Shown in pieces: positions 1-64,000 of a DNA stretch of 64,000 nucleotides. The DNA comes from Anadara kagoshimensis (lineage: Eukaryota; Mollusca; Bivalvia; Arcoida; Arcidae). Positions within the stretch are counted from its first letter, which is position 1, and each line of letters starts with the position of its first letter. A model generated the notes under the pieces. It was not told the DNA's origin, did not search any database, and saw only the letters and a program-made list of their open reading frames with translations. The DNA lies in contig CM037862.1 in NCBI GenBank assembly GCA_021292105.1, positions 6,180,765-6,244,764 of the forward strand, written 5' to 3'. Both the position numbers and the translations under genes were made by a program.

Positions 1-185
1 TTAATCCAAAACACAATCCCAAAATCATACAGACTCATATACAAATCACAACCCCAAAATCAAATACAAACACATTAGTCCTTGCCCAAACCACAATTCC
101 AAAACACAAACTCAGGTCCATGTCCGAACCTCAATCCAAAAATCAAACATATTGGTCAATGTCCTAACCACAATCCAAAATGTAA
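1..185 (-). repeat. Tandem copies of a retroelement 3' tail
   Basis: Four to five diverged units of about 40 bp resemble the 3' terminus shared by the reverse-transcriptase repeat family elsewhere in the window (reverse complement of GGATTAGTATGTTTGTTTTT and flanking bases). The element continues off the left edge or is truncated. Confidence 0.55.
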
Positions 186-624
186 GTGAAAAAGCTTCAT
201 TTGAATTAAAAAAGAAAAACAATTACAGTTATCAAGATTTTAATATACAACTCCAATATGACACAGGGCGACTTGATAATCGTTACCGGTTACGTGGCTC
301 CATCTGGTGGCTTATCTCCTAAGTTAATGAGCTAAATTACAGCTAAACCTTCGGGTCTGTAAATAAAAAATGAAAATTAATAAAATATCTTCTTTTTGAT
401 AATAACCATGCATCAGGAGAAAAGAAGTGTTTATGCATATAGGACTTGTGTGATTTCTAATCAATGATTCAATTTCATGATAACATTTTTCTTTGTAGTT
501 AAGATACATAAAAAAAGTAAAACGTTTAATTTTAATCTTATCACTCGTGAGCAAAATACAACTTCACACATCATGTTTTCAACTGGTTACGATTACCTAT
601 CATGTATTTATGTTAATTAACAAC

Positions 625-960
625 GAAACAGGCTGCTTGCAAATAAGATATTGCAAGCCTGGGCTTATTTAGGCCCTTAAAAAGTTATATAACCGTCATC
701 ACAGTATTGTTGATATGTTTTATGTCTTTGTGTCAAAGATTGTCCTGCATATATATTTGACGTCCCATAGTTCCGTGTTCCTTTCATACAGTTTTGATTA
801 CATACGTGACGGGTGTAACTAGCTAAACAGGAGGTGTTTACCCTTCCGGAGAACCCGGTCTCGTGTCTTACTCAATCTGCCAGTTTCAAAGTTTTGGTTT
901 TGCTTCTCAATTGTGATTCGGACATGCATTAGTGTGTTTGTTTTTGATTATGAGGAAAAA
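625..960 (+). mobile_element. RT-family retroelement fragment (3' end)
   Basis: The fragment contains the family's terminal segments in order: AGCTAGCTAAACAGGAGGTG, CTTCCGGAG, AAAGTTTTGGTTTTGC, GATTCGGACATG and TTAGTGTGTTTG. It is 5'-truncated and non-coding. Its sense is that of the degenerate reverse-transcriptase frame seen at 45442-45786 on the other strand. Confidence 0.7.
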
Positions 961-1254
961 TAGTTTTTTTCACAAAGACCAAAAAAATATTCCATAATTG
1001 TCGGGCGTGATTGAATTATCCTTTTTATGTGTCTTAATTGCGGTACATTCTTTTGTCTAAAATAATTATAATAATAATAATGTGCTTATGGTTAAAATTT
1101 CTTAGTTGACATGAAATCTAATTGAATTGTTGGAGCAAGTGCGGTTCTACTACGACGATCAAATGATAGAGTTCCCGCTTTGTATGTGGGAAGTAGGGTT
1201 TTGAAATATGACTAGGTATTGCCACGATATGAAAATCTGCATTGATTGTAATTT

Positions 1255-1420
1255 CAGGCACTTGGCATTTCGAAATGAAAGTCATGGTTCTTTGGAAGCG
1301 ACCTTAAGATCCATGCCTTCTAATGAAACCACCCTGCATATTGTCCTGAACGTACTGTAAAGATAAAAAATGCGACTTCACGTATTGCAGGTGACGTCAC
1401 GATATAACTGGAGTTTTTTG
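1255..1420 (+). mobile_element. Partial SINE (family 1, body and tail)
   Basis: The segment from CAGGCACTTGG to GGTGACGTCACGATATAAC resembles the central body and tail of the SINEs at 16985-17275 and 37680-37990. The tRNA-like head is missing. It contains a perfect TGACGTCA at 1392. Confidence 0.4.
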
Positions 1421-1623
1421 GCAGAGATGTTCAAACCGGATTGAATAAACTAGTAACGTTTGCATCCATAGCGCCAACATCCTTTGTTACAAAAAAATAA
1501 TACAATGCAACTCAACCAAGCACACGACAAAAAATAATGCTGGAAACAGCTACACAAATAACAAACACAACCTTATAAAGCTTGAACGCGCAAGCGTGTG
1601 TATGTGTTAAAAAAATTAAAATA

Positions 1624-1856
1624 TTAAGAATTAAGTCTTACCGCTCTTCTTTTACAAATGTAACGCTGTCCTGGAACACATAGAAGAGTCGACCACTTAA
1701 AGGTTGCAGGATCAAATGCAACGCAGTCTTTAAGCAGAGTATTGTCTCCAAAGTTGGCATTGAAATCTGTAAAATCACTGGATTTTAAAGCTGTTGCTTT
1801 TAGATCCCATCGGAATGTACCCTCTGTGTGTCTATCATTAAGGGCCATCCAGTGCC
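1624..1856 (-). CDS. Lectin exon 6: C-terminal half of the lectin domain
   Basis: After an acceptor ending ATAAAG the exon reads (G)HWMALNDRHTEGTFRW, then a long loop, then KDCVAFDPATFKWSTLLC and GQRYICKRR. The spacing of the last three cysteines is that of a C-type lectin domain. No EPN, QPD or WND triplet is present. It may end at the stop codon at 1624-1626 (tail AVRLNS), or splice at GCG/GTAAGA (exon end 1642) to an exon not seen. The 43-bp minisatellite begins 70-80 bp upstream, inside the intron. Confidence 0.85.
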
Positions 1857-4800
1857 CTTTATAACAGAAAAAATAAATAAAAATGAATTATAATCAACAA
1901 AAATAAAATGTGAAACACAAAGTGACTTTTCATTTCACACCTCTTGTTTTTTTATTTGCAACCTTGTGACTTTAGTATAAAACACCACGTGTTTCTATAT
2001 TTGATACCTTGTGACTTTTGTATAAGACATCACGTGTTTCTGTATTTGACAGCTTGTGACTTTTGCATTGTATCATGTGTTTCTGTATTTGCAACTTTGT
2101 ATCTTTTGTATTGGACACCATATCTTTCTATATTTGCAACTTTGTGACTTTTGTATTGGACACCACCTACGAGCGTATTTCTGTGTTTGATACTTTGTGA
2201 GTTTTGAATGGGTCACTCTATGTTTTGATTTGACACCTTATTACTTTTGTATTGGACATCGACATCACGTGTGTTTGTATTTGACACATTGTGACTTTTG
2301 TATTGATCACTATGTGTTTCTGTATTGGATTTCTTGTGACTTTTTATTCGACCATGTTGTTGTTTTGGACACCTTGTGACGTTTGTATAAGACCCAGTTT
2401 TTCTATTGGCAGCTTTTGACTTTTGTATTGGACGCTGTTTTTGTATTGGACACCTTGTGACGTTTTTACTGGACCCTGTGTTTCTGAATTGGACACCTTG
2501 TGACTTTTGTATTATATATAATTTTTCTAATGAACACCTTGTTACTTTTGTATTGGACACTATATTTCTGTATTAGACTCCTTGTGACTTTTGTATTGGA
2601 CCTTGTTTTTGTTTTACACACTTGTTACGTTTGTATTAGACACTATGTTTTTGTTTTTGACACCCTGAGACTTTTATTAGATCCTGTGTCTCTGTTTTGG
2701 ACATTAGTGATTTTTGCATTACACCCTGTATTACTCTATTGGGCACCAGTGACTTTTGCATTAAACTATGTTTCTGTATGTTTGTAGTAGATACTATGTT
2801 TCTATATTGGACACATTGTGACGTTTGTATTAGACACTATGTTTCTGTATTGGACACATTGTGACGTTTGTATTAGACACTATGTTTCTGTATTGGACAC
2901 ATTGTGACGTTTGTATTAGACACTATGTTTCTGTATTGGACACCTTGTGACGTTTGTATTTGACACTATGTTTCTGTATTGGACATATTGTGACGTTTGT
3001 ATTAGACACTATGTTTCTGTATTGGACATATTGTGACGTTTGTATTAGACACTATGTTTCTGTATTGGACACCTTGTGACGTTTGTATTTGACACTATGT
3101 TTCTGTATTGGACATATTGTGACGTTTGTATTAGACACTATGTTTCTGTATTGGACATATTGTGACGTTTGTATTAGACACTATGTTTCTGTATTGGACA
3201 CCTTGTGACGTTTGTATTAGACAGTATGTTTCTGTATTAGACAACTTGTGACATTTCTATTAGGCACTACTTTTCTATTGGACACCTTTTGACGTTTGTA
3301 TTGGACCCCCTGTTTCAGTATAGGACACCTTGTGACGTTTGTATTAGAAACTAATTTCTACTAAAAACCTTGTGTCTTTTATATTGGAAACTGTGGCCCT
3401 GTATTGGACACCTTGGTACGTTTGTATTAGACCTAAGTTTCTGTAATGGGCACCTTGTGACATTTGTATTAGACCCTATCTTTTCTGTATTGGACACTAA
3501 GTGACGTTTGTATTGGACGCTATTTTTTGTATTGGACACCATGTTGCCTTTGTATTGGAACCTGTGTTTCTGTATTGGACACCTTGTGACGTTTGTATTA
3601 GACCCTATGTTTCTGTATTGGACACCTTGTGACGTTTGTATTAGACCCTATGTTTCTGTATTGGACATCTTGTGATATTTGTATTAGACACTATTTCTCT
3701 ATTTACTTTTGTATTAGACCCTGTTTTGTTACGTTTGTTTTCGTATTGGTCACCTTGTTGCCTTTGTATTGGAACCTGTGTTTCTGTATTGGACACCTTG
3801 TGACGTTTGTATTAGACCCTATGTTTCTGTATTGGACATCTTGTGATATTTGTATTAGACACTATGTCTCTGTATTGGACATTGTTTTTTGTTTTGGACA
3901 CCTTGTGACTTTTGTATTGGACCTTGTTTTTGTATTGGACACCTTTCCATGTTTGTATTGGACAATATTTATCTCTTGGACACCTTGTGACTTTTGTATT
4001 AGTCACTGTTGCCCTGTATAAGACACCTTGTTACGTTTGTATTAGACCATATGTTTCTGTATTGGAAACCTTCTGACATTTGTACTGGACACTATGTTTC
4101 TGTATTGGACACCTTGTGACGTTTGTACTGGACACTATGTTTCTGTATTGGACACCTTGTGACGTTTGTATTGGACACAATTTTTGTATTGGACACCTTG
4201 TGACGTTTGTATTGGACACAATTTTTGTATTGGACACCTTGTGACGTTTGTATTGGACCCTGTATTTGTATTATACACCTTATGACTTTTGAATTGTACC
4301 CTGTTTTTGTTACTTTTGTATCCGACATTATGTTTTTGTATTGGTCACCTTGTTGCCTTTGTTTTGGGCCCTGTGTTTTTGTATTGGACAACTTGTGATG
4401 TTTGTATTAGACCCTATGTTTCTGTATTGGTCATCTTGTGATATTTGTATTAGACACTATTTCTCTGTATAAGACACCTTGTGGCTTTTGTATTGGACAT
4501 TGTTTTTGTTTTGGACACCTTGTGACTTTTGTATTGGACCTTGTTTTTGTATTAGACACCTTTCGATGTTTGTATTGGACAAAATTTATCTCTTGGACAC
4601 CTTGTGACTTTTGTATTGGGCACAGTGGCTCTGTATTGGACATCTTGTGACGTTTGTATTGGAACCTGTTTTTGCATAAGACACCTTGTGACCTTTGTAT
4701 CGGACACTGTTTTTGTATTGAAAATCTTGTGACATTTGTTTTGGACCCTGTGTTTCTGTATTGGACACCTTTTGACGTTTGTTTTGGACACTATATTTCA

Positions 4801-7180
4801 GTATTGGACATCTTGTGACGTTGTATTAGACATTATGTTATGTATTGGACATCTTGTGACTTTTCTATTATTTTCCGTTATTGTTGTATATTTTTGCAAT
4901 GTTCTAGGCATGTATGATGAGTCAATAACGTACAAACTGGTGTTTCAACAATGCATTCATGGTGATAAATCTTGTTTCAAATAAACTTCTGATTGGCAAA
5001 ATAATGTTGAAGAAATAAAATGACATTTGTTTTTACAAAACCCAACAAATAAAGAAATGAGATATTTATTTCAGATTTCCCTGGTATAAAATACTTTCAC
5101 TCTCAGCCCGTTAAGTTTAGGAATGGTTTTAATCGCTAGAAAAAAATGACTGGATATAAAATTAAACAATGGAGTTTCCCTATATTATACAGTATACAGA
5201 GTCTTACATTCATACTTCCGTAATAGGGGAAAGTAGTGATTTTTCATACAGTCGTGATATTTCGGACAACCAGGATTATTTTTCTTTATTAACCCTAATA
5301 AAATAAAAAATTTCCTCTTTTCGGTCTACCTAAATTTGTATTATTTCAGGAACGATGACTACTAACAGCATTTTTGTGCTTTCTCGTCCTTCATCAAATA
5401 ACGCGAGATTGCATGTGACCTTTCCAAAAAATTTGTTTGCTAGGACAGTGCCAACGAAAATAAGACTAGAATATCCAAGGTATGCCTGATACAAGTTTTT
5501 GTATTATTTTTCAGAAAACAAACACATAAAACAACAAAGAAACATTTGCATATCTTTAGAATAAAAATAGATGAAGAAATAGAAGATTTAATTTAAAAAA
5601 ATAAAATATAATTTAGAAAGATTATGTCCGAATTTCCCCGACGTTTTTTTATAGTCTTGTAATTTCGGACAGTCGGCAGTGTGGTGGTGTATAGTGTCAT
5701 AGTCTAGTTTCTAGACAGGCTCAAAACTTTTTCTGCACTTGGATTTGGCGTGTATGTGCTGGAATGCTAAAATACTATTAAAAACATAAAATAAAACGAG
5801 TACTAATGTAATGATGGATGCATCATTACAAATAAGGCGCCCAAACGAATAAAAATCAAACCCTGTATTCAAAACACATATTAGAACTTGTACTTTTGTT
5901 GCTTTTTTCCATTTCCATGGTAACGGCTGAAAATTTTAAACTTTTAAATAAGTTCTACACACAATAGAAAAACTGTTGAGAAATTTTAAACTTGTAACAT
6001 TTTTTCATTTTAAGATTTAATTTTATATGGAGAAGTAGTACATGAATCCAATTGGTTGAAATTCAAACAATAGGCAAAGTTGATTGACATCACCTATACC
6101 CAATATCACAAACCATTGTTTTGATGAGCTAATGATGTGTTGATTTTAAATTGATCCAGGCATTTACCCATATAATGTCATACTGATAACTAAATGCAGC
6201 TACTCTATCGAATTGAATAATAAATCATGCCCCAGGGACAAATGACCATTAGTAATGCTTATAAAAAGATTTAGCTTAAAAGCTTTTAGACATGGATCAG
6301 TGATTACTTAAGTATCCTTGACAATGAAAATTCATGCTTATTGTTTTAATTCTTAAACAAAATAATAGCAACCAGCCCATGAAGAAAACTGTAGTTTGAG
6401 GGTGGGGATCTTAAAGTTAGTACCTAGACCTACCTGTCCCCAACCTCCTATTGGAATGTCTATATGGGTTTACTTTAGTATCAATCTATTCAACTTTTCA
6501 TAAAGAATAAGAAAATATATATGTTAAGGGTGGGGATCTCAACTGATCAAAAGTTAGTACCCAGCCCCGCCTGTCCCTGTCCTCTTCTGGAAAACGCCAT
6601 GGGCATTTCTTCAGTATCACTTTATTCAACTTTTAAAACAGAACCGAAAAATATATAGTTTCAGGGTGGGATTTCAACCATTTAAAAGTTAGAACCAAGC
6701 CCCGCCCGTCCCCACCCTCCATCAGAAATGACCCCATGGGATTTTCTTTAGCATCACTCTATTCAACTTTTTATGTAGAACCAGAAAATATATAGTTTCA
6801 GGGTGGGATATCAACCATTTTAAAGTTAGCACAATGCCCCGCCCATCCCCACCCCTCCCTGATACCGCAGGGAAAATCTACTGATATAGACTTGTGCAAC
6901 TTGAGATACTGATTGTGAATATATATAGTTTTATAGTACAAAATAAAGTATAGATGGCAAAATTGATCATTATTGTTTTTAAGACCCCGCCCTCCTGCCC
7001 CTCCCCTAATGACCCATTGGGCATTTTACCTCGGCCTCCAGGGAAGGAGATGGGGATCAACCTTTATGTGAAGTTTGGTTAAGATTGGACCAACAGTCTT
7101 CGAGAAATTGGTTGGACAAATTCATGGCCGGAAGAAGAAGAGACGAAGAATAATAACAATAATAATAATAATAATAATAA

Positions 7181-7211
<31 letters not shown>

Positions 7212-10200
7212 AAGAAGAAGAAGAAACGGTGCAAAAACAATAAGTCGCCAAACTTTGTTTGGGCGCCTTAATAAATAAAAAAACTTAAAAAGAGAAAGAC
7301 GGTAACACCCGTTTTTAAACACGTTACATGAAAGCTGAGCAATATAGTAATAAGAAATTTCACTATAACTGTACAGTTTACTAGTACTAGTTTTATAGTG
7401 CTAGCTCACAATTTTGTTTGGTTGTAATGTTGTTTTACGTCGCATCAGCAATTCAGGTGCTTGCTCACCGAATCAGTACGCCAGACTTAATGCCGAGCAC
7501 TAGGCGAGACAGTCGTATCTCAATTTTTATGTCATTTGCATGAACCATACGGGGTTCCAACCCACGATCTCCCACTCTCGAGGCTTCGCTCTGACAACAG
7601 TACAACAAACAATATATAGTAGAAAAATTTGACCGAATACTTTTGGCAGGTATCTGTATATCTTTAGCGATTTTTCTTTTCAGAAAATGCCCAAAAAATC
7701 AAAAGATATATACAAAAGACATGCGATTGAGGATATCAGAAAATCTGTAGAACTGGTCAAAAGTAAACAAATTAGCATAAGAAAAGCAGCGGAAAAATTC
7801 GATATCGCTAAATCAACACTTGCTGATTATGTATCCGGAAGGTCAGTCGAAGGAGTCTAAGCTGGTAGAAAAACTATTTTTCCAAAAGAAGTTGAAAACG
7901 CGATGGCAGAGAAGATAATGGATGCTGCAGATAAAGGTTTTGACTTGGACGCCGACAGGTTCTTCAAAAAGCCACAGTGCTAGTAAAATGTTTATGACTA
8001 GGTACTCATTCAAACGCGGGATGCCGTCCAAAGAATAGTTCTATGGATTTAAAAACAGAAACCCGAAGGTAGTAACAAGGGCCCCAGAACCTCTAAGTGA
8101 ATCCAGATCAAAACTTATGAATAAGCCGGTGATCAGTAATTATTTCTCGACCTTGGCAAAATCCTAGATGATTTACAATTAAAATGCACCAGATCGTATT
8201 TGGAACATGGATGAGAAAAATGTAAGGCTTGACCACAGACCTGTAAAAGTATTGGCCAGACGAGGGACCAAATCGGTACCAGGAAGAGTCAGTAACTCTA
8301 GGGAGAGTTGCAATTGTGGCCACAGTTAATGCAGCTGGAAAACGACTTCCACCAGCAATATTGTTAAAGGGAACACCAAAATCACTCTGGGGATGGAACA
8401 CAAGTGAAGGCCCTGATGATGCATATTGGACCTACCAACAAAATGCATGGATGATGGACTTTTTTGGCGTGCAATGGTTCAAAGAATTATTTCTACTAAG
8501 TATCGGAGCTGAACGACCACAATTTTTAATTCTCGATAGCCATTCTTCACATGAAGTAACAGAGATGCTAGAATTAGCCAGAGATGAAAATTCATGTAAT
8601 GACTTTCCCGCCACATGTACTCACCATTTGCAACCTTTAGACAAGTCTGTGTTTAGTCCTCTAAGTTCAGCTTACAGTACTGTGTGTCCCGAGTTCATGA
8701 ATACTAACCCCAACAATTCGGTTTTGAAATGGACATGGCCAAGTTTATTTAAAGTGGCATGGGAAAGAAGTGTAGTTAATGAATCCAATATAAAAAGCGG
8801 ATTCCATGCTACGGGTGTATATTCCTTTAACCCTTCTATCATTGGAGACGATAAGTTTAAGCCATCTCTCCCTTTTGATAAAGAGAATCAAGTAACAGAT
8901 CATGTACCTGCATTGGATAACTCTTTTCAGTCAGACCCTTTAAACGCCAGTATCAGTTTATTGGAAATTTCATTTGACATTCATACAGGGATTCAGATTG
9001 GATCTGATATTTTACCGGAAAGTTTTGAACTTTTACCTGTTACCGACAATATAAATGACGCCAATCACAACCAGACAGTGGATTGGAATTCTAACTTGAA
9101 TACTATCTTTGAGTTGCCAGTGGCCGAACGGAAATCTTCAACAAAGGGCAAAAGAAAATTATTACGACACATAGACCTTTAACAAGTGACGAGATCATTG
9201 GTGCTAAAAAAGCTGCTGATGACAAAAAAATGGAAAAGAAAAAACAAGAAAACAAATTGAAAAGGGAACTTAAAAGAGCAGAAAAAGAACTAAAGCAAAT
9301 TCTTAAAACATGAATAAATTTCACTTTACATAAGTTTAATTTCAACTTCCATTCGTTGTCTCGCTATTCTTATATTTGAAATTGATACGCGATCCAGGAT
9401 TTTTGGCTCCCGGACAAACCGCACTATTCACTTCAAAGTTTACGTGTTAGCTTTTGTAAATATTGAATAATATTGAATAATAGTTATAACAATTCATTAT
9501 TATGTAATGAGTTTTTGTAATAGAATATTTCAAGTTCTTTTGTTGTTGTTGAATGTTGCTTAACGTCGCATCAGCAATTTCGGCAGCTATTCACGACGAG
9601 AACACTTTTATTAATCTTTATGGGTTAATCTATGAACATGTTCGTGTATTCGTGTATGCATGTGAAGTGCAAGTGTGTTTTATGGTCTGCCTTCTACCAG
9701 AGCGCACTCGGGGCGACTTTAAGGTGCTAGCACACTGAGTCATACCACTCCCCCAGCTACATTATACTGACACTGGGTGAACCATTAATGGTCAACAACA
9801 AGGAAATTCACTTTCTCACATGTGGTCTGAGCAGGATTCGAACTCACAGCGGTGAGAGGCCCTGGATTGTAGACCGACGTCTTGTTCATTAGGCCACTGT
9901 GGCCTCAATCCTAGTACTTGACAGGCTTGAAAAATGCATTTTTAACTAGGCTATATGTAATATCATAAAAATGTAAGATTAAAATTATTTCAAATATAAT
10001 AAGATGAAAGGTATTATCGTGCAAAATATATGGGCAGTGGGCATGCACCATTATGGTTCCCGAAAGTTAGGTTGCTGTATTTACACTTTGAGAGGGACCG
10101 AAGTAATAGGTTTGACCCAAACGCAATAAAAGTACTTGATCATCCAGCACCAGTGATAAAGGCTTCTTTGAATAGGTCATATGCAGCACAACTTTCTCCC

Positions 10201-13200
10201 ATCATTGAAAGTGGTCTAGTACACAGGCGATTATTGTATTTAAAACCAAAAGAAGAACCATAAATTCGTTCCAGAAAGCCCCAGCAGTATTGCCAAGTCG
10301 TTTTCGTGTTTAAAATTCAAACGTTGAAGACATTGTAAAGTTGCTTTCTGAAAATAATTTAAGTATAAGTTTCTCTAATACTTTTATGCATATATCGGAT
10401 TGTTCCTTTTTAAAAATCTATTAGGTGTCCGAAATTACCCGACTCCAAATTTTTGACGGCTCATTCTAATCTATATTTTATACTATACCGGCACTATAAT
10501 ATTCGGAACACCTCGACACACACTGTTTTACATAAATGTAGGAATGTGCCCGGTGTGCGCCAAATGAATATTCACAGACAGACGGTGGTTGTTTATTTTT
10601 AACAGTAAGCCGAAAGTGTCCGAAATATTACGACTTTAAAATCGTTAAATAAAATGTTTGCTAAGGCTAGTTTAATACAATTTTATTCAACTTATTTAAT
10701 TTAATCAATATTACATAATCACTTATGTCTCTATTAATGTTTTATCTTACTTGATGCAGGATATTGTCATAAGTTTCTTTTTTATGGCATCATTCTCTCT
10801 TGAGTCCCTACAATTACTAAATGTGCGCCACGAATGTTGCAATCAATCTGAAACAAAAAAACATTTATTATAAAAAAAATTCTTTTAATTATGGAAAAAT
10901 GAATTCCTGCAAAATGTCTAATTATTTCATTTTCAAAAAGAACAGGGAAATTATTTTTCTTTTTGTATATACAAAAATATATTTCATAACAAATCATAGC
11001 ATACAATGTTTTCAGATGATAAAGTCGTTGTAAGAAATAATAGCATCTCTATGGCTTAGAAATACAAATATTTGCGTATGCGTCTATAATAACATGGCGT
11101 AATACTGAACGAATACTAAACAAAATCTTTCCTACAAAAATAACAGAAAGGTGTAACCATCCAAAATCCTAGAAACAAAACATAACTGTGTTAGTATTAT
11201 ATCAGTGAAATACAAGATTTTTAAAATGATTGTTGTTAGATTCTGTTATGTTTCTAATATACAGGTACATCAATGAATAATAATATTTTTTTGTTTTTAT
11301 GGTATTCTCGTTTTTTTATGTATACATTGATTCGAAAAATATGCTTTGTTTTGTACCATAACCAATTATATTCGCAATGAAAATTAGAAAATTTAGAAAA
11401 GTCCAAAATATAATTACTCTAGCATTGTCCCAACTCCTCGTGTCTGTACTGAAGAAATAGCAGTCATCTCTGGGGCACCCATCGAGGTTTTGAAAACCTT
11501 CAGGACATTTTGGAGTACTTCCGAATAATGATCCTCCAAAACCTAAAAATATTAAAATAAATTAAAGTAACATGATGTGACGTTAAGGAGTTTTTCTACT
11601 GCTTTCTACGTTGAATTGGTTTTTATTTTCTAAAAAATTATCTTGAATTTTTTCAGGACTTTTTAATATTATCTTATACTACTCTATAAATCAATTTGAA
11701 AAAATCGTTCACCAGATTTACTTAAGTAATTTTTTTAAAAAAGGGCCGAAAACCATTTAACTTTTGTCCTTTCGAAAAAAATGAATTATTTTTAAAAAAA
11801 ACAATAGAAAAATTTGAGAATCTTACAATGTTAATTGATTAAAATCGGCTGAGAAAATAATTCAATTCAGGAGGATAATTATTTTGAAGAAAATCCATTT
11901 TAGGTAGAAAGCAACGGATAAACTCTGCAACGTAACTCTGCTTTTGTCATGTTTCTATACATTACAGACAAGTCTTAATTTTACACTAGGCTAATGAATT
12001 ATTTCCGAATCAGCAACTCATCTTAACCTCTATATCTCGACAGCTTTTCATCAGCTGCTTTCTTTCTGTTGACAGCTTTTCGTTATAGCTTTCATATCTC
12101 GGTCACCGGTCACTCCAAAGCCGAATTATATCGCCCTTTCGTTAACTCAGTGTTAGCAGAATCCTGTATCGACCCTGTATAATTTCGAACTAGATACTTA
12201 CAGTCTAGCAAACGATGCTTCTTTTTTGTTTTACCGATCACAGGCGTTTAATATGGTCAATAAAATCATCCTATCATATCCTTTCACAAAGTGGGAAACT
12301 TCAAATGTAACCAAATATTACCTTGTCCCACTTTAGAGTCCAAATGATTTTATTTCGATTGAAACATGAAAAACTGTATATAGTTCATTTCAGGAATAAT
12401 TTCTCGATCGACCGCTGCATTAAGTTTTTTTTTTTTTTTTTTTTCTTTTTTTTTAATGATATTTTAATGTCCTTCCATACTATTAACAAAAACATATAAC
12501 ATACAGAAACATAATATTACATATTACATCATTATTACATTTCCATATAGAGTTTTTCAATTATTTTTCATTTTGATCTTATTAAATTTGCCGTTTTAGG
12601 GGGATACATAAAAGAGGAGAACATTTCTATTGTCATATGATTTTTTAAATAAATTAAAGCACCGAGGTAGTTTGGTACCGTTTTTCTGGCTCTACAGAGA
12701 TAGATGTAAGATTTTAAAATCAGAAAACATAAATTAATGCTATAGTGTCGAGGATCATCAAAAATACAATAAAAAATTTTCGGTTTTCTTTTTGATTTCA
12801 TTAATGTTGCATTTATCTCTGAGATCCTGCAGAAGGCGATACCAGATAGATTTAGTATGTTATATCTTAGTATTTAGTATGTATACATTCACAAAAAATA
12901 TGTATAATTGTTTCCTTAGTCTAAAAACAGAATGTACATAACTATGTGTCAATTAAATTAATTTACAATTGTTTAGCCTGGCATTCGTAAATATAATGTT
13001 ATGGTTAATTTTGAACTGCAAGGATTGCAATTTAGAATCGTCACTTATCCTAAAGGGCGATCTATATATTTCTTTCCAAATATTAACTTGAATATAGCAA
13101 TTTAGTTATTGTGGTATGATTCTTTTACGCGAGTAGGATATTCCATTACTTTCTTTAGATACATATTGTAAAATGGTTTGGTAACTTTTTCAGGTTTTTT

Positions 13201-16200
13201 AAGAATTTTTATATTATCATTTTTTATTTCTGTTATCTTTTTAACGCTTCTTATTTTTTGCTTCCATTCTTTTGGTACAGCGTGGACTAAACTTATATTA
13301 TCAAAGCCATTTAGACGAACTTGATAAATATTCATGCATTCTTTGCAGTTCAAAATCTCTCCTTGCATATTCACAATATCATTGATAAAAATATGGCCTT
13401 GTATGACATCTCTTTATTAACGATCATTTTATTCTCAATGATGATAAGTTGATTGTATCAAAGAGGTTGCGACAGAATATCTCTGCAGGGTTTGTGGTGG
13501 CATTGGTTTGAAGTCTAGCCCAGTTTTCGAGAACATCCATCCAAAACGCGGGGAGCTTATAAGAGAAACTTTTTATGTCGGATTCATCTAAGAAGAGTAT
13601 TTCATAATCTCCGAATTGGTCAGTTATATCTAATAATAATAAATTCCATGGTGACTTATTGAAAGGATCTTTAATTTTTTTTATCCACGTCATTTTCAAA
13701 GATCTATAAACAGACTCGATATTGGGGACACGTAGTCCTCCATCAGCTTGATCACAATACATGATATTTCTTTTGACTTTATCCGTGTTTCCATTCCATA
13801 TAAAGTTAAAAATAGTTTTTTGAATCTCATTCGTTATACTAGGTGGAGGATCTGGAAGAGCTGTTAGTACTTAGATAAGTATTGGAAGGGCAAGTGACTT
13901 AATAACTGTAGTTTTACCAATCGTTATTAAATTTCGATACGACCAAAATAAAAGTAATTTTTTGAAACAAGTTAATTTTTCAATATAGTTATCAATATAA
14001 ATAGGGGTTTTGTTCAAGTTTAATTTTATACCTAATAGTATAAATACTCCTTCGTGATTCCATCTTTAAATGGTTTTACTGTTTCCAATTCTTCACCACA
14101 ACTCCTTCTTACATTAATCCATATTGCCTCCGTTTAATCAAAATTTGTTCTTAAGCAAGAACATTCTGCTAAGTGGTAAAGTAATTTAATAGTAGAGTTT
14201 AATGAAGTTTCGTCGTGGTTAGGCAGGAGAAAGGTGTAATCGGCATATTGCGATATAAAATATTCTGAGTCGTTAATTGAGATACCCTTAATATTTGGGT
14301 CATGCTTTATTGCAGCACTGAGTAATTCAGCAGCATTAATAAAGAACTAAAGTTGATGCATAGGGTGATATTTTATTGACCGTAACAAGCGCTTGTGCTA
14401 CCGATGACCCGGCGCGAGTTAAACGAAAATTCCGTTAACAAGTCCAACTCGAACGTGTGGAGGCCCCATTAAAAGTAGTTGATAGATATGCAAAACTTCG
14501 TCAGCTATGACAAAGTTTGGCATGTTTATTAATGATTTGTTTTACAGGTGACATACCGATAGATCATACATCGATGTAAAATTGACGCATTAAAATTATA
14601 AAAGACATCATTATCTCCCTTTATACATTTTTGACATAAAAACCGATGTCCTGTAGGAAATTTGTTTTTAGAGACTGAGGACAAAGCATATATTCCAATA
14701 CATCAATAAAATTCCTTTTCTACGACAAATGATACCATGAAACATCTTGTGTAGTAGGCAATGGACTTTGCATGAAAAATAAATAATCTTTAAATAAAAT
14801 CACCAAAATAAAGATCTTCCTTCATTTCTAATTATTTTACTATTTCTATCAGAATGGATAGTTACTGATCAAATATTTTATTTTTCTTGGAATGTGCTAG
14901 ATAATCAAAAACTAATTTTTCATATCATTTTCAAAAATTTCTATTCAATTTATCTTTTTTAAATTTAATTTTCCTAAAACTTTTCATTTGTTTTACCAGT
15001 CGCAGTTTATAATTGAACCTTTTATCAATTACGCCATTTAAAAACATTCTATCAAATAGAAATAATCGTTTGACAATATTTGTCAACATATGTTATCAGA
15101 ACATAAAGTACTAAGCCTGCCAAAACTGCTGTTTTACCATTGGCAGCTATCATGTACATTGTCGTACTTCACCTGTGTAACGATCTACAGTTCATTGTCT
15201 TACGATCGGTACATAGAAATACATAACAGGTGTACAGTTTTTATTTCGTTACAAAGAAACCAAGAACGATACAAAAAATGACCACATAGATTTGAGTTTC
15301 TTATTAAATTTCGGTTATTTCAGTATTTTTTTTTAATCTTATGACGCCGAGAAATTATTCCCATTATCAGTATAGCAGTTGTTTCGGCACAGTTCCTTAG
15401 TGTTTTTGTTTAATTTTGGAAAAATGTGACGAAAGACCGTTAGTTATGGACTGGTTTTTTCATGTTAATTTGATTTTAAAAAATGACCACATCTAAAGTA
15501 TTAGAGAACACTTTGATAAAGGTAAAAATAAAATGTTGGTTTTGACGACAAATACTTCTTTTTTTTCTAAAGATAAGGAAAGTTTTGACTATCTAGGAAA
15601 GAAATATCCAATATGGCCGACAACACACCAAGTAAAATACATGCAATATGTTGTTTAATGGTCTCCACTAATTCCGGTACAAGTTACATTGGCTTCCCCG
15701 TAAGTGAAAAAGGTAAATTAAAAAAAATATGATATACTTCTCGACCTTTCGACATACTAATACCACAATCAAAAGTTTTAAAATTTTAACAATTAAAGAC
15801 AGATTTGGCAGTCAGCTTCATAAATGTTCTAGATTTATTTTCATAAAAAATAACGAGAAAAGTGAGTGGAATGAAAGTGAATTATAAATAATTAATTCAG
15901 TCAAGTAAGAAAAAATTATATATTTTAATAATTTTAATTTTTAAAAATTAATTTCATTGGGCCAGTAAGTCGGTTTATTTGTATATTCATCCAAATTAAT
16001 TTGATATGTTTTAAGTCTAATTTAGTAAAATATATGTTTTCAGAATTAAAAAATAACATTTACCAGATATCATAGAGACTTCATATCTAATGATTTATAC
16101 ACACACGTGTTAATCATTTTTGCAAATTGGACGATAATTTATTTTTATTAAAGGTGATAAAGTTCTACTAATGAACAGGATGTTAACTGATATGTGAGTC

Positions 16201-18944
16201 CTTATTTAAGCGATATTAATTTATTGCAAATTAAGATAGTAATCATAAAGTAACCATTGAAGTTTGCCGTTGGAAGATAAAACCAAAAACCAAGACATCA
16301 TACATTATGTGAACTTTGTAAAAGTGATTTTATGCATATTTGTTTGTTATTGCAATATGCGAATTTTATGATGTATTCTAATGATATAACTAATACATTC
16401 TTTTTTCTAAGAATGGGTCAAATATTTCTTGAAGACCATTCTATATACAAGATAAAAATAGTCGTTTGACAAATATATGTTAACAGAACATAAAGTAGTA
16501 ATACTATCACAATTGCTGTTTTACAAACGTTATATCTCAGGGAATCTCAAAATTTCTAGGTTGGACCAGTAGAGATGTTGCAAAACCTCATAGAAACGAA
16601 CGATATCAAGGTATACTCGTACTTTAAATGATTTGAATTTTCTATAATTGTTTTAAATTTTCTGTATTGTTTTTAGTTTTTTTTATTATTTTTAAAAATG
16701 TTCTACATGTTTTTAATATTTTATTTAGGAAAATTAATGAAAATACGATAACATCGTTCTGTATGACCAACATAAAATCAATTTAATTTATATTTAAGAA
16801 TATTCGTCTCAATGTTTAATGTCAAAGTAGATAAGATTAAAGCTGCCTAAACTTCACTGTTGTTTACCACCTAATAAGAAACACAAAACACATGTCAATT
16901 ATTGTATTTACAATTTTGACAAAACATTCGATACAGTTACTTATCAAACGCTGTGATATTTGAGTTTTATCGTGAATTATTTACACCACTAGGGTAACTC
17001 ATTTTCTAGAGTATTCGCTCCGTATCTTGTGAGGCCGTGGGTTAAAACCCCGGTCGGTGTGTGACAAGGGCTTGAAAATAGGTACTGACGGTTGTTTCTA
17101 CAAGCACTCGGTGTTTATAAAATTGAATATTACGCGTTCTTCGGAAGAAACCTAAAAACCGATTCCCGTGTCACGGCAGGCACAGTAAAAACCACTCCCT
17201 TTCTCAAGCGCACTGCAAAGTTAAAAACTTCACCTATGACGTTTCGATATAAGTTAAATATTCTAAATAGTTCCACACAAGTTCATTGAATTAGAACAGG
17301 TTTAACATGAGAATGTGCATATTAAGATAAAAAGAAGAATTAATCAACATTCCTTAAAGAATAGAATAAATATACATCTGTGAGAATAGAAATGTCAAAT
17401 TAAAAAAATTTATAAACCTACAAACTCAAAACTTGTAATGAAACGATGACTTACCATCTAGGGTTTTACCCAACAAAAACCCCATAAGCAGCTGTGAGTC
17501 TACAAATAAAAAATGAAATATTAAACATATATTTTACCAGTGTTAATCTTACAGCACTAGAATACAATTACCCATCATAAGTGCTTGACCAAAATTGTGA
17601 AACCTAAAATTTTAAGGGGTTGAAAAATATCGAAATGACCAAAATATATGTTACCAAAATCAGCTAAGGAAATACGCATGTGCTTTGCACGAGGGATTAA
17701 AATAGATTGCAAATTATGAAGTTATCCATTGTCAAAGCAAATACATGTCACAACTACTAGAGAAACCAATGTGTGTATGTACAGTTACAAAAAATATATA
17801 TTCCATTTGTTTATTACTTATTTTTAAGCCTTTCTCGATAAATTTTCAAACCAACTTTATATCTAGATACACTGCTCCCGCCGCGTGTGTAATAAAATTG
17901 AGAACGAAAGGGACATGAAACTATGGGAAGTAAAGTATATCCATGGTAATCTGGAATTCAGGCAATATTCATGGATCAACAATTTATTTGGAAGCAGCTT
18001 GATTCCTTGTATATAGTTCCCGCTGTGAAACAAACTGCAATAGCTCCAGCAAAAAATCAACAGAAATGAAATCTGGTGGATGGCTAAAATGTTAACAGTC
18101 ATTGCAACATTGGCCGTTTATATTTTAATTACCTAGATGGATGAAAGTGTATTTGTAATAATGACATTTATACCGTTGTTCTCTATGGAAACTTTAGTTT
18201 CTGTTCTCTATGGAAACTTTAGTTTCCTATAACTGATCATCTTGATATAATTAAAATAATCTTGAACTACTAATGGGCGTAAAACACCATTACTCTTAAG
18301 TGACACTTTGAGAAGATGTGTACATTACTACCATATTAGATATGAATTAACTAAATCAAAAACAAAATACTAATACATGTCTGAATCACAATCTAGGAGC
18401 AAAGTAAAAATTTGGAACTGAAAAGTTAGGTTAGACACGTGAACTTCCACCAGGGAAGTGAAGCTGAGAGCTCCAGAAGGGTAAGCACCTCCCGTTTAGC
18501 TAGCTACACCAAAAACCTGTGTAAGCAAACATGTGTGAAAGGAATATGGAAGCATGGGACGTCAAATATATCCAAGGCAATCCTAGACACGGAGACATCA
18601 AACTTATCAACAATAATGTGATGACGGCCATAAAACTTTTTGAGGACCCTGATAAGTCTAGGCTTGCAATATCACTAGGTCAAGAATTTATTTGCAACCA
18701 GCCTGCATCGTTGTACAAAGTCTCTGTTAGCAAAGTTGACAATAGAAAAACCGACGTCCTTATCTGAATATTCCGCATGATAAAAATTGATAGGTGTTAT
18801 TATTCACCATAAAAAATCTAACAATCTTAATTCAGTGGAATTTTGTTTGTTATTTAATTTAAAATTGCCAGTAGCATTTTCTATAGAAAAAAGGGAGATT
18901 TCTAAAATTGTTAACTATGTAAAAGTGGTATGCATCTAATATAT

Positions 18945-19007
<63 letters not shown>

Positions 19008-21770
19008 CCTGCAACTAACGTGTACATTGACATCATAAAGCCTGCCGAATAAACCTTATCTTTATTCGGTCACTGACCCAATAAAGCCATGCGCTAACTG
19101 TGACGTCACAGTTACGGCACTACTTTTTCCATTCAACATTTGACGTAACCTTTGACCCAAATGAACCCCATTCTCAATGTAAACAAAACACAGTATAACA
19201 ATAAACATGATGAATAAATTCATAAATTTTCATATTTTATTTTAAAAAAAGATTGATTTTTTTTAAAAATACACGTAGTTATATAAATATGATTTAAAAA
19301 TAAAAATGAAAAATTATAAGTTGTTACTTTATTTATTCCGCCGGACTTAAAATATAGCAGAAATACAGAAAAACGTCTGCAACATTTCATCAAAGAATAT
19401 TTATTTTAATATTATTATTGTAAGAATTTAAGATTTTGTTACATATATTAAATATGAAAATAATATCGTATTGTAGTTATTTATTTAAATAATTGAGAAC
19501 TACATGTGCTTGAACGTCGGACTGAGCGAAAATGACAAGTACGGGTGTGATGGGGTAGCGTGACGTCACGTAAACATTTGTATCATTGCCCTTGGAGTGT
19601 AAACAAACAAGTCAAACATGGATAACACGCAGTTACAACTATAATTTTTAGGACGTATCTGTTGCAGGATAAAGTAAATACATGGTCATTAACGGTGAAT
19701 AAAGGTCGTATTTGGCTCGGGGGCGAAAACGTGTAAAAAGCTCGGCAGAGCCTCGCTTTCTACACGTTTTCTCACCCTCACCAAATACGACCTTTATTCA
19801 CCGTCAGTGACCATGTATTTACTATATACCGATCCTTGTCCAAATCGCTTTCACACAGTAAAAACTTTTTGAAAACAAACAAATTTAGTAAAACACGTGA
19901 ATCAAGGGAGTGAGTCCAATTACTGCAGGAGGGTAAAGGTAAAAACCTTTGAAATTTGAAGTTCAAATTTGAATTTCATTGGTCGTAAATAAATCGGTAA
20001 CGGTTATACTTTTTTAAATATTTTTATTAATAGCAAAAGTAGTCAGTTTGTATTTAGGACGGCGGTAAGGCACAAAATACTCAATTGGCATCAACAGAGT
20101 TTCTTTCATTTTAAATTTGATTGTATATCGTCCAGTGATCGCAATGTACAATCTTAAAGTTTAAGGAAATGAAGTACACGCAAGCTTAGCCAAGGCAAAT
20201 AAATATTATACAACCATATGTAAAATTCCAATTTATTAAATGGAAAGTCTCTAATAAAGTTGTAATGAAATCGAAAATAATGAAAACATGGTATTGCTTT
20301 CATTTTAACCTATATGACAAACGTGATGGCTTCAATTTTTGTATTGTCAACTTTTTTATGCAACAATATACTTATGCTGTATTTGGTTTACAATTAATAT
20401 AATATGATAAATCTTGTTCCCATTACCTACACATTTTACACCGGGGTAAGCGGCTTTCAAATAAATTGACACAGGGATATTGCAGGCCTAGACTTATCAA
20501 GGCCATCAAATGTTTAATTGCAGTCGTCACAATATAGGTGATAATTATTATGTGCCTTTTCCCAAAATATCCTAGATAAAATTGACGTTCAACTTTTAAT
20601 CTCTTTTTTGATTTTTGACGTGGTTGGTGTTGCTAGCTAAACATTAGGCACTTAATCTCACTTCTTTGATAGAAGTTCACGCGTTACTTTTCATTTGCCA
20701 GTTTTTTAAGTTTTACCTTGCCTTTGAGGTTGTTATTTGGGGATGGTATTTTTGTATTTGATTTTGCTCAATGCATAACATCTATCTAAAAATAAAACAT
20801 TAACACTCCAATCGATGCCCAAATCAAAGTAAAAACTTTGAAACTGGGAAATTAAACTAAACACTGAAATTCCAAAATGAAAACGAGACCGGGTGGTCCG
20901 GAAAGGTAAACATCTTCGGTTTATCTATCTACACTCGCCATGCGTGAACTAAAATTTGAGAATGAAAGAAACATAGAACTATGTGGAAAATAAATAAATA
21001 AAAGTATAAAATAAAGAATACTTACCACATCCTTGACCACCAAAACCAAAGGCGTAAACTGAGCATGGCGCCAGTAGTAACAGCCAGAATATCCACATGG
21101 TGATGGTTAAAGCTGAAACTCAATTAAAATATAGAAGTTAAATATGCATTGTCTTCTATTATATTGATGGTGGGCCAGAGCAAACAATCTAAAAATTTAC
21201 TTGTGTTAACGCCTTATAAGCATTTGTTTTTATAAACTTATCAATGCACCAGTATGTTTGTAAAATAAGCAACATATCTATACTTTACATATTATGAAGA
21301 TTTACAAAGGCCAAAAAATTATGAAACAACATATTTTTTATATAAAGATTGGAGAGTTATTAATTTTCATGACAATTGTACATTCAAGAGACAAAATTTT
21401 GGATGCAGATTAATCGGTTATTAAGTTTTTCAACAGCATTATTCCTATCATCCCTCATCTCATGAAACAGAACTCTGTGGTTAATTTTGAAATTACAACT
21501 ACACTACATAGGTTTGACTTTTTTATAACTTAAAATAAAGCTTGATAACGTAATCATTTTTAATATTACTTTTTTTAATTTGCATTCACCATATTTTACT
21601 ATAGTCTATTACATTAGCCAGTTTTGATTTATACAAAATGAAATAAAATTGACAAATAAATAAATAAACTGGTTCCTACCTGGCCTTCTCGAAGTTGTGA
21701 TTTAGGCTGGTCTCCGTTGGTACATGTGCTTTAAATATGAACTGATAAGCAATGGCCGTAGGCGCCACGG
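1624..21770 (-). CDS. C-type lectin gene, secreted, six exons recognised (gene span)
   Basis: The gene is assembled from separate minus-strand exons at 21680-~21760 (5'UTR), 21112-21026, 17499-17455, 11542-11418, 10847-10751 and 1856-1642 or 1624. Every exon has AG acceptor and GT donor sites and the phases agree at each junction (1-1, 1-1, 0-0, 1-1). The product has a 16-residue signal peptide, a Gly-rich linker and one C-type lectin domain with a CPEGF start, an extra disulfide loop (GC..DDCYFF), the RGAHLV helix, HWMALND, and a final C...W...C...YICK block. The usual EPN/QPD and WND calcium/sugar motifs are not visible, so ligand binding may be calcium-independent (inference). Bivalve lectins of this build are usually secreted immune recognition proteins. 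The fifth exon has an internal frame break, so the copy may be a pseudogene or contain a sequencing indel. Family assignment is strong; completeness is not. Confidence 0.82.
1930..4870. repeat. Minisatellite, 43-bp unit (about 68 copies)
   Basis: The unit is GACGTTTGTATTAGACACTA followed by TGTTTCTGTATTGGACACCTTGT. The 43-bp spacing was measured between successive GACGTTTG motifs at 2820 and 2863. Each unit is two related half-units of about 21-22 bp. The centre (2770-3240) is nearly uniform and the edges are diverged, the usual pattern of arrays that turn over from the middle. Because 43 is not a multiple of 3, apparent ORFs on both strands only walk through the frames and are not genes. The array lies in the last lectin intron. 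Confidence 0.95.
4871..5247. other. Intronic sequence, nothing recognised
   Basis: AT-rich sequence between the minisatellite and the left end of the pogo-like transposon. No exon, repeat or RNA feature could be supported. Confidence 0.5.
5834..7273. mobile_element. Nested MITE-like element with tandem core and AAT/AAG microsatellite
   Basis: The ends are TAAGGCGCCCAAAC and its exact inverse GTTTGGGCGCCTTA. The interior holds four to five diverged units of about 130-165 bp beginning near GGGTGGGGATC (6370-7060), a conserved GAAGTTTGGTTAAGATTGG segment, and then (AAT)n and (AAG)n microsatellites at 7150-7225. It has no coding capacity. Apparent poly-Arg/poly-Ser ORFs are microsatellite artefacts. 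Confidence 0.7.
7420..7600 (-). mobile_element. SINE family 2, partial and diverged
   Basis: It shares the TACGTCGCATCAGCAATT segment with the copy at 9545-9905 and ends with a B-box-like GGTTCCAACCC on the opposite end. It is shorter and more diverged than the 9.5-kb copy. Confidence 0.4.
7687..9312 (+). pseudogene. pogo/Tigger-like transposase, multiply frameshifted
   Basis: The ATG at 7687 opens MPKKSKDIYKRHAIEDIRK, followed by a Psq-type helix-turn-helix (ISIRKAAEKFDIAKSTLADY). A stop follows at 7857. A CENP-B-like segment (AGRKTIFPKEVENAMAEK) continues after it. The WNMDEKNVRL segment near 8200-8230 carries the first catalytic Asp. Frame changes occur near 7975, 8190, 8290 and 9150. The longest open piece (8316-9182) has the second and third acidic positions, LILDSHSSHE and HHLQPLDKSVF, typical of DDE_1 transposases. 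A Lys/Glu-rich C-terminus (KKAADDKKMEKKKQ) ends at 9312. With at least four frame changes and one in-frame stop this copy cannot encode an active enzyme. Confidence 0.85.
9545..9905 (-). mobile_element. tRNA-derived SINE (family 2)
   Basis: On the minus strand the head reads TGGCCTAATGAACAAGACG (A-box-like) and, 30-40 bp on, GAGTTCGAATCC (B box), typical of a tRNA-related pol III promoter. The body runs to TGCTTAACGTCGCATCAGC and ends in a (TTG)n-like tail at 9540. Related partial copies lie at 7420-7600 and 49405-49640. Confidence 0.6.
10030..10263 (+). CDS. HIRAN-like domain ORF inside the pogo-like element
   Basis: The 77-residue frame contains FERDRSNRFDPNAIKVLDHP, then a short strand, then a helix with YAAQLSPIIESGLV. 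This matches the HIRAN pattern: R.P.N..DPNAI.V followed by a helix before the LSP/LAP segment. HIRAN domains bind 3' ends of single-stranded DNA in HLTF/Rad5 proteins and also occur alone in mobile elements. The start is not secure because an upstream exon or frame change may exist. It lies 720 bp past the transposase remnant and inside the transposon's right terminus, so it may be element cargo or a captured host fragment. It could also be a pseudogene. Confidence 0.5.
   Translation: MGSGHAPLWFPKVRLLYLHFERDRSNRFDPNAIKVLDHPAPVIKASLNRSYAAQLSPIIESGLVHRRLLYLKPKEEP
10751..10847 (-). CDS. Lectin exon 5: middle of the lectin domain, frame-broken
   Basis: The acceptor TTTGTTTCAG opens a phase-0 exon reading IDCNIRGAHLVIVGTQ, the conserved Cys-helix and strand of the domain. 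The original frame then hits TAA after RMMP. Another frame across the same bases reads ENDAIKKKLMTISCIK, the expected continuation (the family commonly has TQEENDAI). The break falls in a GAGAGA run, consistent with loss of one base or gain of two. The donor is CAA/GTAAGA. The 97-nt length as it stands joins the last exon in the unshifted phase, so a second change or an undetected exon is needed if the frame is repaired. Confidence 0.75.
11418..11542 (-). CDS. Lectin exon 4: N-terminal half of the lectin domain
   Basis: The 125-nt exon enters in phase 1 and leaves in phase 0 (GCTAGA/GTAATT). It reads GFGGSLFG, then the lectin start PKCPEGFQNLDGCPRDDCYFF, which gives the two cysteines of the long-form N-terminal hairpin, then the STDTRSWDNAR helix. 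This is a textbook opening for a C-type lectin domain. Confidence 0.85.
11550..12420. other. Lectin intron, no feature seen
   Basis: AT-rich, non-repetitive sequence between lectin exon 4 and the LINE poly(A) tail. No coding or structured element could be supported. Confidence 0.5.
12426..14350 (-). mobile_element. 5'-truncated L1/Tx1-like LINE with poly(A) tail
   Basis: A run of about 30 T/C-interrupted T at 12426-12456 is the poly(A) tail on the minus strand. Upstream on that strand (14350 towards 13100) the decayed reverse transcriptase reads INAAELLSAAIKHDPNIKG, then QYADYTFLL (the catalytic YADD changed to YADY), KTPIYIDNYIEKL, ITIGKTTVIKSLALPILI, IFNFIWNGNTDKVKRN and ADGGLRVPNIESVYRSLK, the C-terminal landmarks of L1/Tx1-type ORF2. 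Stops and frame changes separate the pieces (for example near 13870). The element is truncated within RT at about 14350, as expected for target-primed reverse transcription. Confidence 0.75.
13102..13762 (-). pseudogene. LINE ORF2 C-terminal remnant
   Basis: Two open pieces (13424-13762 and 13102-13374) cover the region after the RT domain, including CDQADGGLRVPNIESVYRSL and a Lys-rich end containing VPKEWKQKIRSVKK. They are offset in frame with a break near 13400. The open length reflects recent decay, not function. Confidence 0.65.
14360..16980. other. Lectin intron, no gene seen
   Basis: AT-rich sequence. Two short related segments (around 15050-15130 and 16450-16520, both with TGTTAWCAGAACATAAAGTA and CTGTTTTAC) look like diverged repeat fragments. 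No ORF with family similarity was found. Confidence 0.45.
16985..17275 (+). mobile_element. tRNA-derived SINE (family 1)
   Basis: The head has a B-box-like GTGGGTTAAAACCCC at 17037. The body holds GCACTCGGTGTTTATAAAAT, AAAAACCGATTCCCGTGTCA and CTTCACCTATGACG. The same ordered blocks occur inverted at 37680-37990 with a much better preserved tRNA head. The open frame at 17092-17289 lies entirely in the SINE body and is not a gene. Confidence 0.55.
17455..17499 (-). CDS. Lectin exon 3: 45-nt symmetric exon
   Basis: The exon has acceptor TTATTTGTAG/ACTC and donor GATG/GTAAGTC. Its 45 nt begin and end in phase 1, so it adds exactly 15 residues (DSQLLMGFLLGKTLD) and can be skipped without changing frame. 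In the assembled protein it lies between two Gly-Phe-Gly-Gly stretches, in the linker before the lectin domain. Detection rests on splice sites and phase agreement with both neighbours. Confidence 0.7.
17548..17720 (-). pseudogene. Decayed hammerhead repeat (core deleted)
   Basis: The segment is colinear with the ribozyme repeat at 30598-30780 (shared TAGTGCTGTAA, TTGTGAAACC, GACCAAAAT and CTAAGGAAATAC blocks). The 13-nt stretch that follows TATTC in the intact copies, comprising CGAAAC through GGCCGTC, is missing, so stem III and the GAAA core strand are gone. The deletion ends exactly at the predicted cleavage site. Confidence 0.6.
17860..18065 (-). mobile_element. RT-family fragment
   Basis: Contains the ACACGTGTGTAAT-like, GAAAGGGACATGAAAC and TCAACAATTTATTTGGAAGC blocks of the family in minus sense. 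It lacks the 3' terminus. Confidence 0.55.
18360..18770 (-). mobile_element. RT-family retroelement copy
   Basis: Well-preserved 3' half of the family: CATGTCTGAATCACAATC at the 3' terminus, CACCAGGGAAGTGA, GGGTAAGCACCTCC, AGCTAGCTACACC, the cDNA-like block around 18590-18700, and the start of the RT-derived block at 18735. The two overlapping small ORFs here are repeat-derived. Confidence 0.75.
18937..19003. repeat. (TA)n microsatellite
   Basis: About 66 bp of almost pure TA directly abut the left end of the next MITE. Confidence 0.95.
19002..19676. mobile_element. MITE with TTTATCCTGCAAC inverted ends
   Basis: The left end TTTATCCTGCAAC and right end GTTGCAGGATAAA are exact inverses. Both subterminal regions carry a perfect TGACGTCA (19101 and 19561) and a TGTAAACAAA segment, so the inverted symmetry extends inward. 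There is no ORF. Confidence 0.6.
19673..19823. repeat. Foldback element, 73-bp arms
   Basis: The arms starting AGTAAATACATGGTCA and ending TGACCATGTATTTACT pair over about 73 bp with roughly 90% match around a 5-nt loop (CAGAG at 19746). Transcribed RNA would form a long hairpin. It directly abuts the right end of the preceding MITE and may belong to it. Confidence 0.75.
20280..20775 (+). mobile_element. RT-family retroelement fragment
   Basis: Plus-sense copy beginning in the RT remnant (TATGACAAACGTGATGGCTT, equivalent to YDKRDDF) and running through AGGCCTAGACTTATCAAGGCC to a diverged 3' tail. Followed at 20815 by an inverted partner. Confidence 0.6.
20815..21000 (-). mobile_element. RT-family 3' fragment
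   Basis: Minus-sense 3' end (CCCAAATCAAAGTAAAAAC, GGTGGTCCGGAAAGGTAA, GAATGAAAGAAACATAGAAC). Together with the plus-sense copy ending at 20775 it forms a tail-to-tail pair, immediately downstream of the lectin signal-peptide exon donor. Confidence 0.6.
21026..21112 (-). CDS. Lectin exon 2: signal peptide
   Basis: The acceptor GTTTCAG is followed by ATCACC-ATG at 21098. The 24 codons read MWIFWLLLLAPCSVYA and then FGFGGQGC, a classic signal peptide with likely cleavage after VYA. The exon ends in phase 1 at a consensus donor (TGTG/GTAAGT). The start is chosen because it is the first ATG after the acceptor and opens directly into the hydrophobic core. Confidence 0.85.
21680..21760 (-). other. 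Lectin gene 5'UTR exon
   Basis: This is a non-coding leader exon with donor GGCCAG/GTAGGAACC. It sits between the TATA box and the signal-peptide exon, whose acceptor (TTGAGTTTCAG) leaves only 14 nt of leader before the ATG. The 5' edge is an estimate from the TATA position. Confidence 0.5.
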
Positions 21771-21783
21771 ACGACACGAATCC

Positions 21784-21792
21784 TTATATATT
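21784..21792 (-). promoter_or_regulatory. TATA box of the lectin gene
   Basis: An AATATATAA motif on the minus strand lies about 100 bp upstream of a good donor (CCAG/GTAGG, exon end 21680). Transcription would start near 21755-21760. The position fits the downstream signal-peptide exon, but the start site is inferred. Confidence 0.5.
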
Positions 21793-22789
21793 ATGCATTC
21801 CCTGTTGATAAGCCAATCTCACGGTAATATTAACCTAAAAATCTAATTAGAATATGTAATCAATCATATAAATATACCCGCCTGACTAACCAATAAGATT
21901 TTTTTCCGTAAAAATAATTTATTCGAAAGGAAAAAAACGTCTCAACATCCGTCAACATAAGCGATGGATGCCTTAAAAGATAAAATACAACTTTGTCCAT
22001 GAATATTCATATAGGTGGATCCACCCAATACATAGGTAGTATTAAGATTAACAGTTAATATATAAATAGTATATATGTCTCATGATAGAAAACAATAACT
22101 ACATGCATTACCTATACATAAATGTACTAGTCCTTAATAAATACATGTAAAGAAATTGAAGGTCAAGCGGACATGTCATAGATGTTTTCCAATGCAAGAC
22201 ATTATTGAACCTTTCGTTGTATTGATAACTGGGTCCTTACTAAAATGAAAAAAAAAACACTAGTCAAGATAAATATGTTTTTCATCAAATAACGCAATCT
22301 AATGTGAATGGAATTTCAGAATCACCTCAATGTAATTTCATTGCATTTTCTTGCAAGGCTGTTCCGAAAGTGCAATTTATTATCAGCAATGTAGTAAATA
22401 CACCTTTCAAACCAAATTACTATTTATAAAAAATGAAAACAATCATACCAATCCATTTTCAAACAATAATTTCAAAGCAAAGCAAAATCAATATATAAAA
22501 TATGTGCCTATCCTAAGTAGGAAGTTATTTAAACAGTTTTTTTTTTGTTTGGTGCATCGTGCTGTGAATGTGTATTTGGTGTCCTTCGTTAAATTTCAAA
22601 TTAGTAACATTTTATTTAAGCTATTATTGTCCGGCTATATTTGATTCAAATTACAATATCTCCGTGATGCCCAATTATTCAAATTGTAATGGTTCGATCA
22701 GATAAAATCATTCCAATGAATGTCTAAACACAGTCGGTGTCAAATTTTATTATTCCAAATCTCTCAATCAATCTGAAAATGATATTAGC

Positions 22790-22885
22790 TGGCAAATTAG
22801 GTAAAAGGCGTGAACCAGGGAACAGGGAAGTGAGATCCTATGCTCCGGAAGGGTAAACAACTTCTGTTGAGATAGCTACAACAGT
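22790..22885 (-). mobile_element. RT-family short fragment
   Basis: Only the central 3' block (ACAGGGAAGTGAGATCC, GCTCCGGAAGGGTAAAC) is recognisable. Confidence 0.45.
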
Positions 22886-23630
22886 GTAAGCTAAAGGAAA
22901 TGCGTAAGTCTGTCAATTATAAATTGACTTGTCATTCAGACAAATTCTACTGATTCCGTTGTGTTCTTATATACTTATTTGTGATATTAACTGGATATTC
23001 CATTTATTTATTTCCTAACTCAGATATTCTTTTTTCCGATCCACTTTTTGCAACCAATTCGGCACCACATGTGCTAAAACTATTGCAATATTTATCATCA
23101 TCTAACCCATTAGAATGTTGCCGTACGCTTTCAAATTTCTTGTGTATTTTTACTATAGAAGTTCTAGAACAGTTGAAGAGTTAGTAGAAGAGTTAATGGA
23201 AAAGGTTGAAATATAAGCACTTAAAAGACAACTTTAAAAAGTCATAGAAATAAACAGTAGTCCTCAAGGTGTACAGGATATCACCATACTGCATGTCGAT
23301 TCGAGGCTTTATCGTGAGAACAGAAAAAATTCAAACTCAAATTGTTTATTCTGCATTCGCTCTTAGCAACTTAACAACCGCAAAAAGTATATGGGGTGGT
23401 TAATAGTCATAAAACTAATATTCATAAAAGTTCACAGTTTCTAGTAATGCATATAAATTGATGCATATTATTCCTATAAACTATATGTAATGAAAAAACA
23501 CCCAAACAACATTTCATTTACATATACTTCTGCATGTTTATATCCGATTTGGACAGTTTTACCAAAAAGTAAATGTAGATGTGTTGTTAATCATACAGCC
23601 AAATAAAACAATTAAAAACATGTGATTTAC
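22886..23630. other. No gene seen
   Basis: AT-rich sequence with small unrelated open frames (such as 22981-23184) that show no recognisable domain or splice signals. Confidence 0.4.
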
Positions 23631-23639
23631 TATAAATCA

Positions 23640-24040
23640 TTGTACCAAAGCGAAGTAAAAACTTATAAATTAAGTGAAATAAATCATGGCAGTGAGGCCT
23701 CATGCTTCGGAGGGGTAAGCACCTAGCGACTCCATCTACTTATGTAACAAAAACTGAGAGTGTAAGGAACACTGCAAAATATCTAAGGTAATTATTGATA
23801 CAAAGACATCCTTCTTATCACCAATATTGTGATAATGACCATAACACTTTTCGAAGGCCTTTATAAGCTTAGGCTTGTAATTTTCTTAGTGGAAAAAAGC
23901 TCTACCCATTGAATATTTTATTGTGAAACAAATACACCATAAGTAGTAGTTGTTACACAGAAAAAGAAAGCTGACACCAGAAAGATTGAAGTCATCGCAT
24001 TTACCATACAGCTTAAAATGTAGTTGAACCTAAATGATGT
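23640..24040 (-). mobile_element. RT-family retroelement copy, diverged
   Basis: Ordered family blocks from AGCGAAGTAAAAAC through GGCAGTGAGGCC, GGAGGGGTAAGCACC, TAGGCTTGTAATTTTC and TGAAGTCATCGCATTTACC. Confidence 0.6.
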
Positions 24041-24399
24041 AACAGAACTCGAAGGCAAATATATTGTCAGTCAAAAAACTAACACACATTAAGCTTAATG
24101 CACTGTCAAAAAAGATACGATGGATTTTTTTCGGTAAAACGTATCTAATACAGTGTAATATACAAAAACATGTTTCTTTGAATAATAACTAGAGCACGTA
24201 AACAGGCAATTAGAAATTAAAAAGTGTTTTATTAAATCCTCTGATCATGAACGACTAAGCATAGCTTAGTTTCTTTGAGGAATTTTTATATTTAAGAAGC
24301 AGAATTTTTTATGAAAAATGACTCTTTAATTAACGAGACCTCGGGGTTTTTTAGTCAACCAGCAGTATCGTTAATAAAAACTACTAAGGGAACTATAAC

Positions 24400-24585
24400 A
24401 ATTTTGATTACACACATGGCGTGTGTAGCTAGCTAAACAGGAAGTGTTTACCCTTCCGGAGCACATTGCCTCACTTCCCTGGTGTTTTAAAAATCTAATT
24501 AACAGTTTCAAAGTTTTTACTTTGCTTCTGGATTGTGATTCGGACATGGATTAGTATGTTTGTTTTTGATATGCACTCCATATAT
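24400..24585 (+). mobile_element. RT-family 3' end
   Basis: A clean terminus: GTAGCTAGCTAAACAGGAAG, CTTCCGGAG, CTCACTTCCCTGGTG, AAAGTTTTTACTTTGCTTC, then GATTCGGACATGGATTAGTA. It ends about 190 bp before the hammerhead motif. Confidence 0.7.
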
Positions 24586-24771
24586 AACTGCCATTTTAGG
24601 AATATTAAACATGAATAATCAGTTTAATGATTAAACAATATTAAATTTAAATAGAAAGTCTTTCATTTGTTAAAACACATCTTCACATAAGAAGTACTCT
24701 TTAACATTAAGAAACCTTTATGCTTATCGACACGTGTGTCGGTGATATATAATTATATATTGTACCCGTTT

Positions 24772-24839
24772 TAATTTTACAGCACTAGACGGCCGTTTCG
24801 GAATACAATTCCTCATCAGTAGTGATTGGACAAAAATTA
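24772..24839 (-). ncRNA. Type I hammerhead ribozyme (copy A)
   Basis: On the minus strand the core reads CTGATGA (24819-24813), then stem II GGAAT-TGT-ATTCC, then GAAA (24799-24796), a very short stem III with palindromic loop (ACGGCCGT), and GTC. Cleavage is predicted between 24788 and 24787. Stem I pairs CACTA with TAGTG, followed by an internal loop (TGTCCAAT / CTGT) and an outer helix TAATTTT/AAAATTA. All universally conserved hammerhead positions are present. Type I hammerheads with a minimal stem III are known from Penelope-like retroelements and animal retrozymes, where the self-complementary stem III loop allows dimeric activity. Activity here is inferred. Confidence 0.85.
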
Positions 24840-24999
24840 TAAAATCAAAATTGTATAAATATATATTACTTTAAACAATACTAGTTTTTTAACCATGTAA
24901 TTTAAATGATTAAATTAAACTTGATTTATATGATATATAAAATTGTGTTCACATATATAATTAAGTATAATAACTGCACGGTGTCCGATCTTTGATTGA

Positions 25000-26820
25000 T
25001 CTCAGAGTAAATATATAAAGGTCATGAACCACTTATAAAGAAATTCATCACCGATTTATGTTGTAAGTATATACTTTTTTAATTCCATCAAATTACAATA
25101 AGTATAGAAATGAACAATTACTTCCATGTTGGAATTTTGTTAGGCATACGCCATGTAAGTTGTGAGTTAAAGTAGACAGACTTAATGTGGAAATGTAATA
25201 AATGTCAACATTAACCGGTTAAAAAAAAACTTAAAAATGATGATATAATATGAAGTTTAAAAATTATCCCGCTAAAAAAATAAAGAGCATCTTGGCGGAA
25301 TAAATGTGTTGGACAATATAATTGAAATCTCACACCATCCCAATGATCACTTAACCGTTACAAGTAGTTTTATAGCAAAAAATATAATAATAAAATGAAG
25401 TCCCAATTATTATAAGTTAGGTTTTATATCTTTAAATTCAATATAAGATTTAACCAATGAGAGTTGTTTTAGTCAAGTGATCAATTACAAAAAAAAATTA
25501 AATTGATCACCACATCTCCACCAATTAATATTTGACTAAAAGAAGTTTTGTCAATATGAAACAATGAGCGTCCGGAAAATTGTGGCAAACACTTATGTAG
25601 GAACAAACACAGCAGCGTCTCCATAAAATAAGGAGCACCCCATTTGTTAGATTTAATAGCATAAAAACAAGAAACGGTTTCAAATGAAAACAGATATTTT
25701 ATAAAAACCTAACGTGTAAACGTTTACTAAAAATAGATTTTATACAATATTGAAAGACAGAACTGTAGTCAAAATAAATAAAATACCCTAAAAACGATAT
25801 GTTTAATACCGTTTGCATGGACAGAATGGATTGATCGAAAGACATTTCAATATCAAGCAAAAATTTATCATATGAAGTTCCATTGAGCTTAATCAATTCG
25901 TGTTAAAAAAGTAAAAACAAAAATTTAAAAGTGTTATTACGAACATTCAATTAGAAAAACCCCTGGCCTAGATATACTTTTATTATAATTTGCTGCTAAT
26001 TAAAATTTGAAATTCCTAAAAAACAACTAAAGAATACTCCATCATTCAAAGTATATCCTTAGTTAAATTTGGTAAAATATATTTTAATCCTTTGGGTATT
26101 TTTTCAACATCTTGTAAAAAAGTTTTGGTGTCATTATTTTGATCCAGAGAGAGTGCACGGATTAAGAACAGTAAGTCTTCCCACCACAGATGGCAATGTA
26201 GATATCAGATATGCACATGAAGTACCACTTTCAAGAAACACCGATAAGCAAAGAAGGAAACTAAAATTTATCAGTAAATCGAGAACATTTCAAATAAAAG
26301 TTCTTAGGATGATAAAATGACACCGTAGCTTCTTAAATAATTAACCTTTCCTAATTAGTACAAAATATTTTGGCGAGTTAAAAATCTCTATTTACCTTTA
26401 AACTTGTGGACACACTTAATAGTCCCATAGTGCACATGCAACAATTTCAGCTATTGAACCAAGACATCTCTATAATTAATTTTACGGAGATATATGTGAT
26501 ATAAGTAATTGTTTATAGACAATGTAGCATGTTTATTGTTTGACATTTAGTCCGAATGACTGATCTTTACCTTAACACCAAATAAAGTTATACGTAGCCA
26601 TACACTGCCAAGTCATTAAAGAACTTGTTAATTAATGAATGATACTGCATAATGAATTTATGCTGCATGTAAGTTTTTCTGAAATATTTCGTTTCTGTCT
26701 ACACATCTATGATTTTGCACATTTATCTATAAAATAAATCTTCATATATTCTGATAAATCATTATGCAAAATTTTTATAGTATGTACAACGTAGCTAGCT
26801 ACATCATGATAAACAAACAT
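25000..26820. other. No gene seen
   Basis: AT-rich sequence with scattered open frames of 60-85 codons lacking recognisable domains. It probably contains diverged repeats. No exon could be supported. Confidence 0.4.
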
Positions 26821-26829
26821 GCTTGAACA

Positions 26830-27120
26830 TTATTTTTATTTCAAAAACCCATATCAGTCCATGTTCAATCGCAATCCACCAGGGAAATGCGACCGAATGC
26901 TCAGTCATGGTAAGAACATCCTGTTCGGTTTGTTACACCTGCCTTGTGCGTAATCAAATTCAGAATGAAAAGAACATGGAACTTTTGGGAGATCAAATAT
27001 ATCCAGTGTATTGGATACTTATTAGCAATTTTGTCTTTCGTTTAAACAACGAGATGATTAGGAATTTGTTTGATATGAACAATGATAGTGTTTTGCTTTA
27101 AACAGAAAATTGAAAAACCT
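26830..27120 (-). mobile_element. RT-family fragment, diverged
   Basis: Blocks TCAGTCCATGTTCAATCG, CACCAGGGAAATGCGACC, AAAGAACATGGAAC and TCAAATATATCCAGTG are in family order. The overlapping ORF at 26823-27101 is repeat-derived. Confidence 0.55.
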
Positions 27121-27869
27121 TGCTGTTTTATTTCAAAATGTATTGGGTCGCGGGTAAAAGTCATGTTTAAAAACACGTCCAAGTATTCGGTTGCATAGAG
27201 AAAACATAATTTTATTTTCCAATTTCAGATGACTAAAATACGTCAATAGTTTGATAAAAATAACAATGGCGTAAGTAACATAAACTGTCGAAACCGCATG
27301 AATATTACCTTTTGACACATACTAGTGTACATTTTATGTATTTAAGAGTGCAATATTTTCCTTTAAAACTTAAAATCAAATAAGTAAAAAAACATATGTT
27401 GAAAGGACTTTTTCATTGCACATTAATTTTTGGGTCCATTTATTTCAATTTAAATTAAGTCATGGACTCGATAAGTTTAACTTTCCAAGGTTAAGATTAA
27501 GACATTGGTATATACTGAAACATTTGTAATTTACTACATCGACTGATGAACTCATTGATTTATATATTGAAAATACCTTGCTATTTTTTTTCTACCAAAA
27601 ACGTTAATATTGCTTGTCTAAATATCCTTGAACAAGGCTTTAGAACAGATTTTGTTGTAAAAAGCGTTGTCTTGATAGACAGTATACGGTGTCACTTGGT
27701 ACTACAATTGCTGGTGAAAAATCTCATGAGACAGATTGACGGACTTTATACAAAGGTTTATTATATAATTACGACATCGGGGAAGTTCAATGACGTAATA
27801 TTGCCAGTTGGTTCCATTGTGTTGATTGGTATTGATAATAAAAACATAGCAAACCATGTTAAATTCACA

Positions 27870-28015
27870 ATCCCATCACAAAGTAAAAACTTTGACGCTT
27901 TCTAATGCTAATGAGGCTACACACAAACTTCCATCATAAAAATGCGACCGGGTATTTCGGAAGGATAAGCGCCTCTTGTTAAGCTCGCTAGACACGACAC
28001 GTTCGCAATAAGTTT
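27870..28015 (-). mobile_element. RT-family short fragment
   Basis: Contains CACAAAGTAAAAACTTTGAC, GCGACCGGGTATTTCGGAAG and GATAAGCGCCTC, the 3' blocks of the family. Confidence 0.5.
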
Positions 28016-28719
28016 TTATTATTTTAAAGGAAATTTGTGATTTATATTCGCGTTCAATAAGTGTTTTACTTCCCCAAACAATCGTAATAATGTAAATTGT
28101 GCTGTTTGAATTTTAATTCAGAATAAAGATGCAACACAAATTACATGTATATTGTAATATGAAATTCTATTTAATTTTATTCTTAAAACAAATTTGAACT
28201 GCATTGCTTAGGGTTGTCTAGCTACATGATGCGAGAACACTTTTACAGACATCCAAATCATTGTCTAGATCGAGCAAACCGTAGATAAAAAGATTTAATC
28301 AATATTTTTTATCTGTCAGTTTATTTATTCAGAAATGTTTCTCTTTTTCATTTTTCGATTGCGACATTAAAAAATATTAATAACTTATTGTGTTACTAGT
28401 ACATAAACATTTAAAGTCAATTATTTTAAATTACAGAAAACAACACACAATACTTATCGCAATAATCTGTGTTTGACTGTACCAAGATTAATGTTTTTTT
28501 CAAATAGTTGCCATTTTTTGTTTTATTGAATCTCAGTCAAGCTTTACACTGTCTAACGTATCTGCAGAAATTTAAGCTATTTGTTAAGAAATAAATGTTT
28601 TGTTTTTTGCCTTAAAGTAACATAAAAGTTTAATTTTCCCAACAAAACAGTTTTAAAACATTCGAGTCTATATTTTCAGAAGTAAAGAGCAAGTTCTTAG
28701 CGAATTTGGTTTTATAATC

Positions 28720-28939
28720 AATTATTGTTTTTTTTAATTTGTCTTTATTGTCCAATATTTACAGAGATAGCCTTCCGATAGCAACTACTACAGTTACTGC
28801 CTCGGCAGTTTTCCTTATCTTTCTCCTAATTGCGTGTTTGGTATGGAAAGCTTGGCATGCCCCGTTGACGCCTGTACCGGAAGATACGGAACTGGGAACC
28901 AAAGCAAATCCTTCAAAACTTGGAAAATTCTTTTCGTAG
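28720..28939 (+). CDS. Terminal exon of an unrecognised single-pass membrane protein (paralogue A)
   Basis: The acceptor ATATTTACAG (ending 28768) opens an exon in phase 2 reading (R)DSLPIATTTVTAS, then a hydrophobic helix (AVFLIFLLIACLVW), then KAWHAPLTPVPEDTELG, TKANPSKLGKFFS and stop at 28937-28939. The paralogue at 42542-42719 keeps the acceptor, the phase, the membrane helix and the tail KAWHAPL.PVP.DTELG.KANP..LGKFFS. Such conservation of an intracellular tail points to selection on a binding or sorting motif (inference). The open frame extends 5' of the acceptor to an ATG at 28739, but this is not the likely start because the similarity begins at the acceptor. Upstream exons were not found. 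The family is not recognised. Confidence 0.7.
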
Positions 28940-29527
28940 CTGTTCTTGTTGACAGATTACAACCAATTACATGTGACCTTATTCACCAGGGTTAAGATGA
29001 AAATGTGGATAATATTGTTGGAAGAATTAAACGGTCCAGTTTTGACAAGGCACATAAATGTTTCAGTATATATGGAAAACTTAGAAGACACATTGTCGAA
29101 CGTTCAAGTGGTATGGTAAAATGATGTACAGTTGCATATATTTCAATGTTCAGCAGGAACAAATCCTTTCTCAATGTAACTTCATATTTATAAATACATT
29201 TTAACACTTAATTGAAAATGTATCACTACTTAGATAAGCATAAAGCAAAAATGCTCGCGTTGCACAGACAAAATTTATATTCTCAGTTAAACATTACAAC
29301 AATCATTTTATTTGGACATAGATTTGTATTTTTTATGTTAAAGGCAATGAAGATTGTTCATGAACTATGTTTTTGCAGAAAGTTGGAGCCTTAAATTCAT
29401 TAAACAATTTAATGTTTTAATTCATAAAACATTTTAAGTGAAGATTTCGTTTTTCGTAAATTTTTACAAAATCTTTAGTCAGGTCATATATATCAACAAC
29501 AAACATACCAATTATCGTATCATTAAA

Positions 29528-29790
29528 CAACCATTCCAATCCATGTCCAAACCTTAAAGCAAATAAAAACTTTGAAACTGATTAAATCCGAAAGGTAAAA
29601 AACGTCTGTTTAGCTATGTAATTCCGACACGCGTAAAGGTGATAATGAAAAAAGTATGCCATCATTAAACAGACATAGCGCTTATTAAGGACCTTGATTT
29701 CCCTAGGCTTGAAGTATCTCTTAATCGCTTAATCGACAATTTATTTGTAAGCAGTTTAATTCGCTTATAACGTTCCGTCAAAAGAACAAG
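29528..29790 (-). mobile_element. RT-family fragment, left half of an inverted pair
   Basis: Minus-sense 3' end (CCAATCCATGTCCAAACC, AAATAAAAACTTTGAAACTG, CGAAAGGTAAAAAACGTCTG) ending at about 29790, where a plus-sense copy starts. Confidence 0.55.
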
Positions 29791-30285
29791 CTCTATTATA
29801 AACTTCATTTTATCTATTTTCAGGTTTCCTTTTCTATGCAGCAATATACCTGTTTTTCCTGGATATGTTGTTTTATTATTCACAATAAATACGCTATGAT
29901 TTAGCATGTTTCCTTTTGGAGAATATATAAAACGAAACAGTCTGCTTACAAATAAATTATTGACGCAAGAATATTGCAAACCTTTATTAATAAAAAAGAA
30001 TTTTTGTTGTCATCACAATATTGTTGATAAGTATGATGCATATGAATACAAAATCTCTCTGGATAGATTTGACGTCCCAAAGTTCAATGTTCCTTTAAAC
30101 CACAATGTTGATTACACAGTGGCGAATGAAACTAGCTAAATAAGAAGTTACCTTCACTTCAATAGCACCTGGTCTCACTTCCCTGGTGGAATTTCATGTG
30201 TTTAACCTAATTTGCCAGCTTCAAAGTTTTACTCTCCGTTGAAATTGTGGTTAAGATATGGATTGGTATGGTTTTTGGATTTGTA
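29791..30285 (+). mobile_element. RT-family retroelement copy, right half of an inverted pair
   Basis: It starts in the RT remnant (TTTCCTTTTCTATGCAGCAA, equivalent to FPFxCSN), continues through CAATATTGTTGATAAGTATG and ends at the family 3' terminus (AAGATATGGATTGGTATGG). The ORFs at 29665-29979 and 29906-30139 are degenerate pieces of this element. Confidence 0.65.
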
Positions 30286-30597
30286 GCTAATTTCTCATTA
30301 CAATGCAAGATAATTGTTTTCATTATTTTGAAACATAAACATTTAATAGTCCACATCTATCAACAAATCATTTAGATGTCTTTAGCCTAGGTTACAGTAT
30401 ATCATTGGATATATTTGAAGTCCAATGTTTCCATCTCTATTTTGATTTTACAGAGAATTGAAAGCGACCTTTATAGATAGTTAAACACAGATATGACTAT
30501 GCTTAATAAAATTTGATAAAATCAAGAACAAGTCACTTACAAATGATAAAAACCTACCAAAATCTAACAAGACAAGAAATAAAAACACAAATTAAGT

Positions 30598-30661
30598 ATT
30601 TTACAGCACTAGACGGCCATTTCGGAATACAATTCCTCATCAGTAATGCTTGCACCAAAAT
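30598..30661 (-). ncRNA. Type I hammerhead ribozyme (copy B)
   Basis: Minus strand: CTGATGA (30643-30637), stem II GGAAT-TGT-ATTCC, GAAA (30623-30620), minimal stem III (ATGGCCGT, with a U-G pair replacing C-G), GTC, cleavage predicted at 30612/30611. Stem I is six pairs (GCATTA/TAGTGC), with an internal loop and an outer ATTTT/AAAAT helix. Compared with copy A, stem I differs in several bases but still pairs (CACTA versus GCATTA against TAGTGC), while the core is unchanged. Confidence 0.82.
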
Positions 30662-30790
30662 TATGAAACCAAAATTTTTTTTCCAAGATGTTGAAAAGAA
30701 ACCAAAAAGACCAAAATCATCTAAGGAAATACTTTGCATGAGGTTGTATACCTTAGAACATATATTATATAGTTTCAATTTCGGATGAGC
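30662..30790 (-). repeat. Repeat body attached to hammerhead copy B
   Basis: The 5'-flanking (minus-sense) segment of the ribozyme shares CAAAATTATGAAACC, GACCAAAATCA and CTAAGGAAATACTTTGCATG with 17590-17720 and with 35440-35520. This defines a hammerhead-bearing repeat at least 160-190 bp long. Confidence 0.6.
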
Positions 30791-30949
30791 ATTTTAGTGA
30801 TTGTCCTGTTGAATTATAGTGTCATTGTAGGGTCTTTACAATGCAATATTACATTTAACAACCCGCTGTCCCTAAAATGGGGGTTATCAGATACCAAGGT
30901 TAAGTGTCCCAACTTTACCAGTGGGTTACCTACACTATGAGTAATAATA

Positions 30950-31070
30950 AAATAAATGCATAACCTGACCTCACTTCCCTGGTGGAAGTTCACGTATCTA
31001 ACCTTACTTGTAAATTCCAAAGTTTTTCCTTTGTTGTTGTGATTCGGACAACACATACTGTAACGTTATA
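30950..31070 (+). mobile_element. RT-family 3' fragment
   Basis: Contains CTCACTTCCCTGGTGGAAGT, AAAGTTTTTCCTTTG and GATTCGGACA, the terminal blocks. Confidence 0.6.
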
Positions 31071-31179
31071 ATCACATCTGTAATTAATTTACTGCTAACA
31101 TCTACAGACAGACCCTAAACCCATATTTTTACCGATTATCGTTACAATGATGTTTACCCACAAACACAATCAAACACAA

Positions 31180-31275
31180 ACATACAGGTTTATGTCCAAA
31201 CAACAAATCCCAAAAGCAAAGTAAAGGCTGGCAAACTTAATTAATCACGCGCACCTCCATCAGGGAATTGAGGTC
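31180..31275 (-). mobile_element. RT-family 3' fragment
   Basis: Contains ACAAACATACAGGTTTATG, AAAGCAAAGTAAAGGC and CCATCAGGGAATTGAGG in minus sense, forming a tail-to-tail pair with 30950-31070. Confidence 0.5.
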
Positions 31276-31282
31276 GGATGAA

Positions 31283-31472
31283 ATGAGAAAGCAAAAGTAC
31301 AGTCCAACCTGGCTTTTAGGCCACCTATAAGAACAACCTGCTTATAAAGACCAGTAGAATTGTATCCCAACTGTTCTTATTCATATTATTGAAACCTGTA
31401 TATAAAGGCCACCTGTCCATAAAGACCACTTTTACTGGTTCCCTGTGTGGCCTTTATAGACAAGGTTAACAT
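31283..31472. mobile_element. MITE-like repeat (TATAAAGGCCAC type)
   Basis: The ends are related inverses (AACCTGGCTTTTAGGCCACC and GTGGCCTTTATAGACAAGGTT). Internally the motif TATAAAGRCCA recurs three times. Non-coding. Confidence 0.5.
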
Positions 31473-31899
31473 TTTACATTTCCCCCTTATAACAATATTT
31501 TCATATTTTAGCAACGATAAATAATTTCACGAGCAAATGTATATTTCACATCTAAAACATTTATCTACAATATTGCTTAAAGGAACTGTTTACTGATCAG
31601 TCATCAATAATCATTTCAACGAGTTCATTAATCTATGCCAAAATCGTGTCATACCACACCTATAGTAATTTCTGAGAACGGATCAATCAACTGTGACTAA
31701 GGTGTGTGTAGACTACAGATTGAATTATTTATTTCTAATAAACAACTTGTTGTATTAGGAGTTGTGGATGTTTTATTAATCAGATGTCCAGTGCCCACTA
31801 AGGCATGTTATATTTAAGAATTTAAATACGAAAAAGATGCAATATCCATGCAACCATATTAAAGTAGAGCTTGTTCCCAGTAAATAAACTTTAGATAAC

Positions 31900-32250
31900 G
31901 AAACTGGCTATAAATTGTTGTTGATTCAGGGATATTTGAATCCTAGTTTTATCAAAATCCTGAAATAGACTTTTTGGCATTCACTACAATACTTTTGTCA
32001 AGTATGATGTCTGTGTATTAAGAATTTATCTTGATATTTTGGACGTCTCACAGTTTTATGTTCCTTACGTTTCCATTTTTACTTTACATGTGGTTGGTGT
32101 AGCTTGCTAGACATTAGATACCAAGTCTTTTGAGACACTTGGTATCACGTCCCCAGTGTAAATTCACCTCTTAAACTCGATTTCAAAATTATTAAAGTCA
32201 GTGCCTTGCATTTTGGGATTGTGATTTTGACATGGACTGATATGTTTCTT
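31900..32250 (+). mobile_element. RT-family retroelement fragment, diverged
   Basis: Blocks GATTCAGGGATATTTGAATC, TTGTCAAGTATGATGTCTG, GTGTAGCTTGCTAGACATTAG and GATTTTGACATGGACTGATA are in order. Confidence 0.55.
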
Positions 32251-32289
32251 TCTTATTCTGCATATTTAGGATAATAAAGAGATAGAACG

Positions 32290-32650
32290 TCATTTATATA
32301 ACCAGTGAACTGTCTAAAAATGGCGTTTATAGTGCTATTACTTCCATTGCCGTCCAAAGCAAACCGAATTACTCGCGCTAGCGCGTTATGACTAGTTTGC
32401 TTTGACCGGCAATGGAAGTTATAGCACTACAAACACAATTTCTAGACAGTTCAAGGTTATATTTACATTTCATTTTTCGAAAATCTTATCTCCTGAAATT
32501 ATTTAAAACACTGTCGTGTTCGACATGCAATTCAATTCCTGGAACATCCTATCAATGACGTCACGGGCATATATGTCAGCAAGAAATGAGTGACGTCACA
32601 TTAGCAAATGTAATTATAGTCCTATAACTTCATTGTCTAGAAAGAGTTAA
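32290..32650. mobile_element. Foldback MITE with two TGACGTCA sites (copy 1)
   Basis: Internal inverted arms of about 45 bp (GAACTGTCTAAAAATGG... with ...TTTCTAGACAGTTC, both containing TAGTGCTAT and CTTCCATTGCCG) flank a GCGCTAGCGC centre. The right part carries TGACGTCA at 32556 and 32591 and TAATTATAGTCCTATAACTT. The copy at 40130-40430 is the same element inverted. Confidence 0.65.
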
Positions 32651-33149
32651 TACAATCAAACACCATAAATGTAAATATATATCTGTATGTAGGGTAATTT
32701 TTTATGACAGTCTTCTCTTCGAATTTAAACAGATTCTGCATGCATCAAATAAAACAATTAGCAAGAATAAACATATTTTGTACTAATTGGTACCGCTATA
32801 CCGATTGTTTATTTGAAAATTATATTGCAAAAACACAAAAATATGTAGTCTTAAACAATTTTATCAGAGATCGTATCCAGTTTACCTTAAAATCCATATT
32901 TTCTTTAATGGGAAATACCAATATCTTACTTGAAGTATAAATTCGGAAAAACTGCAATGTATAAATATCATTTTTCAATTTGGACCAGTATTGAAGTATT
33001 AAAGCATAACTAATGAAAATATAAAATTCAAATTTTCAATTACACGATTAAACTTTCCTAAGTGTTTCTGTGCATATGGTCTAAAATGGCCAGTTGTTAA
33101 AAGATTGTAGATTTTGTTTTGACAGAATGTCTGCGAAATCATCACTTAT

Positions 33150-33540
33150 TACAAACACAAGCATACTAATCCACGTACGAATCACAATCCAGAAGCAAAG
33201 TAAAAACTTTGGAACTGACAACTTAGGTTAGACACGTGGACTTCCACCAGGAAAGTGAGGCCGGGTGCTCCGGAAGGGTAAGCACCTTCTGTTTAGCTAG
33301 CTACACCCGCCACGTGTGTAATCAAAATTGTGTGAAAGGAACATGGAACCACAAGACGCCAAACATACCCAGGGCAATCCTGTACACAGAGACATCAAAC
33401 TAATTAACAACACTGTGATGACAGACATAAAACTTTTTGGGGGCCTTGATAAGCCTAGTCTTGCAATATCGCTGAGTTAAAAATTTGTTTGCAAGCAGCC
33501 TACTTCGTTGTAAAAAGCCTAAAATGATCAATAAACAATT
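33150..33540 (-). mobile_element. RT-family retroelement copy, well preserved
   Basis: One of the best 3' ends: ACAAGCATACTAATCCACG, CGAATCACAATCCAGAAGC, CACCAGGAAAGTGAGGCCGG, GCTCCGGAAGGGTAAGCACC, AGCTAGCTACACCCGCCACG and TTGATAAGCCTAGTCTTGC. It ends at GCCTACTTCGTTGTAAAAAG. Confidence 0.75.
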
Positions 33541-33869
33541 GAATCTAAGTCATACAGTTTAAATATTTATGTTTCGATATAAAAATTCCTACTGATTGGT
33601 AGAGTTACCTCTCTTTAGCAAACCTGTGTTTCAAGATGTACAATTTATATAAATTTTATTAAATTATTTTAATATTTCAAACAGTTATTTAGGATTGCCT
33701 TTCTTGCGGTAGAAAACACCATATGGACATAAAAAACATTCGCGATATTAACATTCGATTTATAAATGCAAATCAAGTATAGTATCAAAGCAAACTAATG
33801 ACGTACATACATTGCCAAAAGCATAAATCACGCCATCCCATAAATACATAAATGCATGAAGCAATGTTT

Positions 33870-34265
33870 AGTTTACCTTTACAAAGTCTATCTAAATCGT
33901 TGTAAATGTGTTCCGGTTTTGAGACTGGAATTTGCAAATGAGTAAATTTCGTGGCGGAGTGGTTAAAGTACATGTACTAAAAGAGAACAGTCATTCATTC
34001 TACAACCAGTTAATTGTTCATAATTGGGCACATTTCAAATTAAGCACAAACATATCAGTTAATGTCCTAAACTCACCAAACCAATTAAATTCTATCTAAA
34101 TCGTTGAAAAAGTGTTCCCGTTTTGAAAATGGAATTTGCAAACGAGTTAATTTCGTGGCGGAGTGGTTAAAGTACTATAAGAGAACAGCCAAGTTAATCG
34201 TTCATAATTGGGCACATTTCAAATTTCAAATTAAGCAAACATACTGTTTAATGTCCTAAACTCAG
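33870..34265. repeat. Direct repeat of about 205 bp with tRNA A-box-like motif
   Basis: Two units share CTATCTAAATCGTTG, GGAATTTGCAAA, TTTCGTGGCGGAGTGGTTAA, AATTGTTCATAATTGGGCAC and TTAATGTCCTAAACTCA. The GTGGCGGAGTGGTTAAAGT segment resembles the D-arm side of Leu/Ser tRNAs, but no B box or cloverleaf follows, so it is not a tRNA gene. It may be a SINE remnant. Confidence 0.55.
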
Positions 34266-34394
34266 AAATAAGTCTTATTTTATCAAACAATAAACCAACA
34301 ACACTTGCATATGTACGCAATCCATATTATTCAGAAACCTTAAAATTACTATTATTAATATAATTAGTATTAATTACCTTTTATTTATTTATTT

Positions 34395-34445
34395 TTTGTT
34401 AATTATTATTATTATTATTATTATTATTATTGTTGTTATTGTTAG
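34395..34445. repeat. (TTA)n/(TTG)n microsatellite
   Basis: About ten TTA units followed by TTG variants. Confidence 0.9.
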
Positions 34446-34689
34446 TTGTTGTTGACGAAAAATATGCGTTGGATAATATAATGCAAAAATACCACACCTC
34501 AAGGCATTGACATTAATGAAATTCTTTTTCCAGGAAATCCTATTGGTAGCCAGAGGAATAGTTATAAGACAAACACACCTCTATAGAGGTGGGCCTGTCA
34601 TCGAGTTCTTTTGGTATTGCCTGTCGGTATACAAGGAATAAGAAAAAATAAAAAACCAGGCCAATGTTATGATTATTCCTTTCGTAAGT

Positions 34690-35140
34690 GATTTATAAAC
34701 ACGACTGATTCCTCAAGTTCTGCTTCATATTTAGACTTATACCTGAATTATGACGCACACGAAAGGCTACATTTGAAACTTTATGACAAACGTGATGATT
34801 TCAATTTTTCTATTGTCAACTTTCCTTTTTTATGCAGCAATATACCTGCTTCTCCTGCTTATGGTGTATTTGTTTCCCGATTAATACGCTATGCCGGCAT
34901 CACAGTATTGTTCATAAGTTAAAGGTCTGTCCAGGATTGCCATGGTCCAATGTTCCTTTCATACAATTTTGATTACACACGTGGCGGGTGTGACTGGCTA
35001 AACAGGAGGTACTTACCCAGAGCACACGGCCTCACTTCACTGGTGGAAGTTCACTTTTCTAACCTAACTTGTCAAACTCAAAGTTTTTACTTTGCTCTGG
35101 ATTGGGATTCAGACATGGATTAGTATGTTTTTGATTAGGC
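34690..35140 (+). mobile_element. RT-family retroelement copy with RT remnant
   Basis: It begins in the RT-derived region (plus sense): SSSSASYLDLYLNYDAHER near 34710-34770, then LYDKRDDFNFSIVNFPF and PASPAYGVFVSRLIRYA with a frame change at the poly-T. It jumps over the middle block and ends with AAACAGGAGGTACTTACC, TCACTGGTGGAAGTTCAC and GATTCAGACATGGATTAGTA. The two halves are joined by a deletion near 34900. Confidence 0.7.
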
Positions 35141-35399
35141 TGCTTTTAAAGGCATTGACATTGTTAGCGTTTTTTTCAACTGGTAGATTATAACACGAAA
35201 ACCATTGGACTTTGTTTTGCTAAAACCTGAATTTATCTGGCATTTATACAGTTTTTTGTGATATCTAGTGATTTTTTGTTTTGGTTGGTACATTTATGTT
35301 CGGGTACTTTACTTTGACAATCCAGTTCACTATTGTAAACATTTGGATTTTCCGACGTCTATTGAAATGAGATTTTTAGAATTAAATTTAATGAGATTT

Positions 35400-35530
35400 G
35401 TTTTTGCATCTATAAAGATACGACTTTTTTTAAGATGTTCTAAAAAACAAAAGACGAAGATATATTTTACCAAATTTAGCTAAGGAAATACTTTGCATGA
35501 GGAAGTATTTCCTAGTTTTTGAGGAATTTC
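35400..35530 (+). repeat. Fragment of the hammerhead-linked repeat (no ribozyme core)
   Basis: Shares AGATGTTCTAAAAAACAAAA and TTAGCTAAGGAAATACTTTG with the body of copy B. The ribozyme end is absent. Confidence 0.45.
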
Positions 35531-35634
35531 AAATTTTAAATAGCAGTAAATTTAGACAATAATATATTTCTGACAATTATACAAAATTATTGAATTATTG
35601 GCTACTGAGGGAAAACGGACTAACAGAATATATT

Positions 35635-35769
35635 ATGAGTATCCATTTAGGATAGGGAAATCTCACCCGAGGGGTTGAATATTTCAGTCAGAGACCAGGC
35701 TTGTCGAGTCTACCTCATAAATATTCAACCCCCAGGGTGAAATTTTCTATCCTACGTAGATAAACTCAT
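35635..35769. repeat. Foldback element, about 50-bp arms
   Basis: The arms begin ATGAGTATCCATTTAGGATAG and end CTATCCTACGTAGATAAACT(CAT), pairing over about 50 bp around a 35-nt spacer. The inner arms are GGGTTGAATATTT and AAATATTCAACCC. Confidence 0.7.
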
Positions 35770-36232
35770 AACTGAGTCTTTTGTTTCCATTTTGATGACA
35801 CGAGTATCATCGATATCGACGCCATTTATTGTAAATCTTACTGTATTATTTAACGTTTTTTCATAAAAATGAATTTAACCATCGGATAAAATGTACCTGA
35901 TTTTGGGTTTATACAGAATGCATAAACTAGAAAACATATTTATTCAATCTCCCAAAATAAACATTTGAAACGCAATGAGAATTCCTAAAGTGTCATTTTC
36001 CCACAAGACGACGTCATGTCCGCGCGTGTGGGTAAAGATACACACGTGGAGGTGAAGATAGAAATTTCTACCATCGTTTCTTCGAGCGCAAACCTGTATC
36101 ACATAGTAAGATGGAAGAAACAACATGAGTTCAAAGCCTGAATTTTCATATAACACACGAATTTATCAAAAGGCATGGTTTGGGTAGAGCAAGAGAAAAT
36201 TGATTATCGATTTGAAAAAAAATGTTCAAAGT

Positions 36233-36239
<7 letters not shown>

Positions 36240-36277
<38 letters not shown>
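36240..36277. repeat. (GA)n microsatellite
   Basis: About 38 bp of pure AG repeat. The open frame 36200-36439 reading RERERE is its artefact. Confidence 0.95.
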
Positions 36278-36278
<1 letters not shown>

Positions 36279-36439
36279 TGGTAAAGGATTTTGAAAAAAA
36301 ACGCTTATTTTTCGATGTAGGGAGGACAACGTGTTCAAAGGTGGCAAGTTATGTCATAACCTTCTTTGAACTTTACTTTGGTAAAATCGGCTTGTTGCCA
36401 AGCAAGATTTCACCCAGGGGCTATTGTGGGGGCAGCTAA

Positions 36440-37670
36440 AGGTCAACGGGTGCAAAGTTCAAGTGAAAATGCCCATATTGACCTATACACAAATTCAAGG
36501 TGGCTTACAGAAGTTTTTCTTTATACATTTTGTCTTCTAAATATGTACGTGGTATCGTCAAGTTAATAGAGAGTCATATCCAACTAATTCAGTCACTTAC
36601 TTTTAAAGTTTTCCATGAAAAATAAGATTAGACACTTGCACAAATTTGAGCTTTACAAATATGATTAATTGTGGCAAATACATACTAGTATAAACACATT
36701 TGTGCATTTGTAATTGTTTAACTAAACTTATTACCTCTGGAGAGGAATAAGCTCCCAGTATTCCATGCAATTACAGACTGTAAGACTGTCAATTAACTTT
36801 CTGGACATTCTAAATACAGCATTCCGTGTTTCCAGGGAAAACACAGGTTTTCTTCCCACTCTTGCAAGAGGGAACTTTTCTGAACTTGTGAGTGCAGATG
36901 CCTTCATTGAATGTACCTAGCGATTATTTCTAATCTACGATGTAAACTGTTCCTCTCAGGAGAAAAATACAATTGAAAATTTGCTTCCAACATCATATGC
37001 AACCGACCTACATATTCAACGTGCACACCATTAAACTGCTGTTTGGCTGCATTTAGTTATACCTGGTATTTGTTCCGGATCTCCTGTCACCTATTGGATA
37101 CGGATGGTGCTAGTCTCACTAACTTGCGTACTGTATGCCTTTAACTCCCTGTGGAGGTTAGTCCATCGACAAAATTCCTCAAACTGGCTCTGTTCTGCGC
37201 AATTTTACCCCCTCTGTTTCAATCCCAGAATATTGTCTCAATGTGTCTTTTATTCTTGTGTGTTCCATTTTAAAAGTTTTGTGATGTTGTTGGCAGGACT
37301 GTGCCTTGATGGTGTGACCTATCCATCCTCAATGTCGCTTTTGTGTTTGTGTTTCAAAACTTTTCGTTACTAATTTTGTCTGGTCATCTGGCAACAGGGC
37401 CACGAACAATACTAGTTTTTATACTTAAATCTGAGTTTTTTCACAAATTAAACTTATTATTAATATTTTTTTGCTTAAATCTTACTTTGAACTTTAACTT
37501 TTCTAAGACAATTACAGGTCAAAGGATCATGAACAAAATTTAACTTTTTGGATTTAAGTATTTTCCTGATGTTCACGATTATTCTCGGACAGTTAAGTTA
37601 GTACGAGTATGAATGTGATTTAAAAACAGTGTTAATGAGAAATTTATAAATTGATTAATTGCATGGGGTT
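36440..37670. other. No gene seen
   Basis: Less AT-rich than its surroundings. Two overlapping open frames (37104-37373, 37343-37543) are Cys/Leu/Phe-rich without a recognisable domain, signal peptide or splice context. They are left uncalled. Confidence 0.4.
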
Positions 37671-37679
37671 TTACGGGCT

Positions 37680-37990
37680 TTTCCGTATTTCAGTCATATC
37701 AAGACGTCACCAGCCATAGGTGAAGTGGCAGAAATTTGACCTTTGCAGTGAACTTAGGGAAATGTGCAGGAAAAGTTCCTTAACATATTACACCCGCCTT
37801 GGCACGGGGCATCGGTTTTTAAGATCTCTCTCAAAGAATCTCGTGACTTTCGTTTCTAAATACCAAGTGTTTGGCAAAAGAACAGTCACTACCTTATTTC
37901 AAGTCTTGATCAGACCCAACTAGGGTTCGAACCCAGGACTCAACACATACGGGGAGTGAGGTCTATACCAATTGAGCTACAGTAGGGGGT
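37680..37990 (-). mobile_element. tRNA-derived SINE (family 1), best copy
   Basis: On the minus strand the head starts TAGCTCAATTGGTATAGA (A box) and continues to GGGTTCGAACCC (B box), the two internal pol III promoter blocks at tRNA-like spacing. The body contains CACTTGGTATTTAGAAACG, AAAAACCGATGCCCCGTGCC and CTTCACCTATGGCTGGTGAC. The open frame on the other strand (37720-37923) is an artefact. Confidence 0.75.
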
Positions 37991-38759
37991 TTTTAATGAG
38001 AAAATAACCTTTACCAAAATCATGTCATGCATTGCTGAAATGTAAATATAAATCATGTTGCATGTAAGGCATACAGTTTAAAGTTGGTGGCTGTATGCAC
38101 TTGCAATGGGACCGTTGAACCGTTGATTGGTTGAACCCTTTGAATGATAATGACACAGATAGTGATATTGAGGAATCAAAAGAAATCGTTAGATGTGACT
38201 GATATATTCCAGAGATTCTCGTAACTATGCCTTGCCGATTACAGTACTTGCAGTACTTTGATTTTAAACTTTTAATAAATTCCAAATTATCAGCTGGGTT
38301 TAAACAATATACTTGTTTTAATCACAGTCATGTATTTACAAAAGAATTACATTTTAGCATTTTGATTCATGCTTTGATGTTGATTGTATACTTTTATTTT
38401 ATTCTATCTTGAGGCTTGTGTCAGAATTTTGAAAAATAACATTGAAATATTTAAATTGTAGCCTAAACAGTCTCAATTAGCTTCCAAGTCAATGTAAAAA
38501 TACATGAAATACTATGATTACATGAGAACAGATTTATTTGATTTATTTAAATCTCAAAAAGTATATATTTGGACAGCTATAAACTAATAAAGATTATTTT
38601 TTGGAAAAAAACACTATCTGACCTTCTAAACCAAGGGTCGATCAGCTTGGCAACAGGTTGATTCTTGACCCCTAACCTTTGATGATATAAGACAGCTATG
38701 TTGCCAGCTTTGAACACTTATGTCCCCCTATTGTGAAAATTCAATTTGTTTTCCACCAG

Positions 38760-39048
38760 ACTGAGAGAGAGAGAGAGAGAGAGAGCTTTTAGACTGCACT
38801 AAATAAAATGAGCGTAAACTAAATAAAATGAGAGAGAGAGAACTTTTACCGTACACTAAATAAAATGAGAGAGAGCTTTTAGCGTACACTAAATAAAATG
38901 AGAGAGAGAGAGAGCTTTTAGCGTACACTATATAAAATGAGAGAGAGCTTTTAGCATGCACTAAATTAAATGAGAGAGAGAGAGAGCTTTTAGGCGTACA
39001 CTAAATAAAATGAGAGAGAGTGCGTTTTTAACGTACACTAAATAAAAT

Positions 39049-39081
<33 letters not shown>

Positions 39082-39135
39082 CTTTTAGCGTACACTAAAT
39101 AAACATGATAAAATGAGAGAGGGAGATTTTTTAGC
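38760..39135. repeat. Compound minisatellite: (GA)n plus CTTTTAGCGTACACTAAATAAAATG
   Basis: Eight to nine units each contain a variable GA tract and the segment CTTTTAGCGTACACTAAAT followed by AAAATGA. Unit length varies with the GA tract (about 35-65 bp). Confidence 0.9.
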
Positions 39136-39489
39136 GTAAACTAAATAAAAATTAAAGAAGGATTATAATGTCTTATTAACTGATTATATATAAAATAATC
39201 AGTGTAATAATTTATATTGACAATGTTCAGGTGTTACATAATTATATTAAACTTGACCTTATATCCAACCGAGCAGAAACATCTAATTATAATACACACG
39301 CATAAAATTACTACAGCGGCTAGGGGACATTGTGAAATTACAGAACTCTGACATGATTAAAGTTCTCAGATATCACTGCCTTAGAAGGATAGTTTATGTA
39401 CCGAACATGCTACATACAGTAAGCTATTTACAGCATGGACCGTAATAAGTGATAATTCGGAGTGTAAGTACATCTATACAACCATCTAT

Positions 39490-39870
39490 ACAACAGTGTG
39501 TAGTACATACAGTTCCATTTCAAATGTGGAATGCCTTAAATATATTTTTGTTGTGTTTCATGTTGTCGAGACGTTGTATTTCTATTTCTTGTTCTGTTTC
39601 GATTTCAAAAGTGGTGTGTCTTTTATATATTTTTGCCGTGTTTTTTTTTTATTGAGGCATTGTATTTCTAGAACTACGGATGTATTTTTTTCAGTTGTGT
39701 TATTATCTTTCTTGTTCCGAGATTGCATGGTTTCTTTGACCAAATTGTACAGGATGATAATGACATATAATGCTATGTCCTGTTTCGATTTCAAAAGTGG
39801 TGTGTCATTTTTGCTGTGTTTTCTCGTTGTCGAGACGTTGTATTTCTATTTAGTTACTTATTTTATACAT
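39490..39870. repeat. Three diverged direct repeats of about 120-160 bp
   Basis: Each has a TTTCGATTTCAAAAGTGGTG-like start, TTTTTGYYGTGTTT, and GTCGAGACGTTGTATTTCTA. The 127-residue frame over this region is Phe/Val/Ser-rich with repeated FDFKSGVSF and is most simply the translation of the repeat. Confidence 0.6.
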
Positions 39871-40129
39871 TTTAAATGAAGTCGCCTCTAATACCTCACG
39901 CGTCTGAATTCAAAAATTGGAAGTCCCAGTTGTCGTAATCTTTCCGGATGGAATAGTTCAAATAGAGTATTCCTTTGTGAATACTATTGACAATATTGTG
40001 CTACTTTGATCTATGATGAAAGCATATCCTGCCATACTGATTTGCTATGCTTTGTACTCGTGATATTAATGCTAATTCGCCATTGCTTAATATTTACATT
40101 TATGATGTTTGATTGTATTAATCACTGTT

Positions 40130-40430
40130 TGCGACCAAATAAAGTTATAGGACTATAATTACATTTGATAACGTGACGTCACTCATCTGTTGCTTACGCC
40201 TATAGTCGTGACGTCATAGTTGATTGGCTATTTCAGCAATTGGAACTGCATGTCGTACACAACAGTGTTTTAAATTTATATCAGGATTCAAAACAAAAAT
40301 AAGATTTTCAAAAATTGCGAAATGTAAATATAACCATTGAAGTGTCTAGAAATGATGTTTATAGTGCTATGACTTCCATTGCCGTGCCGCGCGTTAAATG
40401 GTTATATGCTAATAACCTACATATTTGTAC
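40130..40430. mobile_element. Foldback MITE, inverted copy 2
   Basis: Inverted relative of 32290-32650: AAGTTATAGGACTATAATTA, then TGACGTCA at 40174 and 40209, AACAGTGTTTTAAAT, and TAACCATTGAAGTGTCTAGA to CTTCCATTGCCG. The second foldback arm is missing. Confidence 0.6.
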
Positions 40431-41879
40431 CTTTGTGATATGAAAAACAATACATAATGTCCCGTTTATGCTTTCGTATAAAATATACACATCCTAATTG
40501 ATTTTACAGGTTTTTAATAAATAAGATAATACCAGTATATTACGGTATTATCATATAACCTTTGTTCTAGTTTAATGTATTACTGTATCATGTAAATAAA
40601 GTACCAATTTAAAACATTGAAATTTAACGGCTTATAATGTGTATTGCAAAACAAAAAATCGTGACGTCATTTTCTTTAATTACCCAAGCGTTACTCTGTT
40701 TAACAATAACATAATCAAACAAAATAATTGTCGAGTTACTGATTCCGATCTGCATTGTAAAAAGGTCACTTTAAAGATACAATTACATAGTGAATTATAT
40801 TATTCAAAGTCCATTATCAATACTTTTATCTTGTTTAAATGTCTAAGCTATTGCTCGGTTTCGACACGAGTCGGTATGTTATCATTTTGAAAATCCAGAT
40901 AATTAAAACTGGTCCACTAAGGGCATCAAAGTACATCGACAGAACACCATCTACGGAGTCAAAAGACATATCTATGACCACATACTGTCTAACAAACAAT
41001 CCGGCTGTCTTATACTTAAATATTTAAAACCAGTAATTCGAAACTACAGACGTTTTATGTATTGTTTTACTTTCGCCCATCAAAGAATGAGGAATGCCGT
41101 TTGCTTTTGATGTGCTTGCAAACACTATGAATGTATTCGTTTTGTACAACCGGCTACACTGATACTCCATGCCATCAGTGAGTTAGTTGTTACAGTTGAG
41201 GAACATTAAATTAAGACATATATAATAGTTTTGCGTCTTACAATTATGGCATTGGATTACGTCACAATGGACAGAAAATTATTAAATGTATGTGGAGGCC
41301 CGAAACCAAAATTTCCAAACTGAGCAGGATGAAAAGGAGACGTTAGCATCCGAAATCAACCATGACGTAAGTTGAATAGTGTTAACATTTGTTTTGAGGT
41401 CGCATTCTATTAATTGACCTAAACTTTTTTCATTTTGAAGAAACAAATGTTTCCTTAACTCAATATACAGTTGTATAAGATTTGTAATCTGTAACCATGT
41501 ACATTGCGGTTTGAATGAGTAGTTCTTTAGCAACTGATACAGATAATAATGATGCATTGCCAAAATAAATAACCAGAAGTGCATTTTAAAATGCATGTCC
41601 GACATTTTTATGTATCTATTCAAAGTTGCAATCAAGATTATAAACAAAAATATATTGAAGATACCATCAACAAAATGTTAAGTTTTTTATGTTTTGCAAC
41701 AGGCAGTCTTAACACTATTGTTTGCTAATTTATTTCTTTATTCGCATAAAGCAGAATTTATGCAGATAAATAAGAAAAGAGGACTGTCGCCAAAGATATA
41801 CAAATGACGCTCTTTCCCTTAATAAATCCGACTTTGGAGAATACATGAATGCCTTTTTCTAATGAGCTTAAAATAAAAG

Positions 41880-42480
41880 ATACGAGTGCTTCTTTATTTT
41901 TGCTTCATATTGGGACTTATAGCTCAATTATAACACCCATGAAAGGGTACATTTAAAGCAAAACTATATTATACACATGATGGCTTTAATTTACAATATT
42001 GTCAACCTTTTCTGTATTCAGCTTATTGTGTGTTTGTTTCGTAGTAAATACACAATGGTATAGCTTCTTCCCACAAAGGAGACGTTATACAACGAAGTAC
42101 GCTGCTTATAAATAATATGTTGACTCGGAGATATTGCAAGTCTAGGCTTATTAAGGCCTTCAAAAGGGTTTAACCGTCATCACAATATCATTTATAGGTA
42201 TGGCGTCTGTGTATCCAAAATTATTCTGGATATCTTTCATTCTCAATTTGAATTTACACGTGTGGGATACAGCTAGCTTGACAGAAGGTGCACCCGCCCT
42301 AACTTAAGGCCAATAAAACATTGATATTTTTGCAAATACTATAATTTTTCAAGTGATACGAGATTAATACAGGATGTGCTTGGTGGACCTTCTGTGTCAC
42401 CTGTCGTACGCAGTTCACAAGTTTTCAAGTTTTTATGTTGCTTTTTCGGATTCTGATTTGGCCATGGGTAAGTATATTTG
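41880..42480 (+). mobile_element. RT-family retroelement copy ending next to the paralogue B exon
   Basis: It starts in the RT remnant (GGGACTTATAGCTCAATTAT, equivalent to LDLYLNYD) and continues through GTCTAGGCTTATTAAGGCC, CATCACAATATC and a diverged 3' end (TTTTATGTTGCTTTTTCGG, GATTTGGCCATGGGTAAGTA). The terminal GGCCATGGGTAAGT resembles a start codon plus donor, but it corresponds to the family's GGACATGGATTAGT. Confidence 0.65.
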
Positions 42481-42541
42481 TGTTTAAATGTCATTAAAAT
42501 TGTAAATTTTGAAAATGTGTAATTTATTTGTTTATCTTTTT

Positions 42542-42719
42542 CAGTGAAGCATTTTACCTAGGAACCGGTATACTAACTGGTGTTGTGTTCGTAATAATTC
42601 TGGGATTTATGTTATACTTGATATGCAAGGCTTGGCATGCACCACTTAAGCCTGTTCCAATGGACACGGAGTTGGGATCAAAGGCAAATCCAGCAGCTCT
42701 CGGGAAATTCTTTTCATGA
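42542..42719 (+). CDS. Terminal exon of an unrecognised single-pass membrane protein (paralogue B)
   Basis: The acceptor TTATCTTTTTCAG (exon start 42542) opens in phase 2, reading (.)EAFYLGTGILTG, then a membrane helix (VVFVIILGFMLYLI) ending in Cys-Lys, then AWHAPLKPVPMDTELG, SKANPAALGKFFS and TGA. Exon phase, helix position and tail match paralogue A at 28720-28939; the helix sequence is diverged while the tail is nearly identical. The two exons are 13.8 kb apart on the same strand, consistent with a tandem gene duplication. They could also be alternative last exons of one gene. A possible poly(A) signal is AATAAA at 43904. Confidence 0.7.
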
Positions 42720-42811
42720 CACTTATCACGAAAGATACCATTAGTTTAGTGGTCATATCACCAGTTTTCACTCATTGGATATGAACCAAGTCATACCCAG
42801 TAGCTAATATA

Positions 42812-43003
42812 AGAATACGGTAAAACCTCAATTCATCGCCACCATTTTTTCATTCAAATTTTCGCATTATAAAGGGGTTTGGCGATAAATTTGAGGATTC
42901 GGATAAAGAAAAACATCAACAAAATGGATTTTGAGACTTTAAACAAGTGTGGCGATAAGCGAGGTGGCAAATTTATCGAGGGGCATTATAACAACGTTTT
43001 ACG
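42812..43003. mobile_element. Short MITE-like repeat with GTAAAAC ends
   Basis: The ends GTAAAACCTCAATTC and AACAACGTTTTAC are related inverses. The interior repeats GGCGATAA in both orientations. Non-coding. Confidence 0.45.
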
Positions 43004-43009
43004 TATCTA

Positions 43010-44200
43010 TGACTGCAGCTGCAGATAGGTTTATTTGTGTATCATGTAACTCCATTTGCCAATTTTGAAGACATCTCCACAAATATCTTAATATGCCGGT
43101 TGTTCTTTTAAAGCTTATCAAACGGGACATCATTCTAATTGTGAGGTACCGCACAAGGAATGCACTGAGCCAAATCCAATCATGAATGTGTTTTATACTG
43201 TATAACATCACTCTAGTAACATCATTATATCGTGTTTATACTTGCAGCAAAAAAAATTAACAAATATCTTTTGTTAAAAAATAACAAGTTTGAATTTTCT
43301 TCATGAATTAATCAAATATCATGTAGCAATTTTTCTATTCATTGTGTTTCTTAGCAACTGCATTTTATTCATCTTGAAAGTGAAGTATTACTTGTGCAAG
43401 TAAAACGCAGAGTATAAACAGGAGACAAAACTATCGATATGTGTCTGAATATGATATTGTATGTTTTACATATAACACAAGGTACTCTGACTCATATCGC
43501 TTGTACTTACAAATACCTTCTGGGATTTTTGAGTAAATTACAAAGAAGATTGACGTTGTTTACAATGCGTATTTGAAGCGTTTGACAATTTTAGACTTTT
43601 TTCTGACATTGTGACAAATAGGTTAAGAACACCTTGCATACATCACCGTATAACATAATGTTGATACATACAAATCTGTTAACAGATCGTCCATTACAAA
43701 GAGATATTCTAATGATCTCAATCTCAGATACATTTTAATTATAAACATGTTTAAACGTATTCTACATTTCTATTAGGCAAGCCAGCTCTTTTTCCTGTAT
43801 ACAAATGCTACTCCGTAGTAAACTAAATACAAGTAGTTTGCTGGTTTGTTGTGTTATGTGGTTTGTTTTCATTAAATGTCTATGTATTATAGTATTTGTA
43901 CAGAAATAAATCGCTTTACTGTTATCATGTTTTTGTTATCTCACAAAGCTGAATAAATTTATTTCGAAAGAATTCACTTTCAAATAAAAGTCCACAGTCA
44001 ATCTGCAATCGGTCATGTGCAATGTTGGTCATTCCTATTTCTGCCAGTGATGTAATTTGAAGTTGTTCAAGATTTGATATTTTCTGTCGTAGTTGTTTGT
44101 TAACCATGCTAACTAGTTCTTTATCATATCATTCTCATGCCGGTTGTTCAATGATATGATTGCTTAACTAATTGCGATAAATTAGTGAAGGCAATTTTTC
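43010..44200. other. No gene seen; possible 3'UTR of paralogue B
   Basis: AT-rich, non-repetitive. It may include the 3'UTR of the membrane-protein exon. Open frames here have no recognisable features. Confidence 0.4.
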
Positions 44201-44209
44201 TGCAGATTC

Positions 44210-44350
44210 ATACTTAGACGACAGGAAGTGCTTATTCTTCAGGAGCACACGGTCTCACTTCCCCGATGGAACCTCACATGTTTAACTTAGTTTTTACTAT
44301 GCATTTGGTATTTGGTTTGGACATGGACCGGTATGTTTGTATTAATTTTG
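44210..44350 (+). mobile_element. RT-family 3' fragment
   Basis: Contains GACAGGAAGTGCTTATTC, CTCACTTCCCCGATGGAAC and TTTGGACATGGACCGGTATG, the family terminus. Confidence 0.6.
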
Positions 44351-45054
44351 ACTATACAATTCAATTTCAAAAGATTTTTGTACAAAATGTATGAATTAAC
44401 TAACCAAATAGTAAAGTGTGTCATGCTTTAACTTCATGCTATTAAAAGTCATAATCAAGCTAATCAAAAACTCTAGTTTTCAGAGGTATGAAAATTTTAG
44501 AATACTTAAAGTATAGGTCAATATGTGTTCTCAAACTATCTGATTACTAACAATAGTCAGAATACCTCCCTGGGCTCAAGACATGCTATATCTGCAGAAT
44601 GGTATTAAGTAATTGTAATCAGCTTATCAAAAATACCAATTATAAAGATTATCGTTACACGAATAGAAACACTGACATTAATTAACCTTAATTGTTCAAA
44701 ACCATTAGTCCAAAATACCAATACCCATTATCCCCGACTAGCTTTAAACTGTGACAGGTGTATTAGTAACTGAACTTATTTATTTTATTTTTGGATGATA
44801 TTTCGATTTGTTAAAGATTCCATAAAGATGCATATTAGATTTTTTATAAACCAAACTTATTAAAACATGTGCTGACAGTTCTTTTCCTTACATGCTTATA
44901 TGACAAAACCTTTATTAATTTTTAAACGAAGCATGTTCACCAAACAATCTATTGTTTCGATAGCACTGCAGGGGGTATATTCTTGTCACACTTCGTTTTG
45001 ACAGACATTTTGACCTATGGTTTGAATATTAGTAACGGGTGTTCTCTACTTTAT

Positions 45055-45800
45055 CAAAAACAAACATACTAATCCATGTCCGAATCACAATTCAGAAGCA
45101 AAGTAAAAACTTTGGAACTGACAAGTTAGGTGAGACACGTGAACTTTCACCAGGGAAGTGAGGTCAGGTGCTCCGGAAGGGTAAGCACCTCCTGTTTACC
45201 TACCTACACCCGCCACGTGTGTAATCAAAATTATGTGAAAGGAACATGGAACTATGAGACGTCAAATATATCCAGTGCAATCCTAGACACAGAGACATCA
45301 AACTTATCAACAATACTGTGATGACGGCCATAAAACCTTTTGAGGGCCTTGATAAGCCTAGGCTTGCAATATCCCTGAGTCAACAATTTATTTGCAAGCA
45401 CCCTACTTCGTTGTACAAAGTCCCTGTAGTGGGAACAAGCTCTACCATAGCGTATTAATGGGAAACAAATACACCATAAGCAGGAGAAGCAGGTATATTG
45501 CTGCATAAAAGGGAAAGTTGACAATAGAAAAATTGAAGTCATCAAGTTTGTCATAAAGTATCAAATGTAGCCTTTCGTGTGCGTCATAGTTCAGGTATAA
45601 GTCTAAATATGAAGCAGAACTTGAGGAATCAGTCGTGTCTTTTATTTCAAGCTCACTAGGATAGATGACATTTATATAGTCTCCAAATTTAGGATTGTTA
45701 AGAGACAGAACGTCATCTATATATCTGTATGTTGAGTTGAATGATTTTGCGACAGTCTTCTCTCCAGGTTTAACAAGGTTTTGCATAAATTCTGCTTAAT
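45055..45800 (-). mobile_element. RT-family retroelement, longest copy
   Basis: It has the full recognised 3' part plus the end of a reverse-transcriptase frame. From the 3' terminus (45055): ATACTAATCCATGTCCGAAT, AGAAGCAAAGTAAAAACTTT, CACCAGGGAAGTGAGGTC, GGGTAAGCACCTCC, CACCCGCCACGTGTGTAATC. It then overlaps the coding remnant at 45252-45786. It is 5'-truncated at about 45800 and gives the sense strand for all other copies. Confidence 0.8.
45252..45786 (-). pseudogene. Reverse-transcriptase C-terminal remnant (YIDD type)
   Basis: The minus-strand frame 45786-45442 reads KPGEKTVAKSFNSTYRYIDD (catalytic YIDD box), VLSLNNPKFGDYINVIYPSE, SSASYLDLYLNYDAHERLH, LYDKLDDFNFSIVNFPF. After a frame change in the FPF region it continues as SPAYGVFVSPLIRYG-type sequence, NKLLTQGYCKPRLIKALKRFYGRHHSIVDKFDVS. 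YRYIDDVLSLNNPKF-type RTs are abundant in invertebrate genomes. The exact clade (Penelope-like or another non-LTR type) could not be settled by reading. The copy is truncated and frameshifted, hence inactive. Confidence 0.75.
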
Positions 45801-46269
45801 AAGAATAAAGAAACAAATCAGCCCATACAAAGATAGTGTTCGATCACCAAAGTCAATGGTAAAAGGTCTTCTCACACAGCTCTCTAATACTAAAGCTCTC
45901 TAATACTAACTTTTTGAACACCTCGTCGCTTCGTCATGTGAAGCTTGTTAAAACATATTTACATATGTGCATGGTCGGAGGAGGCATGTTTTACACGCTT
46001 CATACTCCTCATCTAAGATCTGCTGGTAATAAGTTTCTGTCACTAATTGTTCTTGCAAAGAAACTTTTTTCATTATTGTTACCAATTATGATATCAACTA
46101 ATGTTTCTTCACAGCTTTGCTAGAAATTTTGTAATTGTGGTGATAGGCTTTATACAGAAGAAGTTTGGAGAAGGAAGAGTCCTCTGTAAAAGGAGAATTC
46201 GTTATGCTCTCTTTATAGACTTCAAAGATTGATATTGTAGTTTCTCAAAGATTGCACATAGTTACTGTG

Positions 46270-48135
46270 CCCTGTCGTCGATATCAACCATGACACTCTA
46301 CAGTAACTTTACTGTAGCGTGTCATCGATGTACACATGCACTTTGACAGTGTACAGTTAACTTTAACCGTAGCGCGTCAGAGAAATACATGGTGACAATC
46401 TACAGTTATATCCCATTAACGTATTCTCGCCCTACAGTAAAATATAACTGTAGATTAAAATGCATTGATGACGCGCTAAGTTTAAATTTACGGTAGACTT
46501 TAAAATGCATGTGTATATTGATGACGCGCTACAGTTAAATTTACGGTAGACTGTCAAAATGCATGTGTATATCGATGACGCGCTACAGTTAAATTTACGG
46601 TAGACTGTCAAAATGCATGTGTATATCGATGACGCGCTACAGTTAAATTTACGGTAGACTTCAAAATGCATGTGTATATCGATGACGTGCTACAGTTAAA
46701 TTTACGGTAGACTGTCAAAATGCATGTGTATATCGATGACGCGCTACAGTTAAATTTACGGTAGACTGTCAAAATGCATGTGTATATCGATGACGCGCTA
46801 CATTTAAATTTACGGTAGACTGTAAAAATGCATGTGTATATCGATGACGTGCTACAGTTAAATTTACGGTAGACTGTCAAAATGCATGTGTATATCGATG
46901 ACGCGCTACAGTTAAATTTACGGTAGGCTGTAAAAATGCATGTGTATATCGATGACGCGCTACAGTTAAATTTACGGTAGACTGTCAAAATGCATGTGTA
47001 TATCGATGACGCTACAGTTAAATTTACGGTAGACTGTCAAAATGCATGTGTATATCGATGACGCGCTACAGTTAAATTTACGGTAGACTGTCAAAATGCA
47101 TGTGTACATCGATGACGCGCTACAGTTAAATTTACGGTAGACTGTCAAAATGCATGTGTACATCGATGACGCGCTACAGTTAAATTTTACTGTAGACTGT
47201 TATAACAATGACGCGCTAACGTTAAATTTTACGGTAGACTGTCAAAATGCATGTGTATATCGATGACGCGCTACAGTTAAATTTTAGAGTGTCAAAATGC
47301 ATGTGTATAACGATGACGCGCTAACGTTAAATTTTACGGTAGACTGTCAAAATGCATGTGTATATCGATGACGCGCTACAGTTAAATTTACGGTAGACTT
47401 TAAAATGCATGTGTATATCGATGACGTGCTACAGTTAAATTTACGGTAGACTGTCAAAATGCATGTGTATATCGATGACGCGCTACAGTTAAATTTACGG
47501 TAGACTGTCAAAATGCATGTGTACATCGATGACGCGCTACAGTTAAATTTTACTGTAGACTGTTATAACAATGACGCGCTAACGTTAAATTTTACGGTAG
47601 ACTGTCAAAATGCATGTGTATATCGATGACGCGCTACAGTTAAATTTTAGAGTGTCAAAATGCATGTGTATAACGATGACGCGCTAACGTTAAAGTTACG
47701 GTAGACTGTCAAAATGCATGTGTATATCGATGATGCGCTACAGTTAAATTTACGGTAGACTGTCAAAATGCATGTGTACATCGATGACGCGCTACAGTTA
47801 AATTTTACTGTAGACTGTCATAACAATGACGCGCTAACGTTAAATTTTACGGTAGACTGTCAAAATGCATGTGTATATCGATGACGTGCTACAGTTAAAT
47901 TTTAGAGTGTCAAAATGCATGTGTATAACGATGACGCGCTAACGTTAAATTTTACGGTAGACTGTCAAAATGCATGTGTATATCGATGACGCGCTACAGT
48001 TAAATTTACGGTAGACTGTCAAAATGCATGTGTACATCGATGACGCGCTACAGTTAAATTTTACTGTAGACTGTCATAACAATGACGCGCTACAGTAATG
48101 TTACTGTAGAGTGTTATGGCTGATATCAGCCATCG
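46270..48135. mobile_element. MITE-like element with terminal inverted repeats and minisatellite core
   Basis: The left terminus (46280-46319, GATATCAACCATGACACTCT, ACAGTAACTTTACTGTAGCG) and the inverse of the right terminus (GATATCAGCCATAACACTCT, ACAGTAACATTACTGTAGCG) match at about 36 of 40 bases. Between them lies a 54-bp minisatellite. Just inside the left end is one unit in inverted orientation (46320-46380). Bivalve genomes contain several non-autonomous elements with tandem-repeat cores (pearl-type and related). No transposase is present. Confidence 0.75.
46435..48090. repeat. 54-bp minisatellite passing into a higher-order repeat
   Basis: The unit is CGATGACGCGCTACAGTTAA, ATTTACGGTAGACTGTCAAA, ATGCATGTGTATAT (54 bp). 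From 46440 to 47160 the units are simple and nearly identical, with one 2-bp-shorter variant at 47007. From 47160 to 48090 a compound unit appears (TACTGTAGACTG...CAATGACG, then TAACGTTAAATTTTACGG, then TTTTAGAGTG); the TACTGTAGAC landmark recurs at 47188, 47551, 47806 and 48062 (363, 255, 256 bp). Because 54 is 18 codons, open frames of the form TVYRKFNCSASSIYTCIL persist on the minus strand without implying a gene. Confidence 0.95.
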
Positions 48136-48829
48136 TAGTGTCTGTTGAGAACAAATGAATATATTCTAACTGTATGATATATCCTTTGGAACATTTTTTA
48201 TTAGATTGCAAATATGGTATTTGCGGTTTATTGAAGGTTGTAGCGACTGTATCTGGTGACAGTTATAAATATAACAACAACTGAATCACTTCTAATTGAA
48301 TGATTTTTTGTCAAGATAGACATTGCATAACATACAAAAAGCAAAAATTGTGAGAAACACGACGAAATAATAAAAAAAACAAAACAATAACAAAATTGTT
48401 GATCATGAAAACAAAACATACAGACATATACGAAATAAGATCTATGAAGAAAATTACAGCCAGCGTACAAAAATAAATTTGAGCGTTATGAAAATAAGCT
48501 TAACAAACGTAAACTTAGAAATATGACCAAAATAGTTTTCATCTTGATTTGATAAGGTCGTGCATCTAGCAAATAATCATGAAGTCTCCGATACGACAAA
48601 AATACACACTTCATCAAATGTGACTAGCACTGCAATTCAGGTGGTATTATAAAGGATAAAAATGGTTTTAATTGTTTCAAAGACCAAATGAATAATACAC
48701 TGATGGCACGTTAGACCGTTGCAATTCACATGAAATAAATTTAAATAAGACATATTTAGCAAAATGGTTCATAATGTCAAAATTCTAACCATGTTTAGTT
48801 TTAATGATAATCAAAATCAAACATAACAT

Positions 48830-49024
48830 TCAACGTCCATATCACACTAAAAACAATCAAAAACTTTTTAAGACTGCCAAATTACATGAGTTCGATTAGA
48901 TCAGGAAAGTGAGGACGGGTGCTCGAAAGGGTAAGCACCTCAGTTTACCTTGCTACACCCGCCTCCTGTACATAATCAAAATAGAGGATGAAAAGAACAT
49001 ATGGGACGCTCTATATATATATTA

Positions 49025-49069
<45 letters not shown>

Positions 49070-49350
49070 CCAGGGAGTTTGGATATAGAGACATACTTAA
49101 CAATATTGTTTTGACGGCAATAAAGCATTTTTTTTGGGGGGGGGGGGGGCTTGATAAGCTTTGGCTTGCAATATACATGCGTCAACAATTCATTTGTATA
49201 AATTTCCCGTAATTGGAACAAACTCAGCCATAGCATATTGGTTGTGAAACAAATACACCATAAGCAGGAGAAGCAAGTATATCGCTGTATAGAAAAGGAA
49301 AGTTGAAAATAAAAAATATTTAAGTAATCACATTTTTTATATACTAGTTG
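48830..49350 (-). mobile_element. RT-family retroelement copy with internal TA expansion
   Basis: It follows the 45055-45800 copy block by block (GAAAGTGAGGACGGGTGCTC, GGGTAAGCACCTCAG, CACCCGCCTCCTGTACATAA, CACCATAAGCAGGAGAAGCA). It is interrupted by (TA)n at 49012-49070 and by a run of 13-14 G at 49136-49150. Ends in the RT remnant. Confidence 0.7.
49012..49070. repeat. (TA)n microsatellite
   Basis: Expansion inside the retroelement copy, at the position where other copies read CAAATATATCCAG. It therefore grew from the short ATATAT already in the element. Confidence 0.9.
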
Positions 49351-49404
49351 CATCTACTTGACAAAACCCAACACATTCCAGAAAAAATACAATAACAACA
49401 ATAA

Positions 49405-49640
49405 AGTTGGTTGGTTGGTTAGTTGAGTGTTGCTCAGCAATTTTTCAGCTATTTGTGACGCAAACTATTTATTAATATATAAACAAATTCGTGTATGTAT
49501 ATGAAATGCGAGTGTGTTTTAAGGCCTGTTGTATAGCTCGCACTCATGGCCACTTTAACTTGCTAGCGCACAGAGGACCAGCAAACCACTCCCCCGTCAC
49601 ATTATACTGATACCAGTCAACCTGTGAATTATTCTAATTC
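49405..49640 (-). mobile_element. SINE family 2, partial
   Basis: Shares GTTGAGTGTTGCTCAGCAAT, AATGCGAGTGTGTTTTAAGG, CCACTCCCCCGTCACATTAT with 9545-9790. The tRNA-like head is missing. Confidence 0.5.
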
Positions 49641-49929
49641 ACACCAAACCAACAAGTAATCAACCCTTGCATAAAAAGCAAGCCAAAAGATAGTGCAGCA
49701 AAACAGCCGGAGTGGCATTTTGTCGTTCGTCAATTATCCATCATCTCTAACAAAGAAAGACTACTCTTGTTAAACAGAGCGATAAAACGAAGCAATCCTT
49801 TATACGCTTATAATGTAGCAATAATTAAACAGCAAAATTAAACATGGGATACTTGCTATTAATTTGGCGGCGGACGGGCTTTGCACACGGTATTAGTAAA
49901 CTCCATATAACCTTCACACAGCTTTAAGA

Positions 49930-50180
49930 TCCATATTTTACTAGTTCTATGTTCTTTTCATTCTCATGTAATAGGTGTTGCTAACTTAACACGCTGTGTC
50001 TCACTTCCCTGGTGGAAAACAATCTGCACCTTCGCTGACGACGTATCGATATAAGAGAAATATTCTTGACTGGACGTAAAACATTATTACTCAACTCCCT
50101 GGTGGAAGTTCACATGTTTAACATAATTTTCACGTTTTCAAAGTTTTTACTTTGCCTTGGAATCGTATGTTTGTTTTTGA
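49930..50180 (+). mobile_element. RT-family 3' end with inserted SINE tail
   Basis: Contains TAGGTGTTGCTAACTTAACA and CTCACTTCCCTGGTGGAAAA, then a SINE family-1 tail (GCTGACGACGTATCGATATA at 50034), then a second CTCCCTGGTGGAAGTTCACA and AAAGTTTTTACTTTGCC. The duplicated CTCCCTGGTGGAA block indicates insertion or recombination within the repeat. Confidence 0.55.
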
Positions 50181-50390
50181 TTTATTGTTATTTTCAATTT
50201 CTTGAATAAAATGCTAGATCGATGGTTCAATGTTGGTAAAATAATGCTAACTTTTTTAGATTAAGTGATGGGGGTGTTTCATGCTCCCTGGTTGTAAAAT
50301 AAGAAAGAATCCATAATAAACATACCATTTCATATCTGAATAACTATCCAAAAGCAAAGTCAAAACAAAGTAATCAAGAACAAACGTCTT

Positions 50391-50455
50391 AATTTGGTCC
50401 AAGTACTACTGATGAGGAATTGTATTCCGAAACGGCCGTCTGGTGCTGTAGGGTT
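50391..50455 (+). ncRNA. Type I hammerhead ribozyme (copy C)
   Basis: Plus strand: CTGATGA (50409-50415), stem II GGAAT-TGT-ATTCC, GAAA (50429-50432), short stem III with the palindrome ACGGCCGT, GTC (50438-50440), cleavage predicted between 50440 and 50441. Stem I pairs AGTACTA with TGGTGCT using two wobble pairs. The outer AATTT/GGGTT helix is mostly wobble, suggesting drift. The core is intact. Confidence 0.82.
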
Positions 50456-50649
50456 GAAACTGGTATAATACCGTATGTAATTTAAACCATGTCAAGTTAA
50501 ACTGTGCAATTCCACCAGGGACGTGATGCCGGCTGTCCTGCAGGGTTATGCTTGGAAGGTATGACATGGCTTTATCTTGATATTATAAATCAATCAGTCA
50601 TCTATCAGAAAATACACCGAGAAAGTCTTCTCTAAGCGAAGGTAGGGAA

Positions 50650-51898
50650 ATGATTCAGTTCCTATCATTAGAAATAAATGCACTTAAAGACGCATTCGCT
50701 TGCCTGTCAACTGATGTTCAGTGTCTTAAACAATCCGTCACACAGGAGCTCAAACATCTTCAAAAAGAAAACGAAAAAGCGCAAAAGGACATAAAAAGTA
50801 TCCTTAATACCATTTCTGACTGTAAAGCTAAAATAGATGATGTATTTTCAAAAGAGTTTCAGGGAATGAATTCGATTGGTAATTTGTCAAACAAGTTACG
50901 TTTCGTTTGCAAAAAATACAAACCGTTGATAAGTCCAGATACGATATAAATGATCAACTAAACAGTGTTGTAACAGCTACGCGAGATAACGCTTTGGGTA
51001 TTGAAAGGCTGGAGGATAAACACAAAAGCAGTCAAAACGTGAATAAGCCAGATTTACAAGAGCTAAAAGAGCGGTTGTCATTTGTTGAGACAAAACTTCC
51101 TTCGCTTACATCGAGCAACACCGAAATGGACCGTCTTCGCTCGAAACTACAACGGATGGATACTCAAGTCAGTGAAATTGAGAATTCTTTCTGCGTTAAA
51201 TTACAAAACTCAATGGAATTGTTTGCTAAACATGTTTACGAAGATATAAACGAAATCCGTGATCTCTATAATGCTAATCTCAAACAGGAACCCGAAAGTG
51301 AGGCCTTCGCTGAAGTGTTAGATAAAAGTAATACATGCAACCTCTCGTCGTCTTCTTTTTCTCCAAGTACTAACCGCAAGTCGAGCCAACGGAACAAACA
51401 ACAAAAAGCTCATAAAAGCATTGAAAATGTTTCAACCGATAAAGAGAACAGCGACGAGCATACGCCAAATCACGATGTAGGAAAGACTCTTGACGGACAT
51501 GTTGTAGTAAACGATAAAAACACCGAAGATGCTAGTTTGGAGTCTGGTTCAATCCTCACAAGGAAGTCACAAACACATAATGCAGACATGTCTCTACGGT
51601 TACTACTAGCGAGACTGGATTTGTTGCAGTTCGCCCAAAACACGTGCACACAAAACGATATTATCTCGGCAAAATATCGGATACTGTTACAATTGATGAC
51701 ATTAAAACATATCTGAGAGAACGTGGTGTTGTTTGCACTGTTGTTCGTTTAATGAGAAGTAGAATTCGCGAATCAGTAGCAGCGCGTGTTAATATCGTGA
51801 GAGACGACACACAAAAGGTTGAGAAAGCCGGCTTTTGGCCACCCGGAATAATATGCCGTCCTTGGTTGTCACAAAATGAGTATTACAAGAATGAATAA
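50650..51898 (+). pseudogene. LINE ORF1: coiled coil plus RRM-like C-terminus, frameshifted
   Basis: Three frames cover one protein: 50650-~50920 (LKQSVTQELKHLQKENEKAQ, a coiled coil), ~50920-~51640 (a second coil, LEDKHKSSQNVNKPDLQELK, then a Ser/Lys-rich linker), and ~51640-51898 (KRYYLGKISDTVTIDDIKTY, VVCTVVRLMRSRIRESVAAR, GFWPPGIICRPW). The last segment resembles the RRM-like fold common in LINE ORF1 proteins, which act as nucleic-acid-binding, trimerising chaperones. Frame changes lie near 50910 and 51630. Confidence 0.7.
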
Positions 51899-51939
51899 GT
51901 TTATATATATCCGATAGTATTTCTTATTTATAACATGGT

Positions 51940-52966
51940 GAACTTAAATATATTGAGTGGAATGCAACTGGAATTATGTCTAGTTCATACTATTTGTCTA
52001 AAACGTTGAAAGCAAAATGTATTGACATATGTGGTATATCTGAACACATGCTGCTACCAGAAACGGTTAGTTTCCTTGGTTCTATAGAAAATGACTATGA
52101 ATATGTCTCAACAACAGACTTTAGCTTACATCCACTTTTTCCTCGGCGTGTCGGTAAGGGTGGTGTAAGTATACTGTGGCATAGACGTTTATCAGGTATG
52201 ATAGAACCAGTATCTATTGACCCCCCTGACGATAGAATTATTGTAGTAAAATTAACTCTTAGTGAAACAGAAGTTGTGCATATAGTACAAGTTTACTTGC
52301 CAACTATGAAATATCCTGTCGACGTATATAGAGAGTATACCAGTCGACTTTTTTAGTTATGCAATATCTATGGGTTACAAGGTACAGTTGTCTTAATGGG
52401 AGATTTTAACGGTCATTTTGATGGCGATAGATATTATAACAACTTTAATTTTGAGATGTTTAGTTACAGATGCAGACATGTTTTGTCTTACAACATCTAC
52501 AGCATGCCTTGGCCCCAGGTACTCATATGTTCCCGATGGACACGGTTCATCTAGTTTAATAGATCATGTTCTTATCACAAAAACTGTAATCGACTGCGTA
52601 TCTGAATGCGCCATTCTAGACGATGATGCTTTAGACGTATCTAACCATAGACCAATATTTTTGTCATTGTTTCTTGAATCTCAGACATGGTCCGGTGCAC
52701 ATGAATCTAATTCGCGCTTAAGGAAACGTTACAAATGGACATCTGAATATGTCGCCCTGTACAGAGAACAGTTAGAATGTAATTTGCAAACTATAGGCAA
52801 TACTGAACTTTCTCGTGAAAACATAGAGCAGTTTTACAAGGAACTTACTGATACAATCATTTATACTTCAGATAGAGTCTTACCTGTAAAAAAGTTTAAA
52901 CCGTTTTTGAAACCTTATTGGAATAAAGAACTCAAACAGTTACATCATAATGCGTCGCGTAGCTAG
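51940..52966 (+). pseudogene. LINE ORF2 endonuclease domain, frameshifted
   Basis: EWNATGIM opens the domain, with the catalytic Glu in DICGISEH, then GKGGVSILWHRRLSG. A stop at 52354 is followed in another frame by TVVLMGDFNGHFDG (the conserved GDFN) and then, after another shift near 52440, YSYVPDGHGSSSLIDHVLI and the terminal DVSNHRPIF. The usual SDH catalytic pair reads SNH here, so the Asp is lost. The domain nicks target DNA in target-primed reverse transcription. This copy could not. Confidence 0.8.
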
Positions 52967-55124
52967 GTCACGTTGGATTATGGACGGAAAACCTAGGGGT
53001 TTTAATTTTGTCACTTATTCTGACTACAAAAATGCAAAGCGCGTATTTCGGTGTCACAAAAGGCAGTTTGAAATCGATCAAATTCGGCAAGATTTTGAAA
53101 AAATAGATCAAGCAGTTGATGTTGATCAAAACCTATTTTGGAAGTTAATGAATTCAAAACGAGGTCGTCATAAAGGTAAAGCCGGTACGGAAATAAACTT
53201 TGACGGAAAGATTTCTCGTGACCCCGTTGACATTGTGAAAGGATGGGGACATTATTTTAGAAACCTGTATAGTTTTAACAGTCATAACGAAACTGACAGC
53301 GGACATACCGATGCGTCAGTGACAGAGTGTTTAACCGACAATACCAATTACGACAGAGACTTATTGCGATATGAATTCACTGTCGATGAATTAGAAGCTG
53401 TTTTACGCAATCTGCCAAATGGAAAAGCACCAGGTATTGATTGTGTCACTTACGAACACTTGAAGCATGCTGGACCAGGACTAGTCACTAATTTACTGAT
53501 CCTTTATAACGCATTTATTCGCTATGAATTTGTGCCAGACACGAGCAAAATAGGTCTTATTATTACGCTACATAAAGGTGGAAATAAACCAAAAGACTCA
53601 CCGGATAGTTATAGAGCAGTATCGCTTCAATCTGCTCTAATTAAAGTTTTTGAAAAAATGATTCTGAACAGAATAGATAAATCAGGATTAAATGACAAAA
53701 TAAGCGAACTTCAAAACGGATTTCAAAAAAGTATGAACAGTACCATGGCGTCCTTCACAGTTAAGGAATGCATCGAATATAGTAGGGAACAAAATAGCAA
53801 GTTATATGTAGCTTTCATGGATGCCGAAAAGGCGTTTGACCGAGTATGGCACTCCGGGTTGTTTTACAAACTATTCAGATTTGGTTTAGTTGGCCGTGGA
53901 TTGAGGATGGTTGTCGAATTATACAGAAATATGACTGGTGTAGTTGTCCATCAAAATTTGTTATCAGATGAATTTGAAATTCAGCGTGGTACAAGGCAAG
54001 GAGGTATTTTATCCCCATGGCTTTACTTAATATACATTAATGATTTGTTGATCGAATTATCCGCATGTGTGTCAGGTTTGAAAATCTATGGAACTAATTT
54101 TTGTTGTCCGTCGCAAGCTGACGATATAGTTTTGATGTCTTTCACAAAAAACGGTCTAGAGGAGCTCTTGGGCATATGTCACAGCTACAGTGAAAGGTGG
54201 AAATTCAAATACAATGCTTCAAAATGTAAAGTTATCGTTTTCAATGAATCGAAGGCACAATACGCTGAAAATTCAAGAACATGGACATTAGGTACCAAAA
54301 TGATAGATGAAGTAGAAAATTACGTCCACGTAGGTATAAATCTTAATAAATATGGAGGAACAAAACCCGACATAGAATCTGTTGTGAACAAGATACGTTC
54401 TACGTTCTTTACTTTAATGGAGCTTGGTGCTCATCATGAATATATGCATCCGGCTTCAAGCATTAAAATGTATAATTCTGTCGTGCTACCGAGGGCATTG
54501 TTTGGTTCTGAAATGTGGACATCGTTATCTTCAACTGATGTTAAACGTCTAGAAACAATTCATCATTATTGTCTCAAAAAGATCCAAGGTCTACCTATGC
54601 GAACCCGCTCGGACATGGTTCTAAGCCTTTTAGGTTGTACTTCAATTTCTTCTTTTATTGATAAGAGAAAGCTAAGTTTCTTGGCTCTTATGTGCCGTTT
54701 GCCGTGCAATCACGCAGCCAAAAAACTTTTCTTAATGAGATTATCTCAGCAAAGACATTGTACTATATCTAAAGCTAGTTATATTGCGGATGTTTTAGGA
54801 ATTTTGAATAAATATCAACTGGAGGAAATTCTTGAACACTGGCTGGATGAATGTGATTTTCCGAGTAAGGCATCATGGAAAAAGATAACACTTAATGCGA
54901 TACACAAATTTGTCAATCTGTCTTGGTCACAACGGATGGTACAGTCAACAGATTTTTCGCGTTTCTCGAAAATTCATACAGTCTACCAAATGAATCTCTT
55001 CTGGAAAATTTGCAAACAAAACCCAACACTAAAAGATGCATGTTCAAAAGCAGTAGAAATCTTGTGTCTCATTCCAAATGATAATAAACGTTGTGATTAT
55101 TGCCTAGCTACAACGTTGAAATAG
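52950..55124 (+). pseudogene. LINE ORF2 reverse transcriptase domain (724-codon open frame)
   Basis: RT landmarks are in order: LPNGKAPGIDCVTYEHLKHA, then GLIITLHKGGNKPKDSPDSY and RAVSLQSALIKVFEKMI, FQKSMNSTMASFTVKECIEY, AFMDAEKAFDRVWHSGL (first catalytic Asp), QRGTRQGGILSPWLYLIYIN, and PSQADDIVLMS (the catalytic DD). A thumb and C-terminal region with ALFGSEMWT follows. The ATG at 52950 is not a real start: the frame continues the endonuclease frame after a shift near 52945. It ends by a frame change near 55115. Confidence 0.9.
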
Positions 55125-55396
55125 TTAATCATGTGCTGTTTCGTTGCAGCTGTATTGACATAATTAACCTACGGTACAAGTACTGGATGGACATAATTGA
55201 TTTGTTCGGAGTACATGTTTTCAGCTACATGGACAACCTGGATGAGACGACGCTAGAACAACTTATCCTCGGGGGAATGGTTAGTCGTTTAAAAGAACAG
55301 TTTCCTGAGATGGATGTTATACTTTTTGAAACAACAAACTGCAAGTTTTTGCATCAGTTATTCAAAAACACTGACATATATGCAATAACGGAGTGA
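55100..55396 (+). pseudogene. LINE ORF2 C-terminus with Cys/His motif
   Basis: The preceding frame supplies CDYC and this frame supplies NVEIVNHVLFRCSCI, together forming a C-x2-C...H-x4-C zinc-knuckle-like motif typical of ORF2 C-termini. The frame change sits inside the motif. Ends TDIYAITE and stop. Confidence 0.7.
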
Positions 55397-55494
55397 ACAT
55401 TTTGTTAATGACATTACTGATATATATTTATTATCATATTGACATTGAAACCTTAGCTCATAAGAAACTTACCGTGATATACTGATCACAGACA

Positions 55495-55520
55495 TGCAGA
55501 CACACTCACACGCACACACG

Positions 55521-55563
<43 letters not shown>

Positions 55564-55610
55564 GCAACACACAAAGCACGTACAACACACACACACACAC
55601 ACGCGCGCAC
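55495..55610. repeat. (CA)n compound microsatellite
   Basis: CA tracts with CG and CT interruptions downstream of the LINE stop. Confidence 0.95.
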
Positions 55611-55686
55611 TTACATAACGTAATTTATAATTAAATATCTATCAAATATGTATATGTAAATAGTTAAATATTTTTCTCTCTTTTTT

Positions 55687-55701
55687 AGCTCACCTGAGCC
55701 A

Positions 55702-55733
<32 letters not shown>

Positions 55734-57436
55734 GTCCGTTGTCTGTCGTCGTCGTCGTCGTCGTTGTCGTCGTAAACTTTTCACATTTTCGACTTCTCCT
55801 CTGAAAGTACTTGGCAGATTTCAATGAGACTTGGTCAGAAGCATGTCTGGGTCGGTGCAATTCAGATTTGTTCGTGGCGTTGCCATGGCTACCATAACTA
55901 GGTCAAGGTGACCTAGGGGTGCAAAAATCTTAAAAAATCTTCTTCTCCGAAAGTATTGTTTGGAGAAAAAATCTGATGAGATATTTGGCTTCTCTAGGGT
56001 CTTAAGCCTATAGTTTGTTCATTTTGTGAAATTCGGTCGAAAAATGGGTTACGCGTTTTTGCGTTTAATTTTGAAAAAATCGTAAAATAGCTTCAAATTG
56101 TTATAACTTGACTACTTGACCAGATAATGACATGGGGTTTTCAGTTTTGACATCTTCTTGTTAGTATCTTCAAAATGAGGTCAAGGTCAATTGTGAAGGT
56201 CGTGACCTAATTTTTTTTACCTCTGATTATAATTATTATCTCGAAAACTATAAACTTTTTGTATAGTCATGTATATTAGAATGTTGTAGGTATTGATACA
56301 ACGATCATTTTGATGTATAGAAAAAGGTCATGGGTTCAAAGGTCAAGGTCACAGATGCGAAACAATACCAAAATGGTTAATTATCTCGAAAACTATAAAC
56401 TTTTTGTATAGGCATGTATATTAGAATGTTGTAGGTATTGATACAACGATCATTTTGATGTATAGAAAAAGGTCATGGGTTCAAAGGTCAAGGTCACAGA
56501 TGCGAAACAACACCGAAATGGTTAATTATCTCGAAAACTATAAACTTTTTGTATAGGCATGTATGTTAGAATGTTGTAGGTATTGATACGACGATCATTT
56601 TGATGTATAGAAAAAGGTCAAGGGTTCAAAGGTCAAGGTCACAGATGCGAATCAATACTGAAATGGTTAATTATCTCGAAAACTATAAACTTTTTGTATA
56701 GGCATTTATATTGGAATGTTGTAGATATTGATACAACGATTATTTTGATGTATAGAAAAAGGTCATGGGTTCAAAGGTCAAGGTCACAGATGCGAAATAA
56801 TACCGAAATGGTTAATTATCTCGAAAACTATAAACTTTTTGTATAGGCATTTATATTAGAATGTTGTAGGTATTGATACAACAATCGTTTTGATGTATAG
56901 TAAACGGTCATGGGTTCAAAGGTCAAGGTCACAGATGCGAATCAATACTGAAATGGTTAATTATCTCGAAAACTATAAACTTTTTGTATAGGCATGTATA
57001 TTATAATGTTGTAGGTATTGATACAACGATCATTTTGATGTATAGAAAAAGGTCATAGGTTCAAAGGTCAAGGTCACAGATGCGAAACAACACCGAAATG
57101 GTTAATTATCTCGAAAACTATAAACTTTTTGTATAGACATGTATATTAGAATGTTGTAGGTATTGATACAACGATCATTTTGATGTATAGAAAAAGGTCA
57201 TGGGTTCAAAGGTCAAGGTCACAGATGTGAAAACAATACCGAAATGGTTAATTATCTCGAAAACTATAAACTTTTTGTATAGGCATGTATATTAGAATGT
57301 TGTAGGTATTGATACAATGATCATTTTGATGTAAAGAAAAAAGTCATTGGGGTTTAGTATTTACGTTTACTTTAAATCTATCAGCTAGCCATTAGTTATC
57401 AGGTGAGCGTATAAGGCCCATGGGCCTCTTGTTTTG
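55687..57436. mobile_element. Non-autonomous element with CTCACCTGA/TCAGGTGAG ends and 145-bp array
   Basis: The left end AGCTCACCTGAGCCAAAGGC can fold on itself (GAGCCAAAGGCTC). The right end ATCAGGTGAGCGTATAAGGC leads into the palindrome GGCCCATGGGCC and CTCTTGTTTT. CTCACCTGA and TCAGGTGAG are exact inverses. A (GTC)n tract lies at 55744-55770. Repeats with these ends are common in molluscan DNA. No coding potential. Confidence 0.7.
56236..57350. repeat. 145-bp tandem array, about 7.7 copies, with AGGTCA direct repeats
   Basis: TTATCTCGAAAACTATAAAC recurs at 56236, 56381, 56526, 56671, 56816, 56961, 57106 and 57252 (six spacings of 145 and one of 146). Each complete unit contains GGTTCAAAGGTCAAGGTCAC, that is two adjacent AGGTCA half-sites (DR0) including the extended TCAAGGTCA site. 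Unit-to-unit identity is very high. Confidence 0.95.
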
Positions 57437-57439
57437 TGA

Positions 57440-58190
57440 ATATCTTTATCTTTCTATCCATTTCTATCTACTCTCCCATGAGGAGGCAATAAAGATTATA
57501 TATATATATATATAGTAATATTGTTTCACACTTCCTTCTTACTGTGCATAAAGATATGTTATTCACATTTATATGTTTATATAAAATATACAGTGTATTA
57601 CTATTGTGTCTTAATTAACTACATTGTCTAAGTCATATACGCAAGAATTATTACATTCAATTCATATGTAGACGCAATATCTCGATATTAATTACAATGG
57701 AACAATATATAGACACACAATATTGAACTGTCCACTTGACCTTAAATTTAAATATTTAATATGGACTTGCACATTAATGTATAAGGAACACAGGTGTTTG
57801 CATCATGGGATATACATTAATTATTAACTGTGGATCCTAATACTGTCCATGTATTAAGTGGGTCATCTTATATGTATATTCCGAATTAAAGGTCAAGCTG
57901 ACAGGTCTATGTTGTTTGACTATACTTAAATCAAAAGGCCCAATAACCGTGACTTATATATTGAACGTCATATAATATATACTTTTATATAACGCATTTT
58001 AATTTTAAACTAAATGCAATTATTGATAACAAGTCGTTTTCTTCAAATTTCAAATTTGTGAAAACTTCATTTTACTCTCAAGTGTTGTTTGGTTTCGTGA
58101 ACTTATTTTTTACTAACTTTGGAACAACCATCGAGTTAGATTTGAAATTAAATTATATATAATTATGATTGTTGGTGGTGATTGCGATTA
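57440..58190. other. Upstream region of the CYYR1-like gene
   Basis: Contains a short (TA)n at 57497-57513 and AT-rich sequence. It presumably holds the promoter and 5'UTR of the gene starting at 58194; no clear TATA-start pair was distinguished in such AT-rich DNA. Confidence 0.4.
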
Positions 58191-58193
58191 ACT

Positions 58194-61100
58194 ATGGCTG
58201 ATTTTGTTATAATATGTTTATTTATCCTGGTTTATCTACTGGGTAAGTATAAATTTAAATTATTAATTTTGAATAAAAATACATGTATAAAACATAACAC
58301 AAAATCATTTACTTGACATGGCGATAGCTAAAACTAACCAAGAACATGGCACAGCACATAATACAACGACAACACAGGACAAGATTACTACAATACTTGA
58401 TAGGTTGTAGGTCTTCTTTGTATATTATTTTAACACTTCCAGACATGTTTAACATCAGAATTCAATATCTATTACTTTCAATATGTGTTCGTCCTTTTTT
58501 TTGACTGTTTTTGTTTTCCATAAACTCCTAAATGAATATATTTCATTACACTAGACCCCCTCCTTGTCGGCGAAACCGGAAGGGGCTATACTGTTTGTCG
58601 TTGTCCATCTGTCTTTTTCACAACAATTGTATCTCGTATCTCTTCCTAAAACGCTTATTGAATTTTCAGGAAATAAGATGGGAAACAACATATAATATTG
58701 TTCGTCTGTCGGTCCTCTAGCAATATATAACAGCATATAATATTGTTCGTCTGTCGGTCCTCTCTCAATATATAACTGCAAAATAGGGGTATTTTACCTG
58801 TTAATGACAGATTCCACTAAGAGAGGACATGTATTACTAGTTAAATTCTGCGTGTAACCTTATTTATAGTTATAGTTATTTTGCTATACGCATGTATCCC
58901 TGTTTATTTTATACTTTTATTTCAGATCACCCCGCCTTAGCAGCTTATTGTTATGGCTCCTACAATACCTACTATTATAGTTTTTACTGCTCAGGAACAT
59001 GTTGTGGGACCAGCATCAGATATTGTTGTAATGAATCCAAAGACTATTTGTAAGTAGTTTCATTTATTATAAATTACACCTTAAACCATCGTCATAAATA
59101 CACATTTAAAAATTCATAAAATGTGTAAAGTCGTCATGGAAACAGATTTTAATAAAATATATATCAAATATTGTAATCATGACAGACAGAGGCAGTTTAA
59201 TGTTAATAACCTATCCTTCATTTAAACCTGCATCCCATGGTGAAATTAAAAAGCGTGTAAATAGTCGGACCACGTTGCGAGCAGCATATGATCATTGTCA
59301 TATACCATTTTTTGAATTTAATCATAAAATACATTGAAAAAATGGCATTTTTTAATGTATTTTATGATTAAATTCAAAAAATGGTATATGACATCATAAA
59401 CTGCATTTCAGTTTTCAGTATATGCGAGCTATACAAAACCAAAAAAAGTTCATTGAATGAATTTTTATTTATCCTTATGAAATAGTTTTTTTTTTTTTGA
59501 AAATTATCCAAATAGTGTATTCAAAATTATAATCAAGAATAAATTGAAGCTCATTTCAACGAACATCGAGCTGTAGTTGTGTTTTATTGCGAACGTACAA
59601 AACAAAAAACAAATACAAAAACCTGTAGGTACCATTTTAACATACGAACCAGAACTGCTTGTTATGTAAAATACTGAATTATGCCTCAGTATTTTTGCTT
59701 TGTTGTGTTTTACTTTATTAAATTGTTTTTCTTGCTCTTACTCCAATTGGTTACTTGGCGAGTACACTTCGCTTTTGCTATCGGTCGCTACACTTGGCGG
59801 GTGTAGCTAGAAGCTAGCTAAAGAGGAGGTGTTGGCCCTTTCAGTCTCAGAACACCTGGTAAAAGTGTTTAAGTATGGAAATGTGATTGTGATATGAACT
59901 GGTATGTCTGTGTTCATTTCTTTTCAACGGAACAGGTAAGCCGAAAGTTATTTAGGATTAAGTGATTACTTACCAGCAAAACTACTGTCAGAGCCTGTAT
60001 GTTTATGACTGGAGCTTCGTTTTTTTCCATAGAAAATCAAATAAATCTTACTAAAAATTTATAATATTCACTTACTACAGGAAATCTGTATTCGCATCCG
60101 TGATAAGCGTAGAAGCAAAACGTTTGCGCTATGGGGATATAACATGTTGAAAATCAGGCAAATGACGGACCCTGTTGCTCATATGACGTAAAACTTCACC
60201 AAAGACATCACTTCTGGTGTAAACATCGTCATTTTCACCATGTAAAATCCCCGTAGTGCCAACATTTTCCTTTCCACAGAAATACATTATGACGATCGCG
60301 GATGCGCATACATATTTTCTGTTACGACTATGTACAAGTAAGTGAATATCATCAATTTTTATTAAGATTTATTTGCTTTTTATGAAAAAAGTGTAAATTC
60401 ACTGTCACAAACAGTAGAGATGTTAAGATTTTTCGCACTCTAACATTTTGTTCCATACTTTCAGATCTAGAGACGCCATAATTGCAGCCGTTGTCCTTGG
60501 AATAATGATTGTTATAGTGATAACAACTACTATTTGCCTTGTGGTTATCAAGAAATGTAACAGACGACAAATTCAAACTGGAATCGTCATCAGTACTGCG
60601 TCATACATATCACGTGATAATGTATATCCGGCGAATGCACGATTTTACGATTGTAAATATACATATATATTTCATGAATTTGAATAGAAGTTATTTTATC
60701 GGTATATTCTTGCTAATTTAATTACCACTTGTAAAATAAGCAGGGCTGTTTTATACAAGTATTTTAGGCGCGACAATGGATATGACTTTTGTCAAAGGCA
60801 GAAGTATCGCTGTATATATTTGATCTATTTATCAACACTTGTATTGGTCAAAATATTCAATATTTGCAATTTTAACCATCAAATGTACCTGTAACTTGGT
60901 GACATGCATTTATTGATGTTAATAATATCAGTCTTGTGTATGATGTCTTTGGCGTCGCATAGTTCCATGTTCCTTTCATTCTCAAATTTAATCGCACACT
61001 TGACGAGTGTAGCTAGCTAAACTGTATGTGATCACTTTTCCGGAGCACCCACTCTCACTTCCCTGGTGGTAGTGAGACATGACTTTTGTCAGTTTTAAAG

Positions 61101-61586
61101 TTTTTACTTTGCTTTGGGATTCTGGTTTGGACATGATTTAGTATGTTTGTTTTACTTTACTTTGGGATTGTGATTCGGAAATGGATCGGTATGTTTTTTA
61201 TGGTTAATTACTTTCCTCTATTTTCAACTCCTGCTTTTCTAATACAACAACATTTGAAACATAAGCAACTTTTTATCTTCAAAACAATTAACTCGGACAA
61301 AATCTCCACAATACAATTTGCTATATACTGAAATCATCATTTTATCGTCTGCTTCATCATTTTCGTTTCAGCATTTCAGCTTCCCGCCTACAGTCCAGCA
61401 GCAGATCCGCCTAAATATGAAAGCACGCCGAATTTGAGAGCACCTATAGAAGAAAACATTTCACAAAACTATCTTGATGAACAAGATACACAAACCAATG
61501 CCATTTCAAACATTGCTCCATCAGATAACGTGATTACAAGTGTAGCTCCATCAGATCATAACCAAATACTGGACTCAGAGTTATAA
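58194..61586 (+). CDS. CYYR1-like: CYYR1-like cysteine/tyrosine-rich membrane protein, four exons
   Basis: Exons: 58194-58242, 58926-59049, 60465-60613 (the donor at 60592 is the alternative) and 61372-61586. All have GT-AG sites with matching phases 1, 2 and 1, giving about 178 residues. Exon 1 is a signal peptide (MADFVIICLFILVYLLG). Exon 2 is the ectodomain (YCYGSYNTYYYSFYCSGTCC and IRYCCNESKDY), extremely Cys/Tyr-rich. Exon 3 has a membrane helix (AIIAAVVLGIMIVIVITTTI) and a basic stop-transfer KKCNRRQ. Exon 4 is a cytoplasmic tail with PAYSPAADPPKYES, a Pro/Tyr motif of the kind bound by WW domains. This layout is that of CYYR1/Shisa-like proteins, whose role in invertebrates is not well established. 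Poly(A) signal at 62205. Confidence 0.85.
59296..59393. repeat. Near-perfect 98-bp palindrome in an intron
   Basis: The arms TGTCATATACCATTTTTTGA... and ...TCAAAAAATGGTATATGACA pair over about 48 bp with one single-base difference and essentially no loop. It lies in the second intron of the CYYR1-like gene, so the transcript would carry a long perfect hairpin. Confidence 0.85.
59740..59935 (+). mobile_element. RT-family 3' fragment (intronic)
   Basis: Contains GGCGGGTGTAGCTAGAAGCT, AAAGAGGAGGTGTTGGCCC and GATTGTGATATGAACTGGTA. Confidence 0.5.
60040..60378. mobile_element. Foldback MITE in CYYR1-like intron
   Basis: The ends AAATAAATCTTACTAAAAAT and ATTTTTATTAAGATTTATTT are inverses, and pairing continues inward through ATTCACTTAC/GTAAGTGAAT, ATTCGCATCCG/CGGATGCGCAT and CATGTTG/CATG blocks, about 110 bp per arm. 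The right arm creates GTACAAGTAAGTGAA, a donor-like sequence. Confidence 0.65.
60740..61195 (+). mobile_element. RT-family copy with duplicated 3' terminus (intronic)
   Basis: Family blocks (GTGTAGCTAGCTAAACTG, CTTTTCCGGAGCACCC, CTCACTTCCCTGGTGG) end in two tandem versions of the terminus: TTTGGGATTCTGGTTTGGAC...TAGTATGTTTG and TTTGGGATTGTGATTCGGAA...CGGTATGTTT. Confidence 0.65.
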
Positions 61587-61693
61587 TGCTGGTGTAGTTC
61601 CGTCAGATTATAACCAAATACTGGACTCGGAATTACAACGCCATTGTAGCTCCGTCAGATCATAACCAAATACTGGACTCGGGGTTATAATGC
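61534..61693 (+). repeat. 52-bp triplication across the CYYR1-like stop codon
   Basis: Three units of TGTAGCTCCATCAGATCATA plus ACCAAATACTGGACTCAGAG and TTATAATGCTG, starting at about 61540, 61592 and 61642. The first encodes the protein's last 13 residues (VAPSDHNQILDSEL) and the stop TAA at 61584-61586. The next two lie in the 3'UTR. An earlier partial unit (IAPSDN) is in the coding part. Confidence 0.85.
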
Positions 61694-62204
61694 TGACAAA
61701 TCGAATTGAACGTCTTTTGAATGCATTATTTCATAAAAAGCAGCACATGACATTTAAACGTGTTTATAAATTTGTACGAGTTCTCTCATGTGATATTCTG
61801 GATTCATTTTTGAATTCACAATTCGCTTCATCAGTTCTATTTTATACAAAATCATCATCATCATTCCGCACAAAATGTATTCTAGAAACAATCATACGAA
61901 GAGATATGGAATTCGTTGGTTTTCTAAGTTATTTGTTCACACAAAGATTGCATTACTAGGGACCATAGGCCGGTCCTATACTCAAATTATATTTAGTTTG
62001 ATTAAATTCCTTACGAACCATCAAATTGTTATTTTAAAAAATAGCAGCATGCTTGCCATGTGCTTTTTTGTATTTTTATAAAGTGAAGTGCAAATTTTTG
62101 AATACTTTATTTTCTCAAAATTGCTCAATGTGTTTTGTTTTTCATGTTTCATTTTTATTTTTTTTTTATTGTTTGTACAAGTATTATGTTTTTATGTCAA
62201 CATA

Positions 62205-62210
62205 AATAAA
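62205..62210 (+). terminator. Poly(A) signal of the CYYR1-like gene
   Basis: AATAAA about 620 bp past the stop codon, followed by a T-rich/GTTGTGTC downstream element. It is the first strong signal 3' of the gene. Confidence 0.6.
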
Positions 62211-62279
62211 GTTTTTTTAAATAAAATGTTGTGTCTTGTTGTCAACTGGACAAGGAACATAAATAATAGAGGCAGATAT

Positions 62280-62835
62280 TAGAAAATGACCTCTGCAATA
62301 AGTTAACTCTCGGCGTGGATCAGTTATCAAATTAACACTTCACCGAACAAACTAAACTTAAAACCAATTGCCGAAAATACGAATATCTACACCTTTATAA
62401 AAGAGCCATATTATTCATTATAGAGCACATGTTTAAGGTCACAACGGCTAACGAAACTCGACGAGAAAAGGGTAAATATGACAATACAACACAAGAATAA
62501 AAGTTTCACTACCTACCAAATAGTAAGCTTAAAAGGTATCAACGACTTACAATCACAAGGTTAGAGGAAAAAATGACAAAAACAGAGAGGACCTGCTTAG
62601 AGAATTTACTATGCCTTACAAAGCACAAGATGAGAGGGTTCAAATACCAAAACAGAGTCCGTCCTTATAAAGGTGTTAAACGAGGTTAGAAGGCCGTAAC
62701 ACATTACAAAACACAAGATAAAAGCGTTAAAATGCTAAAAAGAAGTACGTGCTTATAGAGGTCAAACGCCTAGCAAAATACAAACTTAGATGGCAACAGA
62801 GCACAGGATAATAGGGCTCAAATGCTGAAGCACAA
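62280..62835. other. Intergenic, no feature supported
   Basis: Lower repeat signal. A loose 60-100-bp periodicity of AGGTTAGA/AAAAGGCAC-like words (62440-62800) suggests a very old tandem repeat. No gene. Confidence 0.35.
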
Positions 62836-63060
62836 ACACAAACATACCGATCACTTCCAAATCACAATCCCAAAACCAAAGTAATAATTTTGAAAGTCGG
62901 AGTTCTAATTAAGTTAACCATTGTTATTTCCACCAGGAAAGTGAGGCCGGTTGTTCCGACTGAAAGGTAACCTTTTCTTGTCTCACTATCAAAACTCGAC
63001 ACGTTTAACTTCAATATGAGAAGGAAAGAGAAATGGAAACATGTGAAAATAAAGATAAAA
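62835..63060 (-). mobile_element. RT-family 3' end
   Basis: Contains ACAAACATACCGATCACTTC, CAAATCACAATCCCAAAACC, CACCAGGAAAGTGAGGCCGG and ACTCGACACGTTTAACTTCA in minus sense. Confidence 0.65.
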
Positions 63061-63260
63061 ATGTAGCTGAAAGAAACAATTGATTGCTAATACCTATGAA
63101 GAACACGGTACAAAGTAAAACGAGAAGATCAATCAGACAATATTATTAAAGTCTGTTTACAACCAATTAGTCTCTTGGTTTTTGTCCCTTTTCATGTGGT
63201 TAACTTGTGAATAAAAATAATAGCATTTTGCATCGTGAAAACAAGACCATGCCGTAATGT

Positions 63261-63750
63261 GGCCTGTTGTAACCGGTGTCAAATCTACTCTCTTGACTTC
63301 ATATTAAAACTTTTTAATATCGCCTTCTATATCGCTATGTAAATTGTTTTAGCGCCATTTTCCTAACCTTTGCGGCGATACCAAAAACAGGAGTGAGAGG
63401 GTTTTTCATATAGGTCATTAACATAATCTTGGCTTCTTCGACTCTACGAATATAGTCACTCCCACAGTCATATGACGTCATCCATATCACTGACCGCACG
63501 TGACCGGCCTGTTGTAACCGGTGTCAAATCTACTCTCTTGACTTCATATTAAAACTTTTTAATATCGCCTTCTATATCGCTATGTAAATTGTTTTAGCGC
63601 CATTTTCCTAACCTTTGCGGCGATACCAAAAACAGGAGTGAGAGGGTTTTTCATATAGGTCATTAACATAATCTTGGCTTCTTCGACTCTACGAATATAG
63701 TCACTCCCACAGTCATATGACGTCATCCATATCACTGACCGCACGTGACC
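63261..63750. repeat. Perfect 245-bp tandem duplication
   Basis: GGCCTGTTGTAACCGGTGTC starts at 63261 and again at 63506. The two 245-bp copies appear identical base for base. Each carries GGCGCTAAAA-type and TGACGTCA (63473 and 63718) motifs and a CACGTGACC end. Identity indicates a very recent duplication or an assembly duplication. Confidence 0.95.
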
Positions 63751-63769
63751 GGTCGGAAAATCCGTATCA

Positions 63770-63795
63770 CCGGTCTGATATCGATATCAGACCGG
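63770..63795. repeat. Perfect 26-bp palindrome
   Basis: The arm CCGGTCTGATATC is followed immediately by its exact inverse, 19 bp after the tandem duplication and just past ACCGGTCGG. It may be the inverted end of a transposon whose body continues to the right. Confidence 0.85.
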
Positions 63796-64000
63796 CTTCT
63801 TCGAACAGATAGATTCAATCATCATATCATTTAGAAAATGTTGACGACATAAAAAGGCCTTACAAATGTTCGTCTGATGAGAAATATGCGATGTCGGGAG
63901 TAGAAGTATTTGGAGTAATCTGTTTTTAGTCTAATTGCTGTCAAGTTGATTTTTTGTTATATTTAAGGCAAATGTCTATGAATTATTTGTTCTAAATGGT

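Follow-up and report, generated by a model that had tools for sequence, protein, structure and literature searches.

Introduction

Retrozymes of the mussel Mytilus galloprovincialis, in the passages of PMC7229834 that describe them, are tandem repeats of ~350-390 bp that carry a type I hammerhead ribozyme (HHR), are low in GC and have no coding capacity. The same passages give ~5000 HHRs for the mussel, report the repeats as circular RNAs and state that most archetypal loop-loop contact nucleotides are missing from their HHRs. They also describe satellite retrozymes of newt and axolotl with units of 330-350 bp, a weak stem III with a palindromic tetraloop, 126,247 HHRs and reported action as dimers. 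The retrozyme cycle, as set out in passages of PMC7229834 and PMC7761336, consists of transcription, cutting by the HHR, ligation by host enzymes and reverse transcription of the circles. Penelope-like elements and Terminons likewise carry a type I HHR in or near a terminal repeat and form 5'-truncated and tandem copies (passages of PMC11167929 and PMC6431247); in Terminons the HHR is described as the 3'-terminal fold (PMC6431247, in part).

Here we describe a retrozyme of the bivalve Anadara kagoshimensis. It shares with the mussel repeats, as far as the cited passages describe them, the type I HHR, the low GC, the tandem arrangement and the lack of coding capacity; the unit measures ~340 nt against ~350-390 bp, and copies number in the thousands in both animals. 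Unlike in the mussel description, short single pieces make up many of the copies here, with a 3' end that falls preferentially 35-38 nt after the cut, and the target duplication, seen at one empty site, is 4 bp long where those passages give >4 bp for animals. Likened by description, the newt and axolotl satellites are also similar, though their 126,247 HHRs exceed the 10,421 cores found here. Penelope-like elements and Terminons, in the passages cited, encode a reverse transcriptase, which this retrozyme does not, and the Penelope-type HHR is minimal whereas that of the retrozyme in the window has a two-part stem I. A short palindromic stem III is common to the retrozyme HHR and to the Penelope-like copies of the same genome.

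Results

A type I hammerhead motif on the minus strand

An HHR motif that includes a two-part stem I reads from 24839 to 24772 on the minus strand of the window, the whole 64-kb stretch of DNA that was analysed. All invariant hammerhead positions, claimed in a sequence-only reading of this DNA, were found there. The invariant core CUGANGA...GAAA...UH with three helices and an open stem I, which defines a type I hammerhead, is present, and the 32-nt core CTGATGA-GGAAT-TGT-ATTCC-GAAA-CGGCCGT-C occupies 24819-24788. Stem II (GGAAT/ATTCC, 5 bp) is closed by a UGU loop, and stem III is the self-complementary ACGGCCGT, which stands after GAA and before C17, bearing out the type I topology and palindromic stem III that had been proposed. 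Dimeric hammerhead forms have reportedly been treated by Lunse et al. 2017. From the position of C17 after stem III and the hammerhead consensus, self-cleavage (GUC^U) is predicted between 24788 and 24787 on the minus strand, the same position as was named earlier. The two-part stem I around an internal loop, also described before, is present as an outer helix of 7 bp (TAATTTT/AAAATTA), the loop and an inner helix of 5 bp (CACTA/TAGTG), but the inner helix has lost a pair to a U-C mismatch and has 5 pairs where array copies of the same repeat have 7. Fold prediction for the 68-nt window fragment alone did not give the hammerhead (best fold -10.0 vs -2.6 kcal/mol for the hammerhead fold); an intact retrozyme copy gave -13.6 vs -8.4 kcal/mol.

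A structural HHR scan detected three matches in the 64-kb window, with cores at 24819 (minus), 30643 (minus) and 50409 (plus), compared with a mean of 0.017 and a maximum of 1 in 60 first-order Markov resamplings; all three are members of a single repeat family. Allowing up to 2 mismatches, we counted 10,421 matches (5,282 + 5,139) to the 32-nt core in the genome from which the window comes (1.115 Gb, 36 contigs) and 0 to its reversed pattern. A looser hammerhead pattern gave 3,422 + 3,422 matches there, again with 0 for the reversed pattern. The excess over resampled matches and the number of cores against none reversed show that the motif is not a chance occurrence.

Over the window, all Rfam families stayed below their gathering scores, and hammerheads were missing from the list that a permissive scan of its full length gave at E <= 10. 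Within 601 bases at the site, RAGATH-1-hammerhead scored 15.9 bits against a threshold of 56.3. In related array loci, Hammerhead_1 matched over the whole model length with 25.5 bits against 34 at two places (L032, E 0.016) and with 17.9 bits against 34 at four places (L018); scans of the related loci L029 and L069 listed no HHR. The covariance-model search put forward with the sequence-only reading, in which a score below threshold was to count against the ribozyme, thus formally came out below it, with 25.5 of 34 bits for the best relative and 15.9 of 56.3 at the site. The gathering threshold is a curated cut-off and not a biological feature, and we give the family evidence, which is decisive here, more weight than this cut-off. 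Covariation was absent across 39 HHR rows (1 cell with a double change vs 1.6 in shuffles); the rows are those left of 44 found after 5 with shifted or indel-bearing ends had been excluded. Conservation of the core relative to the flanks was set aside because the copies had been fetched by HHR similarity. The hammerhead motif of the window is confirmed.

The motif lies in a decayed copy of an abundant retrozyme

Extension of the match at the locus (L001) delimited a retrozyme fragment at 24751-24852, minus strand, which starts 33 nt before the HHR core, extends to 37 nt beyond the cleavage site and is 92% identical to a 339-nt array unit across 102 nt. What had been taken for a canonical, intact, lone ribozyme is a decayed piece, 102 bp long, of a retrozyme that is abundant in this genome; the accompanying pointer to retrozymes and Penelope-like elements was right. 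The 339-nt unit, taken from array locus L029, has six matches in the window at E <= 1e-4. Two of the others carry an HHR, namely 30598-30755 (minus, core at 30643, 82% over 173) and an 89-bp insertion at 50393-50481 (plus, core at 50409, unit match 50393-50488). A degenerate fragment at 17529-17699 (minus, 75%) covers the HHR region, and two fragments represent the body of the unit without the HHR, one at 25987-26146 on the plus strand, opposite to the 24751-24852 copy (83% over 160), and one at 35427-35592 on the minus strand (85% over 172).

L029 holds ten HHR cores at nine 339-nt spacings and one more core 664 nt before. One unit, which has a GC content of 0.34, contains no open frame of more than 61 codons when read round the circle. 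Metazoan non-LTR retrozymes are recognised by HHRs in 150-450-bp repeats that occur in tandem and in many copies, as seen here in the 339-nt spacing and the 10,421 cores, and by non-coding sequence with GC below 50%, as seen in the one unit; the reverse transcriptase and GIY-YIG domain encoded by Penelope-like elements are absent from the unit. The 102-bp segment in the window therefore derives from a non-coding retrozyme whose ~339-nt unit also forms head-to-tail arrays; it is a mutated copy that has lost its 5' part, and this single copy is in itself ordinary. The retrozyme belongs to a known kind, the metazoan non-LTR retrozymes, and appears to be a new family within it.

Units within arrays are identical at 0.998 (L029), 0.994 (L030), 0.987 (L032), 0.978 (L017) and 0.974 (L018), and units of different arrays at 0.975. 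Since L017 and L018 hardly differ from the value between arrays, an origin of each array from one circle is not general. As a circle, the 339-nt unit has no exceptional predicted stability (z -0.6), and the hammerhead is absent from its best fold.

At least 3.2 kb around the finding (L001, C6:6.20 Mb) is duplicated at 94% identity on the same contig (L002, C6:9.03 Mb). The retrozyme fragment is present in both places, and the L002 core is broken (GAAAC to AAAGC). On C4, a 3.37-kb tandem represents a local duplication that contains a retrozyme dimer and pieces of ORFs.

Copies share a preferred 3' end and differ at the 5' end

Among 57 distinct HHR copies, mostly obtained from best-match searches and followed 380 nt ahead and at most 330 nt in the 5' direction, 34 cease to match the unit 34-44 nt beyond the cleavage site, most commonly at 37 (n=13). 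The other 23 comprise 15 that enter the next unit (stops 374-392, eight of them at 379-392, where the 380-nt look-ahead itself fixes the stop), one that stops at 48 and seven that stop elsewhere. A second sample consisted of 16 plus-strand exact-core copies on C1, hand-picked as mostly isolated among the first 100 exact-core places. Eleven of them stop at 35-39, two at 27 and one at 41; one stops at 1, with AATATGTAATT directly after, and one continues to the end of the piece. Three pairs in this sample have the same 3' flank, and counting each once leaves 9/13 copies that stop at 35-39.

Genome-wide, the 30-mer leading to the 3' end occurs 13,096 times with up to 2 mismatches. Lengthened by the next 16 nt downstream, it was found 1,631 times with up to 3 mismatches, compared with 9,403 times when lengthened by 16 nt upstream instead. 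Based on copy extension and these counts, the part of the window copy from the predicted cleavage site to the 3' end of the element is the 37-nt segment 24751-24787 (minus). For the 3' end, we left the query ends of one search out of account, since that query itself ceases to be retrozyme there. Many retrozyme copies thus end 35-38 nt past the cleavage site, and their 5' ends vary; the shortest begin 18 nt upstream of the core, and the longest span at least one full unit.

A preferred 3' end together with variable 5' ends points to reverse transcription that starts at one site of the RNA, and a start inside the unit, past the cleavage site, implies a template that was circular or an uncleaved multimer. 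The data suggest that circular or uncleaved RNA is reverse-transcribed from a fixed starting point. Titles, abstract openings and passages of open-licence literature yielded no fixed 3' end of animal retrozymes relative to the HHR; this is no proof of novelty, and the part that may be new is the architecture, in which a preferred 3' end lies at a set distance from the ribozyme.

One copy is a clean insertion against an empty site

Locus L044 (C6:9.06 Mb) matches window 50036-50392 (97% over 357) and 50482-50587 (98% over 106), and contains neither the retrozyme nor the LINE found there in the window. The two matches overlap by 4 nt, TTAA, so the third HHR-bearing copy is a clean insertion of 89 bp, 50393-50481; it is 5'-truncated and ends in ...TATGTAAT, unit position +36. 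The TTAA at 50482-50485, after the insertion, duplicates 50389-50392. This is the one insertion resolved against an empty site.

A scan of 42 elements found target duplications of at least 8 nt in 1/42 (null 1.0%), not above chance, of 7 nt in 2/42 (null 2.1%) and of at least 6 nt in 4/42 (null 4.2%, or 1.7 expected), none of them an excess clear enough to be claimed; several of these elements share flanks or a locus, and 4-bp duplications are too short for the scan. Passages of PMC3846280 describe Penelope insertions with 8-10-bp duplications and one without.

These results bear on the reading of the repeat as plain satellite DNA, amplified at the DNA level by unequal crossing over, in which the ribozyme would be a fossil without a role in spreading. 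The 339-nt head-to-tail arrays fit such a history, as do the lack of an excess of longer target duplications in the 42 elements and the dimer locus that itself lies within a 3.37-kb tandem duplication. Many listed copies are isolated, however, with a preferred stop on the 3' side, and the empty site shows the copy at 50393 to have been inserted as one discrete piece, with 4 bp duplicated; we hold the satellite reading to be very improbable.

The LINE in this part of the window, a non-LTR retrotransposon at 50600-55400, comprises several ORFs and a 724-aa ORF with an RVT_1 domain; for the latter, a genome copy on C18 shows 100% protein identity over residues 3-724. The HHR copy at 50409 lies ~240-500 nt upstream of this ORF chain with its reverse transcriptase, an arrangement that would suit a ribozyme forming the 5' end of the LINE, like the HDV-like ribozymes in R2. 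However, three other close copies of the LINE begin at window ~50600, >110 nt past the retrozyme end, L044 has the intervening DNA with neither element, and the two other HHR copies of the window are far from the LINE. We rejected this idea, to which we give practically no chance, since the LINE copies begin beyond the HHR fragment and the intervening DNA stands alone at L044. Judged from where its close copies begin, the LINE is unrelated to the retrozyme, and for this element, too, L044 seems to represent an empty site.

Other repeats in the window include a 145-bp tandem repeat at 56235-57347 (7.7 copies); an array likened to it by its 145-bp period alone follows the retrozyme locus on C4 (L030, 9011-9976). 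A 245-bp tandem duplication at 63261-63752 has 100% matches and is therefore probably recent. The window also encodes a 288-aa ORF with a DDE_1 transposase domain (8316-9182). Long hairpins at 59292-59399 and 19686-19810, which scored below threshold with miRNA models, are possibly, at a guess, remnants of hairpin transposons.

Penelope-like elements and a candidate helper

Locus L069 (C15:54986200-54990400) encodes a 728-aa ORF with RVT_1 and GIY-YIG domains. Two Penelope-like copies lie there in opposite directions, and the 3' region of each carries a minimal hammerhead-like motif. The motif reads CTGAAGA...GAAAGTACTA, with a 6-bp stem I and a palindromic stem III, and is nearly invariant in 9 aligned Penelope-like copies (one row has CTAAAGA). 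Two subfamilies differ in the stem III palindrome, which is AGTACT in one and AGCGCT in the other and so stays self-complementary, apart from one row with AACGCT. A typical Penelope HHR pattern gave 0 matches and 1 in the reversed control.

Both L069 copies have shared sequence up to 37 nt past the cut, followed by a T-run. An AT repeat comes right after a short T-run in 3/9 Penelope-like copies (L087, L088 and the reverse copy in L069); in the forward L069 copy it is ~46 nt further to the AT run, and the other five of the nine are cut at 111 bases. In a search with a Penelope-like 3' region, 41 of 48 rows reach query position 206 or beyond and seven stop earlier, and end classes are inseparable here as the query ends in an AT run. 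We do not take the Penelope-like end as fixed, given that these 41 rows run further. An exact agreement of retrozyme and Penelope-like 3' ends at 37 nt was not established.

Passages of PMC7229834 propose Penelope-like elements as strong helper candidates for retrozymes, and those of PMC7761336 note no conserved motif in retrozyme repeats that points to a helper. A Penelope-like helper for the present retrozyme is plausible. A LINE reverse transcriptase might mobilise it instead, a reading that we hold to be a serious contender at somewhat under even chances. LINE proteins are common in the genome (67 matches for one LINE protein), and LINE-driven copying typically leaves 5'-truncated copies that share a fixed 3' end. 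Against a LINE helper, no 3' tail common to retrozyme and LINE was noticed in an unsystematic inspection, and the Penelope-like copies of this genome carry an HHR near their 3' end.

Retrozymes could also relate to Penelope-like elements as SINEs do to LINEs, in which case the HHR and the next ~36 nt would form a 3' module, common to both, that positions the initiation of reverse transcription on circular RNA; we consider this unlikely, though not remote. A Penelope-like protein, in passages of PMC11167929, starts reverse transcription inside its RNA, which is linked there to an optional 30-40-bp tail. For the anole Penelope-like protein, the same passages report that catalytic HHR mutants had no effect on insertion in vitro, that RNA remained functional when most of the HHR was missing and that reverse transcription began 111-118 nt inside the ORF, far beyond the cut. 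All three observations lower the odds of a shared 3' module, and the start sites and the mutants without effect count against a direct role of the HHR.

Discussion

We conclude that the segment is, with high probability, a 5'-truncated relic of a non-autonomous, non-coding retrozyme of ~339 nt that would spread by a cycle of cleavage, circle formation and reverse transcription. In this cycle, a multimeric retrozyme copy would be transcribed and its HHRs would cut the RNA into unit lengths, perhaps paired as dimers through the palindromic stem III ACGGCCGU. A host ligase would close the unit-length RNAs into circles, on which a helper reverse transcriptase, for which we favour a Penelope-like enzyme, would start at a fixed site ~36 nt past the cleavage/ligation junction, presumably primed at the target. 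Reverse transcription would run backwards through the HHR and stop at variable points, often within less than one turn and sometimes after several, and may so yield short fragments, near-full units and head-to-tail arrays, all with a common 3' end. The present data fit the published retrozyme cycle and add a start site to it.

Animal retrozymes give rise to much circular RNA, but which enzyme returns them to the genome is an open question in the field. If the shared 3' module were true, the preferred retrozyme end ~36 nt past the cut and the shared sequence up to 37 nt past it in both L069 copies would be a first sequence-level clue to the retrozyme helper. The preferred 3' end and the one resolved insertion provide a testable priming site in a genome that contains both element types.
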